From IMG/VR virus record IMGVR_UViG_3300040801_001810, positions 62,001-126,000 of that record: DNA of 64,000 nucleotides, one strand, 5' to 3'. The notes beneath the pieces were generated by a model that was given only the letters and a program-made list of their open reading frames with translations, was not told the origin of the DNA and did not search any database. The position numbers were made by a program, and so were the translations under genes. The DNA comes from a virus. This document shows positions 1 to 64,000 of this stretch, piece after piece. Within the stretch, counting starts at the first letter, position 1. Every line of letters starts with the position of its first letter.

Positions 1-1
1 A

Positions 2-616
2 GCATCAGCTGGGAAATATGCTAATGCTGTCTATGATGCTGCCCATGCATGGGATGTGCCTGATCTAGGACATAGGGGAATTGCAGAAGTACTATCATTA
101 TCTTTTACTAAGGTGGTTACAGCTACAGAAGGCGGGCTTATCTTAACAAATGATGATGAAGTAGCAGAAACATGTAGAGAACTAAGAAGACTGTCAGGAA
201 GACTAGAAGAAGTAAATGCATTTATTGCGCTGAGATCGATTGATTACTGGGATACTGAAGCCAAGGAGCATAGACAATATCTTGTTAATAGCTATAAAAA
301 GGCATTTGATTTTAACTTTAGTGTGCAAGAAGGAAATATAAATAACAGCGTATTTAGTATTGTATTACCTACTCCAGCCATGAGAGACAAAATACTAAAA
401 GAACTAAGTTTAAAACAAATAGAAACAAAAATATATTATGAGCCTCTTATTGATGGTTTAGAAACAACTGACTATATCTATTCACAAAGCATAGCTCTTC
501 CATTAAATAGATTCATTACAGACGAACAAATCAAAGAGATAGCAGACATAGCAAATATGGCAGTTAAAGGCTGTCCAGGAAAAGATTATCTAAATAGATA
601 CATTGGGAGAATATAA
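2..616 (+). CDS. DegT/DnrJ/EryC1-type sugar aminotransferase, 5' part missing
   Basis: This is the C-terminal half of a PLP-dependent sugar aminotransferase. The frame is open from base 2, so the gene starts left of the window and the GTG at 56 is not its true start. The reading frame shows the family's signature: an acidic-Ala-Ala-His segment (YDAAHAW) about 25 residues before SFTKVVTATEGG, whose Lys is the expected PLP Schiff-base residue, followed by a TND turn. Enzymes of this family transfer an amino group to a 3- or 4-keto nucleotide sugar in the cytoplasm. About 205 residues are visible; the family is usually 360-400. It ends in a TAATG overlap with the next gene, so the two are probably translated together as part of the glycan cassette. 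The sugar substrate cannot be told from this fragment. Confidence 0.85.
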   Translation, partial: ASAGKYANAVYDAAHAWDVPDLGHRGIAEVLSLSFTKVVTATEGGLILTNDDEVAETCRELRRLSGRLEEVNAFIALRSIDYWDTEAKEHRQYLVNSYKKAFDFNFSVQEGNINNSVFSIVLPTPAMRDKILKELSLKQIETKIYYEPLIDGLETTDYIYSQSIALPLNRFITDEQIKEIADIANMAVKGCPGKDYLNRYIGRI

Positions 617-1842
617 TGAATGTAGTATATGTACAACCTTACTACCATAATATATGGGAAGCTTTAGGTATAGGATACATAGAATCTTATTGTAGAAAAC
701 ATTATAAAGGATATTTAGAAACCTCATTCTATCAAGGATACTTTGATAACGATGATCGTATAGTAAATGCCTGTACGCACGCAAATATAGTTGCTTTCTC
801 GTGCACATCAACTGCAATAGCTCCAGCTAAGAAGCTAACTGAGAGAATAAAAAAGATTAATCCTAATGTTAAAATAGTTGTAGGCGGATGGCATGTAACA
901 GCAACTAAGCAAAAACCTGAATGGGCTGACCAAATAGTTATTGGTGAAGGAGAGAAAGCTTTTCTAAGAATACTAGAAGGGGAAGAAGCCCCTATAGTAT
1001 TAGGAGAAAAGTTACCTTTCTCAGAACTTCCTCATCCAGATAGATGCACTATAAAAAACTCTAGAACAGTAGATCTATGTGAAAAGATGATTGGTAAGAG
1101 AGTATTAAGTCTTCAATCAAATAGAGGATGCCCAATGAATTGTGCTTACTGCTCTGAAGTATGTATGACTGGTAAATTAAATAAAGCAACTAATCCTATT
1201 AGAAGCAGAGACCCTAAAGATGTTTGTGACGAATTAGAATCTCTAATCAAGATAGAGGATATAGATCAATTTAAATTTGTAGATGCTACATTTGATATAT
1301 CAGAAGAATATGTAGAAGCCTTTTGCAATGAGAAAATTAGTAGAGGAATTACTATAGAATGGGAATGCCTAGTTCATGCTGCATTTGCTACAGAAAAGAT
1401 GATGGCAAAATTAGCTGAAGCTAATTGTGTTCAGATTAATGTTGGTTGTGAAAGTGGAAGTCCTAAGGTTTTAAAACAAATACGAAAAGGCGTAACAATA
1501 GATAAAGTTAAACAAGTATTTGAGTGGGCAAAAAAGTATAATATAGGTAGACGAGCATTCTTTATCTTAGGTATGCCAGATGAAACCGAAGAAGATATTA
1601 GGATGACAGAAACTTTAGCAGATCAGCTAGATGCAGACGTAGTTGGTTTCACTATATTATGTCCTTATCCAGGCAGCGATTTCTATGATCCAATCAGACA
1701 CAAATACATTAGCTGGGATAAGACAGATGAATATGGTAATGACTTCTGGAAATCAAATCATCTAGAGAACTGGGAGCTACATAAATGGCAAGAATATCTT
1801 ACTAAGAAATACGAAAATAAACTATGCGAGAGGCAGAAATGA
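616..1842 (+). CDS. B12-binding-domain radical SAM protein
   Basis: 408-residue radical SAM enzyme of the cobalamin-binding type. Residues about 1-130 look like a B12-binding Rossmann domain: an N-terminal strand, VAFSC, a VVGGWH strand-turn and an IGEGE loop. The radical SAM core follows, with the 4Fe-4S CxxxCxxC motif at C172, C176 and C179 (RGCPMNCAYC), then the glycine-rich segment NVGCESGSPKVLKQIRKG and the ILGMPDETEED loop typical of this family. Members methylate or rearrange unreactive carbons, often on sugars, lipids or antibiotics. It starts inside the stop codon of the aminotransferase and ends overlapping the next start. By context it modifies a sugar or glycan precursor, but the reaction is not predictable. 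No truncation is seen. Confidence 0.88.
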   Translation: MNVVYVQPYYHNIWEALGIGYIESYCRKHYKGYLETSFYQGYFDNDDRIVNACTHANIVAFSCTSTAIAPAKKLTERIKKINPNVKIVVGGWHVTATKQKPEWADQIVIGEGEKAFLRILEGEEAPIVLGEKLPFSELPHPDRCTIKNSRTVDLCEKMIGKRVLSLQSNRGCPMNCAYCSEVCMTGKLNKATNPIRSRDPKDVCDELESLIKIEDIDQFKFVDATFDISEEYVEAFCNEKISRGITIEWECLVHAAFATEKMMAKLAEANCVQINVGCESGSPKVLKQIRKGVTIDKVKQVFEWAKKYNIGRRAFFILGMPDETEEDIRMTETLADQLDADVVGFTILCPYPGSDFYDPIRHKYISWDKTDEYGNDFWKSNHLENWELHKWQEYLTKKYENKLCERQK

Positions 1843-2534
1843 AAATAGCAATAGAAATTTCAGGACAACTAAGATCCTATAAAAAAACATATAAAATATT
1901 TAAAGAAAAATTTATGAATAAAGATACTGATATATTTATTCATACATGGAATAATAAAGGAATATCAACAAAAGATAGAAAGTATGTAGAAAATACTTGT
2001 TGTCTTGTTTACTCCGATAAGCCAGACGAAGAAGTAAAGCATAGTGATATTGAATCTTTATATAATCCAATAGATTTTCAAATAGAAAATTTTGATAAGA
2101 ATATGGGGTTCGAACTAAATGGAATTAGATTACCAAAGTACTTATATAGAAATGAAGAATTAGATTCAGACCAATTATCAAATTTGCCGTTGTTTTATGG
2201 AATGTGGAAAGCCAGTAAATTAAGAAGAGCCTACAAAAAAGATTACGATCTAGTAATTAGAACAAGAGCAGATCTAAATTTTTCTTTAATAAACATTAAT
2301 TTTGAAACACTAGATAAATCAAAAGTTTATGTTTTTCCTCATTTAACAAATGATAAAGTCAGTGATAAATTCGCAATTGGATGTCCTTCTTTAATGAATA
2401 TATATACAGAAGTATTCTTAAATTTACAAGAGTACTGGTACGGGAATATTAAATTAAGGGAAAGATTAAGACATTATGAATGCTTATTAAAATATCATCT
2501 AGAACAACATAATATACAGGTAAAACTAATATGA
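1839..2534 (+). CDS. ISGQLRS-type putative glycosyltransferase-like protein (paralogue 1)
   Basis: 231 residues starting at the ATG in the ATGA overlap with the radical SAM gene; an in-frame ATG 15 bases upstream lies wholly inside the previous gene and is less likely. The N-terminus reads MKIAIEISGQLRSYKKT, followed by DIFIHTWNNKG and later DLVIRTRADLNFS. A second gene at 4412 has the same three motifs in the same order (ISGLPRSFKRT, DCFISTWNPIG, DIVIRTRPDLNFF), so the two are paralogues. I associate this motif pattern with poorly characterised glycosyltransferase-like proteins in capsule and phage glycan clusters, but I cannot assign donor or acceptor. The position between a radical SAM enzyme and a GT8-like enzyme supports a role in glycan assembly. 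Confidence 0.7.
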   Translation: MKIAIEISGQLRSYKKTYKIFKEKFMNKDTDIFIHTWNNKGISTKDRKYVENTCCLVYSDKPDEEVKHSDIESLYNPIDFQIENFDKNMGFELNGIRLPKYLYRNEELDSDQLSNLPLFYGMWKASKLRRAYKKDYDLVIRTRADLNFSLININFETLDKSKVYVFPHLTNDKVSDKFAIGCPSLMNIYTEVFLNLQEYWYGNIKLRERLRHYECLLKYHLEQHNIQVKLI

Positions 2535-3235
2535 AACTAGGAATATTTACACGAGCTGATAACAGTATCAGTCCAATGACGTCAATAACACATCCAATAC
2601 TAAAAGAATACGCAAAGAGATGTAATGCTGACTTTAGATTAATTGAAGGAGATCCCCCAGTTATAACAGATGACGGACATCCACACTGGAGAATAGCTAA
2701 CTTATATAACTATTATGATGAGTATGATAGAATATTATGTATAGATTCTGATGTTTTAGTACTACCAAATTGTCCAAATCTATTTGATGAGGTACCAGAA
2801 AAATGCATCGGATCCAGCTTCGAAGATATAGGATCAAGAGCAGGCCCACGTAGACAATCAATCCAAAATATACAGAAACAATTTGGTGATATAGGCTGGA
2901 AGCAGGGATATATTAACACAGGAGTACTAGTTACATCCAAAATGCATAGAGATGTATTTACTTCAGTAGACGGTAGATGGTATACAAACTTTGGAAGTGA
3001 CGATGTACATATTGGATATAAAGCATTTAAGCTTAATTTTAAAATTCATCAGCTAAGTTATAAGTTTAATCATATGACTATGTTCTCAGAACCATGGAAC
3101 AATAACGCAGATAGATTTGAATCTTACATTATTCATTATGCTGGAAGAGGACAATTCAATCTTAGACTCGATAGAATCTCTAACATAAGAGAAGACGCTA
3201 AGAGAATAGAGGAGCTATATGAAAACAGTAAGTAA
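2531..3235 (+). CDS. GT8-like glycosyltransferase
   Basis: 234 residues. The protein has the glycogenin/LgtC-type GT-A signature: RILCIDSDVLV with the metal-binding D72-x-D74, then a YINTGVLVTS segment, and near the C-terminus a His-Tyr-Ala-Gly motif (IIHYAGRG) that in this family contributes the last metal/UDP ligand. This points to a retaining transferase that uses a nucleotide sugar and Mn2+ in the cytoplasm. It overlaps its upstream neighbour by an ATGA and its downstream neighbour by 17 bases, so it belongs to the same translationally coupled cassette. The sugar and acceptor are unknown. Family assignment is fairly secure because the DxD, the acceptor-side Asn-Thr-Gly and the C-terminal His motif all occur in order. 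Confidence 0.8.
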   Translation: MKLGIFTRADNSISPMTSITHPILKEYAKRCNADFRLIEGDPPVITDDGHPHWRIANLYNYYDEYDRILCIDSDVLVLPNCPNLFDEVPEKCIGSSFEDIGSRAGPRRQSIQNIQKQFGDIGWKQGYINTGVLVTSKMHRDVFTSVDGRWYTNFGSDDVHIGYKAFKLNFKIHQLSYKFNHMTMFSEPWNNNADRFESYIIHYAGRGQFNLRLDRISNIREDAKRIEELYENSK

Positions 3236-3764
3236 ATTATGGGAGGACTTTTATGCCAGAATAGATAATAATAAAGAGCAGGTAATAAGAGAGACAATGA
3301 CCCCTAATAGATATGCCTCTGAAGCTCAGCTGGTTTTAAATTCGATACCTGATAATATAAAGACTGTATTAGAAATAGGATGCGGATATGGGGGATTAGC
3401 TAACGAGCTATTAAAGTTAAAACCTTTCACATATACAGTCATAGATAATCCTCAAATGTTAAAGCTAACACAAGAAACTTTAGAAGATAGAGTATGTTAT
3501 ATACCAACTGATAAGTTACAATCTTCGATTACTCCTTCCTTTGACCTACTTATAACAAACAATTGTTTATCAGAAACTCCTCCTGAATACCAACTCTGGA
3601 TTGCTAATAATATTTTTCCTAAATGCGATTTTCTATTTTCAATAGATGATACTACTATGGAAGAAGAATTTAAAAAGTATTTTTTATTTTCAAAAGAGCA
3701 ATATTTAAACTATCCCAATATATTTATATTTAAAGGGGAAAGAGATGGTAGCATTAATTCATAG
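3219..3764 (+). CDS. SAM-dependent methyltransferase, putative sugar O-methyltransferase
   Basis: 181-residue class I methyltransferase. Motif I is TVLEIGCGYGGLANELL (about residues 49-65), the SAM-binding glycine loop, followed by an acidic strand end YTVIDNP. The middle of the protein has TNNCLSETPPEYQ, a segment I associate with putative sugar O-methyltransferases of polysaccharide clusters. It overlaps the preceding glycosyltransferase by 17 bases and the next gene by 20. The likely job is O-methylation of a sugar residue in the glycan built by the neighbouring enzymes. The length is short for the family, so substrate-recognition parts may be minimal. The substrate is inferred only from context. 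Confidence 0.78.
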   Translation: MKTVSKLWEDFYARIDNNKEQVIRETMTPNRYASEAQLVLNSIPDNIKTVLEIGCGYGGLANELLKLKPFTYTVIDNPQMLKLTQETLEDRVCYIPTDKLQSSITPSFDLLITNNCLSETPPEYQLWIANNIFPKCDFLFSIDDTTMEEEFKKYFLFSKEQYLNYPNIFIFKGERDGSINS

Positions 3765-4422
3765 TGGAGACAAAAACTCCTGGGTATGGAAATACTGGAA
3801 GTACTACTACGCTAAGTACTGGGATTTTAGAATACCAACAGTATTTTTATCAGAGGAAAAGGATCTTAATTGGGACCAGGTAATCAATATAAAATCTGGT
3901 ACTGGACCATGGGCCACCACACTACTAAATTCACTAGATAAAATACATACAGAATATATTATCTACATGCATGAAGACGTATTCCTCACAAATCATATCG
4001 AATATAATACTTTAATTGAATTATATAAGTTGATGAAAACAAATGACTTACAATTAATTAAATGTAGTGGACATGATGCTGGATGGCGTGAAGCAGAAAA
4101 TAACCTACCAAAAACAGACATGAAAGTAAATGAAGAGCCAATTTACCTATATCCAAATCATATAGATTATTTAGTCAGTCATCAAATTTCTATTTGGAAC
4201 AAAGAATTTTTTAAGTCTACACTTAAGTGCGGTGAATCTCCATGGCAACATGAACTAGAAGGAACAAAAAGGCTACGAGCACGTAACATTTCTATACATG
4301 CATTTTGTAGTGAAGAAAACGAACCAAACTCGAGACCAATCCCCCACATAGAAGCAGTTAGAGCAGGGAAACCTAGAACCAAACTAGCAATAGAAATGTT
4401 TAAGAAGGTAGATGATGATTAA
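3745..4422 (+). CDS. putative glycosyltransferase, family uncertain
   Basis: 225 residues. A GGGGAAAG ribosome-binding site precedes the start and lies inside the end of the methyltransferase gene. The N-terminal half alternates short beta strands and helices as in GT-A folds, and EYIIYMHEDVFLTN resembles the acidic metal-binding strand end of such enzymes. A Trp/Tyr-rich N-terminus (KYWKYYYAKYWDF) follows the first strand. I cannot place it in a numbered family. Context (a GT8-like enzyme and a methyltransferase upstream, an ISG-motif protein downstream) supports a transferase or glycan-binding role. Confidence 0.55.
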   Translation: MVALIHSGDKNSWVWKYWKYYYAKYWDFRIPTVFLSEEKDLNWDQVINIKSGTGPWATTLLNSLDKIHTEYIIYMHEDVFLTNHIEYNTLIELYKLMKTNDLQLIKCSGHDAGWREAENNLPKTDMKVNEEPIYLYPNHIDYLVSHQISIWNKEFFKSTLKCGESPWQHELEGTKRLRARNISIHAFCSEENEPNSRPIPHIEAVRAGKPRTKLAIEMFKKVDDD

Positions 4423-5146
4423 AGCAGCCGTATGTATATCAGGATTACCAAGATCGTTTAAAAGAACCCATAAAATGCTAGTAGATAATGTACTATCTGC
4501 ATTTGATAAGGTAGATTGTTTTATTAGTACATGGAATCCAATTGGAGGGGACTTAGGTAGATCAAACTCTAGCCATCATGATGGAACTGCTAAAGAGTTA
4601 ATTGATTTATATAATACAAAGCTATATAAAATAGAAGACTATGATTCTAATATGCAAAATAAACTATTAGATAAAATAGGTCGTTCTGCATTAAGAAACG
4701 CAACACTAGCTATGTTTTATAAGATAGAAGACGTTAATAACTTAAGACTTCAGTATGAAAAAAACAATAATGTTAAGTATGACATAGTTATTAGAACTAG
4801 ACCTGATCTTAACTTCTTTAACAAGATATCTCAGGACGAAATCAATGATGTTCTTACAAATGGCGGTATATATATGCGAAGAAATTGTGAAGTATTCAAA
4901 GATGCCTGCGGAATAATAATCAATGATTGTTTTGCATTTGGCCGACCAGAAGAAATGACTACCTACTCAAATATATATAGTAATCTAAGAAAAACATTGA
5001 ATGATCCAAATATAATATGGAATAAAAAACATAGGCTAGGTGGTGATATTAGTCCAGAGAACGTATTTAGATGTTATCTACTTAATAACAATCTAAATCT
5101 TAAATGCTCAAGTATTAAACATAATGTCAAACGGGATGGAGAGTAA
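4412..5146 (+). CDS. ISGQLRS-type putative glycosyltransferase-like protein (paralogue 2)
   Basis: 244 residues, paralogous to the gene at 1839-2534. Shared motifs in order are CISGLPRSFKRTHKM at the N-terminus, CFISTWNPIGG, and YDIVIRTRPDLNFF near the middle. The start is one of two adjacent ATGs (4412 or 4415) behind GAAGG. It overlaps the previous gene by 11 bases and ends in a TAATG with the next. The conserved Arg-Thr-Arg-x-Asp-Leu motif may be a binding or catalytic site, but no function is established by sequence alone. Two diverged copies in one cassette suggest two related steps, such as addition of successive residues. Confidence 0.68.
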   Translation: MMIKAAVCISGLPRSFKRTHKMLVDNVLSAFDKVDCFISTWNPIGGDLGRSNSSHHDGTAKELIDLYNTKLYKIEDYDSNMQNKLLDKIGRSALRNATLAMFYKIEDVNNLRLQYEKNNNVKYDIVIRTRPDLNFFNKISQDEINDVLTNGGIYMRRNCEVFKDACGIIINDCFAFGRPEEMTTYSNIYSNLRKTLNDPNIIWNKKHRLGGDISPENVFRCYLLNNNLNLKCSSIKHNVKRDGE

Positions 5147-5835
5147 TGTTAAATCATTTTTTCTACGAGCTAAAAGATAAATATAAGGGACAATCAGTTG
5201 CAGTATGTGGGAACGGCCCAACATTTAATGAATTTGATGCAACAAAAAAAGTAGTTACATTTGGTTGTAATCAACATGTTAAGTGTGACTGGATAGACTT
5301 TGACTACTACTTCATTGGTGATGCTGAATCCCCTAGAAAAGGATACAACAACAATCCAGAACTATATCATGATTACCTAATTAATAAGCACCCAAAAGGC
5401 AATTATATCAGAATAAACGGATATACACCAAACACAGCCAGGTGTGCCCAAGTAAAAAGAGATATACCAACTTGTAATTATTATATAGCAGATAAAATGT
5501 TTGTAGATGAACATACTATGTCACTAAATCCTTGTGAATCTATGGCTGTTGGAGCAAGTATTGTATTTGATAGTTTACAGGTAGCATTATATACTAGACC
5601 AAAAAATTTATATCTAGTTGGAATGGACTGCACATTAAACTTAGGCACATTTGTAGACGAAACAACTAACTCTACTAATATAACTGACTCTAATAATTTA
5701 GCTAATATACATTGGATGGATGTAAAGAAATTTATTACTAGACATTACCCTGACATTAATGTATATTGTATTAATCCAGTCAACATGAGACTGTTTGAAG
5801 AAAAAACTATGGAGGAAATAGTTGAAAACATTTAA
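5146..5835 (+). CDS. DUF115 / sialyltransferase-like protein
   Basis: 229 residues. The N-terminus has VAVCGNGPTFNEFD, the nucleotide-binding loop seen in DUF115/MptE-like proteins and in GT42-type bacterial sialyltransferases. It is followed by FGCNQHVK and by a DYYFIGDAE strand, then a C-terminal NLYLVGMDC strand typical of the same fold. Such proteins transfer sialic-acid-like sugars or bind nucleotide substrates. The CMP-sugar synthetase gene downstream (7314-7973) would supply a CMP-activated donor, which makes a sialyltransferase-like role attractive but unproven. It overlaps its neighbours by 1 and 14 bases. Confidence 0.6.
   Translation: MLNHFFYELKDKYKGQSVAVCGNGPTFNEFDATKKVVTFGCNQHVKCDWIDFDYYFIGDAESPRKGYNNNPELYHDYLINKHPKGNYIRINGYTPNTARCAQVKRDIPTCNYYIADKMFVDEHTMSLNPCESMAVGASIVFDSLQVALYTRPKNLYLVGMDCTLNLGTFVDETTNSTNITDSNNLANIHWMDVKKFITRHYPDINVYCINPVNMRLFEEKTMEEIVENI
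5812..5816 (+). promoter_or_regulatory. Shine-Dalgarno site deciding the TTG start
   Basis: GGAGG sits five bases before the TTG at 5822 and inside the end of the upstream gene. It is the best ribosome-binding match near this start and supports use of the rare TTG codon. Confidence 0.65.
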
Positions 5836-6448
5836 GATACAACAATATGCCACTGGTGGAATGATATCAGACATAATAGATGAAGAGAATATAGAAAACG
5901 CTCAAAGAAAAAATAATCAGTTCATTCCAACACTAGACAATACAAAGATTTGTGGTAGAATTAAGACAGTTACTCTAAGAGAAGGTAATGAGCCATCAAT
6001 TAGTGTAGATGATATATTTAATTCAACAATGGCAGGAGACGTACTAGTAATTGAAGGATCAATGAAGTGGGCTTACTGGGGCAGAATAATGTCATCGTTT
6101 GCAAAAATGAAATGCCTTGCAGGAACAGTCATATTAGGATGTAGCAGAGACAAAGCAGATATAGCTGAACTAGATTATCCTGTCTATGCTAAGGATTTCT
6201 TTGGTGTTGATATTAAAAATAGAGGATACGTAGCAGAAATAGGATCAATAATTAATTTTGAAGGAATAACTTATAGACCAAATGATTATCTATTCATAGA
6301 TCAAGAACTACTAACAACTCTACCAGCAAATAGCATTGATTTAATATATAATAAAGTAAATAAACTTAAGCTAAAAGAAGACGAATTAGTTTTTAAAATC
6401 TTTCAAGAAAGAGACGTAAATCTTTTAGTAAAGGAACATAACTTATGA
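5822..6448 (+). CDS. RraA / HMG-aldolase-like protein, TTG start
   Basis: 208 residues. The middle matches the RraA/4-hydroxy-4-methyl-2-oxoglutarate aldolase family: GDVLVIEGSMKWAYWGRIMS, then a hydrophobic Gly turn and the catalytic-loop pattern GCSRDKADIAELDYPVYAKD, where Arg-Asp is the conserved metal/substrate pair. The start is TTG, chosen because GGAGG lies 6-10 bases upstream (5812-5816) and the next in-frame ATG would remove the first strand; the 14-base overlap with the previous stop fits the cassette style. Family members are aldolases, decarboxylases or, in RraA itself, RNase E inhibitors. In a sugar cassette an aldolase/lyase acting on a keto-acid is more plausible than RNA-decay control, but both remain open. 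Confidence 0.7.
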   Translation: MKTFKIQQYATGGMISDIIDEENIENAQRKNNQFIPTLDNTKICGRIKTVTLREGNEPSISVDDIFNSTMAGDVLVIEGSMKWAYWGRIMSSFAKMKCLAGTVILGCSRDKADIAELDYPVYAKDFFGVDIKNRGYVAEIGSIINFEGITYRPNDYLFIDQELLTTLPANSIDLIYNKVNKLKLKEDELVFKIFQERDVNLLVKEHNL

Positions 6449-7317
6449 AAAAACCAGAAATAATTTCAATAGACAAAGCAACATCAAGCATAACAGACTT
6501 TGCGAATGTACTACTAAGAGTAGAGACAACATCAAAGTGTAATAGATCATGTTGGTTCTGTCCACATAGCGAACTTAAAAGACCTAAAGAAAACATGAAC
6601 AGAGACTTGTATAATAAGATAATTAATGATGCAAGTGAAGCTGGAATTAACTCTATGGACATTAGAAATTTTGGTGAACCTTTACTAGATAAAGATCTAG
6701 AAAACAAAATTAAATATGCTAAGGATAGAGGATTTAAGTATGTTGAAATTTATACAAATGGAATACTATTAACTCCAGAAAGATATTCATCTTTATGTGA
6801 AGCAGGAATAACTAGAATAAGAACTAGTTTAATCACAGACCAAGAATATAATACAACTCTTCTAAAAAATCTTGCAGACATTAAACCAAAAGAAAATATA
6901 ATATCAATAGAGCTAATAAATATGCCTGAGTCAATGGGAAATTATATCACCATCCTAAGAAAATTAATTGATCTAGAAGTAACTAAAGTTCGTATTGTCC
7001 CACCTCATAATTGGGGAGATTGGACAACAGAAAACGTAGATAACTCTGGTAAGTGGTGTCATAGATTATGGAGTTCTGTTAATGTATTAACCAATGGTCA
7101 AGTAGTACTATGTTGTATGGACTATGAAGGAATATATGATCTAGGTAATTGTAATGATCAATCAATTAAAGAAATACTTAACTCAGATAAGTTTAAAGAA
7201 TATAGACAAAATCATCTATCTGGAAAACTAGAACCAATTTGTGAAGGATGTCTTAAACCACAACAGGATGAAGCGGGATTACCAATTGAAGTTTTTCTAA
7301 AAGGAATCGAATTATGA
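6445..7317 (+). CDS. radical SAM protein with SPASM-like C-terminus
   Basis: 290 residues. The radical SAM 4Fe-4S motif is CNRSCWFC (C32, C36, C39), followed by the glycine motif MDIRNFGEPLLD and a conserved YTNGILL strand. The C-terminus has a cysteine cluster (VVLCCMDYEG, a later GNC, then ICEGCLKP) typical of SPASM/twitch domains that hold auxiliary iron-sulfur clusters. Relatives carry out peptide maturation, dehydrogenation or sugar chemistry. It has ATGA overlaps at both ends, so it is part of the same coupled run. By context it could be a sugar dehydrogenase or epimerase-type radical enzyme; the substrate is unknown. It is the second radical SAM enzyme of the cassette and is not a paralogue of the B12-type one. 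Confidence 0.85.
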   Translation: MKKPEIISIDKATSSITDFANVLLRVETTSKCNRSCWFCPHSELKRPKENMNRDLYNKIINDASEAGINSMDIRNFGEPLLDKDLENKIKYAKDRGFKYVEIYTNGILLTPERYSSLCEAGITRIRTSLITDQEYNTTLLKNLADIKPKENIISIELINMPESMGNYITILRKLIDLEVTKVRIVPPHNWGDWTTENVDNSGKWCHRLWSSVNVLTNGQVVLCCMDYEGIYDLGNCNDQSIKEILNSDKFKEYRQNHLSGKLEPICEGCLKPQQDEAGLPIEVFLKGIEL

Positions 7318-7973
7318 AAAAAGTAGTAGCATATATCCACGCTAAGGGTGAAAGCACAAGACTTCCCAATAAAAATATGAAGCTATTAAATGGAAAGCCT
7401 CTTGTATCCTACGCAATAATAGCTGCAATGGAAGCATCACTAGTAACAGAAGTATGTGTAGACAGTGACTCAGAAGAAATCCTAGATGTAGGAAGAAACC
7501 TAGGAGCTAGAGTACTTAAAAGACCAAAGGAGTTAGCTAATAATAACATATCTGGCGATGATTTAATTTGTTGGCAAGCATATAATGCAATAGACTCGGA
7601 CTGTATAGTACAGGTTGTCCCAACATGTCCTTTTACAAAGTCGTCCAGCATCAATAACGCAATAGCATTAATGGAACAGGATCCTTGCCTAACATCAGTA
7701 ATAGGTGTTAGAAAAGAACCATTATATACTTGGGTAAACGGAAACCCATCATATAGAAAGGGAGGAAGATTACCAACAAGTAATACTCTTCAAAGAACTA
7801 TATATGAAACAATGGGACTTTATGTCACAAGGACTAAAAATATTATTACAGAAAAAGTTAGAGTAACCAACGCTTGTCAGCTACTAGAGTTATCAGCAAT
7901 AGAAGCTATTGATATCAACACTGAAGAAGACTTTGAATTTGCAGAAATAGTAGCAAGAGGAATGTCTAAATGA
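7314..7973 (+). CDS. CMP-sugar synthetase (acylneuraminate cytidylyltransferase family)
   Basis: 219 residues with the NeuA-type nucleotidyltransferase signature. The N-terminal strand-loop IHAKGESTRLPNKNMKLLNGKPLV carries the CTP-binding Arg/Lys residues. SDSEEIL and VPTCPFTKSSSI follow, the latter matching the LQPTSPLR-type loop of the family. The expected reaction is CTP plus a sialic-acid-like or 3-deoxy sugar giving the CMP-sugar and pyrophosphate, in the cytoplasm. The usual Arg-Gly-Gly-Ser of the first loop is replaced by Lys-Gly-Glu-Ser, so substrate preference may differ. It links logically to the sialyltransferase-like gene at 5146. It has ATGA overlaps on both sides. Confidence 0.85.
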   Translation: MKKVVAYIHAKGESTRLPNKNMKLLNGKPLVSYAIIAAMEASLVTEVCVDSDSEEILDVGRNLGARVLKRPKELANNNISGDDLICWQAYNAIDSDCIVQVVPTCPFTKSSSINNAIALMEQDPCLTSVIGVRKEPLYTWVNGNPSYRKGGRLPTSNTLQRTIYETMGLYVTRTKNIITEKVRVTNACQLLELSAIEAIDINTEEDFEFAEIVARGMSK

Positions 7974-8617
7974 ATTTTACCTTTGGAATAATAACGGCTG
8001 GATCAGATCCAACAATTAGTACTATTGCTACTACAATACGTGAGTTATGTATTCCAAACTATGAAATTATAGTTGTAGGTAACTGCAACCTAAAAGCTAA
8101 TGATATTAAAGTTCTAGATTTTGACGAGAGCAAAAAGAGAAGCTGGATTACCAAGAAGAAAAACATGATAACAGAAGCAGCAAGTTATGAAAATATTGTG
8201 TATCTACATGACTATATAGCATTTGATAAAGATTGGTATAAAGGCTTTAAACTATTTGGAAATGACTTCAAAGTAGTAACTAATATTATACTAGATAGTA
8301 AAGGAAACCGATTCAGAGACTGGGTTGTAGAATACAAAGGAGAAGTTCGCTTTATACCATATGATGTAACAGACCTAAGTAGATTCATGTACATTTCTGG
8401 TGCATACTTTGTAGCAAAAAAGGACTTCATGTTAGCTAACCCATTAAATGAAAAGCTTTCTTGGGGAGAAGGAGAAGACTGTGAGTGGTCTTATAGAGTC
8501 AGAAATATAACAGACTTTAAAATTAATCCGCACTCAAAAGTTTTGTTCATTAAACTCAAACAAAATAATACAATATATGCATCGCTAAACGACATTGCTG
8601 AAATGAGAAAACTATGA
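7970..8617 (+). CDS. GT2-like glycosyltransferase
   Basis: 215 residues. The start FTFGIITAGSDPTISTIATT matches the first strand and loop of family 2 glycosyltransferases. NYEIIVVGNC is the second strand, and NIVYLHDYIAFDKDWY stands where the DxD strand usually lies; the metal motif here is less canonical. Near the C-terminus, SWGEGEDCEWSYRVR matches the GExxD-W-R acceptor-side motif common in GT2 and galactosyltransferase-like proteins. It probably adds a sugar to the growing glycan in the cytoplasm. It has ATGA overlaps with both neighbours. Confidence 0.75.
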   Translation: MNFTFGIITAGSDPTISTIATTIRELCIPNYEIIVVGNCNLKANDIKVLDFDESKKRSWITKKKNMITEAASYENIVYLHDYIAFDKDWYKGFKLFGNDFKVVTNIILDSKGNRFRDWVVEYKGEVRFIPYDVTDLSRFMYISGAYFVAKKDFMLANPLNEKLSWGEGEDCEWSYRVRNITDFKINPHSKVLFIKLKQNNTIYASLNDIAEMRKL

Positions 8618-9954
8618 TTAAGCTAATTATATTTGACTTAGATGGGGTTCTAATTGAGTCAAAAGATATACACTATAAAGCACTTAATAAAGCTTTAGAA
8701 GAATTTAATTATCAACCAATTTCATATAAAGATCACATATCAAAGTTCGATGGAAAATCAACTAGGACAAAACTAACTTTGCTAAATCTAAGTGAAGACA
8801 TAGATGATATTAATTCTTTAAAACAAATGTTTACAAAAGAATTACTAAAAAAACATATCGAACCTAAACAGTATACAATTGATCTAATAGTAAAATTAAA
8901 GAATAAGGGGTATAAGATTGCTTGTGCTTCTAATTCTGTAAGAGAGACAATAGATATATCCCTAGAAAAACTAGGTCTCTTACATCTATTTGATTATTCT
9001 ATATCTAATCAAGACGTTAGACAATCAAAACCTAATCCAGAAATGTATCTAAAGTGTATGTTACATTTTGGTGTTGGACCAAGAGAAACATTAATAATAG
9101 AAGATTCGTATGTAGGAAGACAAGGAGCATTTAATTCTGGAGCAGCAGTGTGTGAAGTAAACAATCCAGATGATGTTGTTTTTAGAAGAATAAAAAGTGC
9201 AATTCGAAAAGCAGAGGGGAAAAAGCTAATGTGGAGAGACGAGAAATTAAATATATTAATACCAATGGCTGGAGCAGGTAGTAGATTTGCCAATGCAGGT
9301 TACACGTTTCCTAAACCATTAATTGAGGTTAATGGAAAACCAATGATACAAGTAGTTAAAGATAATTTAGCAATGGATGGACAATTTATATTCATTGTTA
9401 ATAGTGAACATTATACTAAATATAATCTAGAGTATATGTTAAATGCTATTTCTCCTAACTGTAAAATTATAACTGTTAATACCTTAACAGAAGGAGCGGC
9501 TTGCACAACACTACTAGCTAAAGAACTAATAGATAATGATTGTCAATTACTAATAGCTAACTCGGATCAATATATAGACTGGAATAGCTCTGAATTTATG
9601 TACTCTCTTCAAGGAGAACATGTTGATGGAGGAATTCTTACATTTGAAAATAGTCACCCTAAATGGTCATATGCTAAAACAAAAGACGGTTTTGTAACTA
9701 CTGTCCAGGAAAAGAAAGTTATATCTAATGAAGCAACAGTAGGTATATACCATTGGAAAAAGGGATCAGATTATGTTAAATATGCAGAACAGATGATTAC
9801 TAAAGATATTAGAGTTAATAATGAGTTCTACGTAGCACCTGTATATAATGAAGCAATAGAAGATGGCAAGAAATTTAAGACATACAAAGTAGACGCAATG
9901 TATGGTCTAGGTACGCCAGAAGATCTAACAACTTTTTTAAAGAAAAAGCAATGA
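8614..9954 (+). CDS. HAD phosphatase fused to sugar nucleotidyltransferase
   Basis: 446 residues with two catalytic domains. Residues 1-205 are a beta-phosphoglucomutase-like HAD hydrolase: motif I IIFDLDGVL with D8 and D10, motif II CASNS, Lys in SKPNPEMY, and motif IV IIEDSYVG. Residues about 212-446 are a nucleotide-sugar pyrophosphorylase-like domain: LIPMAGAGSRF (GxGxRF), TFPKPLIEVNGKPMI with the catalytic Lys, and LIANSDQYID with the metal-binding Asp. All key residues of both halves are present. The chain could dephosphorylate or isomerise a sugar phosphate and then activate the sugar with an NTP. It is translationally coupled on both sides. It is a real fusion, since no stop or frameshift separates the domains. 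Confidence 0.87.
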   Translation: MIKLIIFDLDGVLIESKDIHYKALNKALEEFNYQPISYKDHISKFDGKSTRTKLTLLNLSEDIDDINSLKQMFTKELLKKHIEPKQYTIDLIVKLKNKGYKIACASNSVRETIDISLEKLGLLHLFDYSISNQDVRQSKPNPEMYLKCMLHFGVGPRETLIIEDSYVGRQGAFNSGAAVCEVNNPDDVVFRRIKSAIRKAEGKKLMWRDEKLNILIPMAGAGSRFANAGYTFPKPLIEVNGKPMIQVVKDNLAMDGQFIFIVNSEHYTKYNLEYMLNAISPNCKIITVNTLTEGAACTTLLAKELIDNDCQLLIANSDQYIDWNSSEFMYSLQGEHVDGGILTFENSHPKWSYAKTKDGFVTTVQEKKVISNEATVGIYHWKKGSDYVKYAEQMITKDIRVNNEFYVAPVYNEAIEDGKKFKTYKVDAMYGLGTPEDLTTFLKKKQ

Positions 9955-10550
9955 TACATTGTATAGGAAATAGTCACGTAAGAGCATTTTCAGCAAGCAA
10001 CATAGCAGCTCATCACATTGGACCAGTAATAGCCTATAATTTTTTAGAACATCATTTCTTTAAAATAAAAGGACATTTACGATTAATATCTAATAATGAT
10101 TATGTTTCTTTAATAGCTGGAGAAGTAGATTGTAGATATCATTTACCGCTACAAGCTGATACACAAGGGAAAACAGATATAGAAGTTACAACTGACTGTG
10201 TTGATAGATTCTTTAGATGTTTTAAGATATTAAAAGATGAAAACTATAACCTAATTGCATTTGCTACACACCCAACCACTACGGAACCTCATGATATGAG
10301 TGACCCTACAAATAAACCTATATATTCCTCTTGCATTCGACGTAACAATATATGTATATTATGGAACAGAAGATTAAAAGAGCTATGTGATAATGAAGAT
10401 ATACCATTTATATCGATATACGAAAAGCTAGTTGATGAAAACAACATAACTAAGATGGAATACTTTGAAGATTATTGTCACTTAGATGGAGAGAAAGTTA
10501 AACCTTTAATAGAAGAAGCTTTAAGAGATGCACACATTAAAATTGTCTGA
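9951..10550 (+). CDS. SGNH-type hydrolase/acyltransferase-like protein
   Basis: 199 residues. The N-terminal IHCIGNSHVRAF has the Gly-Asn-Ser-His form of SGNH block I, with S8 as candidate nucleophile. GEVDCRYH (57-64) fits block III, and DYCHLDGEKV supplies the C-terminal Asp-x-x-His pair (D174, H177). This points to an esterase or O-acyl transfer enzyme, in this setting probably acting on acetyl or similar groups of a glycan. It starts in an ATGA overlap with the fusion gene. No signal peptide or membrane segment is visible, so it should be cytoplasmic. Confidence 0.65.
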   Translation: MIHCIGNSHVRAFSASNIAAHHIGPVIAYNFLEHHFFKIKGHLRLISNNDYVSLIAGEVDCRYHLPLQADTQGKTDIEVTTDCVDRFFRCFKILKDENYNLIAFATHPTTTEPHDMSDPTNKPIYSSCIRRNNICILWNRRLKELCDNEDIPFISIYEKLVDENNITKMEYFEDYCHLDGEKVKPLIEEALRDAHIKIV

Positions 10551-10551
10551 T

Positions 10552-10857
10552 ATGATTAAAGGTTGGTTCGTAGGCAACTTCGATCAGACCGCCCTCAAAA
10601 CAGATGCTTGTGAAGTAGCAGTTAAGAATTATACTGCTGGTGACTACGACCAAGCACACTACCATAAAATAGCAACAGAAGTAACGGTTATATCTAAAGG
10701 TATGGTTCAAATGAATGAAATGGACTATGTTGCAGGAGATATAATTGTTATTGAACCAAACGATGTAACAGATTTCAAAGCACTAACAGACGCTCAAACA
10801 GTAGTAGTAAAAATTCCTGGCGAATTGGATGATAAGTATGAAGTTGATCGCTCATAG
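10552..10857 (+). CDS. small cupin-domain protein
   Basis: 101 residues from the ATG at 10552; an in-frame ATG at 10528 would add eight residues and overlap the previous gene, and neither has a strong ribosome-binding site. The fold is a single cupin: HYHKIATEVTVISKG carries His-x-His and Glu ligands of motif 1, and GDIIVIEPNDVTDF is motif 2. The second-motif His is not obvious, so metal binding is uncertain. Small cupins in polysaccharide clusters serve as sugar epimerases, isomerases or binding proteins. It overlaps the next gene. Confidence 0.7.
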   Translation: MIKGWFVGNFDQTALKTDACEVAVKNYTAGDYDQAHYHKIATEVTVISKGMVQMNEMDYVAGDIIVIEPNDVTDFKALTDAQTVVVKIPGELDDKYEVDRS

Positions 10858-11296
10858 GGGAAATATCAAAGGTTCTTCTGTAAAAGAAAATACAATAGAC
10901 CATATACTAACGGCACTAGATTTAAAATTAGATGTTGAAGTCGATGTGTGGTGTATTAATAAAATATTTTGGCTGGGTCACGATAAACCTAAAGAAGTGA
11001 TGCCTAAATGGTTACTAGATAAATATAAAAATCAACTTTGGTTTCATGCAAAAGATATTTCTACACTGGATAAGCTTTTAGAGTTTGAAACAACTTGTTT
11101 TTTTCATAACATCGACGATTGTACTCTAACATCTAATGGATATATTTGGACTTACCCAAATAAAGAACTAGTAGGAAAACGATCAATTGCTGTTATTAAT
11201 AACAAATTAGATTTATATAGCAAGACAGACCTTAAAAAATGTTATGCTATCTGTACTGATTACCCTAAACAACTAAAAGAGGAATTAAATGATTAA
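10838..11296 (+). CDS. short GDPD-like phosphodiesterase
   Basis: 152 residues from the ATG at 10838; an ATG nine bases upstream is possible. The N-terminus KLIAHRGN, then KENTIDHI, DVEVDVW and LGHDKPK follow the glycerophosphodiester phosphodiesterase pattern: His-Arg-Gly, Glu-Asn-Thr, Glu-x-Asp metal ligands and the second catalytic His. Family members are normally about 230-300 residues, so this is a shortened TIM barrel that ends around YAICTDYPKQL. It may hydrolyse glycerophosphodiesters or a phosphodiester-linked glycan substituent. It overlaps the cupin gene by 20 bases and the next gene by 8. Confidence 0.7.
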   Translation: MKLIAHRGNIKGSSVKENTIDHILTALDLKLDVEVDVWCINKIFWLGHDKPKEVMPKWLLDKYKNQLWFHAKDISTLDKLLEFETTCFFHNIDDCTLTSNGYIWTYPNKELVGKRSIAVINNKLDLYSKTDLKKCYAICTDYPKQLKEELND

Positions 11297-12443
11297 TATT
11301 TATGCCCCAATTAACAACCTTGGCTATGGTATACATGCCAACAATATGATAAAAGCTTTATATGAAGCTGGAGAAGACATGAACCTATCAACAATAGGAC
11401 AAGTACAAAGCGATCCATACTTTGAACCATTCTGGAAGCCTGCAGCAGAGAATTTAATTAACTTTGACTCTAAGGCACCATCACTATTTATTTTCCATGA
11501 TGAGCATAGTAATAGATCTTGTGGCTCACCAAACCTTGTTTTTTCTGTATTCGAGACAACTAAACTAAAACTATTATCTCAAAAAATGTTAAACAATGGT
11601 CCTGCTGATATAGTATTAACCACAACTAAAGAACATAAAGAGTTATTATCTACACAGATAGATAAACCAATTCATGTAGTTAATGAAGGAGTAGACGATA
11701 GTATCTTTAATACCATACCAGTAGACCCTTATATTGATACTGGTAAGTTCACATATGTCACTGTTGGTAAACAAGAAGAGCGTAAGAACACAGACATGAT
11801 TATTAAAGAGTTCTTAACTACTATGAAAGACAAAGAAGTAGCCCTAATATGTCATTCTTTTAATATGTTCCTACATACAGATCAAAAGGAACATCCTTTT
11901 ACTAATCTATCATGTTGGACAGGAATCAATCCTATCTCTCATAACTTTGAGTATAAAGGATTCGATGGAAAAGCTCATAAATTCACATATGATAAGTGTG
12001 ATATTTATTTTACGGCACCAGTTATACCCACCCCTCAGATGGGTTCTCTATATCATTCAGCTAATGTTGGTATCCAAATCAGTAGAGCTGAAGGCTGGGA
12101 TCTACCTCTAACAGAGATGCTTGCCACAGGAATGCCTGTAATAGCCTCTAAATGCATTGGACATAATGAGTACCTAGATAGTGCTCCAGAAGACCAACAG
12201 CGCTTAAACGTAGCCCTAGATGGTCTAGAAGAAGCCAAGGACAATATGTGGTTTAAAGATGGAGGAGTAGGTGCTTGGGGAAAGGTTAATCCTGTTGATC
12301 TAAGAGAGAAACTAATTACTACTTTTGATAATCAAGAGATATATACTGGTAAAAACGACATAATCGCAGACTATATGAGTGAGAATTTTTCCTGGAAAAA
12401 ATCCGTTGTAAAATTAATGGAGATAATTAACGCTGCTAAATAA
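11289..12443 (+). CDS. GT4-like (GT-B fold) glycosyltransferase
   Basis: 384 residues, the last gene of the glycan cassette. The C-terminal Rossmann domain has FTYVTVGKQEERKNTDMII (donor-domain start with Lys), and SRAEGWDLPLTEMLATGMPV, the E-x7-E motif of GT4 enzymes that holds the nucleotide-sugar donor. VNEGVDDSIFN marks the hinge between the two domains. The N-terminal half (NNLGYGIHANNM) is the acceptor domain. This is a retaining transferase, probably adding a hexose. The start is preceded by AGAGGAA. A short gap of 31 bases separates it from the next gene, the first clear break in the run. Confidence 0.88.
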   Translation: MINIYAPINNLGYGIHANNMIKALYEAGEDMNLSTIGQVQSDPYFEPFWKPAAENLINFDSKAPSLFIFHDEHSNRSCGSPNLVFSVFETTKLKLLSQKMLNNGPADIVLTTTKEHKELLSTQIDKPIHVVNEGVDDSIFNTIPVDPYIDTGKFTYVTVGKQEERKNTDMIIKEFLTTMKDKEVALICHSFNMFLHTDQKEHPFTNLSCWTGINPISHNFEYKGFDGKAHKFTYDKCDIYFTAPVIPTPQMGSLYHSANVGIQISRAEGWDLPLTEMLATGMPVIASKCIGHNEYLDSAPEDQQRLNVALDGLEEAKDNMWFKDGGVGAWGKVNPVDLREKLITTFDNQEIYTGKNDIIADYMSENFSWKKSVVKLMEIINAAK

Positions 12444-12474
12444 TATACTAATTAGGTATTTAAAGGATTAAATT

Positions 12475-12762
12475 ATGAATACTAAAAGAAAAAAAGTAAT
12501 AGATACAATCTATAATAAAAGAACAGAGATACATTATAATAGATGGTTCATTAGACCAGCAAAAGATAAAAAGGTTAAAATTGAACTTCAAGGTAAAATT
12601 AAATGCCCTCTATTAAATACTAATATTTCTTCATTAGTATGTTCTAAGCTAATGGATAGAGATGATTGGCCACGAGGCATTGATGATACAGTATGCAAAG
12701 AATGCAATTGTTTCATTAATCTTTCAATCCAAAAGTTTCAGGATAAAAAGAAAAAGGAATAA
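12475..12762 (+). CDS. small Cys-rich basic protein, function unknown
   Basis: 95 residues, very basic at both ends (NTKRKKV and FQDKKKKE). Five cysteines lie between residues about 43 and 83, including a KECNC cluster, suggesting a small zinc-binding or iron-binding knuckle. AAGGAT lies upstream as a ribosome-binding site. I do not recognise a family. It sits right before the ClpP-like gene with a 2-base gap, so the two are likely co-translated. Confidence 0.6.
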   Translation: MNTKRKKVIDTIYNKRTEIHYNRWFIRPAKDKKVKIELQGKIKCPLLNTNISSLVCSKLMDRDDWPRGIDDTVCKECNCFINLSIQKFQDKKKKE

Positions 12763-12764
12763 TT

Positions 12765-13307
12765 ATGGGACAGGGAGAATCCAAAAAGACTGACAGTAAA
12801 AAAATTGTTTACATCGTAGGAGAAGTAAATGAGGGAACCACAGAACAAATCTTAAGAGAAGTAGTTGAAACAAATTGGAAGGAAGATTCAATTAAAGAGT
12901 TAGACATTTATATTGTATCTGAAGGAGGCTACTTAAGAGACTGTTTTGCAATTATAGATCTTATTACTCTACTAAGAAAAGAGAAAAATATCACTGTCAA
13001 TACTTATGGACTAGGTGAGATAGCTAGTGCAGGATTCTTCCTTTTCCTTTTAGGAGATAAACGATTTTTATATCCAAGTTGCCGAGTATTCGTACATGAA
13101 CACATAACCATTAATGATGAAAAAACATATGGCGAAAGATTAAAAGCTGATAGGACAGAAGAAAAAGAAGTATACGATAACTACGTTAGTTTTACAGCAA
13201 GTAGATTAGATATCTCTATAACAAAAGCTAAAAACCTATTAAAGAAAAATAAATGGCTGACTAAAAAAGAAATAGAGAAGCATAATATTAAAAATGTGGG
13301 GATATAA
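12765..13307 (+). CDS. ClpP-like serine peptidase with altered third catalytic residue
   Basis: 180 residues with the ClpP/crotonase fold. The oxyanion glycines lie in IYIVSEGGYLRDC, the nucleophile is S88 in GEIASAGFFL, and H111 lies in CRVFVHEHI, both aligned with the ClpP Ser and His. Where ClpP has the catalytic Asp (DRF-L), this protein reads KKNKWLTKKEI, giving N162. Thus the classical triad seems to be Ser-His-Asn. Phage ClpP-like proteins are known as prohead proteases, but here the gene is away from any capsid gene and among small host-modulating genes. It could be a weak peptidase, a decoy ClpP subunit or an adaptor of host Clp. Confidence 0.82.
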   Translation: MGQGESKKTDSKKIVYIVGEVNEGTTEQILREVVETNWKEDSIKELDIYIVSEGGYLRDCFAIIDLITLLRKEKNITVNTYGLGEIASAGFFLFLLGDKRFLYPSCRVFVHEHITINDEKTYGERLKADRTEEKEVYDNYVSFTASRLDISITKAKNLLKKNKWLTKKEIEKHNIKNVGI

Positions 13308-13534
13308 TGGAAATTGATATACTAGATGCACTATTAGGAAAAGAAAATGCTATTATAGAACATGAAGCCAAAGAATTAGCTATGCCTAAAAGGTGCAGTA
13401 CATGTAAATGTGCTCCAATATGTAGTTTTTTACCAACATTTATTAACATTTCCAAGTATGGAATCTATCTAGGGGTAGAAGAATGTCATTTTTACAGCCA
13501 AGAAACAAAGACGGAATCAACGAAAAAAGGGTAA
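13307..13534 (+). CDS. small Cys-rich protein, function unknown
   Basis: 75 residues. A cysteine cluster KRCSTCKCAPICSF plus a later ECHFY suggests a small metal-binding knuckle. The start is in a TAATG overlap with the ClpP-like gene, and its end overlaps the next gene by 52 bases. No family is recognised. Confidence 0.55.
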   Translation: MEIDILDALLGKENAIIEHEAKELAMPKRCSTCKCAPICSFLPTFINISKYGIYLGVEECHFYSQETKTESTKKG

Positions 13535-13758
13535 TCGCTGCTCTTAAGAAACAAGTAGCAAGAGTTAGACATAAGTTTGACTCTCCAGCTGCATTGTTTA
13601 CATCTATAAGAGGTAACTTTAGCAGACTAGAATTAATGATAATAGATTCTGCTTTAAAGAATATGTCAATGGATAACCTCGATAGAACGCTATTATTGAA
13701 ACACGATCAGTACTTCGAACTGTGTCAATCTGTAACAGATAAGCTTAAACCATTATAA
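13483..13758 (+). CDS. small helical basic protein, function unknown
   Basis: 91 residues, mostly helical and basic (KRVIAALKKQVARVRHKF). A purine-rich GTAGAAG precedes the ATG. The 52-base overlap with the preceding Cys-rich gene is unusually long for this window, but both frames look coding by length and start context. No family is recognised; nucleic-acid or protein binding is possible from charge alone. Confidence 0.55.
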   Translation: MSFLQPRNKDGINEKRVIAALKKQVARVRHKFDSPAALFTSIRGNFSRLELMIIDSALKNMSMDNLDRTLLLKHDQYFELCQSVTDKLKPL

Positions 13759-13780
13759 AAATCAATGACTTACGTAGCAC

Positions 13781-13801
13781 CAAAAACTGGCACGGTTTTT
13801 G
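13781..13801 (+). promoter_or_regulatory. inverted repeat in the gap before the GIY-YIG gene
   Basis: A perfect seven-base inverted repeat (CAAAAAC and GTTTTTG) encloses TGGCACG, and TATTAT follows at 13805-13810 just upstream of the next ATG. It may be an operator, a weak hairpin or part of a promoter; the stem is AT-rich and no T-tract follows it, so it is not a good terminator. Confidence 0.35.
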
Positions 13802-13815
13802 AGGTATTATAACAT

Positions 13816-14331
13816 ATGAACATAGGATCAAAATATACCCATTTAGATGGAAAGTTAATAACTCATAGGAGATATAACACCATCAAAAAACAAAGGAATA
13901 AAAATATTCCTAAACTAAAATGGTCAAAAAATTTTGCTTATATTTATGGGTTATATAGTCCTATATTAAACAAATACTTTTACGTAGGTATATCACAAAA
14001 TCCAAGAGTTAGGTACTATCAACATCTTAGATACGATAGTAGCAATTCTGATAAGAATAACCATATTGAAAGATTAAAACTAAAAAACTTAGCTCCAAGA
14101 TTAGACATATTAGCTCAGGTACCAGTTGAATATGGTTTAAAATGGGAGAGAGAGTATATTAGATATATACAATCAATTGGACATCCTTTAGTGAATAAAA
14201 GTAAAGAGTTTAATAGTCAAGATTTATTTAAAATATCTGATGAAGACATAGAAATATTAAGTGTATTAAATGACGAAGAAGATATATCTATAAGCAAAAT
14301 AGACCATATTAATTTTTTACAAAACTTATAG
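13816..14331 (+). CDS. GIY-YIG endonuclease-like protein
   Basis: 171 residues. IYGLYSPILNKYFYVGIS carries the GIY...YIG pair in the form Gly-Leu-Tyr and Tyr-Val-Gly. The catalytic Arg follows in PRVRYYQH, the Glu in WEREYIRY and the terminal Asn in PLVNKS, in family order. It could be a free-standing homing-type nuclease or a genome-protection nuclease acting in the cytoplasm. It has no visible DNA-binding tail domain beyond the core. It is preceded by a 57-base gap with an inverted repeat, suggesting its own promoter. Confidence 0.82.
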   Translation: MNIGSKYTHLDGKLITHRRYNTIKKQRNKNIPKLKWSKNFAYIYGLYSPILNKYFYVGISQNPRVRYYQHLRYDSSNSDKNNHIERLKLKNLAPRLDILAQVPVEYGLKWEREYIRYIQSIGHPLVNKSKEFNSQDLFKISDEDIEILSVLNDEEDISISKIDHINFLQNL

Positions 14332-14340
14332 GAGAAAATT

Positions 14341-14673
14341 ATGAGTATGTTTTTAAGCACAGATCTATCTGAAATGATAGACGATTTACAATCATTATTT
14401 GGATATCATTATAAGTATGATGTTAAACTAAAACCAGTATCAGAAATCCAGCTAGAATTGCCTGGGGTAGCAAAAGAGTGTATAAAATCCCACGTAAAGA
14501 ATGAAATATTAGTAGTTCAGTGGTTAGATAGACATCAACATGAACAAAGAAAAGAATACTATGTCGGAAAGATAGATGCAACAGAAGCTACATATAAAGA
14601 CGGACTTTTAAGTATTAAAATTACTAAACAAAAAGAATCCGAAGGTGTGGAGATAAAAATTAAAGGGGCTTAA
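14341..14673 (+). CDS. Hsp20 / alpha-crystallin-type small heat shock protein
   Basis: 110 residues. QLELPGVAKECIKSHVKNE is the alpha-crystallin strand pair with the LPG turn, followed by DGLLSIKITKQKE, which matches the conserved G-x-L-x-I strand near the C-terminus. Phage-encoded Hsp20 proteins are known in cyanophages and other large myoviruses, and are thought to protect proteins during infection. AGGAG lies eight bases before the start. The stop codon lies in the loop of the bidirectional terminator that closes the plus-strand block. Confidence 0.82.
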   Translation: MSMFLSTDLSEMIDDLQSLFGYHYKYDVKLKPVSEIQLELPGVAKECIKSHVKNEILVVQWLDRHQHEQRKEYYVGKIDATEATYKDGLLSIKITKQKESEGVEIKIKGA

Positions 14674-14683
14674 AGCCCCTTTT
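14662..14683. terminator. bidirectional Rho-independent terminator between converging operons
   Basis: AAAGGGGCT (14662-14670) pairs with AGCCCCTTT (14674-14682) around a TAA loop, followed by T on the plus strand and flanked by A-rich sequence on the other side, so it works in both directions. The loop TAA is also the Hsp20 stop codon. The minus-strand operon ends five bases further on. Confidence 0.9.
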
Positions 14684-14687
14684 TAAT

Positions 14688-15044
14688 TTATAGATTTGAA
14701 GAATAAGCTACTAAGTTTTTATATAATTTTTCAAATGATATCATCATAGCCTTAAGTTGGTTAAAGTTTGATTGGAAGTCAGTAACCTCTCCTTCACTTA
14801 AATAAAATCGAGTCTCTTCAGGAAGAATAACCTTAGCAAGTTTCTCTTCTAAGTTAGTAATAAGAGTACCATTATCTGATATAAGTGATCTAAGCTCAGT
14901 ATTATTCCTATTAGCATCGACAACATTAGTCTTACTATTTACTTCAGTAGTTACATTATTAATTTTAGTAACCAAACCTTTAATTTGAGTTTCCAAATTC
15001 AAAACTTTCATTTCTAATTGTTCAGTTGTTAGTGTAGTGGACAT
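14688..15044 (-). CDS. coiled-coil structural protein, last gene of the tail operon
   Basis: 118 residues. An N-terminal heptad-like helix (EQLEMKVLNLETQIKGLVTK) runs to a second helix, typical of a trimeric or dimeric stalk or a fibre-attachment piece. The start is in a TAATG overlap with the previous structural gene. No enzymatic motif is present. It is the final gene of the minus-strand operon, ending next to the shared terminator. Confidence 0.6.
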   Translation of the reverse strand: MSTTLTTEQLEMKVLNLETQIKGLVTKINNVTTEVNSKTNVVDANRNNTELRSLISDNGTLITNLEEKLAKVILPEETRFYLSEGEVTDFQSNFNQLKAMMISFEKLYKNLVAYSSNL

Positions 15045-16228
15045 TATAATACCTCTCTATAATCTAATTTCGCTCCCTTAAACATAGGAGTCGTAAGATT
15101 TACTTCATTCATAACTACTTTTAAGTATAAAGCATTATCGCTGGTAACTGTGTCAACAGCAGGATCTTGGTCAACTGATATTGTAGTAGTATTAATTAGC
15201 TGTCTTCCAGGTTTTCTTTGAAGTATAACTTTTCCATCATCTGTAGTAGGATTAGTAACTAATGATATCTCTGATATAAATTTATCATAATTATTATCAA
15301 TAATACCATCAACAAAGAAGTCTAAATTAATAGCAACTGGAGAAATAGAATCGATAGGATTATCAGCATGATCATTTCCAGTTGGTACATTCTCAAATTT
15401 AAAATAACATGTAGTAATATTATCTGTATAATCAATACTACATATATCAATCTTAGAAAAACCTACTGTATTAATTCCATCAAGACACTCAACAGTAAAC
15501 TTAATAGTATTATTGAATTCTTTAGGAGATAAGTGTAAGACAATCGGCGTGCTAGAATTGTAAAAAGAACTAGAACTATCATAAATAGTAGTAGCTACAC
15601 TTTGTAGATCATAGTATTCGATCTTAGTAATATTCATTCCAAATACTGGAAATGGATTAGCTTCAACATAGTTAAATGTTCTTTTAACTGAAGGAGGAAG
15701 TCTAACTTCAATAGTATGTACTCCAGAAGCCATTGTTTCTATCCAAAAAGTAGTATCATCACCATCAAGAATGTTATATACTGGATCAGTTTGTGGTCTA
15801 TATACATCGTCAACATATATCTCTACATTTGGAGATAAGGTATCTTCATATATAGGTATCTTTGATATCTTTTTATTATCATCCCAGCTAAGGGTGATAA
15901 TTCCTGCATTTTTATTCTGTCTACCATTAGTTACATCGCCATACCCAGTAGAAAAACATACTCCACCATAGAAACCAGATGGGATATCATATGGTTCTGG
16001 ATACGAATTGTATATCTGATTACTTCTAGCTAATGATGTATATGCTGATACAATACCAAGATTTAATCTATTCATTTGTTGTTCTAATTCTGAACTTCTC
16101 ATTATAGATCTTAACACAGACTCTTCAATAGATCGGAGCATCTCATTTAATTTCTTAGAATCTATTTTAGACCTGTAATCTATTTCTTCAACAATTGGGT
16201 ACGCCAGCAATTGATCTTTATTAGCCAT
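15044..16228 (-). CDS. tail/fibre structural protein with beta-sandwich C-terminus
   Basis: 394 residues from ATG at 16228, chosen because GGAG precedes it and it overlaps the upstream stop by only 8 bases; a longer frame to 16282 would run deep into the previous gene. Residues about 15-60 are helical (YRSKIDSKKLNEMLRSIEESV), then beta-rich sequence with discoidin-like stretches (GVHTIEVRLPP, NTIKFTVECLDG). This helix-plus-beta plan recurs in several proteins of the operon. It is likely a virion surface protein. Exact role unknown. Confidence 0.6.
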   Translation of the reverse strand: MANKDQLLAYPIVEEIDYRSKIDSKKLNEMLRSIEESVLRSIMRSSELEQQMNRLNLGIVSAYTSLARSNQIYNSYPEPYDIPSGFYGGVCFSTGYGDVTNGRQNKNAGIITLSWDDNKKISKIPIYEDTLSPNVEIYVDDVYRPQTDPVYNILDGDDTTFWIETMASGVHTIEVRLPPSVKRTFNYVEANPFPVFGMNITKIEYYDLQSVATTIYDSSSSFYNSSTPIVLHLSPKEFNNTIKFTVECLDGINTVGFSKIDICSIDYTDNITTCYFKFENVPTGNDHADNPIDSISPVAINLDFFVDGIIDNNYDKFISEISLVTNPTTDDGKVILQRKPGRQLINTTTISVDQDPAVDTVTSDNALYLKVVMNEVNLTTPMFKGAKLDYREVL

Positions 16229-16496
16229 TATTTTTCTCCAAATATCTAATTTGATTATAGTGTGTTCTATATATGTAATCAAATTTAAGCATAGTTAATA
16301 CTCGCTGATTTATAGAACTAGGAAGGCCGCTTGGACTAATAACATATGCTGTCCCAGACGAATCTATTTGTTCTAATATACCAGAGTAATGTGTTTGACC
16401 TTCTTTTTCAAAGCCAAGTAGCTCAATTAAATTATCATAGGCCAATAATAATTTATCATTAATTTCTTGTGATAATAAGCTATACGAATTTCTCAT
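16221..16496 (-). CDS. small structural-operon protein, function unknown
   Basis: 91 residues: a helical N-terminus (QEINDKLLLAYDNLIELLGF) and a short beta hairpin (GTAYVISPSGLP). The start is in a TAATG overlap with the 1138-residue gene. Possibly a connector or a chaperone-like adaptor for neighbouring fibre proteins; no family recognised. Confidence 0.55.
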   Translation of the reverse strand: MRNSYSLLSQEINDKLLLAYDNLIELLGFEKEGQTHYSGILEQIDSSGTAYVISPSGLPSSINQRVLTMLKFDYIYRTHYNQIRYLEKNNG

Positions 16497-19400
16497 TATG
16501 TGTCCCTATTTACTATAAATTTAAGAGAGTCAACTCTTGGAGCTAGACTGCCTTCTTCATCACTCTGTAATTCTAGTTTATATAAGAATCTACTATTAGT
16601 ATCGTCTATAGAAGATACTTTCCTGTATGAAATAGAGTAGAAAGCTGGAAGATTCTCAGCTGTAGGGTAAAATAAAAATCCATTATTATCATCAGTAACA
16701 GAAACATATCCAGTTGAACTATATTCAGCTATATCTGAAGCTGTTGCTTGAGCAAGCCAAGCTCCGCACCCAACTCTAGAATCTGTATACAAGGCTCTAG
16801 GATCATAATCACCAGAATATAATAGATATGTATGTGTAGGACTAAAATCTATATTCAAAGGATGACCAAAAGTACTATGATGATTATAAAAAGATACCCC
16901 AGTATAGTTAGGATAGTCTGGTAAAACAGCACCTTGATTCCAAGTATTATCGATAACACTTCTATCTCTTTTGTATATAACGCCACTAGAATCAGACCCA
17001 GTTGTGTAAATTATTGGTCCTAATGTGGTCCATCCTGAAACACCAGAATAAGTAATTGTGCCTTCTCTAATCCAGTGACCAATATTTTTAGTTCTTGCAT
17101 TATTACTTAGATAATATCTTTTATTAATAGAATCAAAATAGTATCCAGGAAATATATCCTTTGATGGAGCCTTTACTACAACAAACTTTTCTCCTCGGGA
17201 ATTCTGTTGTATAGCAGCACGATTGTTATTATTCATAGGAGTATCGTATATTAGAGTACTTAAATCTACCATTGATATTGCTGTAATTTTGGATACTAAT
17301 TTAACATAGGGAGTCACTGATATAGTACTCTCTTGGAAACGATCACTTTCATATGGAACCCAGTTATTAGCACAGAAACCAGTATCTTCATCACTAGCAC
17401 AAAAGATTGTAACTTTAAAATGTTGATCACCAGTAGTATTTTCATCTAGGGCAAAGGCTATTGTAAATAGATTTCCATCAGGATCAATAGTATCTATCTT
17501 TCCTGTCTGTAGATTCTCTACAGTTATAGTCTTAATAATAGGAATATTTCTTTGATCTGTTACATTATTGTTCTCTATTGTAACTTGAGGATCAGTTGCT
17601 CCTGGTGATATAATAGCATATCCAGTCCAAGTAGATAGATAATTGTTTCTAATTCTATATTGATATTTATAGTCAAAAGTAACTGTAGTTGGATCCAAGT
17701 CACCCCTAGTGGAATCTAAATTACTTAGTTTAATTCCAGTTAAGGTACCATCCGTGTACTGAAGCTGATCTTTGTATTCTGAATCTTCTAAAACCACAGA
17801 GGTACCATTAACCTTAATCTCAGATATTGAATCTACTACATATTCCTCATTAGTTCTTAGATTATCAGTTATTTTAAGTGTATAACCAGACCAAGTAGAA
17901 CCAGTACCAGAAGGAGTAACATTATTTTTAACTCCTATCTCGTCTATCCAGCTAGATTTATAGCTCCAAGCAAAGTTAACAGGATAATATTTATCGTTTC
18001 CTATAACAGGTCTTTCTTGATAGGCAAATAATTTAACAGTATTGTCAATAATAACATCATTATATCCAAACTTATATATTTTATAGTAAGGAATATTATT
18101 GAAATAATAGTCGGGTAAGTTCTCTTCTGCTAAAACAAGTCCACTTATATTTATAGTTGATAATCCAGTAGGAGTCACATAGTCAGAATATGGTCTCCAC
18201 CATCCATTAATAGATGAATCGTATTCACCAAATCTAATAGTTCTACCAGTAGAACCCACATAACCAAAAGGATATCCTGCATTATACTCGTAGCCAATCC
18301 ATTGTCCAGAATAAAGCACATTAGCTGTAATAGCAGGGTTTAATGTTCCGTCTATATCTTCAATATCATCCCAATCAATACTCTCTAAGGCAGCTACATC
18401 TACTCCAGATATCAAGACACCACTATCTACTAGAGGCTCTAAGGTAGCCCAGTCTGGGTTTGATGTATTAACCCATCCACTTACATATACACCAGAGTAA
18501 TCATTATCACCAAATAATAGGTAAGAATCTATAGTAAAGATCGAATTATTTAATTTATCATGTTTAATTGTATTATCAAACTCTACTTTTTCTGGTATTT
18601 TACTTCCTTTTTCTCCTTTAAATTGGAGAGGAATCCAGTTAAAATCTACATTTTTATATAATTCTACACCGCTCACAGTATTTTCTGCATTCCATATATC
18701 TGATAAGAATACTTTACCAGAATAGGTAGGAGAGAATTCATATATGTATGGTGACTTTGGATCAACTAAGTTTCCACGACTATCTAAAAACCCACCACTA
18801 ATAGTCATATCCTGAGCGACATATAAACTAGCTGCACAATTAGTTGGAAGCTGATATCTACCAGATGCCTCAATAGTAGCTACTACTGGGACTTCGTTAC
18901 TATATTTATCAAAGGTAATTGGATTAGAATAAAGAACTGCTTTCTTTCTAGATGTTCCACGAGATATGGCTAGATTATTAATGACATATTGATATGTATT
19001 TGTTTCTGGAATATCAGGAGCATTTTTAATAAAGTCTAATTTGATGTGTGTTGTTTTAGTTTTAGGAAATGAGAATTTAACTTTATCATTTTTAATATCT
19101 TGAATAGAATTATTCTTAACGTCTTTCCATTGGAACCCGTCTTTATAATATAACCTAATAGAACCATGAGATATATCAGAATCAACATCTAAAGTTACAG
19201 CATTTATATCAATTTCTCGAGCATCAGCTGTAAGTTGTAGACTGACGGAAGTAACCAGTCTAGTTGGTCCATTGGTTGTAATTTTATAGAATAGTTGACG
19301 AGGATCCTGCTGATCAAGCATAGTCCCAGCATCTGTAGAACCAACATAACCATTCTCTATAATACGAGAATAGTTTTCTACTACATTAAACTCTAGTTTG

Positions 19401-19912
19401 GTACCGATATAATGATATAAAGAAAGAACATTTTCGTTCTCTCTTCTTATGGTAAATATACCAGCATCTGTATTAATTGGATCACTTCTATATGCATTTA
19501 TATTAGATAATTCATCAAAGTTTTCAGTAAAATTATATTCGAGATATTCTTCGCCTAGTTTACCATCTTCGATATCCTTAGCTCTAGTACCAATTCGTCT
19601 TAGCTCTCGCTTTGAGCCATTATGTTCTTTAAGTGAGTTGGTTAATTGATCAAGAATATCTTTAGACTCGGCTTCTACAGAATCAAATAAAATATCTAGG
19701 TCATCAATAATATTAGAAAAGTTCTTTCTAATTTTATCGATATCAATGTCCTTCATTTTCTCATTTTTAGTAAGAGGTATGTAGTCAGTAGAAGTAATTT
19801 CTTCCATTTTCTTTAGAACTTCGCTTTTAGCAGGGATTTTTGGAGGACCATAATCACCTTTAATAAAAGCAGTGTATATCTTATCATATAAATTTTTTTG
19901 TTTATAGTTCAT
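16496..19912 (-). CDS. large tail-associated protein: helical neck plus repeated beta domains
   Basis: 1138 residues. Residues about 40-130 are helical (RKNFSNIIDDLDILFDSVEA) and the rest is beta-rich with several domains, among them a discoidin-like segment (TTHIKLDFIKNAPD, near residue 290) and tryptophan- and Ser-Gly-rich stretches (STWSGYTLKI, VSGWTTLGP). No enzyme motif is visible. The same plan (helical N-terminus, then F5/8-type-like beta domain) occurs in the proteins at 24810-26210 and 26970-29231, suggesting gene duplication. It is likely part of a tail fibre or baseplate periphery that touches the host surface. Confidence 0.62.
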   Translation of the reverse strand: MNYKQKNLYDKIYTAFIKGDYGPPKIPAKSEVLKKMEEITSTDYIPLTKNEKMKDIDIDKIRKNFSNIIDDLDILFDSVEAESKDILDQLTNSLKEHNGSKRELRRIGTRAKDIEDGKLGEEYLEYNFTENFDELSNINAYRSDPINTDAGIFTIRRENENVLSLYHYIGTKLEFNVVENYSRIIENGYVGSTDAGTMLDQQDPRQLFYKITTNGPTRLVTSVSLQLTADAREIDINAVTLDVDSDISHGSIRLYYKDGFQWKDVKNNSIQDIKNDKVKFSFPKTKTTHIKLDFIKNAPDIPETNTYQYVINNLAISRGTSRKKAVLYSNPITFDKYSNEVPVVATIEASGRYQLPTNCAASLYVAQDMTISGGFLDSRGNLVDPKSPYIYEFSPTYSGKVFLSDIWNAENTVSGVELYKNVDFNWIPLQFKGEKGSKIPEKVEFDNTIKHDKLNNSIFTIDSYLLFGDNDYSGVYVSGWVNTSNPDWATLEPLVDSGVLISGVDVAALESIDWDDIEDIDGTLNPAITANVLYSGQWIGYEYNAGYPFGYVGSTGRTIRFGEYDSSINGWWRPYSDYVTPTGLSTINISGLVLAEENLPDYYFNNIPYYKIYKFGYNDVIIDNTVKLFAYQERPVIGNDKYYPVNFAWSYKSSWIDEIGVKNNVTPSGTGSTWSGYTLKITDNLRTNEEYVVDSISEIKVNGTSVVLEDSEYKDQLQYTDGTLTGIKLSNLDSTRGDLDPTTVTFDYKYQYRIRNNYLSTWTGYAIISPGATDPQVTIENNNVTDQRNIPIIKTITVENLQTGKIDTIDPDGNLFTIAFALDENTTGDQHFKVTIFCASDEDTGFCANNWVPYESDRFQESTISVTPYVKLVSKITAISMVDLSTLIYDTPMNNNNRAAIQQNSRGEKFVVVKAPSKDIFPGYYFDSINKRYYLSNNARTKNIGHWIREGTITYSGVSGWTTLGPIIYTTGSDSSGVIYKRDRSVIDNTWNQGAVLPDYPNYTGVSFYNHHSTFGHPLNIDFSPTHTYLLYSGDYDPRALYTDSRVGCGAWLAQATASDIAEYSSTGYVSVTDDNNGFLFYPTAENLPAFYSISYRKVSSIDDTNSRFLYKLELQSDEEGSLAPRVDSLKFIVNRDT

Positions 19913-19920
19913 AACATACC

Positions 19921-21291
19921 TTATAGATTAAAAAATTGATTTTTATCAAATACTAAACATTTATAATCATGAACCTCAGGAGGAGCAAATTGATTATTAG
20001 TTAATTTAGATAGATCAAAAACAATCTTAACTCTAAAATTATTAATAGTAGATCCATAATCTATATATTTAATACTACTATTTTCTACATCAGTTTCAGG
20101 AGCGGCATCAAATATAAATAGTTTAGGTACTAAAACTCCATCTATTAGTTCATCATTCCTAGTAATAGGTGATATTGGTTCCCATTGATTTGCATTAAAT
20201 TCAACATAATATTTAATAACGTCATATGACATAATATTTGGATAAGTAGGAATAATTTCTTGAACCTTAAGAGAAAAAGTATACATCTCAAAGTCCAATG
20301 CATATTGATTAGAGATATATGTACCCTGTTTTTGATAGGAATTCTCTTTGATCGCTATATCATCTATTCCTAAACTTAGTCTTCTTCTATCTATAATATA
20401 AGGATTGTCAATAGTAATATCGTCTATTAGTTTAATTTGATCTCTGTTTGGATTTGTAAAAGTTTGATTATCTAAGTTACCAAGATAGTCTGTTCCAATT
20501 AGTTTCTGATGATTTATCTCTATCTTAGCTATATCTGACTGAAGTAATGTAGGTCCCATATTAGCAAGACTAAAAGTATAAATTGCTGGAATTTTGGAGC
20601 CAGATATCTGGTCATTATAAAACGGAAGACCAAACGAAATACCACTACTCATAATACCAGACGCATGACTCTGCCAGTCAGTGAAACCACTTGCATATAC
20701 ACCATTAGCAGAATATTTAACTTCTATTTGATAGGGATAACCATGAGGAACACCACTATATGCAACATCATTAGAATTTGCGATTGTTCCCCATTTAACA
20801 TTATATGTTATTTGGTTTTGATTAACCATATATCCACTAATTACTACGTTTTCTGGTCTAAGATTACCAGGATAGGAATATACTCCACTAGTATTACTTC
20901 CAAAAGACTGATATACATCTAATTTCTGAATCCAGAATAGATCAAAAGATGTATTTTCCCAAGTTCTATCTTCGATTTTAATTGGATTAACTATTAATTG
21001 ATCAGTTTCATCAGTATTATTAATTATAGTAGTAAAATAAAATCCGCTATTTAAATCAGTAGATCTATTAGTTCTGGTAAGATAACCGCTAGCCTGAAGA
21101 TCAGAAACACTTGCACTATGAGGAGCAATCATTATTCTAACTTCTTCAGTAGGATTAATATCAAAAGGAATAGTTGTTCCACTTGGTACAACATCAAAAT
21201 AGATATAAGAATCGCTTTTATTTCTAGGAGCGAGCTTTAATCTAAGATCAGCTATATCTGTTCCAAGAGTTACATTAAAGAAATTTGCCAT
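19921..21291 (-). CDS. beta-rich tail structural protein
   Basis: 456 residues, almost entirely beta strand with frequent Ser-Gly turns (SGVYSYPG, NGVYASGFTDW). The C-terminus has paired strands (YIDYGSTINNFRVKIVFDLS). An eight-base gap separates it from the following gene. No signal peptide, no catalytic motif. I infer a virion surface protein from neighbours and composition; no family recognised. Confidence 0.58.
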   Translation of the reverse strand: MANFFNVTLGTDIADLRLKLAPRNKSDSYIYFDVVPSGTTIPFDINPTEEVRIMIAPHSASVSDLQASGYLTRTNRSTDLNSGFYFTTIINNTDETDQLIVNPIKIEDRTWENTSFDLFWIQKLDVYQSFGSNTSGVYSYPGNLRPENVVISGYMVNQNQITYNVKWGTIANSNDVAYSGVPHGYPYQIEVKYSANGVYASGFTDWQSHASGIMSSGISFGLPFYNDQISGSKIPAIYTFSLANMGPTLLQSDIAKIEINHQKLIGTDYLGNLDNQTFTNPNRDQIKLIDDITIDNPYIIDRRRLSLGIDDIAIKENSYQKQGTYISNQYALDFEMYTFSLKVQEIIPTYPNIMSYDVIKYYVEFNANQWEPISPITRNDELIDGVLVPKLFIFDAAPETDVENSSIKYIDYGSTINNFRVKIVFDLSKLTNNQFAPPEVHDYKCLVFDKNQFFNL

Positions 21292-21294
21292 AGT

Positions 21295-24200
21295 TTAATT
21301 ACCTAATGGGAAGTTATATGTAGTTGGATTAGTTAAGCACCAATTTGAGAACTGACCAAATTCATCCTCAATACTTACAAATACTCTATAATTATCTGAT
21401 TCTTCTATATTTACAGTCATTACTTTATCTACTAGTAAGACGCCAGTTCCTGGAAGATATTCCCCAGTAGCAGTGACTCCCTCAAGCGATAGCTCTCCTG
21501 TCCATAACTGTTTAATAATGTTATTATCAACTTCAATGTTAGGATAGGTCGATACATTATCATATGGGGTAAACTTTGATTCTACGAAATAATCTAAGAA
21601 ATTAGAAGTTTTAGTAACAGCAACCATATAAATACCAGACATAGCTGGATATACCTGGTTGCCAGAGTATTGTGGTCTTGCAGATTCAAAGTCAGTAATA
21701 TCCCAATCTTCATGTGTAACATTTAAAATCGTTTTAAAAGTAACCCCACTAGCTTCACTATTTATATATAAATAAGGATTAGAACTAGATATAGTAGACA
21801 TTATATCAGAACCATATAAACCAGTTACACCAATGTATAGTTCTGCATCTGAAATATTATATCGTGCACCAATACAGTTAGTTACACAGTTTGTAACAGC
21901 TATTCCATTATTAAGTGCTGTGCCTGGCTTGATACCATGAAGTTTTGGTTCGTATTCTATCCAGTAATAGCTACCTCTTGGTAAGTTATTAGCAATAGTA
22001 ATGGATCCATTAGCCACTCCATTGTTTTTAAAAGAGTATGGATTAGTGCTCTGTGTAAATCCTGTATCAACATTAATTGATTTATTTGTTATATTCCATA
22101 GCTCAGTATAATCAGAAGCATTTCTTTTTTGTTCTCTTTGCCATGTATGTGCTATAGTTGATTGTATTGTTTTGTATATATTATTAACAGTTGATATACT
22201 TCCGTCCGAATTTGGCGGATTAATATCTATTGAAAGTTCCTTAGACGCTATGATTCCGCCAGTATTATTCAACACCTTAACATTCATTATACATCCACTT
22301 ATTGCAAAATCTGGATGAGTATAATCTACGAGACCACCTGCATTATTCATATCAAGAGTAAGAGGAACATATAAATTAAAGTATCCTGTATCATCATAAT
22401 GCCATACAGAACCCTGCACATTCTTTTCAGTATCCCCACCAAAAAGCAAGCTATCTCCTCCAGAGTTTTTAAAGCTAACTTTAACTGGACTTTCGATTAA
22501 AGCAGTATATCCACCTCCCCAAGATGTATATAATTCTTTATAAGAAGTTTGACGACCACCATACCTAAAATTAATATCAGGTCTAGCACTTTTATCTATT
22601 TCTATTCCGCCTTCTTCATTATCACTAACTCTTGGAGTTAAAGTTGTATCAAAAGAATTAATTGTAAGAGGTTGAGTTTTGCTATAGATACCAAAGCAGC
22701 CAGTTATGTTAATCATTAATCTAGTTCCAGTTCTATCTTCTTCAGCAATTCCAGTATATTCTTCTTCACCAAAGGCTGGGTCTCTCCAGTATTCGACAAC
22801 AGCATTTCCAAGAGTCATTTCAGCTGGAGCAAACTTCTTAACTTTTATATCTGTAACTCCTGCTGTTGCTTTAATATCTGCATATCCATAATGTCCAGAA
22901 CCAAAACCATCATCATATTTAGACTTAATATATCCAATAGTCCATCCATTAGGCGCTTTATCAGATACAGGAGTACTAAGATCTTTAAATCTATATGCGT
23001 GCATGTCTGGATGATCATGAGCATCCATATGTATCATAGCCATATTATCATTGACATCTACATATATAGCGCTTCCTTTAATATATCCTGCACCTTCAAT
23101 AGAAGATGTATCTTGTGTTTTAATATCAACTAGATGATTCTCTTTAGCTTTAGCTAATCTAAAATCAATAGATGGATAACCGCCATAAGAGAATGATTCA
23201 AAGTCTAATACTTCATATGTTAGATTTGCTTTAAAGAAGTTATCAGCTTGTGTAGGAGTAAATCTATTAAAAGAACCAATAGTATTTAAGAATGTACCAT
23301 CAATTGTTGGAAATTTAAACATTTTCATTTCACTAGAGAGATTAGTATATTTAAAATGTAGCTCTCCATTATTAACAATTAAATCACCATAACCACAGTC
23401 GGATATTATAATTAAAGATTTCAGTACTAAGCTAGAATCATGTATAGCAAGTTGAAGATACTTTTTCTGATCTGTCTTTGTCCACTTATCTATAGTGTAA
23501 CTTGATTTAAGAGTAACATAGTGAGAATCAACATACTCACAAGCAAGATGACTAGCTATGGTATATTCGGGTGGATTGTTATCTATTATTTTTGATAGAG
23601 TCGGCTTAACAAAACTATTTGTACCAAAAATCATCTTGTTAATAGAATTCTTTTGACGATAAGGGTTAGTAGTTGTATCAGGATTAGTTATATCTGAGTA
23701 ACACTTTCCAAAACATGTATGAGTTCCAATTGTATCTGTTGTAACATATGTACTATCTGTTATACAGCCATACTGAACAGGAAAGAATATTCCATTAACT
23801 TCATGCCCAGAAATAATTCTATAATTCCATAGATCATTTTCAAATCCACTATCACTTACAGTAGACGTTATTCTATTAGCAGTACTAGTTCTATCATTAG
23901 AAAGAGGATATCCCCATGATGTAGGATTAATTTTTAGTTTGCCTGTATTAGTAATAGACGCCTTAGTAATTTGATATTTTAATACAATAGGAACAGCATA
24001 GAACTGATGCTTATACTCGCTACTACCATTAAAGTTTTGTTCTGCCCATACATCAACTCTTGCTGTTACAGATAAATATAACCAGTCATATAAATCTGGA
24101 TCACTGCTATCTAATTTTACTTGTATAGAAGCCTGTGTATCAGATGCAAACAAACTATTGATTTTCTGTGATAGATAGTTACTTCCATTAGATTGTACAG

Positions 24201-24810
24201 AATGACTTACCTCAGTAGTTATATATTTAATCTGATCACGCTCAATATTGAATTCAATATATTTAGTATTTCCATTAGTAAAGGCAGTCGGCATTGTGAG
24301 GGTGGATCCAACTACATCAACTCCTGGATTAAATAGTAATTCCCCACTAGCAATTGGTTGTTTAAGTGTTGAAGCTTTAAGATATGTATTAAAAAAGGAA
24401 CTATCATTTAACATAATCCTGTAAGGAATATTGGGTACCAGGATTTTACCTTCTAATAGATTTTCCCCAGAAGTATTATAATATGTTTTAATTATTACCT
24501 GAGATCCAGTTGAAGTATCTTGACTACTAACAGCATAACATCTATTTCCAGCAGTTGCGTCATAAGTGAAAGTAAATCCTTTCTTATTATTAACACAACC
24601 AAATGTCTTACCGCCTTTTTTAGGATCTTCTGGATCTCTAGATTGGAATATAGTAGTAGTGCTAGGTCTATCTGTAAAACTTTTAAACACAGAAATAGGA
24701 TTACCTAGAGCAACACCGACCGCATTCTTATTGCTGGTTCCAGTTAATAGTTTGGTAGCTGATACAGGATTACCTAAAAGTGTTCCTACTAAGTTTCTTA
24801 AAAATCCCAT
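21295..24810 (-). CDS. very large beta-rich tail structural protein
   Basis: 1171 residues. The first 50 residues hold a short imperfect repeat (GNPVSATKLL, then GNPISVFKSF) that may be an attachment segment. The remainder is beta-rich with immunoglobulin-like sequence and a His/Asp cluster around MDAHDHPDMHAYRF that could bind a metal. The C-terminus (NYRVFVSIEDEFGQFSNW) resembles a fibronectin/Ig strand. The start lies in a TAATG overlap with the upstream gene. Likely a tail fibre or side-decoration protein; the function is inferred from position. Confidence 0.58.
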   Translation of the reverse strand: MGFLRNLVGTLLGNPVSATKLLTGTSNKNAVGVALGNPISVFKSFTDRPSTTTIFQSRDPEDPKKGGKTFGCVNNKKGFTFTYDATAGNRCYAVSSQDTSTGSQVIIKTYYNTSGENLLEGKILVPNIPYRIMLNDSSFFNTYLKASTLKQPIASGELLFNPGVDVVGSTLTMPTAFTNGNTKYIEFNIERDQIKYITTEVSHSVQSNGSNYLSQKINSLFASDTQASIQVKLDSSDPDLYDWLYLSVTARVDVWAEQNFNGSSEYKHQFYAVPIVLKYQITKASITNTGKLKINPTSWGYPLSNDRTSTANRITSTVSDSGFENDLWNYRIISGHEVNGIFFPVQYGCITDSTYVTTDTIGTHTCFGKCYSDITNPDTTTNPYRQKNSINKMIFGTNSFVKPTLSKIIDNNPPEYTIASHLACEYVDSHYVTLKSSYTIDKWTKTDQKKYLQLAIHDSSLVLKSLIIISDCGYGDLIVNNGELHFKYTNLSSEMKMFKFPTIDGTFLNTIGSFNRFTPTQADNFFKANLTYEVLDFESFSYGGYPSIDFRLAKAKENHLVDIKTQDTSSIEGAGYIKGSAIYVDVNDNMAMIHMDAHDHPDMHAYRFKDLSTPVSDKAPNGWTIGYIKSKYDDGFGSGHYGYADIKATAGVTDIKVKKFAPAEMTLGNAVVEYWRDPAFGEEEYTGIAEEDRTGTRLMINITGCFGIYSKTQPLTINSFDTTLTPRVSDNEEGGIEIDKSARPDINFRYGGRQTSYKELYTSWGGGYTALIESPVKVSFKNSGGDSLLFGGDTEKNVQGSVWHYDDTGYFNLYVPLTLDMNNAGGLVDYTHPDFAISGCIMNVKVLNNTGGIIASKELSIDINPPNSDGSISTVNNIYKTIQSTIAHTWQREQKRNASDYTELWNITNKSINVDTGFTQSTNPYSFKNNGVANGSITIANNLPRGSYYWIEYEPKLHGIKPGTALNNGIAVTNCVTNCIGARYNISDAELYIGVTGLYGSDIMSTISSSNPYLYINSEASGVTFKTILNVTHEDWDITDFESARPQYSGNQVYPAMSGIYMVAVTKTSNFLDYFVESKFTPYDNVSTYPNIEVDNNIIKQLWTGELSLEGVTATGEYLPGTGVLLVDKVMTVNIEESDNYRVFVSIEDEFGQFSNWCLTNPTTYNFPLGN

Positions 24811-26210
24811 TATTTACTCCTTAAAAGAAGAACATCCAATGCTCTTGATTTTTCTAACTCTGCGTTAGGTTCAGCATCAACAAAGACATCATAAGTTTTC
24901 TTAAGTATTAATGATACATCGCCAAAAGTTGATTGTGGTAAAACATAATTCTTAACAGCATTATAAATATAGTGACTCATTTTCCAAGAGAAGGGAACCC
25001 ATTGTTGTGAATCAGCACCATACTCTAAAATCAATTCCATTCTTGAAGGCTTTACAAACCCATTCTGAATTACGCATTTGTACTCACCATTTTCAGGTAT
25101 ATTAGTCGTAGCTGGTTTAACAAATTTATAAGCTACATCTGTCCCATTTGAATTTGAATATATTTTTGATTGATTCCAATTAATCTTTGGTAAAAAGCCA
25201 TTTGAATTGCTTTCAAAAGATACCATTATTTCATTCGTAAATGGAGCACTTGATGTAAATGGAATTGTTAATTTATATTTATGATTTCTTTGTCCAGGAG
25301 ATACTGATGTAATATACTTGCCCTGTAAAGAATTTGGTATATCAATATAAAGCAGCTCTTCATCTTTAACAAAATGCTTACCAATAAACTTTTTAATTGC
25401 TAGAAGTTTACTCTCTTGTTCGTTATCTGGTATATATGTTCTTACAGATTCAAATTCACACCAACCAATACCAGTATTACTATTAGGATCATCTATCATC
25501 ATATATTTATATGCATCCGTTGCAGATCTATCAGTAAGATCTACATGATGAGCTAATGGAATCCCGCTTATCTTCCAATGACTACCAAGTTCTAATATCT
25601 TATTATTAGGATATATCTTAAATGAGTTAGGCAAAACATCACTAGAGAAGAATATCTTAACATTACGAATATCGATTGGCTTAACTACTTTTGTATCATA
25701 GTTAAGAGTAAGTACTCTTCTTGTTTCTTCAATCTTTACATTACTTGAATCATCACTAAGATTATCTGCGCTAGAGAATGGATTGTCTGATGGAATAATT
25801 ACTTCTCCATTAACTAATTTTCTATTCTTAATATATATAGAGTATACTTTTTGTTGAGTAGATGTTAGGTTCTCATATGTTCTTTGTCTTTGACTAGAAT
25901 TAAAATTAAGAAGATTATTAAGATCATTCTCAATTAATTTTTGCGCAGTATAAAGTTTATCTAGATCAATAGCTATATCTTCAATTAGTTTATTAAATTG
26001 CTTAGAATCAGGATAATCTGTTCTACCTGGAATGTCAGATTTAGATGAAACTCTTCCTCCAATATAAGAAAATAGCCTATTTAATTCTTTAAATAGAGAT
26101 CGAAGAAAGGTTCTATCACTACTAATCCCCTCAGTTTTAAATCTTTTAATAACAGAGTTAGAGAAGTTTTCAAGATATTTTCTATTAATTTTAAAGAAGT
26201 AGTTTTTCAT
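24810..26210 (-). CDS. helical-neck plus beta-domain structural protein
   Basis: 466 residues. Residues 1-120 are helical (KQFNKLIEDIAIDLDKLYTA, then LIENDLNNLLN) and the rest is beta-rich, with VKIFFSSDVLPNSFKIYP as a likely discoidin-type strand and RMELILEYGAD near the end. It shares this plan with the 753- and 1138-residue proteins, so the three probably form paralogous building blocks. It starts one base after the stop of the upstream gene. Likely baseplate periphery or fibre. Confidence 0.58.
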   Translation of the reverse strand: MKNYFFKINRKYLENFSNSVIKRFKTEGISSDRTFLRSLFKELNRLFSYIGGRVSSKSDIPGRTDYPDSKQFNKLIEDIAIDLDKLYTAQKLIENDLNNLLNFNSSQRQRTYENLTSTQQKVYSIYIKNRKLVNGEVIIPSDNPFSSADNLSDDSSNVKIEETRRVLTLNYDTKVVKPIDIRNVKIFFSSDVLPNSFKIYPNNKILELGSHWKISGIPLAHHVDLTDRSATDAYKYMMIDDPNSNTGIGWCEFESVRTYIPDNEQESKLLAIKKFIGKHFVKDEELLYIDIPNSLQGKYITSVSPGQRNHKYKLTIPFTSSAPFTNEIMVSFESNSNGFLPKINWNQSKIYSNSNGTDVAYKFVKPATTNIPENGEYKCVIQNGFVKPSRMELILEYGADSQQWVPFSWKMSHYIYNAVKNYVLPQSTFGDVSLILKKTYDVFVDAEPNAELEKSRALDVLLLRSK

Positions 26211-26211
26211 A

Positions 26212-26970
26212 TTATCCTCTTAAGTACTGCCCATTTAATTTAGTAATAAAGTAATCAACTGTTGGAGTCATATATGCGTCTTTACCTTGATTAGCTTTCA
26301 TTCTACATTTAATAGATACTTCCTTAGAGACAGTATAGCAATATATTTTAATTTGCTTTGCATCAAATTCATTTAAATTTTGGTTTGTGTATATTCTATT
26401 ACTAGATGGATCATAGTAAAATTCTTTATTCTGTTCAGGCATTAAACTAGTTAGATTGTAGTCTGTCTGTTGTCCATATACAGTTTTATCTGCTAGTATC
26501 TCTCCATTAATAGTTATTATAATTGGTGCACCAGTATACATTTTAATTGAGTCAGGTCTAGCAAATGTATTGGCATAGAAACCAAGCTCTTTACCTCCTT
26601 CTTCTCTTAGAAGATCAGTTGGATCAAATGCTTTTTCTAGAAAATCATAGTAGTTACCAAAGTCCCACATTGGGGAAACAGCCCATTCAGCATCATTAGT
26701 TCTATATATTCTATAAGGAAACCCTTGGTCGTCATACCAAAACCATTCTTTAGTTTCTGTATCGAATTTACTTAGATTAATAAAAGGAAATATCAATTCA
26801 TTATTACCATCAGTATTTTCTATTGATAGATTGATTACTGATGTTAGTCCATTTGGTCCTATCTCTAATGCTTTAAAATGTTCAGAACAATTAAAGATTT
26901 GCTTTACTGGAAGTTGATAGAATGGAATGAACACATGATTAAGTAAAACTGATTCTGGTAAATAATTCAT
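26212..26970 (-). CDS. tail structural protein, function unknown
   Basis: 252 residues, mixed alpha/beta, aromatic-rich in the middle (ETKEWFWYDDQGFPYRIYR). The end (TPTVDYFITKLNGQYLRG) is a beta hairpin. The start is in a TAATG overlap with the 753-residue gene. No family recognised; position implies virion assembly. Confidence 0.55.
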   Translation of the reverse strand: MNYLPESVLLNHVFIPFYQLPVKQIFNCSEHFKALEIGPNGLTSVINLSIENTDGNNELIFPFINLSKFDTETKEWFWYDDQGFPYRIYRTNDAEWAVSPMWDFGNYYDFLEKAFDPTDLLREEGGKELGFYANTFARPDSIKMYTGAPIIITINGEILADKTVYGQQTDYNLTSLMPEQNKEFYYDPSSNRIYTNQNLNEFDAKQIKIYCYTVSKEVSIKCRMKANQGKDAYMTPTVDYFITKLNGQYLRG

Positions 26971-29231
26971 TATAGATTCCTAGTAATATTTAATGGAGCA
27001 ATATTTGCGTATGCGCTTAGAATACCAAGATCAGCATATCCGCCTGTGCCGCCCGCATAATGATTGTTTGCATCAATAATAGTAGAGCCAACCTTTGATT
27101 GACCTAAGTTAATTGTATTTGAAAAGTTATCATAGTTATTAGTAGAAGTAACATCTATAAGACTAATAATTTCATCAGCTATAAATATACATCTAGCAAA
27201 GTCAGTACCAAACCAAGTAGCTGCCTCACTTTTAGTAGCCAGAGAGCTAACTACAACAAAGTCTTCTTTTAATAATCTGCTAGTATTGCCAGAATATCCA
27301 ACATTTTCTATAAATGATTGTAGTGCCTCTTTTCTAGCAGATACGATACCAAATGATATTTTATTAAAACTACTCTCTTGAGAAGAAGGCTTAATTGCTA
27401 ATGAGTACAAGATAACAGAATTATTAAGTGCACAAGAATATCTTAGAACAAAATTAGCTCGTTCAGAATCTGTGATATCATGCATATATAATAGTCTACT
27501 ATTAAGAAAAGATATTTTTGAATATATCTCTTCATTATATGTACCATTAGTATATATGCCAATTGTATCAGCAAGATAAGGATCAATAGGAAGATCTAAT
27601 AATATAAATGTTCCTGGTCCCCAGTCACTAAAGTTACTATAAGAACTAAGATCTATTTTATAGATTGGTTCTTTTCTTATATGATAATTATTTTCAACAA
27701 TAGGAACATCCTTATTCTTAACATTAATATACCAGTTACATGTTGTAGGACCAGGAGTCTGTTGACTAGTAATTAATGATGCAGAAATTAATGCCTTATC
27801 ATTAAGTTTATATCCAACTGAATCAAAGGCTGCTTCTTTTGTAACGTATCGTTCTCTCTTTGGTTCAATTGACCAAGATCCAACCTCAAATTTAACAGTG
27901 TTTTCAAATGAATACTCTACAATATTAACAGGTGGGAGAATAACTTTTTCTATCTCTTGTAGTATCTCTTCTATATTTCTTGTCTCTTCGATTAAAGTAA
28001 CAATCTTATTATACAGAGATGTATTACTATCATTAATAGGAGTAGCTAGATTTTCATCTAGACTAGATCCAAACTTAATAAGTTCATATCTTCTATCACC
28101 CAAATCATTTTGTATTTTTGAGTCAACACTTGATTCTTTATTAGATGCCGAATCTAAGAAAGTATATTCTTCTTGATTAAATACTATTCGTAATTGCTTG
28201 ACTTTAATCTTTGTAATGTTATTAAACATTAGTAAATCAAATGATCGACCCCTTACAGAATAATTAGTAACATCCCATGTAGAAGGATTAGTAGTTAATA
28301 GTGGATCCTGAGCTACAAACTCAGCAACTTTCCACTCATCACTATCATTCTCTTTATATAATACTGCATCTATAGTAACTGCTTTATCACCATAAGTATC
28401 TATATCCAATCTATTAATTTCATTTGGATAGTTATAATTAATATCAACAAGAGAAACTATACCTCTATAATTTCGATTAATGGGTACATCTGACGAACCA
28501 ATATTAACAATCATTAATGGAATTTCTGGACTTAGTACTTCTTCTTTCCATAGACCATTAGCTAGCATATCTTTTGGTCCACTATTAGAATAGTTATCCT
28601 CAAAAGTATTTAGAGTATTAGTTGTATGAATTATATTAGATCTATCGCTCTGTTCTGGATATGTTGTAGAAGAAACACTTTTAATAAGATATGACTTATT
28701 CTGAATGTCTACCTCCAACGGATTTAAGTACATAAATCCGCTCTTTTTATCTATCCATATATTTCTAGTTAGATTTGCGCTAATATCTGTATAGAATGAT
28801 TCATAGTATGATTCATCTGAAGGACTAGCATCATGTATAAAAGATCTAGTAAGATTAAGTTTATTCCAAAGATCTCTAATTCTCTTCTTAATAATCAAGA
28901 AGTAATTCTTATTTCTTTGTAAGTTAAGAGATAATACTTTATCTACTAATTCAAGATCAGAATATAAAGAAGCTAGATCTATATATAGATTTTCAAACAT
29001 ATCATTAAGATCGTCTGATCTAACAACAGTTTTAGACTTAGCTATATATTTGCCTACGTTAAATAACATTCCTCCTATAGCATTAAATCTATCCATATAA
29101 GAAGAAATAACTGCATCTATAGCTTCTTCGGATCTAAGTAATTCCATATTGGAAACATCTCTAATATTTTGAGATATTATATTATTTTGGACATTCTTAA
29201 TGCTACTTTGAAAGTTAAAAGTTTGATTCAT
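26970..29231 (-). CDS. helical-neck plus beta-domain structural protein
   Basis: 753 residues. The first 120 residues are helical (DLNDMFENLYIDLASLYSDL, then KIRDLWN-like helix), followed by beta domains (TKIKVKQLRIVFNQEEY is a discoidin-type strand pair) and a helical link around residue 410 (LVEETRNIEEILQEIEK-like). This is the longest member of the helix-plus-beta group in this operon. It starts in a TAATG overlap with the next upstream gene. Likely a peripheral tail protein. Confidence 0.58.
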   Translation of the reverse strand: MNQTFNFQSSIKNVQNNIISQNIRDVSNMELLRSEEAIDAVISSYMDRFNAIGGMLFNVGKYIAKSKTVVRSDDLNDMFENLYIDLASLYSDLELVDKVLSLNLQRNKNYFLIIKKRIRDLWNKLNLTRSFIHDASPSDESYYESFYTDISANLTRNIWIDKKSGFMYLNPLEVDIQNKSYLIKSVSSTTYPEQSDRSNIIHTTNTLNTFEDNYSNSGPKDMLANGLWKEEVLSPEIPLMIVNIGSSDVPINRNYRGIVSLVDINYNYPNEINRLDIDTYGDKAVTIDAVLYKENDSDEWKVAEFVAQDPLLTTNPSTWDVTNYSVRGRSFDLLMFNNITKIKVKQLRIVFNQEEYTFLDSASNKESSVDSKIQNDLGDRRYELIKFGSSLDENLATPINDSNTSLYNKIVTLIEETRNIEEILQEIEKVILPPVNIVEYSFENTVKFEVGSWSIEPKRERYVTKEAAFDSVGYKLNDKALISASLITSQQTPGPTTCNWYINVKNKDVPIVENNYHIRKEPIYKIDLSSYSNFSDWGPGTFILLDLPIDPYLADTIGIYTNGTYNEEIYSKISFLNSRLLYMHDITDSERANFVLRYSCALNNSVILYSLAIKPSSQESSFNKISFGIVSARKEALQSFIENVGYSGNTSRLLKEDFVVVSSLATKSEAATWFGTDFARCIFIADEIISLIDVTSTNNYDNFSNTINLGQSKVGSTIIDANNHYAGGTGGYADLGILSAYANIAPLNITRNL

Positions 29232-31171
29232 TATCTAAGCTCCATAATTTGTCCATTAAATTCACCAGATGAAGTAGGTAGAAGTACATAGTTAGTCCCA
29301 GCTGATATATATTTTCTAATAACTTTGTCTAGATAGTAATTAAACTCAGAGAGACCTTTCTTTTCAGCATCTGTATTATTTAAAAAGCCTTTATAATGAT
29401 TAATCCATTTTTGCTTTTCAATTTCTATTAATTCTACAGGAAGATGTATCATTACTATACTTCCATGCGGTAGAGCATCTCCATCGTAGTATCCGATATC
29501 AGCATACCATTGCTTTTCTTTACTATGTTCTCCAAGAAGAGATACAAACCACGAATCTAGTTGATTAAAATCATCTATGCCGCCAGCAGATCGTCTTGCG
29601 TCTGTAAGTTTTACTATGTCAGGACTAAGTCTATTAAGATCCAGATCACATATAGTAAAGAAGTCTGCTCCTGTCCACGATACACCTACTGTGTCCTCCT
29701 CACCAAGAGGCAATAAAGCGTAAGCTGTTCTAGATGCTTCGGCTACTGATGAATCGTATATATACGGATAATATGTTCCTGATGTTCCATCCCATGGTTT
29801 AACTGCAATACCAAGACCGTCTCTATACCCAGAAATATGATATGAGCTGATAGAATCATTAACTTTTGGATTAAGCTCAAGGTTTTCTATTAGTATCCAT
29901 CCGCTACTATCAAGATAAAATGATAATTCTATCTCGTCTGTTGGATCAATATCTTTATTAAGAGCAATAAATCCTTTCTTCCTATCTATAGAAGAAATCT
30001 TAATATCAGACCTAGTAACACCATTTACATCAATAGCCCAAGTTCCAGAAGGAGATGTATATAATAATGATTCTTTATCATATAGATCGACTGTATAGTT
30101 AGGGTACGTATAAATAGATTCATTAAGATAAATTGGTGCTTCTTTAACTTTCAGTATATTAGAATCAATTATTCTAGGAACTATATTAGTTAAAGGAATA
30201 TATTCCCCAGATGTGTAATTATCTTCCATGTTATAAAATTTTTCAGTTGACCCAGTATAAAAACCAGAAGCCTCAAGGAAAGAACCTATATTCAGTCTAA
30301 GCTTCCATTGAGTTTCTTTATCAGTTAAATATGAATCTTGCCCTTTAATAGATATTAGATCTAGAGCATGAAGTCTTTTATAAGGGTCCTTAACAATATG
30401 CAGAGGAGTTCCAGTATTCTGTATTGTGCTTGCTGGGGGAATAACTAGTCCAGAAGATGTAATACTAAAATCATTAATAGTATATATAGGTCTAATTTCT
30501 ATAAGTTCTTTTTGATAAGAAGAAATATTATTAACTATCTTATTATATTCTATTGTATAGAATGTCTCTTTATTATAAAACTCATAAGGCAGAAGGACTC
30601 TAATCCTATGAGCACTTACCTGTCGGCTAGTGCTCCAAGTAGTAGAAGAGTATCTAGAGTTAGACTGACTAAGAAGATCGTAGCTATACTGTATTTTATA
30701 TTCTGTTGGTTTTAGTTTTGTCTCATTATTTTTGTATATGTTAACATTAACTATACCAGAAAGAGAAGAGTAGACGTCGAATAGTGGTTCATATTGATAA
30801 AATAATGGTTTACCATTTTGCCCAGCTGAATTAAACTCTGTTACTAAATAATGTAATTTATAATTATATGAATTAGAATAAGGATAATGATATACTGGGT
30901 ATAAGCCACTATTTTCATTGTAATAGATGGTTTCTACAATCTGATAGTCAGTTGTATTTTCATATATCTCTTCATCTCGTTTAATAAATGATATAATTTT
31001 ATTAGGACTAAACCCAGTATACTCTAGGGCAGCTATAGGAAAGTCGCCAGGATTGTATGGTGTATTTTCTACAACAAGATATGGATTATGTGTGTAAGGT
31101 TTACCAAAATTAACATAATAATCAGGAGATCCCACACCAACTACATTTCCTGTAATTGTAACAGTGCTCAT
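29231..31171 (-). CDS. beta-rich tail structural protein
   Basis: 646 residues. The N-terminus (STVTITGNVVGVGSPDYYVN) looks like an immunoglobulin-like strand series. Later parts are beta-rich with Tyr and Ser-Gly turns (SSTTWSTSRQVSAHRIRVL), and the C-terminal 100 residues are helical (PVELIEIEKQKWINHYKGFL), possibly a trimerisation or attachment part. A 12-base gap separates it from the upstream gene. The role is inferred from location only. Confidence 0.57.
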   Translation of the reverse strand: MSTVTITGNVVGVGSPDYYVNFGKPYTHNPYLVVENTPYNPGDFPIAALEYTGFSPNKIISFIKRDEEIYENTTDYQIVETIYYNENSGLYPVYHYPYSNSYNYKLHYLVTEFNSAGQNGKPLFYQYEPLFDVYSSLSGIVNVNIYKNNETKLKPTEYKIQYSYDLLSQSNSRYSSTTWSTSRQVSAHRIRVLLPYEFYNKETFYTIEYNKIVNNISSYQKELIEIRPIYTINDFSITSSGLVIPPASTIQNTGTPLHIVKDPYKRLHALDLISIKGQDSYLTDKETQWKLRLNIGSFLEASGFYTGSTEKFYNMEDNYTSGEYIPLTNIVPRIIDSNILKVKEAPIYLNESIYTYPNYTVDLYDKESLLYTSPSGTWAIDVNGVTRSDIKISSIDRKKGFIALNKDIDPTDEIELSFYLDSSGWILIENLELNPKVNDSISSYHISGYRDGLGIAVKPWDGTSGTYYPYIYDSSVAEASRTAYALLPLGEEDTVGVSWTGADFFTICDLDLNRLSPDIVKLTDARRSAGGIDDFNQLDSWFVSLLGEHSKEKQWYADIGYYDGDALPHGSIVMIHLPVELIEIEKQKWINHYKGFLNNTDAEKKGLSEFNYYLDKVIRKYISAGTNYVLLPTSSGEFNGQIMELR

Positions 31172-31183
31172 TATCTTTCCTTA

Positions 31184-31606
31184 TTAAATATCACTATCTT
31201 GAAAGTACTTTGGTGTTATGTTAAGGATGTCTCCGCTTGTTTTTGGACCAGCTAGATTAAGAGGATATAACTCTGTCCATAAAGCATCATTACCAGATAT
31301 AGTAGTACTAACAAAATATCCATTCACGCTTGACCAAGTACCTGAAGCGTTAAAGACTACGTTGTCGCCTTGTATATAAGGACTTACACCTGAGTTTACA
31401 AGCCATGTAGTACATAACTGGCGAGCATATCCTACTCCAGATACTTCAGTAATACCAGAGGCTGTTGGCAATTGATATGTTTCTGCTGGTCTAGTAGTAT
31501 TAGTTAGAAGTCCAACGTAAACTCCACTAGTAACAGTAGCAATATAATTTTTAATTGCGTCAAGAATAAATACTTGACCATTTTGTAATAAAATACCACT
31601 TGCCAT
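31184..31606 (-). CDS. small tail-associated structural protein
   Basis: 140 residues with VYVGLLTNTTRPAETYQLP and VGYARQLCTTW, motifs I have seen in small virion proteins of many tailed phages, where they carry a beta-sandwich fold. No enzymatic residues. It lies between the 127- and 646-residue genes with short gaps. Confidence 0.58.
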   Translation of the reverse strand: MASGILLQNGQVFILDAIKNYIATVTSGVYVGLLTNTTRPAETYQLPTASGITEVSGVGYARQLCTTWLVNSGVSPYIQGDNVVFNASGTWSSVNGYFVSTTISGNDALWTELYPLNLAGPKTSGDILNITPKYFQDSDI

Positions 31607-31615
31607 TTAGTCTCC

Positions 31616-31999
31616 TTAGTATTCTAGTATTGGCTCTAATGCCACTAAGTCATTGGCGCTCAGTAACTTAGCCATGCTATCAGATGTTTTAAATTTATTA
31701 TTAATTGGTAACTCTATATCTTTATTAAACAATTCATCTACTTTGGCAAAAAGTTCTGGAGTTTTGCTTTTATCTTCCATCTGAGGAATATTACCATCCC
31801 ATCCAGTAACACCGTAATTGGTAAACATATCGTCTCTAACTTTAAATATTAAAGTAGCCTCTTCTCTAATATGTTTAATTACCTTAGCCAGTGCTATTGT
31901 ATCAGATATTGAATCAAGCGTTATATTACTTAGTTTATTTAGCGCTTCTCCAAATGACTTATCAAAAATCAAATTTGTTTTAATTGTAACCATTCGCAT
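31616..31999 (-). CDS. small helical protein, possible assembly factor
   Basis: 127 residues, mainly helical (EALNKLSNITLDSISDTIAL and a later KTPELFAKVDELFNK). A GGAG site precedes the ATG. Size, helicity and position before fibre genes would fit a small chaperone or adaptor, but no family is recognised. The gene is preceded by an 80-base gap that may hold a promoter. Confidence 0.5.
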   Translation of the reverse strand: MRMVTIKTNLIFDKSFGEALNKLSNITLDSISDTIALAKVIKHIREEATLIFKVRDDMFTNYGVTGWDGNIPQMEDKSKTPELFAKVDELFNKDIELPINNKFKTSDSMAKLLSANDLVALEPILEY

Positions 32000-32079
32000 C
32001 TCCTTATAGTATAAGTATATTAAAATTTTCGCTATACAGCGATTTAAATATAGTATAATTCTTTGTTCATCAATAACTA
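32000..32079 (-). promoter_or_regulatory. intergenic gap with short hairpin and AT-rich promoter-like sequence
   Basis: The largest gap in the tail operon (80 bases). On the minus strand a TCGCT-GTAT-AGCGA hairpin is followed by AAAATTTT, preceded by an AT-rich run with TATACT. It may be an internal promoter or partial terminator; evidence is weak. Confidence 0.35.
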
Positions 32080-34821
32080 TTAATATAATGTATTAACAGA
32101 CCCACCCGAATCTTTATATACAAGGGCACTTTGTGTAGTAGAATAATATATTGAATTATTAACAGCACCAGCATCAGTTAGTTCGACTGGTTGTATACTT
32201 CCGTCGCCTCTAATTAACATACCTGTGGCACGACTTTCATATATTTTAAAATGGTCTTCCACTGGTTTAATACCAATAGTAGGAGCATACGTTCTACTAA
32301 TTTTTACATAATAACCACTAGCTATGTCTGATGCTACCTCTGCTGTTTCTCCAGCAGCCCATGCTCCAGGAGCATTAAATGATATTTGACCAGGTTGTTG
32401 GAAGCCATTTGTACCATCTGATAGTATTGTAAGGGTAGCCCATGTACCATCACCAGTAGAATACTGAAAAGTAGGAACAATGCTTTTAGAACTATTAGTT
32501 GCTAAGTCTACCTCGATTAATTCAAATGTACCAGAGGCTCCAATTAAAATATAATCATTTACAGCATTAAATAAAGTAATATCATCAGAGCTAGCCTCTA
32601 AGAAGGCAGTTCCTGAAGTAGGAGTACCAGTAACTCTATCATATACATTACCAGTAGCATCAGTTATATTATAGCCAAAATCAGGATCTATTGGCTGTGC
32701 TCCTTGTACTTCTAGCGCATTAGAAAAGCCAGGTAATACTTTATATGCTGTGGTTGTAATAGAAGAACCGTTGGCTATTCTTGCTAGATATGCTGAAACT
32801 TCAGTAGTACTATCTCCAGTAGCCTCGGTTGTTACAACTCTAGATACTATTCCATTACCAATAAGTCCTGAACCTAGAGGACCACTTAAATATTCAGAAT
32901 ATATTGAGGTTATATTACCATAACCATTTGCCTCTGCTTCAAAAAAGCCTCCACGAAGAAGATTTGCTCCAGCTTCTAATTCAACCTCAAATAAATTATT
33001 AGTATAATTATTACCTTTCCAATCTACAGAATGTAAGTCAAAGTGGCCGCTATTACTTAACATAAATTCCATATGATATCCATCACCAATTACAACTTGA
33101 GGATGCTCGATAATATAATAACCAAAATTAGAAATGTCAAAATCCCAACCCATAGTGTGTAAAATAGCATTACCAGAATCTATGACATCAGTAATTTCTG
33201 CCATTGCTCCTTGATATTCACCAGTTCTAATTATAATCCATTTTCCTAAATATCCAGAATTAAACACTCCACTTGGATCAGTCATTAAAGCATCATAAGT
33301 TCCACCAGTATAATCATAACTGGCAAGATTAGAAGAAAGATCAGCGTCAACAACTAGTCCTTCTTCAGGCCATAACATTAAGCTTCCTCCGCCAACGATT
33401 GCGTCAGATCTAATACCATTGGATGTATAAATTCTACCATTAGCTTGTACATATGCTTGGGCAACACCTGAACTATTAACCCATGTTTGTAAATGGCTTA
33501 CCTGACCAGAAGCACCTACCACAGACATAGGAACTTCGTTAGTAGCAAGTGAAAGAACTTGTAGATTACCAGAGGATATTATATTATTATCAAAAAGAAA
33601 CGTATGCTCATCTTCTAACCATGTTAAAGTTCCAGAAGAATTATATCCAATAAAAGAAAGACCATAATCAACTCCATTACTGCCTATTCCTACGCTTAAC
33701 GCATTACTAGCAATAACAGTTCCGCCTTCTAGATAGATATCTTTACTACTATTTGTATCTATTCTTAAAGTTCCATCGGCTTGAGCATAAAATAGACCAA
33801 AGTTTGTATTATCATATGCTAAACATAATTGAGCAGTTCCATCATCCTGAATCTGCAATACGCCTTGGTTTGGAGTACAATTGATACCAACCCAGCCATC
33901 ACCATCAACCTTAATCCCTTTTGAATTACTCCCAGCACTAGAGATTACCTGGTTTCCTAGTGCTATTCCACTACCAGTAGTAAGCTTATCTACAGTTAGT
34001 AGTGTTCCGCTAACGGTTACGTTATCAACAAAGCTAAAGGGGGATCCAGCAAAGTATGATTGACTGGACATGACAAATTGTTGTTCTACTGTTTCATTAA
34101 ATATGTCAAAGGTATTAATAGCAAATTCGCCATTAACAGTATCATTACCATGGTATGTTTTAATTCTAGAACCAACATAAACTGCGCCTTCAGATGTTTC
34201 TTCAAGAGCAAAGTCAAGAGCAACACCAAGACCAGCTCCAGGAGAACTAGTAGATGCTCGTGCTAATACTAATGCAGTCTTAACATCATTAATCCCATCT
34301 TCAATACCAATCTGTAATGCACCACTTTGGTTATATAATTGGTCTCCAATAAATACTGTATCTGCATCTTGATATATTAAACTATCTGTTAATGTTCCTG
34401 AAGAAGTCCATAGAGGAAGATAATTTAAGGTTCCAGACCCAAAGGAACCAATAGCTCCTATGTCAGAAAGAACTTCAGCAGCAGTTCTGTATTGAATAAA
34501 ACCACCAGAATGAACTAGAAATGCATCAACATTAACTGGGCAAGCATCAGCAGTTAATTTTAAATTACCATGAATGTTGGCATAAAGTCCACTATCGGAT
34601 ATAATAGAATTACGAAGTGTAGTTCCTCCCCATTTAGATAGATATCCAGAAGTCATTATAGATGGATCATATAAATTAAAATACACTATACCAGAATTAG
34701 AAGTCATATATCTCATTAAACCAGAGTCAGTATCGTATACAGTTTCTCTAGGTCTTTGCTTCAAGTTACACTGGGCAGTAGTGCCTTCATATCCTAAGTA
34801 AATACCTGAATAGCTAGCCAT
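32080..34821 (-). CDS. long tail fibre-like protein
   Basis: 913 residues. Repeated short units of the form strand-turn-SG-strand (DTVFIGDQLYNQSG, VTVSGTLLTVDKL, and similar) are typical of trimeric phage fibres, and the N-terminal YIQYRTAAEVLSDIG-like segment resembles fibre repeat linkers. The C-terminal segment (NNSIYYSTTQSALVYKDSGG) may be a short cap. No chaperone (peptidase S74) domain is visible. It overlaps the upstream DxD protein gene by 8 bases. Likely a receptor-binding or long fibre subunit. Confidence 0.65.
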   Translation of the reverse strand: MASYSGIYLGYEGTTAQCNLKQRPRETVYDTDSGLMRYMTSNSGIVYFNLYDPSIMTSGYLSKWGGTTLRNSIISDSGLYANIHGNLKLTADACPVNVDAFLVHSGGFIQYRTAAEVLSDIGAIGSFGSGTLNYLPLWTSSGTLTDSLIYQDADTVFIGDQLYNQSGALQIGIEDGINDVKTALVLARASTSSPGAGLGVALDFALEETSEGAVYVGSRIKTYHGNDTVNGEFAINTFDIFNETVEQQFVMSSQSYFAGSPFSFVDNVTVSGTLLTVDKLTTGSGIALGNQVISSAGSNSKGIKVDGDGWVGINCTPNQGVLQIQDDGTAQLCLAYDNTNFGLFYAQADGTLRIDTNSSKDIYLEGGTVIASNALSVGIGSNGVDYGLSFIGYNSSGTLTWLEDEHTFLFDNNIISSGNLQVLSLATNEVPMSVVGASGQVSHLQTWVNSSGVAQAYVQANGRIYTSNGIRSDAIVGGGSLMLWPEEGLVVDADLSSNLASYDYTGGTYDALMTDPSGVFNSGYLGKWIIIRTGEYQGAMAEITDVIDSGNAILHTMGWDFDISNFGYYIIEHPQVVIGDGYHMEFMLSNSGHFDLHSVDWKGNNYTNNLFEVELEAGANLLRGGFFEAEANGYGNITSIYSEYLSGPLGSGLIGNGIVSRVVTTEATGDSTTEVSAYLARIANGSSITTTAYKVLPGFSNALEVQGAQPIDPDFGYNITDATGNVYDRVTGTPTSGTAFLEASSDDITLFNAVNDYILIGASGTFELIEVDLATNSSKSIVPTFQYSTGDGTWATLTILSDGTNGFQQPGQISFNAPGAWAAGETAEVASDIASGYYVKISRTYAPTIGIKPVEDHFKIYESRATGMLIRGDGSIQPVELTDAGAVNNSIYYSTTQSALVYKDSGGSVNTLY

Positions 34822-35284
34822 TGTTTTCCACCTTCTTCATATATCTTTCGATTCCATACGATGCTAAGAGAGCTTCATCTCGTTCTACTACGTAAGAACT
34901 ATCATAACAATCGGAGTCAAAATAATTAACCTTTTTAACTCTAATGATTTTTCTAAACCACCAACGAATATCTTCTAGATTTCGTTGTTTCTTTTCTGGA
35001 TATAAAGACTTAAAAAAATCAGTACAACCATTAACATATAACATCATTTCATCTGGAGTTCCAGAGGGGTGCTTCTTAAAATAAGGAAGACCATTTTCTA
35101 TTATTTTAGGAAAAGCGAATAGCTCAATATCACAATCAATGTAAAATAAATTAGGATTAGAGCAACATAAATCTAATATGTAATCGTGTCGATCTTTTAT
35201 AATATCTGAAACTGGCCTACGTTTATTTATTTTATATGAGTGTCCAAGACTAGTTACTATTTTCTTAGTCCCAGCCATCCTCAT
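34814..35284 (-). CDS. DxD-motif glycosyltransferase-like protein (tail operon copy 2)
   Basis: 156 residues from ATG at 35284 (or 154 from 35278). NLFYIDCDIELFAFPK has a D50-x-D52 motif resembling the metal site of DxD sugar-transferase families, followed by GLPYFKKHPSGTPDEMMLYVN and KKQRNLEDIRWWFRKIIR. The neighbouring gene at 35265-35810 has the same motif order, so the two are tandem paralogues. This copy is shorter at its N-terminus. The start overlaps the end of its neighbour. The function is inferred, perhaps modifying fibres; a non-enzymatic structural role is possible. Confidence 0.55.
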   Translation of the reverse strand: MRMAGTKKIVTSLGHSYKINKRRPVSDIIKDRHDYILDLCCSNPNLFYIDCDIELFAFPKIIENGLPYFKKHPSGTPDEMMLYVNGCTDFFKSLYPEKKQRNLEDIRWWFRKIIRVKKVNYFDSDCYDSSYVVERDEALLASYGIERYMKKVENNG

Positions 35285-35810
35285 CTTCGTAGCTTCCGAT
35301 AATCGACCGTGTGTCACTTGTATGATTTCCATGAATAAGTGCCTCTCTTGCAGTAGATGTAAATCTAAAATGCATATATAATTCTGTATCAATAATATTA
35401 ACTTTCTTAGTTCTTATTATTTTAATTGGCCACCCAAATACAGTTTGAATATTTCTTTGTTCTTTTTCTTTAAATATATCTTTAAAGAATTTCATATTTT
35501 CATTAACATAAAAAAGACAATGATTAACTTTGCCATGAGCAGTTCCAAAGTATGGTTGGCCGTCTTTAAAGTCAAATTTAGGAACTTCATTAAAAACAAT
35601 ATCGTCATCTATATATAACATGTTAGGTCTTTTACATGCTAGCTCGTTACGTAAGGTATCAGTAGTTATAATTGGGTGTTCGTTTTCAACTTCAGGAATA
35701 AAAATACGCTCATAGTTAGGAAACATTTCTCTAATTTGGTCCATACAGTATTCGTAATTTCTAAAATTAGCTCCTTTATCTCCACACCAAATTTGGACTG
35801 TTTCCAACAT
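35265..35810 (-). CDS. DxD-motif glycosyltransferase-like protein (tail operon copy 1)
   Basis: 181 residues from ATG at 35810, placed one base after the upstream stop; the longer open frame to 35897 would overlap the beta-helix gene and add an unlikely hydrophobic leader. NMLYIDDDIVFNEVPKF holds acidic D68-D69-D70 in a DxD-like strand end, followed by GQPYFGTAHGKVNHCLFYVN, KEQRNIQTVFGWPIKIIRTK and KVNIIDTELY. The downstream gene shares PYF, YVN, FFK, EKxQRN, KIIRxKKVN in order, so this is a tandem duplication. Sitting among fibre genes, it may glycosylate virion proteins or a host surface glycan. Confidence 0.58.
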   Translation of the reverse strand: MLETVQIWCGDKGANFRNYEYCMDQIREMFPNYERIFIPEVENEHPIITTDTLRNELACKRPNMLYIDDDIVFNEVPKFDFKDGQPYFGTAHGKVNHCLFYVNENMKFFKDIFKEKEQRNIQTVFGWPIKIIRTKKVNIIDTELYMHFRFTSTAREALIHGNHTSDTRSIIGSYEDEDGWD

Positions 35811-35811
35811 A

Positions 35812-37467
35812 TTAATACATCCTATCATAAGTATTATTTCTATCCATTGCATCAAATATATCAAATAATGATCTATCAGCATCTTCAAGACTGGCATCTA
35901 TTATATATTCAAATGTTTCTGACTTAACTCCGTATATAAAGTTAAATCTAACTATATTAGAATCGTATGTTTTTCCTTGCCAAGTAACTCGGGCAAAACC
36001 TAAACAGTTATCTATGGAAGGAATAAAGTCACATTCATGATGAATTATTTTTGTACCAAACCTATTGGTAGTATAGTCCCCCCACTTGCGCCAGCCACCA
36101 AGGTAATTAAACCAGAGTTCTATAGGAAGATTAGGGACATTAATTAGCCTATTTCTTCTATAAATAGCTACTTTGGCTTGTATATTATCAACCCCAGACT
36201 TATATGGAGACACTCTTTGATTAGTTAAAACAATAGAAATTGGTTGGGTTATTCTTTGAGTTGGGGCAGTATATATAGGAATGGTAGTTACTTCATATTG
36301 GTAACAACCAATAGAATAAATTCCTTCTCCTATACTATAAAGATTACCATCTAAATCAGTTAAAGATAAAGCTGGTGCCGATCCTAAATTCCAAAGACCA
36401 GCAGATAGTCCTTCAGTGGATCCATTTAATCGTAAATAATTAGCGTTTCCTGATTCAATTGACTTAAATTCTACCGTAGGATCTACATTATTTCCAATAT
36501 CTGTCCATGGAAAACTTACTCCAAGGTTTGATCCAAATGCACAACCAGAGTATCCCCAATCATAAATATCTTGGGAGTCATAACAATTTGTTGCATATCC
36601 AGTAAGATCAGATGCATCATACATTGATCCTCCCCAAGAATCTCCAGAAAAATCTGGAGAGCAACTAACGACTATATTATCTAGATAGTAGTTAGTATTA
36701 GTATCATCACTCAAATTTAAAGCATAATAATATACATTAAAGAAAGTACAATGTTCTATGTATGCTTCATACGCACCAATAGTACCATGCAAATAATTGA
36801 ACATGGTAATTCCATCATCAGCGATGTTACTAAACCTACAAGAAGAAATAAAAATATTTCCAGAACTTTCAGCGTCATAATTTCTATAATCTATTCCATC
36901 ATCCGATACTTTATCAAATTCACAGCGAGTAATATTAACTGTATCTATTCCACCAGCAGCATTTATAATCCATAAAGAATCTGCTACTACCCAACCTTCT
37001 GGATAAGGCATATTTTCTTCAGTAAATCTACAATCTTCAAAAGTTATTGTTTTAACTCCTTCAAGATATATTAAATCGTCTCCCCAATCTGATTCATTAC
37101 TAAATATTATATTTCGAGCAGTAAAACTGAGAGGAGAATCTTCATAATTACTTCCTCCCCATTGATATATGGCAGCACCAAAATCATAATCAGTTACAGT
37201 ATATCTATATCTAGAAGTATTTGGTCTAGATTGAATTGTAAGAGAATATCCTGAAAAATTTGTATAATCTTGATCATATACTCCACTACATTCCACATCA
37301 GAAATTAATTCAAATATCATATCATCAGTAACAGTAGCATCATATCCTCCAGAAGGAGAATTACACCAATTACTCATACTAGCAAATAACCCACTGTATT
37401 CGCCTTGTTCTAAAGGGGTTAAATTATTCCAAGCAGTTATGGTACCTAATGCTATCTTTATCGACAT
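35812..37467 (-). CDS. right-handed beta-helix fibre/adhesin protein
   Basis: 551 residues. The central 300 residues show beta-helix rungs with the alternating Asn/Asp and Cys turns of pectate-lyase-like folds (NIFISSCRFSNIADDGITMF, then YIEHCTFFNVYYYALNLSDD). The C-terminal 150 residues (QPISIVLTNQRVSPYK, then beta strands) look like an attachment or carbohydrate-binding domain. Such proteins in tails act as polysaccharide depolymerases or adhesins; no catalytic pair can be named. The start is in a TAATG overlap with a 51-residue gene. Confidence 0.68.
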   Translation of the reverse strand: MSIKIALGTITAWNNLTPLEQGEYSGLFASMSNWCNSPSGGYDATVTDDMIFELISDVECSGVYDQDYTNFSGYSLTIQSRPNTSRYRYTVTDYDFGAAIYQWGGSNYEDSPLSFTARNIIFSNESDWGDDLIYLEGVKTITFEDCRFTEENMPYPEGWVVADSLWIINAAGGIDTVNITRCEFDKVSDDGIDYRNYDAESSGNIFISSCRFSNIADDGITMFNYLHGTIGAYEAYIEHCTFFNVYYYALNLSDDTNTNYYLDNIVVSCSPDFSGDSWGGSMYDASDLTGYATNCYDSQDIYDWGYSGCAFGSNLGVSFPWTDIGNNVDPTVEFKSIESGNANYLRLNGSTEGLSAGLWNLGSAPALSLTDLDGNLYSIGEGIYSIGCYQYEVTTIPIYTAPTQRITQPISIVLTNQRVSPYKSGVDNIQAKVAIYRRNRLINVPNLPIELWFNYLGGWRKWGDYTTNRFGTKIIHHECDFIPSIDNCLGFARVTWQGKTYDSNIVRFNFIYGVKSETFEYIIDASLEDADRSLFDIFDAMDRNNTYDRMY

Positions 37468-37622
37468 TATTTTCTATCTTTTAGTTTAATAATAATTGAA
37501 TCAATTTCTGTTTTAATATTATTTGATATTTCATCTATTGATTCCCCTTGTTTAATTCTTCTTTTAACTTCTATAAGTAACCGTGGGTTAAGTCTAGTTT
37601 TTTGCTTTTTTTGTTCATTCAT
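37467..37622 (-). CDS. 51-residue basic helical protein, unknown
   Basis: Starts at 37622 with M-N-E-Q-K-K-Q-K-T-R and ends with a TAA that overlaps the ATG of the beta-helix gene (TAATG). It is basic and helical, with KRRIKQGESIDEISNNIKTE as a possible helix-turn-helix-like stretch. The start lies two bases after the upstream stop, as the operon style predicts. It could be a small DNA- or protein-binding factor. Coding is inferred from start and stop fit and composition. Confidence 0.6.
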   Translation of the reverse strand: MNEQKKQKTRLNPRLLIEVKRRIKQGESIDEISNNIKTEIDSIIIKLKDRK

Positions 37623-37624
37623 AA

Positions 37625-39157
37625 TTATCTCCTATTAGAGTCAGTTGCTAGGTATACAAAGAACTTGTCGAAAGCTAGGTTTTGTTCATTTAATGGATTA
37701 AAGTCATAATGTAATAAAGCCCCACTTGGAACTAAAGTATGGTCCCACACTAAGGTTGCTTCCGTATAGTCACTTGGTAGATTAGCTGTTATTTTCTTTG
37801 TTCTATAATCAATTCTATAGTCGCCCATATTAAGAGGTAATTCAAACCCGCCTTTTATAGTAGAGATATTAGGTCTTTTTCTATATATGTTATACCAAAA
37901 CTTATCTCCATCTGGTCCAGTAAAGTAGCAGTAGTCTTCATATATACCAGAAAGATATTCATCTCTTTCTACATTCATATAGCTATCGTAGTACCCACTC
38001 TTAGCTAGTATCGTATACATCCCTTTTTCTAATCCACTTGGAATATCTGCTTCTAAATATCCTGATACAGGGCTAAAGTTAATCTGATTAATTCTCTTAT
38101 CTTCAAAATGATAATATGGAAGCCCGTCTACATAAAATTTTCCTGGGTATAATTTAAGATACCATTCCTGAGTTTCGCCTGACTGCTCTACTAGTTGTTC
38201 AGGATAAAAAGTATATGATAGTGGTTCTACTCCACCTCTAAAGTTATTAAATACCACCCCGCTGGTGAATGTATTATTAGGTGATAGTGCATCATAAAAA
38301 CTTGGGATCTCTCCACTACCATAGTTCCTATGTACATCCCATATAACAGTTCCTGTTCTAGCTTTATCCCATGTATGCCTAAACTTCTTATCAATCCATT
38401 CTTTAAGAGAGTAGGTAAAGCTTTTAGCTATGCCTGTGGTCTTATCGTAATAAGTCTCATCTTTAATAGTAGTTGGAATTTCATTTAGAGTATAGAGAAC
38501 AACCTGACCAGAAAGATTAGGATCATTATTTGCAATTCTATATGTAAATCTATCATCTAAAGTATCTGTTTGATTATTCATATCTGTATATCTAACAAGA
38601 GTAGATACATTATCTTCGTTCTTTATCTCTCTCCAATACTCAAACTTAACCTGTGTTTGATCTGCTAGAGGAGCAAGAACTTCTACAATATTTGAATAAC
38701 TATAATTTTTATATCCAGATATATTAGCAAATCTAGAATTCTGCCAAACTATAAATCCTTCTTGATTACTCTTAGCAAGCTCATACTCAGCTGACCATAT
38801 CTGAGGACCTATGTTTTGCCAGTTACCACTAGAGTCTTTATAAAACCCTGATATATCTTGGTTTGTAACATTCCCTGAAGGTATTGGTTTATATGATAAC
38901 TCAAAGATAGTTTTATTAATTACGTTATAAGGAGTAAGGCCAAACTCGCTGCTTACACCATTAAGTAATCCTTGCTTATCAACATCTCCTGGATAATCAT
39001 GATTAGCATAAATTCTATCCTTGATCTCAAGATTGTTCTCAAATGGTTTTCTAACATAGCGAAGAGATTTATATTGATCATCCCATGTAGCTATACCATT
39101 GACTAAACCGAACACATCGATATTAGACCAAGTTTGCTTCTTATTTGGTTTTGGCAT
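37625..39157 (-). CDS. baseplate wedge/fibre-connector-like protein
   Basis: 510 residues. The N-terminus (NVDVFGLVNGIATW-like start, then RYVRKPFENNLEIKDRI, and DVDKQGLLNGVSSEFGLTPY) resembles connector domains in phage tail proteins that sit beside baseplate J and link to fibres. The centre and C-terminus are beta-rich with aromatic strands (GKFYVDGLPYYHFEDK). No catalytic motif. Eighteen bases separate it from the upstream fibre gene. Assignment rests on N-terminal pattern and position. Confidence 0.55.
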   Translation of the reverse strand: MPKPNKKQTWSNIDVFGLVNGIATWDDQYKSLRYVRKPFENNLEIKDRIYANHDYPGDVDKQGLLNGVSSEFGLTPYNVINKTIFELSYKPIPSGNVTNQDISGFYKDSSGNWQNIGPQIWSAEYELAKSNQEGFIVWQNSRFANISGYKNYSYSNIVEVLAPLADQTQVKFEYWREIKNEDNVSTLVRYTDMNNQTDTLDDRFTYRIANNDPNLSGQVVLYTLNEIPTTIKDETYYDKTTGIAKSFTYSLKEWIDKKFRHTWDKARTGTVIWDVHRNYGSGEIPSFYDALSPNNTFTSGVVFNNFRGGVEPLSYTFYPEQLVEQSGETQEWYLKLYPGKFYVDGLPYYHFEDKRINQINFSPVSGYLEADIPSGLEKGMYTILAKSGYYDSYMNVERDEYLSGIYEDYCYFTGPDGDKFWYNIYRKRPNISTIKGGFELPLNMGDYRIDYRTKKITANLPSDYTEATLVWDHTLVPSGALLHYDFNPLNEQNLAFDKFFVYLATDSNRR

Positions 39158-39175
39158 TAAAATAATCCTTAACTA

Positions 39176-40228
39176 TTAAGAGTATGTAGTACACTTTAAT
39201 GTATTGCCATCTGAAACATCACACCAGACTTGATATTCTCCAGTAGGAGTTGTAGTTGGTAATGATTTAAATTCAAGATAGTTACCAGCATTCAAAGTTA
39301 TTGTATTAACAGCAGTTAAACCAATATAACCATTACCTTGTAATGAATACAAATTAACATAAGGAGCAGTAAGAGACATGAATCCATCTGTTCCATGACA
39401 ACCAACATCAAATCTAGTACCATATCCATAAATATTTACATTCATATGAGCATACCAAGTTTCAATATACATTTGATCATAAGACTTTAATTTAAGTCTA
39501 CCACTAGCTATTAGTTGTAATTGACCTGATGCTCTCATATCTATGGCATCATCAACCATTTTCATATAAGTTTGATTATTAGTAGTATAAAATTCTGATG
39601 ATACTCCACTAGCATAAATAGAATTTGAATATAATGTACTAGATGCTTTAATATTCCCATTAACATGCAGAACTTCATCTGGGGTTCCAGTTGATCCAAA
39701 TAGAGTTTTTCCATCAGGAAATATTTTCATTCTAACAACATTATCAGTCTTTAATGCTACATATCCGCTACCATTAATAACTACTTGACCAGGAGATTGT
39801 AAAAACCCTGAAGCCTCATTGCCCCAAATACCAATCCAACCACCTCGTGATATAGTAGTATTTCCTCCACCACATAAATATAAAGTACCATTATCAGACC
39901 CATCATCAGTATCTGGTTTAATTATATATGAATTAATACTAAAGATAGGATCCCAGGTAGCAACATGTTTCCATGTTATAGTTCCATCAGTAACATATAT
40001 ATTACTTAAATAACCAGAGTTAACTGGAACTTCTGATCGTCCTAGAAAGTGGCTATTGACAAAGTTTTGAACTAGAGAAAGTTGATATCCTAAGGAATTT
40101 CTCATCGAGTTCTTATTAATTGGTGTCTGATCGTCTCTAATATATGTTACAACATTTTCTGGTGTATATTGACCACTAGTCCAAATTGTGTCCATAGACA
40201 TAGAGGGAGTACTATATGGATAAGACAT
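39176..40228 (-). CDS. fibre-like protein
   Basis: 350 residues. Fibre-type segments such as DEVLHVNGNIKASSTLYSNS recur in the middle (a pattern of many tail fibres), and the N-terminus (MSMDTIWTSGQYTPENVVTY) is a likely attachment region. The C-terminal part (QGNGYIGLTAVNTITLNAG) resembles a beta-helical or triple-strand shaft, with a short cap. It has no peptidase S74 domain. Likely a tail fibre shaft or side fibre. Confidence 0.6.
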   Translation of the reverse strand: MSYPYSTPSMSMDTIWTSGQYTPENVVTYIRDDQTPINKNSMRNSLGYQLSLVQNFVNSHFLGRSEVPVNSGYLSNIYVTDGTITWKHVATWDPIFSINSYIIKPDTDDGSDNGTLYLCGGGNTTISRGGWIGIWGNEASGFLQSPGQVVINGSGYVALKTDNVVRMKIFPDGKTLFGSTGTPDEVLHVNGNIKASSTLYSNSIYASGVSSEFYTTNNQTYMKMVDDAIDMRASGQLQLIASGRLKLKSYDQMYIETWYAHMNVNIYGYGTRFDVGCHGTDGFMSLTAPYVNLYSLQGNGYIGLTAVNTITLNAGNYLEFKSLPTTTPTGEYQVWCDVSDGNTLKCTTYS

Positions 40229-40237
40229 GTTATCTCC

Positions 40238-42334
40238 TTACAAATCTACGTTGTTGTATGCTTCTCTAAGCAAAACTTTTAACTCATTATCATAAGATGA
40301 CTGAATTAAAGCATAATCATAAGCAAGTTTATAACGGTATAAGCCGCTTGCATTATAATAATCAGCTACGAATATAGATCCATCTTCGTATGCTGTTATA
40401 TCTGTTGGATAGTAATTGCCTGAAGTAAGTACACATTCTTTTGGTCCACCAGATGTCCCAGGCTTCTTTATATAGTTATAGAATAAGTCATTGTTACTAT
40501 ACCATAGTAATTTACCTAAAGCCGATCCACTTGGAACTGCTGATCTATTAGTAACATCAGATGTTTGATAATCACTAGCTGTAATATATACATTATCTTT
40601 ATAGGCAAGAACGCCTCTTAGATCGTATTTAGTATTTATATCTGTGCAAATCCATTGAAAATATCCCTGTTCATTTTCGGCAAGTAATTCAATATTAGGA
40701 TCATCTTCTCTTCTAAATCTATAGTAGTCTCCATCAACCGTAATATAGATTAAACCAGACGGCTTAATAAATGTCTTTGTTGGAATAGAGCTTAGTAAAG
40801 GATATTCATTTATATTCTCGCCAGTAAAAGTATTCTGTTTAATTAATGATTGATTGCCACCATCTACTATCCAGTTAATAGTCTCAACTGGAGAAGATAA
40901 ATTAGAATCATATGCTATTCCTCTATAATCAATATTATTATATACTTTAATATTTTCTTTTACAATTCCTTCAAATAGAACCGATGTAAATGACTCACTA
41001 GTTAGAAAGTTTTGAATAATATCTTCTATATTAATAATAGATCGGGGAATAATATAATTATTATGCTTATCTATCTGAGTTGATTGTATTTCTTTATAAT
41101 CCCAATCCCATGGATGCATATCTATATCATTAATGTCAGGATCAAATGCAGGTTGTGTCTGAACATTACGTTGACTAAACAATGCATTTCCATATATTTC
41201 ATATGCAAGCGTTCCAAAGTTAGCCTTCGTTTCAGCAAACTTAATCTCTTTACCATAATCACTAATAACTATAGATGATCCTTGGCTATATATGTATGGA
41301 ATAAATTCATTAATAGAAATCATTCCTTTATAGTCATAGAATTTTACTTGACCTGGTTGAGTTTGAATAGTAACACCACTGGCAACAGCAGGATTTTCAA
41401 CATGCTCAACACAAGGAGAACCTCCAGTAATCTCAAACTTTAGTCGATAGTCACCATAAGTAGGATTATTAAATTTAGGATCAGCTTCAATATTATTTGT
41501 GCCACTTATATTAACCGTATCAGAATATCCTGATGGATATATATTAGAATTGGAAATATGTGACGATGCCGCAGCGGTACCACTTAGTTGCATTAGTATT
41601 GTTTTATCAATATAAACACTATCGCCATCAATTAGATTAAAGCTATTTGAAGTAGTCTTGTCTAATGTAATAATACCAGAAGTAGAGTATATATCATAAG
41701 AATTATCATATAACAACGATTCAGATATACCAACAGTTCCTAGATTTGAGTATACCCCATATGTATTATGATGTATAAAAGACTCATCTATATTAATGCT
41801 AGAATTATTAACATAAATTCCTGAGTTAAAATTAGATATAATCGAATTAGAAATATTAGCATAACTGGTTGAGTATAAAAAATATTGTCCGCTTGTTCCT
41901 AGAGCAGATACTTTATTTAAGATTACGCTGCCTTCGTTATAGATACCATCTGTGAATGATAATAATTGAACATCATCTAACATTAATCCAAATCCACTTG
42001 ACACGACAAAACCTGGACCAGATACTCCAGAGTTAATAATATCCATATTCTTAATTGTAAGAGAAGGAGATAATTGATCTAGATAATTTCCACTAACCCC
42101 ATCAATAGCTGAGGTTAAGTATAAGCTACCATAATCTCCTTGAATAGTAAATATTCCACTATAAGGTATGGTACCAACAAGAGTCCCAGAGTATACTCCA
42201 CTATCAACAAGCATAAGATAGTCAGTAATCTCGCCAGACATAGATAATCCACTAGCTAACATTGCTGTAAAGCCTGTTTCTATATCAGCATAGTCCCCAG
42301 TACCGTTCTCATATATGTGCTTAATTAACGTCAT
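40238..42334 (-). CDS. right-handed beta-helix tail protein
   Basis: 698 residues. The first 300 residues hold regular beta-helix rungs (SNSIISNFNSGIYVNNSSIN, then ESFIHHNTYGVYSNLG), the hallmark of tailspike-like folds. The remaining 400 are beta-rich with WICTDINTKYDLRGVLAY and SIFVADYYNASGLYRYKLA, resembling beta-propeller-type blades. It may bind or cleave surface polysaccharide; no acidic active-site pair is clear. It starts in a TAATG overlap with the upstream wedge-like gene and lies directly after the baseplate genes. Confidence 0.66.
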   Translation of the reverse strand: MTLIKHIYENGTGDYADIETGFTAMLASGLSMSGEITDYLMLVDSGVYSGTLVGTIPYSGIFTIQGDYGSLYLTSAIDGVSGNYLDQLSPSLTIKNMDIINSGVSGPGFVVSSGFGLMLDDVQLLSFTDGIYNEGSVILNKVSALGTSGQYFLYSTSYANISNSIISNFNSGIYVNNSSINIDESFIHHNTYGVYSNLGTVGISESLLYDNSYDIYSTSGIITLDKTTSNSFNLIDGDSVYIDKTILMQLSGTAAASSHISNSNIYPSGYSDTVNISGTNNIEADPKFNNPTYGDYRLKFEITGGSPCVEHVENPAVASGVTIQTQPGQVKFYDYKGMISINEFIPYIYSQGSSIVISDYGKEIKFAETKANFGTLAYEIYGNALFSQRNVQTQPAFDPDINDIDMHPWDWDYKEIQSTQIDKHNNYIIPRSIINIEDIIQNFLTSESFTSVLFEGIVKENIKVYNNIDYRGIAYDSNLSSPVETINWIVDGGNQSLIKQNTFTGENINEYPLLSSIPTKTFIKPSGLIYITVDGDYYRFRREDDPNIELLAENEQGYFQWICTDINTKYDLRGVLAYKDNVYITASDYQTSDVTNRSAVPSGSALGKLLWYSNNDLFYNYIKKPGTSGGPKECVLTSGNYYPTDITAYEDGSIFVADYYNASGLYRYKLAYDYALIQSSYDNELKVLLREAYNNVDL

Positions 42335-44607
42335 TATTGAACCTCATAGTAGACTTTAAAGAAATCTATATCTACAGAACAATTTTTAAATATCTGCAAG
42401 TAAGTAGAAGATACCGTATCTGCTGTTGTAGTTGAGAGAATAAGTCTAATTTCACTAAATCCTACGCTTAATTCGCTCTTATAGTATAACTTGAATGTTG
42501 GAACAGAAGAGGATAAATCATCTGCTACATATCGTAGAATAAACTCTTTATGTATATTATCAAATGTAATATTATCTGACGAATAGAATGTATAGTCCCC
42601 ACTCTTAATAATTATTCTACCTGACTTCTCTACTGTAAGTGTAAGATATTTATCTAAAGTCGTATCCTGTATTTGAATTAAAGTAGCATTTTGTTCAGAC
42701 TTTAGTTTAAATCCTAGATGGAAAAATGTATAGTCTTTAAGAATAGATAGATTATTAATGTAATAGAATGAATCTTGACCAGTTATAATCTTCTTTCCAT
42801 AGTAGCTTCCATAGTTAATCTGATATAGAGTTCCAGAACCATTATAAATAAATTGATTCGAGTTGCCTGTTAGATCTAATTCGGTAGCAGTACCAGATAC
42901 AACTGGTTGATCAAAGTTACAATTAACAAGATAGTTTCTAAGATTAGTCGATTCTTGAGGAACAAAGTCGTCTGAATATCCAATATATTGCTCATTAGCA
43001 TTTAAAGAGAAAAAGCTATCTAATAAGCTGGACTTCAACATTAAAGGTATATCAAAATCAATCTTGTATAAATATTTATATGGTCTTGTAGTTAACCCAT
43101 CAAACGTAATTATCTTACTCTGTTGATTAGCCTCAATTAAATGAGGATTTCTAGTAAACTCAAAAGGGACTTGTTGTAGATTACCACTGGTTACATCTAC
43201 TGTATATATTGGACTAATGCTTTCATTAGATACAAATCCATTTGATTCCAGAGACGATATATATTTAGATTTATTATGAGACTTATATTTATATTCTACC
43301 ATATACCTAGTTTGAGGATTAGTAATAGATATCTTATTAGTTATATCTCCACTTCCATTTACAAATTGTAATGTACCAGGATCAATCTGGGCACCATCAT
43401 TAATATATTCCCATGATATAGTTTTAAATAATGTCGTTGGTTTTCCTTGAGAGTATTCGCTAAATCCATTTCCACTTGGAACAGAAGTCTCATAACCAAG
43501 ATATATTGGATCAAACATTGTTCCAGAATAGGTACCAGAACTACCTACAAACATTCTATCAGATTTATAGTAATATATTGGTTTACCAGAAGCTGGTATT
43601 TCAGTTGCATTCCCAGATAGATCTAGTATATCTATATCATATAATTTTAGTGTACCACTAATAGGAGTATGTTCTAAATCTAGGTACGCTATATTGTAAT
43701 TACCATATCCATATGGATTATTCTTAGCAGTTCTATAGAAAACCTTTGTCCCATTATCATCATAATAATATGTTCCAGAATAATCAACTACAGCTACTAC
43801 ATCTCCTGTCTCATTTCTAGTCCATCCATGGTAAGGAGTATAGTGATCGATTGACCATATTATTCCACTATTATCTGTTACCTCTCTATGAAGAGGGTAT
43901 AGTCCACTTAAAGTTCTTTCTGTAATAGGATCAAGTACTTCATACTTTCCGTTCTTCTCAAAGCTTTGATCTTGAATCCCAGTAAGGAAACCATATCTTC
44001 TGTCGAAATCAGAGAATGTTTGGAAGTTAGTATTGACATCTAGTCTATGTGCACTCCACATATTATTTTGATAAGAAGTTACCTGATCATCATCAGAAAA
44101 TATAACAAAGTAACCAGACCCTCTTTGATTAGCTCTAAAGTATTCTAGTCCGATAATACCAGAAACATTGGACCAGCACTGTGTATAAAATCCACTAACA
44201 AAACTATTGTCTTGGTGATAGCTACCTACATAAGCTCCAGAGTAAATTGGAAATTGATATCGTTTAAGATATCTTACTCTAGTTGGAGATCCATTATAAA
44301 ATTCATCATCATTAGTTACTTTAATATTAATACTAGAATCACCATTTAGATATTGGGTATTAGGTGTACCAGAAACATCTACTTGATATAGTTCGTAGTC
44401 TTTTGATACGTCGAACGTATCTATAAAAGAGTCATTATAAACTTGCTGTGAACGACGATGCGCTTCATCAAATTCAACACCATAAAGCAAATTAATATAT
44501 TTAAATCCATTGGACTTTATATCATTAACGATCTTAAAGTTCTCAGGAAAAACAGCTTTTAGAATTCTTTGAGTACTCTTTGCTTGTATCGGTTTTTTAG
44601 TATTCAT
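42334..44607 (-). CDS. baseplate wedge-like protein with LamG-like C-terminus
   Basis: 757 residues from the ATG in the TAATG overlap with baseplate J; a longer frame to 44619 adds four residues. The N-terminus (QRILKAVFPENFKIVNDIKS, then FKYINLLYGVEFDEAHRRSQ) is the segment commonly found next to baseplate J, where it contacts J and the wedge. The middle is Ser-Gly-rich beta sheet. The last 180 residues (YTFFHLGFKLKSEQNATLIQ, then YLTLTVEKSGRIIIKSGDY) look like a laminin-G/concanavalin-like sandwich that may bind sugars. It probably belongs to the baseplate periphery. Confidence 0.65.
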   Translation of the reverse strand: MNTKKPIQAKSTQRILKAVFPENFKIVNDIKSNGFKYINLLYGVEFDEAHRRSQQVYNDSFIDTFDVSKDYELYQVDVSGTPNTQYLNGDSSINIKVTNDDEFYNGSPTRVRYLKRYQFPIYSGAYVGSYHQDNSFVSGFYTQCWSNVSGIIGLEYFRANQRGSGYFVIFSDDDQVTSYQNNMWSAHRLDVNTNFQTFSDFDRRYGFLTGIQDQSFEKNGKYEVLDPITERTLSGLYPLHREVTDNSGIIWSIDHYTPYHGWTRNETGDVVAVVDYSGTYYYDDNGTKVFYRTAKNNPYGYGNYNIAYLDLEHTPISGTLKLYDIDILDLSGNATEIPASGKPIYYYKSDRMFVGSSGTYSGTMFDPIYLGYETSVPSGNGFSEYSQGKPTTLFKTISWEYINDGAQIDPGTLQFVNGSGDITNKISITNPQTRYMVEYKYKSHNKSKYISSLESNGFVSNESISPIYTVDVTSGNLQQVPFEFTRNPHLIEANQQSKIITFDGLTTRPYKYLYKIDFDIPLMLKSSLLDSFFSLNANEQYIGYSDDFVPQESTNLRNYLVNCNFDQPVVSGTATELDLTGNSNQFIYNGSGTLYQINYGSYYGKKIITGQDSFYYINNLSILKDYTFFHLGFKLKSEQNATLIQIQDTTLDKYLTLTVEKSGRIIIKSGDYTFYSSDNITFDNIHKEFILRYVADDLSSSVPTFKLYYKSELSVGFSEIRLILSTTTADTVSSTYLQIFKNCSVDIDFFKVYYEVQ

Positions 44608-45863
44608 TATAGTGCGCAACAGTTAATTAGTCCAGAATCAGAGTACCACTTCTGATTGTATTTTGCTTTTTGATTAGAGAATCGTAAAGCTACTTGTCTA
44701 TTATTTACTTTGGTAAAAGAATTATATTCCCCATATTTAAATACTCTTGGTATAACATCTTGAATGCCCTCTATAGATAGAACTGTAGATATTATTCTAT
44801 TCCAAACTATTTCGCCGCCAATTGGAAGATCATTTATATATTGTATAACAGCTGATCTTGCTTGCGATCTAAGAGTATTAATATCTCCAGCACCTGGTTC
44901 GCCTAATATAGCAAAGTCAAGTTCTACTCCAAGATACTCAGGAACAGTTACATATATGATATCTCCATATGATAATTCTTGTTGAATCTTTTCTGTTACT
45001 ACATTAATTAGGCCATTCGAAACTAATGGCGAGACTCCGTCAATAATGATACTAACAGTTCCATTACCATATTTATTCTTTTCAAATATTACGTCTCTAA
45101 CTCCTGGAACAGAAAGAGCCGTTCTTCTAATTGATAATTCATTAGTTCTAATAGCTGATCTAGCTGTAGAAATTTTATATCTAAACTCCTCATCAGTCAT
45201 GGAATACTTTCCATTCTGAATTGGATATCTATTGGAGCATTTAATATATTGAGATATCTTTCTTAATTCTGGAATACTTTGAATTAAATGTGATACTAAT
45301 GTATTAGTTTGTATGTTGGATGATGGGCCAGATATAGTAGCCACTACTCCAACGTATGCTTCTGTAGAGGCACCTATAATAGCAGGACCTATAGATGTAT
45401 AGGAAGTAGCACCATCAAAAGTTTGAATAGTAGTACCTTGAGGAATTATTAGTGTATCTGGATCACCATTTACATCGTTAGAAATGAATCCCTTATCTAA
45501 TAAAATTCTTCTTTCTTCTGCGGTATAGCTTCTCTTGATTAGAGTAGGAACAGTCCAGTTTAGCCTTGGATCTATATAGAAGTAGAAGTTTGAAGTAGAG
45601 TAGTCAGAGGCTATGATAGCGGAATCTCTTAATTCGCCAACTAGGTATCCGATCTTATCAAGACTTAAGCCTGCCGCTTTAGTAGGGTCAATTGAATTAT
45701 ATATGAATTCAATATTATCATACATTTTTTCTAGTTCAATACCAAGTATGTCAATTAATCCTTTTGAAATACCTTGAGAGTTAAAGTTGTTAACTGGAGT
45801 ATTATTTTCTAGACGAGTTTTCCCATCTTGAACGATACTTAAATAATTTCTTCTATTAGGCAT
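44607..45863 (-). CDS. baseplate J-like protein
   Basis: 418 residues. The family pattern is clear: LIIPQGTTIQTFDGATSYTS, then ASTEAYVGVVATISGPSSNI, NRYPIQNGKYSMTDEEFRYK and TALSVPGVRDVIFEKN. Baseplate J proteins are the wedge components that transmit contraction in contractile-tail phages and related injection machines. All family blocks appear in order. The gene order gp25-like then J matches contractile-tail phages. This is the best single evidence that the operon builds a baseplate. Confidence 0.9.
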   Translation of the reverse strand: MPNRRNYLSIVQDGKTRLENNTPVNNFNSQGISKGLIDILGIELEKMYDNIEFIYNSIDPTKAAGLSLDKIGYLVGELRDSAIIASDYSTSNFYFYIDPRLNWTVPTLIKRSYTAEERRILLDKGFISNDVNGDPDTLIIPQGTTIQTFDGATSYTSIGPAIIGASTEAYVGVVATISGPSSNIQTNTLVSHLIQSIPELRKISQYIKCSNRYPIQNGKYSMTDEEFRYKISTARSAIRTNELSIRRTALSVPGVRDVIFEKNKYGNGTVSIIIDGVSPLVSNGLINVVTEKIQQELSYGDIIYVTVPEYLGVELDFAILGEPGAGDINTLRSQARSAVIQYINDLPIGGEIVWNRIISTVLSIEGIQDVIPRVFKYGEYNSFTKVNNRQVALRFSNQKAKYNQKWYSDSGLINCCAL

Positions 45864-45873
45864 ATTGTCTCCG

Positions 45874-46401
45874 TTATTGAGTATTGTAGTTTTCTTTTAT
45901 ACTCTTCCAATATTTATTAGGGACTTTCATATTAGATATGTCATTAACTCGTAATGCTTGAGATGATTTAATAGGAGTAGTTCTAATATCTCTCCTATCT
46001 AATTTCTTGAATCCATTTATAAAGTCGAAGGTAAAAGGAATAGATGTGATTTCTGAATTCTGTACAAATATATCTATAAATATAGCAACTGCATTGTAGT
46101 CTGTAGGAACAATTCTAACAGCTAATTGGCCAGGAAGAACAGTTGCTTGTAAGTTCTTTTGTAGGTAGTTTTGCATTTCTAGTGCGGTCTCACGACTATT
46201 TTGTTCGCCTATAAATTTTTCAGGAGTAGCACCTATAGTAGGATCGGCTTTCCAGTCTCCCTGAATGGTAATTAATAATTTATATACTTCTCTCTCTATA
46301 TAGTCGATACCAGAGGTAAGCATGAGATCACCGTTTTCAAAATAAAAATCAGTGTCATACCCAAGTAAAACATCAGTCATTCCAGAATAAGCTTCTGCCA
46401 T
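45874..46401 (-). CDS. gp25/W-like baseplate protein
   Basis: 175 residues. The N-terminal DVLLGYDTDFYFENGDLML, then EVYKLLITIQGDWKADPTIG and KFIGEQNSRETALEMQNYLQ, fit the gp25/W baseplate family. Its members hold the sheath start to the baseplate wedge. IVPTDYNAVAIFIDIFVQN supplies the expected C-terminal beta strands. It begins one base after the stop of the spike-like gene and lies just upstream of baseplate J, the standard order. Structural role, no enzymatic activity. Confidence 0.78.
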   Translation of the reverse strand: MAEAYSGMTDVLLGYDTDFYFENGDLMLTSGIDYIEREVYKLLITIQGDWKADPTIGATPEKFIGEQNSRETALEMQNYLQKNLQATVLPGQLAVRIVPTDYNAVAIFIDIFVQNSEITSIPFTFDFINGFKKLDRRDIRTTPIKSSQALRVNDISNMKVPNKYWKSIKENYNTQ

Positions 46402-46402
46402 T

Positions 46403-47197
46403 TTAACCCACTAAGTCTTTGATTTTACCAAGCTTAGAAACAACGTCTCTAACCTTTTTACCACCCTCGGCTATCTGTACAAATTTTGCCATGTTTGGTA
46501 ATTCTGGTATAGCAACTGCTCCAGTTGGAATAGTAGAAGGGATAAATCTTTGTAAGAAGTTATCTGCCATCCACTCTCGTTGGTGTTCTGAGGACTCCCA
46601 TCCAACACTTCCAGCAATATAGACTCCTTCTTCACCAAGAGCTATGGATCCACCAGCTGATTTAATTAAGATAGCCCCATCCGTATTTATAAATATACCT
46701 ACATTTTTATCGCCTAAATCCTCTTGACCTTCAGTAGCAGATTGTTGATTTTTAGCGTTACTACTAGTATAGTCCTTATTAGTAGGCGGGGTAAGAGCCA
46801 TGGCTACCTTTTCTAAATCTAACATACTGATCTTACTAATCGAAAATGTTGACCCTCCACTATTAGCGTTAGTACTTGAAGATGACTGATTTAAAGGCAA
46901 TACATATACAAACCCTAAAGGAAGATCTGCTAGTGTTCCTTCTTCATCAAGTATGCCTGGAATAAAACTAAGTCGCTCTTCATCTATACCAAAATCTGAT
47001 ATAGCTTCATCATGTGTTGCAACAACTGCAACATGTCTTTTAGGGTGCGGAACTTCTGCTCCTCCTAAGTACTTGAAATCAAAGAACTTACCATTAAATT
47101 CTATTCTAACTATTCTATGAAATTGATTATAGTAATTAGTAGCTGCAATTTTAGCACCAAACTGTTTAAACTGATATCTATTATCAGAATCGTACAT
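46403..47197 (-). CDS. baseplate spike-like protein
   Basis: 264 residues. The N-terminus (YNQFHRIVRIEFNGKFF) is beta-rich, resembling the OB-type start of gp5/V-like spike proteins. A later NTDGAILIKSAGGSIALGEE is a short beta-strand repeat like those in triple-stranded membrane-piercing spikes. A Ser/Thr/Asn linker lies between the two. The last 70 residues (MADNFLQRFIPSTIPTGAVA) are helical or extended. It sits between the hub-like giant gene and the gp25-like gene, the usual spike position. The start is in a TAATG overlap. Confidence 0.62.
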   Translation of the reverse strand: MYDSDNRYQFKQFGAKIAATNYYNQFHRIVRIEFNGKFFDFKYLGGAEVPHPKRHVAVVATHDEAISDFGIDEERLSFIPGILDEEGTLADLPLGFVYVLPLNQSSSSTNANSGGSTFSISKISMLDLEKVAMALTPPTNKDYTSSNAKNQQSATEGQEDLGDKNVGIFINTDGAILIKSAGGSIALGEEGVYIAGSVGWESSEHQREWMADNFLQRFIPSTIPTGAVAIPELPNMAKFVQIAEGGKKVRDVVSKLGKIKDLVG

Positions 47198-50100
47198 TAG
47201 CTTCCTCCTGCGATTGCTTCAGGTATGGATCCAACAATACCTAGTAAGCTAGACTTAAAGTTTTCTGATGGTTCAGGTGTAAAAGGAAGTCCTGGAATAC
47301 TCCATAAGATACCTCTGTACTCATCTGGGTTAAAATTAGTTGTTATATTTGCTTTCAATGGATCACTAAATGCAGCAAACCTGGCAATAGGACTCTTAAC
47401 ACCTAACACATTATGATTCATCAATGTCTTCAAGTTAGTATAATCTACTCCATTGAATCCTGCAACATAAGGAACTCCATGATACACTAATGCTGTAAAG
47501 TTAATACAGTCTCTTCCAAGAATATTACCCATCATATCATATAGAAACTTATGATTTTTTTTGTATGCATTAACAGTATTATTCCAGAAGATCGATAAGC
47601 CAGTTAAAGCTCCAACTCCCCCACCTATGAAATTACCCCCAGCGGCAGAAATTCCACCAGCTGTAGCAATACCTGCTCCTACTCCAGCAAACACTAATTG
47701 ACTACGTTTCCTCGAGATATAGAAATCATAAATCTGATTGATAATCTGGACGTCCTGTAATTGAATTGGATTCCTATCATAAGTAACTAGGTTAGGAGTT
47801 ATGATTGTTCTAAATCCTCGTTCAGGAGTAAACGAATGTATAACTTCTTCTACTTCTACTGTTCCAATCATATCATTTAACCTATCATCGATATGAAGTA
47901 TATCATAAGGCTGGATACTAGTATCACCAATAATTTCAATAGTTCCTTGATACATCTTTTCTACTTCTTGTTGTAGAAGACGCACAGCTACCATTACAAA
48001 TGATGGGAAGTACTGCCAATTAGGAATGTCTTTATTTTTATCAGATGATCCTAAATATTTATTGATCTTTTTAGCAGAGTCTTCTTCATCTCTAATTCTT
48101 CTAAATTCTTTAAAGAACTTATCGTTCTTCTTAGTAATATCAAACCAATTAGCATCTATATTCTTTTGATAACTATTAAGCGGTCTTGTGTGTTCGTCTC
48201 TTAGATCTCCAAATGCCTTAGTCTGCCACAGTTGTAATTTCTTAGATATGAATGCATCACTCATATCACCCAACCTAGCTGAAGTTAATTTAGGTTCATT
48301 AGTATAATATAGATTAACAGCATTAGCAAAATTAGAACTTAATGCGATGTTATTAGATATTAAGTTGGTAACATCCGAAATTAAATGGTGAGATTGGATC
48401 TTCTTATATTGCGGATCCTTAGCTAGCTGTGGATCGATATTGTCAGTTATACTTTTAACATTATAGAAATCCTCAGCTGATAGAGATGTATTTACTTTAG
48501 GTCCCCAATTGGCAAACATTAAATCATATAGATTATGCACTGCTAAGCTAAACTTTTTTGCAAGTTCTTTATCAGTTTTAAAATCAAAAGTATTTATATC
48601 GTCTTCATCTACTGATGAGTATTCGGCAAACTGTAATAATGCTGTTATAGTTTCTCCAAATGCATTTGGAAGAGAAGAGTTATTACCAAGTAAATTAGAT
48701 AATGTTTCCATTAAACTATCATTTGCTCCAGCAAGCTCTGTATTCTTTAATATATGCTGTGATAAAACTAACGCATTTAATCTTTTTTGTAGATAAGTAT
48801 ATACAATTTTATATTCAGGTTTAATAATTAGAGGATTAATTAATCCACCAGTAAAGAAACTAGCAATAGATATATTATCAGGCAATGAAATATTTTTAAT
48901 AGTATTTAGAACAGAAGGTAACTGTTCAATACTTTGTTCGATTTGTTTAATGTTTAATGACGATAAAGCAAATGCGTCGGTGTATTTATAATATCCAGAT
49001 TTTTCACCTATAACTAGAGTCTCTCTATATTGTTTCTTTTTAGATATACGGTCATCATTAAATGATCTAACTACAGGAATTGTATCTCTATGATATAAAC
49101 ATAGTTCTTTCATTGCTTCCCATACACTCTGATCAAAAATCACCCAATCAAAAGTTGGTTTATGATACTTTGATAGAATATGACTGTAAGGTAGATATAT
49201 ATTTTCGTCTCTTGGATTATCTTGAGCAAATACATTAGCAGTTGCTCCACCTAAAAGATTACTCATTAAGAACTTATCAGCAAGCTTTCCTCTGCTATTT
49301 TTAATATTTCTTCCAGTGAAATCTCCATGAGTAACAGAACCAAGAGTTGATATCTTTCCTAGATTTTCTAGACCAGGGATCATATCAAGAATAGATGACG
49401 CTACATCTCCGTGATCTTTTGTAGTAGATAAAAGACCAAACTTATGTGCAACAACATGATGATTTAACTGAGCGCCGTAGCTTTGACATACTAGCTCAAC
49501 AACTGGACCTGAAGTCATTTCTATTATTCTACCTTGGAAAGCAATATCTAGTAAAGAGTCATGAGGACCATATCCCATTTTAATTAATATAGATGTCCCA
49601 GGCTTAATATCTAAGGTACCAAAAAATAAGTTATCATCATTACTAGGAGTATTTAGATTGCCAGCAAAATCAGATCTTTCTCTAAATAGACTTAGTCTAT
49701 CAGTAAGAGTATTAGTGACGTTACTTAATCTAATGATTGCTGTTTTACCAGCTGAGCTTTTATTAGATACAATTTCAATTGATTGTATTGCGTCATAGCT
49801 GAAGTAGTCGTCTAGATTTTTAGGATAGAATGTTTTATCTTCTTCTATAAAATAGATCTTAAATGCAGGAAACATCTTAATAGTTGTATCTTTGCGTTTA
49901 AGTCTTTGATCCATAAATTGCTTTAACATTTCAGTTTTTCTATCGGCAGCTTCTTTGCTTCTAAAGTTCCAGAACTTTAAAAACTGTAGCTCTGGTAAGC
50001 TGTCAAAGTTTAAGTTAGGTGTAGGATTTAAATTATACTCATGAATAAAAGTATTTAATCTAATATAATATCCTATTTTATTATATAAATAACTTTGAAT

Positions 50101-53100
50101 ATTCTTAATATCAGGAAGAGATAACCAATTTTCTTCTGTTGATGAGGCTAGTCCTGATCTCATTTTAGAAGCAATTTCTTTTATAATAGTTTTCTCTTCT
50201 GATGATGCTTGTTCTATTTTAGGATCACTAACAGTAGCGGTAGTTATATTCTCTGCATGTTTAAGTACTGTCATTATGTGAGATCTAAGCTTAGCTATCT
50301 GTGCTGCTTGTGCTCCACTCTTTGAGAGTGTTCTAAAGATCTGATCATTTTTTTCTTCAAACTTACCAAGAATACTATTAGCGGCTACTTGAGATACAAG
50401 ATTATTGTTAACAAGTTTTGATCTATAATATTCGTTTATATGTGTATAAACTTCAAAGATTTCTATAAGCGTTTTAATCCTAGCAGCATTTATTAAATTG
50501 ATCTTAGTTAGGTCTTGATTCTCAAATATAATAGATTTACTAGATCCACTAATTCTAGTTTTAAATGATTCAAACTCATAATCCCATGTAGATTTATTAG
50601 GGGCCTTTTCTCTAGGATTAGCAGCAATGTAAGCATCAATATATTCATTTATTGTATCATTAGTAAACTTTCCATCATCAAGATTATTAGTAGCTCTAGA
50701 TAAAACAACTTGTGTATTTTCAAGCTTCTCAATTAATTCTTTTAATGTACCAGCATTAGAAGAGAAAGACTCTTTTAATAAAACATTCTCAACTCCATTT
50801 TTAATATCTGGATCAAGTTTTTGTGATGCAGATATTAACTCGTCATACTTCTTAATGGATTCAGTGCTTTCAACAAGACTCATCATTGCATGGAGTTTAC
50901 CAATTTTAGCATACTTTCCAACAGCAGAAGTAACATAACTTGCTATATCGTACTTACTATCTATTTGATTATATAAGTAAAAATCTGGTGATAAAAGAAC
51001 TTCTCCAAATTGTGCTGGTATATCGAAATCTTTATAGCAGTTGACATGCACTTTAGTTTGATTGCTAGTTATTGTATCAATTTTCTTAGAGCCAAAGATA
51101 TCTTCTGTGAATAGTTTATTTCTAATAACAGGATCTCTAACAACATCGTTGGCAAGTATACCAGCAATAGATGAATTAAATGATTCGATCATTCCAACCA
51201 TAGATGAACCAGCAGTATTAATAACTGCATTCTTAGCAAATTCCCCAGCAAGGTCAATTCCTATTAGTCCTATTGCTCCAATACCAATTAGAGAAGCAGC
51301 AATTATCGGTAATACAGCCGCTCCTGTAAAGAAAAGACCAACTGCAATTCCAATACCAACAGCAGTTCCTTGAGTTCCGATTGAATCTAAGATCTTTGTA
51401 AATAAAGATTTATTTGGTTGTATCAGATTAATAATAATATCTGCTTGTTGTTCCATTACAGAGTCAAACTTACTAATAATAAATTTAATAATTTTATCTA
51501 CTTCTGGATATTCATTAGCAATTTTATTAAGAGCGTTAGTAGCAGTTGCATTAATATCATTAATCATTATTGAAGAACCAAGAATTTCTTTACTTTGCTT
51601 ATCAATAACATTTGCAGCAGCTGCACCAATTACCTCATTAGAAGTAACCTCAGAATTAATTGGTAATTTATTATTCTTAGATAGGGATCTTTTATTCTGT
51701 GCTTCGGCTATAACCTGGTTAATATAATTGATAACTCTTTTGCCATGAGAAGACAGGAAGAATCTTGATCTAATTATATCGTCAAGACTTGGTTCTTCTA
51801 TCTCATCATTATTCACTATACCAAAAGTTTTAACTACGTATCTATTATTTTCTATTTCAGTAGCAGCCAGAAGCTTAGCAAAACTGGTAATCTGTATATC
51901 ATCGGATGACTCTTGATCAATTGAGTGATAGTCTTGTATAGTAAATTTAGCCTGAGTTAAACTTAAGTTAGTAGACCACGAGCCTGGCTGTTCTTGTATA
52001 TTGGTTGAGTTAGATGTATCATACACAACTTTATCTACACCAAATACTTTGAATACATGATGGAGAGGAACATCAACAATTATTCTACTATCTAGATATG
52101 TTATTAGTTCAGGAGCAGTATATGTAATAATCTTAACAGTCTCTTGTAATCTTTCCGATAATAGAGATAATTTTGTCTTAAGATCTTCTACTTCATTTGA
52201 ATTAACTGAAGTTATATTTAGAGACATATTAATATCATCATGTCCGATATGTTGATAATAAGGATATTTATATGCAGACAAAGTTATTGGTATAAACTTA
52301 TTATTAAAAGTAAGAGACCAACTTATAGTTATATCTTTAGCATTATCTATAATAATAGTATCTTCAGTAATAGGTAATCTAAATGTTTTAAATGGAGACT
52401 CTGCCCCTGGATCAGCTCTAGCTATTACAATACTATCACTAGAACCTACTCCTAGTTCAGTTAGAATTGTCTGTCTTAGATTAAATAAGAAAGCAGCAAA
52501 ACTAGATTTTTTATCTTCAACTTCTGCTTTTGATCCTTTTTCTAACCATGCCCAAATCTTATCAATAGCAGCTTGAGCTGTAGTAACACCAGCTGCATTT
52601 TCAATAGGAGTAACGCCTGTCTCATAATGTAATACTCCTCTTAAAAGTCCAGGAACGTCAACAGTATCTTTCTCAAACTTCCCTTGTACTAAATCAGTAA
52701 CCTGATTAAATAGAACTGTGGATTGTTCGAAACCAACTTTTCGTGATAGCCCTCTCATCAACAATCCAAATGTTGATTGAATTGGTTTAGTAGTATCATC
52801 AGAATCTAGTGTAATACCTTGACTGGCTAAGAGAGTCGGTATTATATTATTAAACTGATTAAATTTAACTGATACTTCATTAAAGAAATCTTGCTTAGTA
52901 AGAAAAGTATTAACTATCTGTCTAACCAGACCAGTCTTATCTTGTATCTGATCAAGAGTACTATTTAATTGTTGTAGTGTATCTACTTGAACATCAAATC
53001 GTTCATTTGATATCTGAGAAGCTATGTCTCTAAAGGATCCATTAAAGTATCTGTACTTAAATTTAATTGGCTTCTTATTATCTTCTGCTTTATAGCTATA

Positions 53101-54366
53101 TAGAAAGTTCTCTCTATTATTTGGTCTTAGTTTTTCAAGAGAATATGCATCTTTAATTATTTCTCCATTAGAGAATACTGGGATGTTATTTCCATTCTCA
53201 TCCTTAACATAATTTCTATCACCAATAAGACTTTGATAGAATGCTCTAAATGGTAAGCTTTCCTTAAAATTTGGTGATCTATCAATAGTAATACCTAATA
53301 CATCTTCTGCTCTCTCTGGTACTACTGATTCGTCATTAAGCTTAGCTTCAGCCTTAGCAAGTAGATCCTTAAGAAATTGATCTTTATACAGAATATCTTG
53401 TTGATATTTAACATCTTTAAATGTAGCAAGACCTTCGAATGGGCCATTAATAGCTTTAGGATCAAATGGTAGAAAAGTTACCTGAGCTTGAAGTGTATTA
53501 GGAAATCCTTCAACTGATTGTATATGAATACTTTCTAAAGCAACAGATACCCATTGATTAGGCCACGAAGTACCAGAACAGATTTCTTTAAAGAACGAGC
53601 ATATATCTTTATTACGAATATTAACAAAAGGAGTTCTCTTAAACATAGCAAACAGATTTAACAATTGATAGTTAATAGAATCTTCATTAGGAAATATTAA
53701 AGATATAGAAATATTCTTAACCTGTTGCATTGTTGGTATCTTTGGATTACCAGCTGTACGAACAGTAGGAAAATATTGATAACCATTCTGTGTATTAAAT
53801 GATATCTGAGTAGGATCTACTAAAAATCCTAGATCACCAACTTGGAGATAACCGTCTGTTAGCTTTCCAATCTTATCAGATAAGAATCTAGCCTCATTCT
53901 GTCTATCCTCCGCTGATTTATTCTCAGCGGAATTTTCTTTTAATATAGAATTAAGTTCTTCTAAAGAAGTATTATTAATTGAGCTAAGATTTGGTCTGAT
54001 AACTCTAAATATTCTAGTTGGATTAGATAATTGTGCTTGATCTTGGGGAGGTAATTCTGGCCACGCATTAAATGTATTATCAGGGAATGTAATAGTAACA
54101 ACATACACTCTATTAGAATGCATGATTATATCGCCAGATCGTAAGTTTCTGACATTAATAGGTTTATCGCCATCAAGATCAACTTTTACTTTAAGATACT
54201 TAGAGTAAGCGATTGGAATTAATGATCTTATAGTCTTAATTTTATTCTGGTTATTTATTTGATTAGCACTAGACTCCGTATTAAACGGATCTTTTTTAGT
54301 TAAAATTAAGTGAAGGGTTGCGCCTAGGTTTTCAGGATTAACAGGCTTTACAACAGCATTATTCAT
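47197..54366 (-). CDS. giant baseplate hub / tail protein with hydrophobic segments
   Basis: 2389 residues. Residues 1-330 are beta-rich (GYLQVGDLGFLVDPTQISFN). A later part (about 1495-1620) reads SIEIVSNKSSAGKTAIIRLS and TSILIKMGYGPHDSLLDIAF, a pattern of hub proteins of the gpD/VgrG-type fold. Residues about 2125-2200 (VEEVIHSFTPERGFRTIITP) match the hub end seen in many long-tail phages. A Gly/Ala-rich hydrophobic stretch lies at about 995-1040 and another at 2222-2259, suggesting membrane contact or ejection. It follows the 60-residue gene by 3 bases. The size is well above that of simple hubs, so ejected or tape-measure functions may be fused. Confidence 0.66.
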   Translation of the reverse strand: MNNAVVKPVNPENLGATLHLILTKKDPFNTESSANQINNQNKIKTIRSLIPIAYSKYLKVKVDLDGDKPINVRNLRSGDIIMHSNRVYVVTITFPDNTFNAWPELPPQDQAQLSNPTRIFRVIRPNLSSINNTSLEELNSILKENSAENKSAEDRQNEARFLSDKIGKLTDGYLQVGDLGFLVDPTQISFNTQNGYQYFPTVRTAGNPKIPTMQQVKNISISLIFPNEDSINYQLLNLFAMFKRTPFVNIRNKDICSFFKEICSGTSWPNQWVSVALESIHIQSVEGFPNTLQAQVTFLPFDPKAINGPFEGLATFKDVKYQQDILYKDQFLKDLLAKAEAKLNDESVVPERAEDVLGITIDRSPNFKESLPFRAFYQSLIGDRNYVKDENGNNIPVFSNGEIIKDAYSLEKLRPNNRENFLYSYKAEDNKKPIKFKYRYFNGSFRDIASQISNERFDVQVDTLQQLNSTLDQIQDKTGLVRQIVNTFLTKQDFFNEVSVKFNQFNNIIPTLLASQGITLDSDDTTKPIQSTFGLLMRGLSRKVGFEQSTVLFNQVTDLVQGKFEKDTVDVPGLLRGVLHYETGVTPIENAAGVTTAQAAIDKIWAWLEKGSKAEVEDKKSSFAAFLFNLRQTILTELGVGSSDSIVIARADPGAESPFKTFRLPITEDTIIIDNAKDITISWSLTFNNKFIPITLSAYKYPYYQHIGHDDINMSLNITSVNSNEVEDLKTKLSLLSERLQETVKIITYTAPELITYLDSRIIVDVPLHHVFKVFGVDKVVYDTSNSTNIQEQPGSWSTNLSLTQAKFTIQDYHSIDQESSDDIQITSFAKLLAATEIENNRYVVKTFGIVNNDEIEEPSLDDIIRSRFFLSSHGKRVINYINQVIAEAQNKRSLSKNNKLPINSEVTSNEVIGAAAANVIDKQSKEILGSSIMINDINATATNALNKIANEYPEVDKIIKFIISKFDSVMEQQADIIINLIQPNKSLFTKILDSIGTQGTAVGIGIAVGLFFTGAAVLPIIAASLIGIGAIGLIGIDLAGEFAKNAVINTAGSSMVGMIESFNSSIAGILANDVVRDPVIRNKLFTEDIFGSKKIDTITSNQTKVHVNCYKDFDIPAQFGEVLLSPDFYLYNQIDSKYDIASYVTSAVGKYAKIGKLHAMMSLVESTESIKKYDELISASQKLDPDIKNGVENVLLKESFSSNAGTLKELIEKLENTQVVLSRATNNLDDGKFTNDTINEYIDAYIAANPREKAPNKSTWDYEFESFKTRISGSSKSIIFENQDLTKINLINAARIKTLIEIFEVYTHINEYYRSKLVNNNLVSQVAANSILGKFEEKNDQIFRTLSKSGAQAAQIAKLRSHIMTVLKHAENITTATVSDPKIEQASSEEKTIIKEIASKMRSGLASSTEENWLSLPDIKNIQSYLYNKIGYYIRLNTFIHEYNLNPTPNLNFDSLPELQFLKFWNFRSKEAADRKTEMLKQFMDQRLKRKDTTIKMFPAFKIYFIEEDKTFYPKNLDDYFSYDAIQSIEIVSNKSSAGKTAIIRLSNVTNTLTDRLSLFRERSDFAGNLNTPSNDDNLFFGTLDIKPGTSILIKMGYGPHDSLLDIAFQGRIIEMTSGPVVELVCQSYGAQLNHHVVAHKFGLLSTTKDHGDVASSILDMIPGLENLGKISTLGSVTHGDFTGRNIKNSRGKLADKFLMSNLLGGATANVFAQDNPRDENIYLPYSHILSKYHKPTFDWVIFDQSVWEAMKELCLYHRDTIPVVRSFNDDRISKKKQYRETLVIGEKSGYYKYTDAFALSSLNIKQIEQSIEQLPSVLNTIKNISLPDNISIASFFTGGLINPLIIKPEYKIVYTYLQKRLNALVLSQHILKNTELAGANDSLMETLSNLLGNNSSLPNAFGETITALLQFAEYSSVDEDDINTFDFKTDKELAKKFSLAVHNLYDLMFANWGPKVNTSLSAEDFYNVKSITDNIDPQLAKDPQYKKIQSHHLISDVTNLISNNIALSSNFANAVNLYYTNEPKLTSARLGDMSDAFISKKLQLWQTKAFGDLRDEHTRPLNSYQKNIDANWFDITKKNDKFFKEFRRIRDEEDSAKKINKYLGSSDKNKDIPNWQYFPSFVMVAVRLLQQEVEKMYQGTIEIIGDTSIQPYDILHIDDRLNDMIGTVEVEEVIHSFTPERGFRTIITPNLVTYDRNPIQLQDVQIINQIYDFYISRKRSQLVFAGVGAGIATAGGISAAGGNFIGGGVGALTGLSIFWNNTVNAYKKNHKFLYDMMGNILGRDCINFTALVYHGVPYVAGFNGVDYTNLKTLMNHNVLGVKSPIARFAAFSDPLKANITTNFNPDEYRGILWSIPGLPFTPEPSENFKSSLLGIVGSIPEAIAGGS

Positions 54367-54369
54367 TTA

Positions 54370-54552
54370 CTATTCCTTTAAGTTTCTTAAAGCAATTGGG
54401 CTTAGTGATAGAGGATCATCTACCTCAATGACATTAATCTTAGTTGGTTTTCCGTTTAACTTTGAGATTTCTCGTTCTAATAAACGTAAATATTCTGAAT
54501 AATCTTGGCCGTCATCGACATTGATTGATATATTTGCTTCAACTACACTCAC
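54370..54552 (-). CDS. 60-residue acidic protein between giant genes, GTG start
   Basis: 60 residues. The start is a GTG in a four-base GTGA overlap with the stop of the 2350-residue gene, so it is translated by re-initiation. It contains NISINVDDGQDYSEYLRLLE and KPTKINVIEVDD, a possible strand-helix-strand domain. No family recognised. Its place between two giant virion genes suggests a small partner, a chaperone or a tail adaptor for one of them. Confidence 0.6.
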   Translation of the reverse strand: MSVVEANISINVDDGQDYSEYLRLLEREISKLNGKPTKINVIEVDDPLSLSPIALRNLKE

Positions 54553-57500
54553 AGATCTGCTCTCCTATCTAATTGGGATGAACCAAATTGTGGTATGTAA
54601 CTAGTATAGTTCGAATAGTTATTATTTGGAGGACCGAAGAACGCTTGTCTGTTTTGATTTACAGTACCTACTGTATTATCAATCATCCTAGATATAACAC
54701 TAGATCTCTGTCTCTTATTGTTTCTATTGCTATTTAATCTAATAAATGCCTGTTTAGAGAATGAAGCATCAACCATATCAAGAGGAATATTTCTATTTAA
54801 TTCTACTGAGGAGCTAATAGCATTATGCGAACCATCAATATCAACACCAAGATCAGTAAATGCATCTAATGGATTAGCTGAATTAGATAACTGATTAGGT
54901 TTAAAGAAAGTGGCAGCCATATATATACCAGCAGCAATAGCCCCAACTTTCCCTCCCTTTTTAAAGAAGGATCTAGCATTAGGTGTATCCAGTTTAAATT
55001 TTTTAGATAACTGATCTCCTAACTCTGATACTGCTGATCTAGTAGGTGCTGGTACAGAGAATTTATTCTCTAACATGAAATCCTTCTCAGCAGCAGATAT
55101 TATTATATCAGCTATATTTGCATTATCTCTAACTAGATCAATATTATCAAATGATCTTTTCATATCAAATAACTGAGATCCTCTTGGAGCGATTTCTTCC
55201 ATTTCTCTCATTATACCAATAGATTTTTTATAGTAAGATTGTCCTTCATCTGCTCCATACATATCAGTAAATAGATTTTTAAGCGAATTCTTATCTTCTC
55301 TAGTAGAATTTTTTGGATCTAAGAAGACCTTAGCAGCAGAAGCAAGTCTTCCAAAATCAGCATTAGGATGCTTTGCCAAACTAATAAACGTCTGGGCAAT
55401 ACCAGCATAACCATGATTTAAGTTGCCCATTAGCGCTTTAGCAGCTACACTATCTTTTCCAATAAGTCCTGCTTGTAATAATTGTCTTGATCTAGTGTAA
55501 GCAACATTTGTCATTAGTCCTATTACATTCTTTGATACCGCAGTATGAGCAACTCTATCCATTTGATTACCAATATACTTTGCAGTAATAACATTAGGAT
55601 TGTGCAGCTGAATAGTCTTAATGTTTTCAGCAAATGATTGAAAGTCATTAGCAAACATTGTCATAGTTTTTTGGGAATTAATATCCATACTCTTAGTAAT
55701 AAAATTACCTTGATCATCAAAGCCTCCCATTAAGACTCCATCTTTAGTTCCAGGAGTAATATCCATTAAGAACATCTTCTCTTTTAAACTATCTCTTAAT
55801 GATTTAACTACGCCTTGTTTAGCAGAAACTACAGAGTCTAAAGCTTTTCCTAGTGATGCAGAATGTTCTGCACCATAACCCATTAGAGATTCAGCTGTCT
55901 TGAGACCTTTCATTACAAAATACGCAACATCACCATCAAAGTCAGCTCCAAACAACTTAGTATATTGAGCATGTACTTGAGCTTCATTAGCATTCATTCC
56001 AAGGAACTCACCGACTTCTTGTGGAATTATATTTAACCGCATATCTAGTACAGCATCAGTTGCAGATTGTACGTTAGGATGACGAGTCATATATCCATAT
56101 AGATATTCTTCTCCTCTCATTATACTAGATATTTTACCAGCATTATCTGGTCCAAATACTCGAGCAAGATGTTCAGTAGCTTTAACTACATTATTAGCTT
56201 TATTAATTTGCATTGGAAGCTCAAAATTTTTAAAGAACGCATCTGTTACATATACATCAGAAAGATTAGATTTAGATGTTAGTCTTTTAATTAATTGATT
56301 TGCTTGTGTAACGCTTCCTTTAAACTGATCTCCAAAAGTAGCAAATCCTCCACGTCTTTGAATATCTAAAGCCTTTTCAATTATATCTGCCGCTCCTCTA
56401 ATAGGTGCTTGAACTCCACGAGGAGCAAGCTCATTAGCTCTAGCATATACAGAAGAAGAATCCATTAAGAATCCTTGATTCATATAGTTTAGATATTGTC
56501 TCTTTAGAAAACTCTCTGCTGTTCTTACATCAGTTTGTCCTTTACTACCAGATCTCATTTCAGATAGTACAGATTCATAATGTTTAGCTGCTTCAATAAC
56601 TTTATACTGTTGTTTATTTCCTTGGCTTAAATATCCAATAGAAAGATCTTTACCATAAGGATTAAGTACATTGTATATATTTTGAGGAGACGTGTCAGCG
56701 TGCATTACTAGTTTACGTAATCTAACAACTTTATTAGTTTCATCTATGCTTTCAACTATTCCTTTACTTGGATCCTTAGCTGAATCATACATAGTCTTAA
56801 ACATAGACATCATTTTATTCTCTTGCTGAATCGCCATCTGTGGATCAAGCTCTGAGTTCTTAAGCATGTCAGCTATATGAAATTCAAATGCTCCTCCAAG
56901 TTCTTTCTTAGCAGAATAAGCAAAGACGCCTTTATCCTTAGCCATTGCAGCCCATGACTGTACAGCAGACATTGAAACAAAGTTTTTATTATTTTCAAAT
57001 GATTCGGCAAGTTTTGATGTTTGTAATTCATGAATGATTGACTTAACAGCTTTCTCTAAGTCTTCCCCACTTCGACCTTCTTCTGCAAGCATGGCAGAAA
57101 CGTGCTGTATCATTTCAGCTTCAGCAGTATCACTATTAATAATTCGTCCAAGCTTATTAAGATCAAGTCTATTAACTCTATCTAATAGTTTATTAATATC
57201 TTTTATATTAAGTTCCATATTAGAAGTAGAGACTGCTCTAGATAGCAACACATCTTTAAATCTATCCATGGTTCTTCTAGCAGATGCAAATCTTTTGTCT
57301 TTAAGGAATCGTCTACTTGTTTTTAAATCATCAATAGTAGAGCGAGATACATGACCAAAAGGAGTATCTATTAATGAAAGTAAACCCCCACGTAATTTTA
57401 AATCAGTTGGTTTAGGTTGTCTTCCCTTCATTATATTATAAATTGCTCCACGTTGTCTATGTCTGAACCCAGGAATAAAAGGAGAGTCGTCTCTATCCGT

Positions 57501-60500
57501 CCATTTCTGAATTGGTTCTAAGAACATAGGAATCTTAGCTCCTTCATCTATTCTTTTAATATCTGGAAGGAAGTATGTCTTAAGTGTTGGGGTCATACTT
57601 TCTTTTATATTAACTAAGTCGTCTCTATGAAAACTAGATAAGGCTCCTTTTGAATTGCTAAGTGTTGCATCTATATCTTTAGTTGAGTTCCTAACTGTTT
57701 GATTAATCCAATCTTCAATATTCTTTCTACCAGATTTCATTACATTATCAGAACCAACTGCATCTGAGTCAGCCCACATTCCATACCAGTTCTGTGCTTT
57801 TTGTTTATCCCAAATTATTCCAGCATCAACCATATAACCATTAAGTTTCTCTATAGAAAGATCAATATTACCAATAAATTTCTTAGCAACAGCAAGTTCT
57901 TTTGGATCAGTTATATTCTTAAATTTAATATTAGTCTCTGGATTATGAATAATAACACCACGCTTCTTATCAAAGCTTGAATTAATTTCAGTAGATATCT
58001 TTTTGATTACCTTCTCAGCTCTAGTTTTCTCTGCTTGAGTGCCAGTCTCTGTTTGATCCAAAAGCTTGTCAAATACCTTTTCTATTAAGGCGTTCTTTTG
58101 TGCACCTACATATCCTTTTTCTATAAAGTCTGCTGTAGAAACATGCTCAGCACCACCCATAGCAATTCCAAGAGATAACCATTTATCTACTACTCCAGTG
58201 CTCTTAGTAAGCAATGATCTATAGTTAAAAGTAACATGATTAAAATCTGAACCAGCTGCTGTAAATAATAGGTTGCCGTGAACTTTAATCTTACCAGCTG
58301 TATCTCTATCTATCATGACGTTTCTTAATACACCATCTAGTTCAGCTTTAGTAGTAACAAAGCTTTTATCTCCTTGAGCCATAGTTAAACTTGTGCCTCT
58401 AGGAATATCAATAGTTAATCCTTTAGAATCCATATCTGCTTGAACGTCTTTTAGCGCAATATCCCAATGTGATTTTTTAACTGAACCGCCGTCCAGATCA
58501 GCTAGTTCCTTAACTCTTTTTCTAACTCTTCCCTCAAGATCTAGTACTCTTTTACTAAGATGAGGATCCGCAGATGTCCATTGAGCAGAAGTTAAATCAA
58601 CATTTTTTTCGATATGAAATTGATGTCTATCAAATACTTTTTGAGAGAAGGCATTATATCCTTCTTGTCCTCTCCAAGAATTAAATACTGATACGCTATC
58701 TGTCATGATATGATGAGAGAACTCATTCGTCATTGCGTCAGATTTAAGTTTCCATCCAGCGGCATCTATTTCGCCTTGAGAAATAAATGATGGTCTAAAA
58801 TACTTTCTATGCATTGCTCTTTTTTCAAGGTCAGTTCTTCCTTTCATAGATTTCATGAATTGGCTGCTTACTCTATTCTTAATACCCATATAAAACTGAT
58901 CCCATTGTTTAGTCATTGGGTTATCAGAGTTTGGGATCAAGTGGTTAGGAGAGAACATAGACATAGTTTGTTTAGCTATCTGTCCTTGACCTAGTAATGA
59001 TGCAGATGCGAATTCTCCATGAATGGTATATCCTCGTTCTAGATACTTAGCCTCTTCAAAGCTTTCATCAAGACCCATTATTCGTTTACCATCTAAAAGG
59101 AACTTTTGTAGTTCACTAAGATTCTTATATGATTTTTCACCAGATTGAAACTTGTTAATTTCATCGATTAACATCACATTAGTAAATAAACTATCAACAA
59201 CAGGAGAAGCATGTGCTTGAGATAAGAATCCCTTTTGTGCCCAATCAGTAAGCATCTCGTCACCAATTATAATATTACCCTTACGTCTAAAATGATCAAT
59301 AGCTTTTCTTATCTGACCAGGTTTATCAATATTAATTGGATCGGTGCCTTGTCTACCCATCATTCTCATAATAACTTTATTAAGAGCAAGAGATCCTTCT
59401 CCACCAAATCCTAACTTCTGATAGTATGCTATACTATGAACGTCTATAAATTTTAAATACTTTTGTAATTTAGCCCATGCCTTTGGTGCTTTATTCTTTA
59501 GCATATGTAGATCAAATTGAGAACCATTCTTAGTAGTAAAGAATACTTTCTTATTGGCAGCTACTGCGGCTTCAACTTGTCTTAGAATAGATTCACCAAT
59601 ATGTTCAGCAAAATCCATATTATCTTTAAATTTAGGTGCTCCTCTAGATGTTCTAAAGTTCTCAGCTTGTCTTCTAATTTGTTGTCCCCAGGCTTCTCCT
59701 ACTTCATCAGGAGTAGTAAGATGAGCAGATTTATCACCAAGTTCACGTCTTAGCCATGAAGCAGTATCTTCTGTCCATCCATACTTTTTCATTTGATAGT
59801 ATCCATGATCAGATACAAATTCATCAGCTCCAGTATGAACTAATTTACCATTCTTAAATTCAGACGACACAACTCCTGCTTTAGTTAACTGAGTATATTC
59901 GTCTCGAGCCATCCACTCTGGACCAGGAAGATCTCTAGAGATACTTTCAAAGTCAAACGTAATATTAACTACGTCTTCTCTATTCTTAATAGCTGTAGCT
60001 AGTGTTCCAAGATTTTGCATTGACTCATGAGCATTACCTAATCTAAGTAACTGATTCTTAGTAAATTTACTTTCTGTAACAAGTCTACCTGCTTTGAACG
60101 AGTCTCTAATAGTGCCCTCAGCTAATGGGGAATCTTCTAGAAGATTATTCATTGAAAAATGTATTCTTCTAATAGCTTTATCAGGATTAATAGAAAATTC
60201 GTTTTCCATCATATTACTATCAAGAATATCATTTAGTGCTCTAATCATCTGTTGTGATTTATTTTCGATATCCTCATTTATTCTAAGATCTTTACCAAGA
60301 GAATGTTTTTTGTTAAGACGTCTAATGGCGTCTCCTTCTGTCTTTAGATAGAAACCATCTAACATCTCTGTTACGCTTGGAGTTGATCCTGGAATTCTAC
60401 CATGTTGAGCAAGAGGAATCTCAGTTGAGAACCGCCCCTTCGTATTATGTTCAAATGAAACTTTAGCATAATACTTAGGATCAGTGGCGCTACCTTTAGT

Positions 60501-61601
60501 TATAATTTCAAATCCAACATCTTTAATTTGAGTATCAGCCGCTCTTGTAGTCTTTAAATCATTTAGCTTATCGCTTAACTTCTTTAATCCAGCAGTATAA
60601 TCAAATTGACTTAATAATCTAAATCTTTTATTATCAGGAACAAAAGCCACTCTATTTAATGAGCCTGATGTAATTTTATTATTATCTTGTGCTAGAAGAT
60701 CAAACGCATTAACTCCTTTAACAGAATGTTTATTATAACCTTGACCAATTCTCTGTGAATATACCTTTTGCCTAGCAACTGAAAGATGTGTTGAATCAAA
60801 CTCTTCGCCACCATATAAGAAGCTTCTTACATTTGTTTCCGTAAAAGTTTGAGTAGTAGGATTAGCATCATAAGCATTCTTAGCCATAGAATAAGAGGAT
60901 TTCATTCTATTTAGTCTTCTTTGATAAAGATTAGCATAGGAAGAATCATATTCTAAATAATATTCATGTAAAGCTTTTAATCGAGTCTTATCAGAAGCAG
61001 GAGATTTAATAGAATGTAAAGTAGCTACGTCTTCTTCTCTAGCAGCAGACTCTCTCGCAAAGTGCTCGTATAATGTGCTTTCTCTGAGGGTAAATAGAAT
61101 GTCATCTCTATCAACAGTTACATCAACAGCTGGCTTAAGTGGATATCTGGATCCTTTAGGAGTTCTAACAGCTCCACGAGCAAATCCAAGATCCTCTTCT
61201 GTTCTAGATATAATTGAGTCTTCTGCTCTCTTAACATAATTAATATATGATACGTCTTTCATTTCAGCCATATCAAATTTAGTAGCAGTGTCCATATCCA
61301 AAACATCATCCAAAGATCGTTGAGTTTCTTCATCAATATCAATACCAAAATAAGGTTGCTTAAGGGAAGCAGATTCGCTGATGATTCTTTCTCTTGAATC
61401 AAATTGTTTCATTGCTTCTCTAGAAACTATCTTATTTTTATATTGATCTAGGTACTTTAATGCCAATCTTCCAGTTGGGCCTTTAATCTTATATGCACCA
61501 AAAGCCATACCAGTTAAGGCTCCAAGTTTCATAAAGGTATTAAATGTCCAGTGACCTTTATCAACATCTTCTTTTTTAAATGGATTATAAATATCAGCCA
61601 T
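54549..61601 (-). CDS. giant virion-type protein with DnaQ-like exonuclease and RNA polymerase beta-prime-like active site
   Basis: 2350 residues. Near the C-terminal end is the RNA polymerase active-site signature: YMTRHPNVQS (R1840-x-P1842, matching the NRAPTLH region of beta-prime) followed by YTKLFGADFDGDVAYFV with D1887, D1889 and D1891, the Mg2+-binding NADFDGD loop of the double-psi beta-barrel. A DnaQ-type DEDDh set lies upstream: TFDFES (D550, E552), NGSQFDLHML (D697), FIDVHSIAYYQKLG, then AHASPVVDSL (H797, D803; one residue longer than usual). Gly/Ala-rich hydrophobic stretches lie near residues 25-45 and 2217-2234. It starts in a TAATG overlap with the PD-(D/E)XK gene and occupies the tape measure slot. 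Single-chain DFDGD polymerases are known from SPbeta YonO and from the virion of crAss-like phi14:2; this looks like a third setting. Activity is inferred. Confidence 0.72.
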   Translation of the reverse strand: MADIYNPFKKEDVDKGHWTFNTFMKLGALTGMAFGAYKIKGPTGRLALKYLDQYKNKIVSREAMKQFDSRERIISESASLKQPYFGIDIDEETQRSLDDVLDMDTATKFDMAEMKDVSYINYVKRAEDSIISRTEEDLGFARGAVRTPKGSRYPLKPAVDVTVDRDDILFTLRESTLYEHFARESAAREEDVATLHSIKSPASDKTRLKALHEYYLEYDSSYANLYQRRLNRMKSSYSMAKNAYDANPTTQTFTETNVRSFLYGGEEFDSTHLSVARQKVYSQRIGQGYNKHSVKGVNAFDLLAQDNNKITSGSLNRVAFVPDNKRFRLLSQFDYTAGLKKLSDKLNDLKTTRAADTQIKDVGFEIITKGSATDPKYYAKVSFEHNTKGRFSTEIPLAQHGRIPGSTPSVTEMLDGFYLKTEGDAIRRLNKKHSLGKDLRINEDIENKSQQMIRALNDILDSNMMENEFSINPDKAIRRIHFSMNNLLEDSPLAEGTIRDSFKAGRLVTESKFTKNQLLRLGNAHESMQNLGTLATAIKNREDVVNITFDFESISRDLPGPEWMARDEYTQLTKAGVVSSEFKNGKLVHTGADEFVSDHGYYQMKKYGWTEDTASWLRRELGDKSAHLTTPDEVGEAWGQQIRRQAENFRTSRGAPKFKDNMDFAEHIGESILRQVEAAVAANKKVFFTTKNGSQFDLHMLKNKAPKAWAKLQKYLKFIDVHSIAYYQKLGFGGEGSLALNKVIMRMMGRQGTDPINIDKPGQIRKAIDHFRRKGNIIIGDEMLTDWAQKGFLSQAHASPVVDSLFTNVMLIDEINKFQSGEKSYKNLSELQKFLLDGKRIMGLDESFEEAKYLERGYTIHGEFASASLLGQGQIAKQTMSMFSPNHLIPNSDNPMTKQWDQFYMGIKNRVSSQFMKSMKGRTDLEKRAMHRKYFRPSFISQGEIDAAGWKLKSDAMTNEFSHHIMTDSVSVFNSWRGQEGYNAFSQKVFDRHQFHIEKNVDLTSAQWTSADPHLSKRVLDLEGRVRKRVKELADLDGGSVKKSHWDIALKDVQADMDSKGLTIDIPRGTSLTMAQGDKSFVTTKAELDGVLRNVMIDRDTAGKIKVHGNLLFTAAGSDFNHVTFNYRSLLTKSTGVVDKWLSLGIAMGGAEHVSTADFIEKGYVGAQKNALIEKVFDKLLDQTETGTQAEKTRAEKVIKKISTEINSSFDKKRGVIIHNPETNIKFKNITDPKELAVAKKFIGNIDLSIEKLNGYMVDAGIIWDKQKAQNWYGMWADSDAVGSDNVMKSGRKNIEDWINQTVRNSTKDIDATLSNSKGALSSFHRDDLVNIKESMTPTLKTYFLPDIKRIDEGAKIPMFLEPIQKWTDRDDSPFIPGFRHRQRGAIYNIMKGRQPKPTDLKLRGGLLSLIDTPFGHVSRSTIDDLKTSRRFLKDKRFASARRTMDRFKDVLLSRAVSTSNMELNIKDINKLLDRVNRLDLNKLGRIINSDTAEAEMIQHVSAMLAEEGRSGEDLEKAVKSIIHELQTSKLAESFENNKNFVSMSAVQSWAAMAKDKGVFAYSAKKELGGAFEFHIADMLKNSELDPQMAIQQENKMMSMFKTMYDSAKDPSKGIVESIDETNKVVRLRKLVMHADTSPQNIYNVLNPYGKDLSIGYLSQGNKQQYKVIEAAKHYESVLSEMRSGSKGQTDVRTAESFLKRQYLNYMNQGFLMDSSSVYARANELAPRGVQAPIRGAADIIEKALDIQRRGGFATFGDQFKGSVTQANQLIKRLTSKSNLSDVYVTDAFFKNFELPMQINKANNVVKATEHLARVFGPDNAGKISSIMRGEEYLYGYMTRHPNVQSATDAVLDMRLNIIPQEVGEFLGMNANEAQVHAQYTKLFGADFDGDVAYFVMKGLKTAESLMGYGAEHSASLGKALDSVVSAKQGVVKSLRDSLKEKMFLMDITPGTKDGVLMGGFDDQGNFITKSMDINSQKTMTMFANDFQSFAENIKTIQLHNPNVITAKYIGNQMDRVAHTAVSKNVIGLMTNVAYTRSRQLLQAGLIGKDSVAAKALMGNLNHGYAGIAQTFISLAKHPNADFGRLASAAKVFLDPKNSTREDKNSLKNLFTDMYGADEGQSYYKKSIGIMREMEEIAPRGSQLFDMKRSFDNIDLVRDNANIADIIISAAEKDFMLENKFSVPAPTRSAVSELGDQLSKKFKLDTPNARSFFKKGGKVGAIAAGIYMAATFFKPNQLSNSANPLDAFTDLGVDIDGSHNAISSSVELNRNIPLDMVDASFSKQAFIRLNSNRNNKRQRSSVISRMIDNTVGTVNQNRQAFFGPPNNNYSNYTSYIPQFGSSQLDRRADL

Positions 61602-63979
61602 TATAAATTAAACTTCTTTCTTACATCAAAGGCTCTAGATATAGTAAGAGATCTATCTCTTCTAATTGTTACATTAATAACATTTGCATCACTAGCTCCA
61701 TTATTAATATAGACCATAGCGTTAGATTTAATGCCATTCTGTCTAAATAGATTATTTATTATCCCTCTAACGTGACCAGAACTTAAGTTCGGAGTTTCCA
61801 TAGGAACTTCATTCATATCAGCTGCTTGTATCTCTCGATCAAATCCTTGCATTCTAAGCATTTGTTCATTCCAACCAAGCCCAAATTCATGTGCATCAAA
61901 ACCTTGTTCCTGTATAGTTTTTAATTCGATATCTTCTAACTGGACGCCTGGGTCAAGAACGCTTCTATTAAATACATGTCTTCTATCAACCGATATTCCT
62001 TTACTTGTATTCTCTACAAAAGCACCAGTTGCTTCTTTTTGATCACTAGCATTCCATTGTTTCTTAAGAGCGGCCCCTAAGTCAGAAGGAAGTACACTAA
62101 GAATTTCTTTTCGTTCTCTTGGATTTCTAGTATTTAAGAATGATTCTATATATGGTTTCTCAGTAAAAGGAGTTGCTCTAAATAGATCAGCTACATTTCC
62201 TTCGCCTTGATTAATAGAAGTTAGGGTTGATCTTCTTGCATCCATAAACTTCTTCTGAGTTAATCCCGATGATAATTGTGTCAACATATCAGCTTTAGCA
62301 TATTTAGCTGCGTCAAAGTATGAAACTATATCACGCTTTTCTTGAATACTATTTGGAATATATTTTGAACCAGTCGCAAATCTATAAAGTCCATGAACTG
62401 TTCCATATGCAGTACCTAACCCAGCACCTATAACTGTACCTAATGGTCCACCTAATACAAAACCTCCTGTACCATAAGAAATGCTTCCTGCTAGGGGGTC
62501 AGTCTTTGAAGCGAGTCCTCTTGAGTATGGTTCTACAAATGAGCTAATTGGTTCATCCCATGGCTTGTATTCTTTACCATATAATCTAGTCATCTTATAA
62601 TGTTCTATTGGATCTTTCATTCCAAATAGTTTATTAGTAAGCAAGAAATTAGTATTAGTAAAATTCTCCCAAGCCCAACCAATTGCTCTTTCCTTTAAAC
62701 TATAATCCGCTCCAGCTTTAATATCTTCATTAATAGATTGTATATTCTTTTGAGTATCAGGAGTTAATAGTTTCCCTTTGAATCTATTTGGATATAATTC
62801 GTATTTACGTAATCTAGCCTGTCTTTTCTTAAGGGCGAATTTATATCTATTTACTTCTTTTTCAGTAAGGACACCAAATTTGATTTGCTTCTCTACAAGA
62901 GTTTTAACTTCTTTATACTCTTTAGAAGTAGGAGCAACGTCAGCTAGAATATCAAGTCTGTCTATCCAGGAATAACTATATCCATAATTATCTTCGACGC
63001 CCTCATCTAGCATTGATTGAGCTGTTTGTCTCGCTTTTTGTAGCTTTGCTAAATCTTTTTCCCATCTATTCCTACTATAATTGACTTCAAATAATTTAGT
63101 CATCGTAGGATTATCTCTATTTATATATAAGATATTACCCTTATTAAGTCCAAGTTCTTTCAGATAAAAGTTAATCTGGCCAACGTGCTGATACTTAGGT
63201 CCTTCAGCTAGTTTCTGAAATCCTGCATCATTGATAGATTTAATTTCTAGTGCTCTACGACCTTTACCTCCTTTACCATCTCTAATAACAGCATCTACGT
63301 GACCAGTAATGTCGTTCTTAATATCAAATACTAGAGCTTCTGCCTGAATTAATAATCCTTCAGCTGCTAGTGAGTCTTGAATAGCAGCGTGCATTTCAGT
63401 TCCTTCTTCCATTATATCAAACGATTCTTTTAATGTAGGAGTTATCATACCTGTAAAGTACTCTAGTATCTGTGGTTCATTAGCTCCCAACATAGATGCT
63501 CTAGCAGGCATTGTTCTTCTTAAAGTTGTATGTGTCTTAGAGTAAGCTTCTCCAGGTAATCTAAGTTCTCCTCTTAGAATCTTTTCATAAGGATCACCAG
63601 AAAGGAATTGAGCTGGTAACCAGTTAGGCATTAAGTTAGGAATAGGATTAATTCCGTATTGCTTATACTCAGGTTTGTCTATTAATCTTCTGATAGGCTC
63701 AGTTAAGAATCCCATACCACCAAGATTCTTATCATAAAAACTTCTACTCATAGAAGCAATTCTACCAGCTGTCTGTAAAGTAGGCATTACAGCAGGTTCA
63801 CCAAATACTCTTTCAGTAATACTTCTACCTAGGAATCCTTTTAGTCCAGCAAATTGCGAAACGTCATATAAGAAATCTTCTGCTGCTGTCTCAGACCAAT
63901 TCTTATTTGGCATTATATTTACAGTCCCACCAGCCGTAGCTATTCCTGTTGTGCTTCTAATCTGAGACTGATTCCTCAT
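61601..63979 (-). CDS. RecB/Cas4-like PD-(D/E)XK nuclease fused to hydrophobic virion-type region; 5' end may lie outside window
   Basis: 792 residues from the ATG at 63979. The same frame stays open to 64000, so the true start may be beyond the edge; a GGGGAAGG about 10 bases before the ATG supports this start but spacing is long. Residues about 185-280 hold a complete RecB/Cas4-like nuclease set: H197 in GTEMHAAI, D229 in GHVDAV, E245-x-K247 in ALEIKS, and Q268-x-x-x-Y272 in GQINFYL. A Gly-rich hydrophobic stretch at about 500-535 (GGFVLGGPLGTVIGAGLGTA) resembles tape-measure or ejected proteins. Gene order (before the polymerase-like giant and the hub) suggests it is packaged and injected. 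Known relatives degrade or resect DNA ends. Confidence 0.75.
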   Translation of the reverse strand: MRNQSQIRSTTGIATAGGTVNIMPNKNWSETAAEDFLYDVSQFAGLKGFLGRSITERVFGEPAVMPTLQTAGRIASMSRSFYDKNLGGMGFLTEPIRRLIDKPEYKQYGINPIPNLMPNWLPAQFLSGDPYEKILRGELRLPGEAYSKTHTTLRRTMPARASMLGANEPQILEYFTGMITPTLKESFDIMEEGTEMHAAIQDSLAAEGLLIQAEALVFDIKNDITGHVDAVIRDGKGGKGRRALEIKSINDAGFQKLAEGPKYQHVGQINFYLKELGLNKGNILYINRDNPTMTKLFEVNYSRNRWEKDLAKLQKARQTAQSMLDEGVEDNYGYSYSWIDRLDILADVAPTSKEYKEVKTLVEKQIKFGVLTEKEVNRYKFALKKRQARLRKYELYPNRFKGKLLTPDTQKNIQSINEDIKAGADYSLKERAIGWAWENFTNTNFLLTNKLFGMKDPIEHYKMTRLYGKEYKPWDEPISSFVEPYSRGLASKTDPLAGSISYGTGGFVLGGPLGTVIGAGLGTAYGTVHGLYRFATGSKYIPNSIQEKRDIVSYFDAAKYAKADMLTQLSSGLTQKKFMDARRSTLTSINQGEGNVADLFRATPFTEKPYIESFLNTRNPRERKEILSVLPSDLGAALKKQWNASDQKEATGAFVENTSKGISVDRRHVFNRSVLDPGVQLEDIELKTIQEQGFDAHEFGLGWNEQMLRMQGFDREIQAADMNEVPMETPNLSSGHVRGIINNLFRQNGIKSNAMVYINNGASDANVINVTIRRDRSLTISRAFDVRKKFNL

Positions 63980-64000
63980 TAAACCAAGACCTTCCCCTAA

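Follow-up and report, generated by a model that had tools for sequence, protein, structure and literature searches.

A phage glycan gene cluster of a familiar type and its candidate new branch towards CMP-activated sugars

The virus record analysed here carries a genuine phage glycan cluster that looks complete and belongs to a known type, and one of its biosynthetic branches is a candidate for a new one. We read this block, tentatively and with slightly less than even confidence, as a glycan pathway that the phage encodes and that works in the cytoplasm, its most likely target being a structural protein of the phage at the time of assembly. The case bears on the targets of the sugar clusters that are common, but unexplained, in large aquatic phages: a pathway that is self-contained and cytosolic would suggest virion proteins as the target, not the host envelope.

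The window (the whole 64,000-nucleotide stretch that was analysed, bases 62001-126000 of a virus record of 230,193 bases) opens with a segment, positions 2-12443, that is filled by 17 plus-strand ORFs according to the ORF listing and translations (Table 1). A reading made from the sequence alone had counted sixteen genes; the first of the 17 is cut by the window edge and is the 3' part of a whole 326-aa gene at record positions 61636-62616. The overlap coupling described in that reading is seen throughout, with 16 of 16 junctions overlapping, by 1-29 bases, on a single strand. The whole block is larger, extending over record positions 55,828-74,443 (~25 ORFs) and beginning ~6 kb before the window, and its upstream part adds GT4-like and GT9-like transferases, a GNAT protein, a weak GT-D-like protein and uncharacterised proteins. 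No structural gene lies within the block, which counts against a virion-protein acceptor.

Table 1. Features of the glycan block and its downstream boundary (window coordinates)
Feature	Position	Strand	Evidence
DegT/DnrJ/EryC1/StrS sugar aminotransferase, 3' part	2..616	+	PF01041 E=1e-34, whole protein
B12-binding radical SAM enzyme	616..1842	+	PF02310 + PF04055; CxxxCxxC motif seen
phrog_13607 protein, probable transferase	1824..2534	+	phrog_13607 E=2e-22
GT8-like glycosyltransferase	2531..3235	+	PF01501 E=1e-4, just under cut-off
Class I SAM-dependent methyltransferase	3219..3764	+	PF13649 E=4e-6
Possible GT2-like transferase (weak)	3745..4422	+	PF13712 E=0.02
Second phrog_13607 protein	4412..5146	+	PF25072 E=1e-6; phrog_13607 E=8e-16
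MptE-like protein, candidate transferase for CMP-sugars	5146..5835	+	PF01973 sub-threshold
RraA-like (pyruvate aldolase superfamily) protein	5822..6448	+	PF03737 E=4e-24; G-x-x-RD motif
Radical SAM/SPASM enzyme	6445..7317	+	PF04055 + PF13186; CxxxCxxC motif seen
CMP-sugar (PseF/NeuA-type) cytidylyltransferase	7314..7973	+	PF02348 E=5e-19
GT-A fold glycosyltransferase	7970..8617	+	model pLDDT 93; PDB fold matches
Beta-phosphoglucomutase-like HAD + NDP-sugar pyrophosphorylase fusion	8614..9954	+	PF13419; phrog_3980 E=2e-74
Probable SGNH-type acyl esterase/transferase	9951..10550	+	GNSH...DYCH motifs in translation; motif reading alone
Cupin-like protein	10528..10857	+	phrog_24762 E=5e-36; Cupin_2 E=0.07
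Compact GDPD-like phosphodiesterase	10829..11296	+	HR..EN..ExD..GHD invariant, 22/22 aligned relatives
GT4-type glycosyltransferase	11289..12443	+	PF13692 E=2e-7; phrog_2170 E=5e-24
Two-way terminator-like hairpin, plus-strand block vs opposing tail operon	14662..14682	.	terminator scan

The gene content, gene order, domains and intact motifs of the block bear out the view of the sequence-only reading that this is a multi-gene glycan pathway, far beyond a single seroconversion gene. Pfam confirms the DegT aminotransferase, the B12-binding radical SAM enzyme (which many B12-rSAM NCBIfam models also match, all below their own cut-offs), the radical SAM/SPASM enzyme and the SAM methyltransferase and, for sugar activation and transfer, the CTP_transf_3 protein, the HAD plus NTP-transferase protein and the GT4-type transferase. 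The GDPD-like enzyme is identified by catalytic motifs that are invariant in all 22 aligned relatives, the cupin scores below the Pfam threshold and matches phrog_24762 strongly, and the SGNH acyl enzyme is probable, with GNSH...DxxH-like motifs read from the sequence as its sole basis. Two genes had gone unnamed, those for the RraA-like aldolase (5822-6448) and the sub-threshold MptE-like protein (5146-5835). The proteins at 1824..2534 and 4412-5146 belong to one family, phrog_13607.

Much of this gene set has parallels elsewhere. Relatives of the HAD-nucleotidyltransferase fusion (8614-9954) occur in at least 588 IMG/VR stretches, at 54-55% identity in cyanophages S-CAM9, B23, S-PRM1 and others, and in SAR11, SAR86, Legionella, Prochlorococcus and other genomes. 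A GDPD-like gene lies near the fusion in 63 of the 80 best viral loci and 46 of the 80 best bacterial loci; these loci were picked by similarity to the fusion alone, and the fractions should not be taken as frequencies in phages at large. Homologues of the SGNH-like protein are found in three of the collected loci (L091, L050 and L051). The first of these, IMG/VR contig IMGVR_UViG_3300032053_006749, has the same five genes in a different order (HAD-nucleotidyltransferase, GT-A, cupin, SGNH-like and GDPD-like), along with several glycosyltransferases, a methyltransferase, an epimerase and a DegT aminotransferase, but no match to the RraA, radical SAM or cytidylyltransferase genes. Glycan clusters of aquatic myophages (cyanophages S-CAM9, B23 and S-8S56, and pelagimyophages) likewise share the HAD-nucleotidyltransferase fusion and its GDPD-like neighbour and carry several glycosyltransferases and epimerases. 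The block has the marks of these clusters, namely several glycosyltransferases, sugar-nucleotide enzymes and the fusion with its GDPD-like neighbour. Many glycosyltransferases have been described in pelagimyophages (PMC7029224) and in moraphages, large aquatic phages with four core groups of putative glycosyltransferases (PMC12619734). Judged from the reordered contig, the hundreds of contigs with the HAD-nucleotidyltransferase and GDPD-like module and the cyanophages, a long glycan block is ordinary in large aquatic phages.

The pairing of an RraA-type aldolase with a cytidylyltransferase sets the block apart from the aquatic myophage clusters. Among 50,697 phage records, the RraA-like protein (PDB relatives 3k4i and 3c8o) has no match and the cytidylyltransferase one weak match; more distant cytidylyltransferases, placed elsewhere in the tree, occur in a few IMG/VR loci. 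The PseF model matches the phage cytidylyltransferase with E=1e-26, still below that model's cut-off. In two bacteria, the cytidylyltransferase and RraA domains form a single fused protein (L176, G031:C28:16261-17556, and L202:8988-10283; 53% identical to each other). The L202 fusion adjoins flagellin, FliD and FliS genes and the other one sits in a neighbourhood of the envelope-polymer type. Both domains are present in the phage as separate genes, with the radical SAM gene between them. The phage cytidylyltransferase shares 38% and 34% identity with its fused counterparts, compared with at most ~33% for the others collected, and joins them in the tree with moderate support (81/86), whereas in the RraA tree the phage protein is not placed with the fused RraA. 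A third bacterial locus contains a cytidylyltransferase gene that overlaps a gene for an aldolase of a different family (HpcH/HpaI); an MptE-like protein is encoded close by, as are flippase-like and polymerase-like proteins. Given the two fusions and this third locus, the comparison suggests that an aldolase coupled to a cytidylyltransferase may be a recurrent way to a CMP-activated keto acid.

Among the closest known systems are the CMP-nonulosonic acid (Pse/Leg) pathways with Maf flagellin transferases, which share with the block the DegT aminotransferase, GNAT, PseF-like cytidylyltransferase and MptE-like protein, the last with a below-cut-off match in the phage. Unlike these pathways, the phage lacks a NeuB-type synthase (no PF03102 match in the record; controls positive), and for this reason we set aside a plain Pse/Leg pathway. 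What is new here is a probable CMP-keto-acid branch without NeuB, and the earlier suggestion of a rare sugar, plausible in itself, can be narrowed to a putative CMP-activated keto acid. No published account of an RraA-cytidylyltransferase pair was found among open-licence papers; should the pairing hold, it would be an undescribed route to CMP-activated acidic sugars, common to bacteria and a phage. The full chain of events, in which the phage would make a CMP-activated 2-keto-3-deoxy sugar acid with an RraA-type pyruvate aldolase that replaces the PEP-dependent NeuB/Kdo-type synthases, and would then use soluble enzymes to attach it directly to the proteins of its own virion, appears rather unlikely as a whole.

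The pathway that we infer, including its substrates, keto-acid chemistry and acceptor and whatever advantage it may give the phage, would consist of a CMP-sugar branch and an NDP-sugar branch. In the CMP-sugar branch, the RraA-type aldolase would form (or trim) a 2-keto acid sugar, the cytidylyltransferase would turn it into a CMP-sugar, and the radical SAM/SPASM enzyme encoded between the two may modify the sugar. The HAD domain would rearrange or dephosphorylate the sugar phosphate of the NDP-sugar branch, the fused nucleotidyltransferase would activate it, and the aminotransferase, GNAT, methyltransferase, B12-binding radical SAM and SGNH enzymes would trim the sugar. Several soluble glycosyltransferases would link the sugars and pass them to a cytosolic acceptor.

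Maf proteins carry a PF01973-type domain. The candidate for such a transferase in the block, the MptE-like protein, scores 22.9 bits against PF01973 (cut-off 34.6) and is 23% identical over 171 aa to an over-threshold MptE-like protein from a bacterial O-antigen-type locus; its single-sequence structure model is of low confidence (pLDDT 38.5), and no MptE-like relatives were found in plasmids. In L202, a 617-aa gene next to flagellin was considered as a Maf gene because of where it lies, but it does not match PF01973 and is not counted as Maf here. For the GT-A glycosyltransferase (7970-8617), the best PDB matches of the model are polypeptide GalNAc-transferases (TMq ~0.7), which may hint at a protein acceptor, and only hint, because the GT-A fold is widespread. 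There are precedents: in Maf-dependent flagellin glycosylation, a CMP-sugar is moved to protein in the cytoplasm (PMC4065374), and the mycobacteriophage capsid and tail tube carry glycans, as reported in PMC12619734.

No flippase of the Polysacc_synt family (PF01943) was detected in the whole record (controls positive), and a simple hydropathy scan of record positions 2001-226000 found no ORF with four or more predicted membrane segments, in a record that may be a fragment. Neither the flippase and polymerase of a Wzx/Wzy O-antigen cluster nor, by the simple hydropathy scan, the membrane-embedded flippase and transferase of Gtr seroconversion were found. Because no phage-encoded export machinery was found, a cytosolic acceptor, that is, a virion or fibre protein, is favoured over autonomous modification of the envelope. 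Of the three fates proposed from the sequence alone, those on the virion or its fibres thus gain and the autonomous envelope fate loses, use of the host's export machinery being possible.

Such use is the main rival to the virion-protein reading, and we rank it somewhat lower, at about one chance in three. The cluster would alter the surface polysaccharide (O-chain or capsule) of the infected cell and block superinfection, with the phage giving activated sugars and transferases, and a lipid carrier, flippase and ligase of the host exporting the product. The HAD-nucleotidyltransferase and GDPD-like module is common to bacterial loci, flippase-like and polymerase-like genes accompany the MptE-like protein and the cytidylyltransferase of the third bacterial locus, and the glycosyltransferases of pelagimyophages have been interpreted in print as modifying the host O-chain (PMC7029224). 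The absence of a detectable phage flippase, or of any protein with at least four membrane segments, speaks against this route. Known phage seroconversion clusters usually bring membrane components of their own.

In favour of the virion-protein reading, we counted the run of overlapping sugar-pathway genes, the two bacterial fusions (one with flagellin genes beside it) and the third bacterial locus, the negative NeuB, flippase and membrane-segment searches, the precedents, and the terminase and baseplate genes on the record. Counted against it were the published interpretation of the similar pelagimyophage genes, the sub-threshold PF01973 match and poor model of the MptE-like protein, the moderate support for the cytidylyltransferase grouping, the RraA tree without a phage-fusion group, and the position of the block next to replication genes and facing the tail operon, from which its expression may precede that of the virion proteins.

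The same position, after replication genes, would suit a third possibility, that the sugars are placed on phage DNA as protection from nucleases. DNA hypermodification by virus-encoded glycosyltransferases has been described (Pyle 2024, as cited in PMC12619734). However, this reading is weakened because the record contains no member of the thymidylate synthase/dCMP hydroxymethylase family (no PF00303 match; controls positive), and the gene content of the block goes far beyond what DNA glucosylation requires. We consider DNA modification unlikely, with a small probability.

Phage hallmarks on the record include terminase, a baseplate wedge protein, and replication and tail genes. Upstream of the block, on the same strand, are genes for a primase-helicase and RtcB; downstream, small ORFs, a ClpP-like gene and a GIY-YIG gene are followed by the opposing tail operon. 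Three terminator-like sites were found, compared with 1.0 expected in shuffles. The arrangement could in principle be a mis-assembly that joins a glycan cluster and a tail operon from two organisms, and the block-tail junction was not found again on any other contig, nor did viral-contig scans, which reach close relatives only, yield any close relatives of the tail protein 16496-19912, the primase-helicase or the two radical SAM enzymes. Nevertheless, the codon usage of the block correlates at r=0.988 with that of the replication genes next to it and at r=0.95-0.97 with that of the tail, head and other genes (0.95 for tail), the G+C content is even, and the small ORFs, ClpP-like and GIY-YIG genes lie between block and tail, with the two-way terminator closing both operons. 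Neither codon usage nor gene order indicates a chimera, which is very improbable.

Several other genes deserve mention. The ClpP-like protein directly after the block (window 12765-13307) matches head maturation proteases weakly. On the minus strand, at window 16496-44619, the tail operon encodes several large proteins (646-1171 aa) with no Pfam or PHROG matches. The ORF at record positions 47180-48001 reads like a putative RNA polymerase sigma factor, and a 102-aa ORF at record positions 213843-214151 has a prepilin-like N-terminus (MKNKGFTLIEV), here in a phage.

Follow-up and report, generated by a model that had tools for sequence, protein, structure and literature searches.

A giant tail-operon protein of a jumbo phage as a probable virion RNA polymerase with an exonuclease-like domain

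We analysed a window of 64,000 nucleotides from a viral record of 230,193 bases and found that a giant protein encoded in its tail operon carries the conserved motif order of an RNA polymerase (RNAP) active site. We concluded, with a probability of approx. 0.7, that the giant is a single-chain two-barrel DNA-dependent RNAP of the YonO/QDE-1/beta-prime superfamily, forming part of a large protein in the virion of a jumbo phage from the 0305phi8-36 lineage. Judging from the sequence, the phage probably packages an RNAP of its own, joined to an exonuclease-like domain, and delivers it into the host along with the DNA. To a wider proposal we give slightly better than even odds. It holds that the giant represents a previously undescribed family of single-chain two-barrel RNAPs, delivered by the tail and equipped with their own 3'-5' exonuclease, whose genes fill the tape-measure slot in the jumbo phages with contractile tails and the phage-plasmids that make up the ancient 0305phi8-36 lineage, and that the "tape measure" of this lineage is, or includes, the virion RNAP. 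The gene and the features of its active-site region are as follows (window positions).

54549..61601, minus strand: gene of the giant protein, 2350 aa, ATG start (ORF call; homologues)
55929..55943, minus strand: DFDGD, residues 1887-1891, proposed catalytic Mg-binding triad (Asp triad invariant in 4 of 4 family members, DxDGD in eight divergent giants)
56076..56084, minus strand: RHP, residues 1840-1842, the R-x-P motif (R1840 and P1842 invariant in four members and eight divergent giants)
55506..55535, minus strand: SKNVIGLMTN, residues 2023-2032, the K..IG...N motif (G2028 and N2032 invariant in eight giants)
55896..56756, minus strand: inferred DPBB-A (beta-prime-like) catalytic region, approx. 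residues 1616-1902 (best local hhalign hit; PDB profile hits)

The first-pass annotation had reported GADFDGD and an upstream RHP in the giant, and both were located as described: the GADFDGD codons span 55929-55949 on the minus strand, with the aspartates at D1887, D1889 and D1891, and R1840 precedes the first of them by 47 residues. An RxP followed after 28-60 residues by DxDxD occurs nowhere else in the whole 230,193-base record. The stricter form, with 38-50 residues before DxDGD, was found once in the genome, where shuffled ORFs gave an expectation of 0.03 per genome. Bare DxDGD is not rare, as DNDGD occurs twice elsewhere and DLDGD is present in the hub protein, so the case rests on conservation and context and not on the motif by itself. 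Within the inferred DPBB-A region a long insertion separates the first strands (1616-1634) from the R-x-P strand.

The whole giant gave no match in HMM libraries, among PDB sequences or by tblastn against 50,697 phage records; queries with its short peptides found no relatives, and none were found among bacterial genome contigs. Related phages were reached with the baseplate wedge gene as query, which led to two records, each with a full-length homologue of the giant at 29-30% identity, and the conserved C-terminus gave a fourth family member at 22% identity. At the motif the three homologues read GGDVDGD, RGDNDGD and DNDVD (the last in L154). Invariant in the four members, down to 22% identity, are R1840, P1842, P1860, E1862, the Asp triad, G2028 and N2032.

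The flanking genes led to three named phages, Moorella MTATph1, Bacillus KLEB27-3 and Acinetobacter ME3, and the annotation of ME3 connects the operon to Bacillus phage 0305phi8-36. In the giant's slot KLEB27-3 gp034, which the depositors labelled a "structural protein", has RYP...KADYDGD, and ME3 gp36 has REP...GGDHDQD. From KLEB27-3 gp034 we reached phage-plasmids of approx. 200 kb from Cytobacillus, Bacillus and Paenibacillus; the proteins in their slot read IRYP...SGDFDGD, VRYP...NADSDGD and IRYP...EGDADGD. The slot giants of KLEB27-3, ME3 and the phage-plasmids are very divergent, yet all have R-x-P, 40-47 residues and DxDxD, and the order PD-(D/E)XK-like protein, giant, baseplate hub is conserved in them. 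An unguided MAFFT alignment of eight giants left eight invariant columns and no others, namely R, P, D, D, G, D, G and N. Conservation of DFDGD in homologues, proposed earlier as a check, held for the Asp triad and R-x-P but not for every position: the Phe varies, and the Gly is lost in two distant members, replaced by Val in L154 (DNDVD) and by Gln in ME3 (DHDQD), so that some members could be inactive. The slot protein of MTATph1 (L158:4513-10026) is without DxDxD and retains a recognisable exonuclease domain; a transposase gene follows directly after it, and loss of the polymerase part is possible.

When viral contigs were scanned for GADFDGD, most of the proteins obtained were phrog_4291 members and beta-prime rather than direct relatives of the giant. 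Two viral proteins in the scan matched neither Pfam nor PHROG (L115:3-5999:-, at least 1999 aa; L076:4256-7027:+, 924 aa), and from their motif they are possible further unrecognised phage RNAPs. Members of phrog_4291, annotated as RNA-dependent RNA polymerase, show RYP or RHP, a modal 46-47 residues, DFDGD and then MGxxSNLITD, and the giant has RHP, 47 residues, DFDGD and then IGLMTN. By sequence SKNVIGLMTN is the likely counterpart of MGxxSNLITD, downstream of the active site. The catalytic motif claimed by the first-pass annotation is conserved. Its spacing of 47 falls on the phrog_4291 mode of 46-47, and single-chain two-barrel RNAPs are therefore a closer fit than beta-prime, with 35.

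Profile comparisons of the motif region pointed in the same direction. With hhalign, the query family and the plasmid giants had their best local hit in the motif region, in register and weak (E 9e-4), and the plasmid giants aligned in register with phrog_4291 over the motif region (E 1.4e-3). A DPBB-A HMM built without the query family scored the giant at 14.4 bits, in register, compared with 8.1 for the best of 2000 shuffles. Against 177,635 PDB sequences, motif-region profiles of the giants placed mainly RNAP largest subunits on top, in register, with best E values of 0.02-0.05: one gave PHIKZ055 of phiKZ (E 0.044), Pol V and beta-prime, and another Pol IV subunit 1 (E 0.021) with QDE-1 further down (E 0.45). 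A C-terminal control profile of the giants had no matches in the PDB. The single match of PF00623 (Rpb1 domain 2) in the whole KLEB27-3 genome was gp034 at its DYDGD (E 7e-5), and its single match in the B. licheniformis plasmid was again the slot giant (E 0.02). The query-family profile alone found no RNAP in the PDB. When the plasmid-giant profile was run on the four family members, only L149 exceeded all shuffles and the query did not; the giant matched neither the PF05183 nor the phrog_4291 HMM of the YonO/RdRP-like family. Each of these sequence-based lines for an RNAP active site is modest, and jointly they are hard to explain otherwise.

For the second barrel we have a tentative candidate.

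58095..58205, minus strand: tentative DPBB-B (beta-like) candidate with K1133, K1162 and K1169 (Lys invariant in four members)

A profile search for a second barrel in the giant gave no support for this lysine candidate, and the KGM..NTNK second-barrel stretch of the YonO/phrog_4291 RNAPs was not recognised in the giant. AlphaFold models built with the four family sequences had a pLDDT of 39 for residues 985-2140 and 43 for 1605-1925, too uncertain for use. That a second barrel was not located with confidence would agree with the giant being an RNAP-derived, catalytically dead tail protein with a structural or DNA-guiding role, in other words a tape measure in which the polymerase fold survives as a fossil. 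The loss of the DxDGD glycine in L154 and ME3 fits this as well, as does the slot, which corresponds to that of orf146 in 0305phi8-36, a protein given the role of tape measure (PMC2147016). We consider a dead enzyme unlikely, because the triad, the R and P and the later G and N are the sole residues kept across otherwise unalignable giants, and invariance restricted to these residues is the pattern that selection on catalysis produces. In addition, the query and its nearest members retain an intact DxDGD.

The neighbourhood of the giant contains three marker genes.

61601..63979, minus strand: 792-aa protein with a PD-(D/E)XK / Cas4-like nuclease region, upstream of the giant (syntenic marker)
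47197..54366, minus strand: 2389-aa protein of baseplate hub / cell-wall hydrolase type, downstream (syntenic marker)
44607..45863, minus strand: baseplate wedge, gpJ-like (phrog_6 "baseplate wedge", E 3e-30)

The gene order on the minus strand is sheath-like, tube-like, small chaperonin-like, a protein of approx. 1229 aa, the 792-aa protein, the giant, the 2389-aa hub/hydrolase and baseplate genes with the gpJ-like wedge; the labels sheath-, tube- and chaperonin-like reflect our own reading of the sequences. The giant shares its operon with baseplate genes, the phrog_6 wedge among them. The 792-aa protein matched phrog_1706 (E 3e-16) and phrog_1990 (E 1e-9) and has relatives in KLEB27-3, MTATph1 and ME3; the MTATph1 counterpart is part of a larger protein of approx. 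1950 aa. The 2389-aa protein matched phrog_20474 (E 3e-42) and the hub proteins of the same three phages. Elsewhere the phage genome carries approx. 27 tRNA genes, most of them by far grouped in two clusters at its ends (G000 1-20000, L002; 206001-230193, L011 and L012), and it encodes a tmRNA with the tag GEETTEEFYPLAKAA.

A location in the virion is suggested for the giant by its conserved slot among structural genes, together with the depositors' annotation of KLEB27-3 gp034. The giant could instead be a non-virion RNAP produced in the infected cell, with its place in the tail operon due to chance. Two observations would suit such an enzyme: a separate two-barrel RNAP of non-virion type is encoded by many phages, and HMM and motif searches of the query genome turned up no second RNAP. 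We regard it as improbable, since the slot between structural genes is conserved in all phages and phage-plasmids examined, the KLEB27-3 slot-mate is annotated as structural, and two phage-plasmids (L170 of Cytobacillus and L171 of B. licheniformis) encode a separate PF05183-type RNAP outside the tail operon, which is what one would predict were the virion enzyme the one in the slot. These two RNAPs have approx. 1.2-1.4 thousand residues and the motifs NRYP/NRNP ... GADHDGD/GADFDGD. Their presence beside the slot giant would match, by analogy, the virion/non-virion pairing in P23-45.

Outside the polymerase region, three further features were found in the giant.

59184..59969, minus strand: inferred DnaQ-like DEDDh exonuclease domain, residues 545-806 (conserved residues; weak alignment)
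54900..54956, minus strand: C-terminal hydrophobic helix, residues 2216-2234, 134 residues before the end (hydrophobic segment)
54552..54989, minus strand: C-terminal segment of highest conservation, residues 2205-2350, with 41-54% identity (alignment of homologues)

D550, E552, D697, H797 and D803 are invariant in the four members and ordered as in a DEDDh exonuclease. The plasmid giants have similar exonuclease motifs near the N-terminus, and the query region aligned with its plasmid-giant counterpart in register, weakly (E 0.035). Exonuclease-type Pfam matches were obtained in slot-mates, namely RNase_T in MTATph1 (E 5e-5) and RNase_H_2 in B. licheniformis (E 2e-4); the curated exonuclease HMMs had matches in slot-mates only and none in the query giant. 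Eight of nine giants, drawn from every branch, have a strong hydrophobic segment that lies 109-138 residues before the C-terminal end, and the aligned C-terminal segment of the ninth (L149) is likewise hydrophobic.

Conserved exonuclease residues raise the thought of a two-barrel DNA polymerase similar to PolD, as a polymerase with a proofreading exonuclease is a familiar pairing and PolD has the same two-barrel fold (PMC4996933, PMC10770324). We judge this very unlikely: DxDGD stands together with R-x-P as in RNAPs, the PDB profile matches are RNAPs, and PolD is archaeal, with the exonuclease on a different subunit (PMC4996933). We give just as little credence to the idea that a tape measure protein happens to contain DxDGD by coincidence or as a calcium-binding loop of EF-hand type, since, common as DxDxDG loops are and although bare DxDGD arises by chance elsewhere in the genome, the RxP partner and its spacing are conserved and the profile matches are RNAPs, not calcium-binding proteins. 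The EF-hand loop was rejected, with the Gly at loop position 6 and the Glu at position 12 absent in all four members.

If the giant is a virion RNAP, the Asp triad of DFDGD would hold the catalytic Mg ions within a double-psi barrel of beta-prime type, and R-x-P and IGxxxN would be the matching substrate-site and bridge-helix-like elements. The DnaQ-like exonuclease domain and the C-terminal hydrophobic helix would be part of the same chain. The giant would be assembled into the tail at the tape-measure slot, adjoining the hub, and ejected with or ahead of the DNA, and its hydrophobic segments may hold the RNAP at the membrane or envelope. By analogy with P23-45 gp96, it could then transcribe the first phage genes after entry, and the exonuclease domain might trim or degrade nucleic acid. 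A further candidate for the tape-measure role is the protein of approx. 1229 aa whose gene immediately follows the chaperonin-like one; the slot giant may be the tape measure or ride with it. No shared promoter motif was found in 64 upstream regions, where the top words were near shuffle level or tRNA-derived. The count of TATACTATAT in the window was below chance. Words resembling TATACTATAT are present at window 32004-32057, upstream of a minus-strand gene, and before a few other genes, in numbers not above chance.

Should this reading be correct, the jumbo phages of several hosts would share a separate lineage of injected two-barrel RNAPs, and the start of transcription on their entry would have a concrete candidate. 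The "tape measure" assignment of 0305phi8-36 orf146 would then need revision, and a polymerase and an exonuclease-like domain would be united in a single polypeptide. To our knowledge no characterised phage RNAP joins these two in one chain. The reading is directly testable, since cultured phages and phage-plasmids of Bacillus (KLEB27-3, B. licheniformis, B. halotolerans) retain the slot. The giant family appears separate from the known virion RNAPs, its slot being annotated as tape measure, structural or hypothetical. We found no description of it in the literature searched; Supplementary Data 4 of PMC10770324 may list some members.

Virion RNAPs fused to giant proteins are already known from P23-45, crAss-like and N4-related phages (PMC10770324). 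That of P23-45 was spotted via DFDGD in the tail tape measure protein and was proved to be active and present in virions (PMC10770324). P23-45 gp96 and the giant are alike in the two-barrel DFDGD motif, which was the clue in both cases, in being giant tail-operon proteins with hydrophobic segments, and in having no detectable similarity to known RNAPs beyond the motif (PMC10770324). They differ in that gp96 is a siphovirus tape measure of 5002 aa with an N-terminal RNAP and DFDGD at 779-783 (PMC10770324), whereas the giant has 2350 aa in a contractile-tail-type operon, with the motif at 1887, the exonuclease-like domain before it and a slot by the hub. Searches of the 50,697 phage records (tblastn) and the PDB with the giant gave no gp96-type match, the presence of gp96 in these sets being unconfirmed. 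The virion RNAP of the crAss-like phage phi14:2, gp66, likewise lies within a giant single chain (PMC10770324), and the PDB sequence search with our giant gave no RNAP match. The phiKZ-type virion RNAP is also a two-barrel enzyme that a jumbo phage carries in its virion (PMC7824862), but it has several subunits where the giant is one chain. YonO, the phrog_4291 RNAPs and 0305phi8-36 orf99 (PF05183), the last a separate RNAP (PMC2147016), share R-x-P, the spacing of 46-47, DxDGD and MG/IGxxxN with the giant; unlike it, they have approx. 900 aa and are encoded outside the tail operon. Compared by slot and description alone, 0305phi8-36 orf146 takes the same position directly before the gp147 hub. 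Its tape measure assignment came mainly from a correlation with tail length, and its relatives are alignable over the last approx. 60 residues only (PMC2147016); in orf146 as in the giant the C-terminus is the best conserved part. On the best reading, the giants are a separate, exonuclease-fused family, analogous to the tape-measure-fused enzyme of P23-45.
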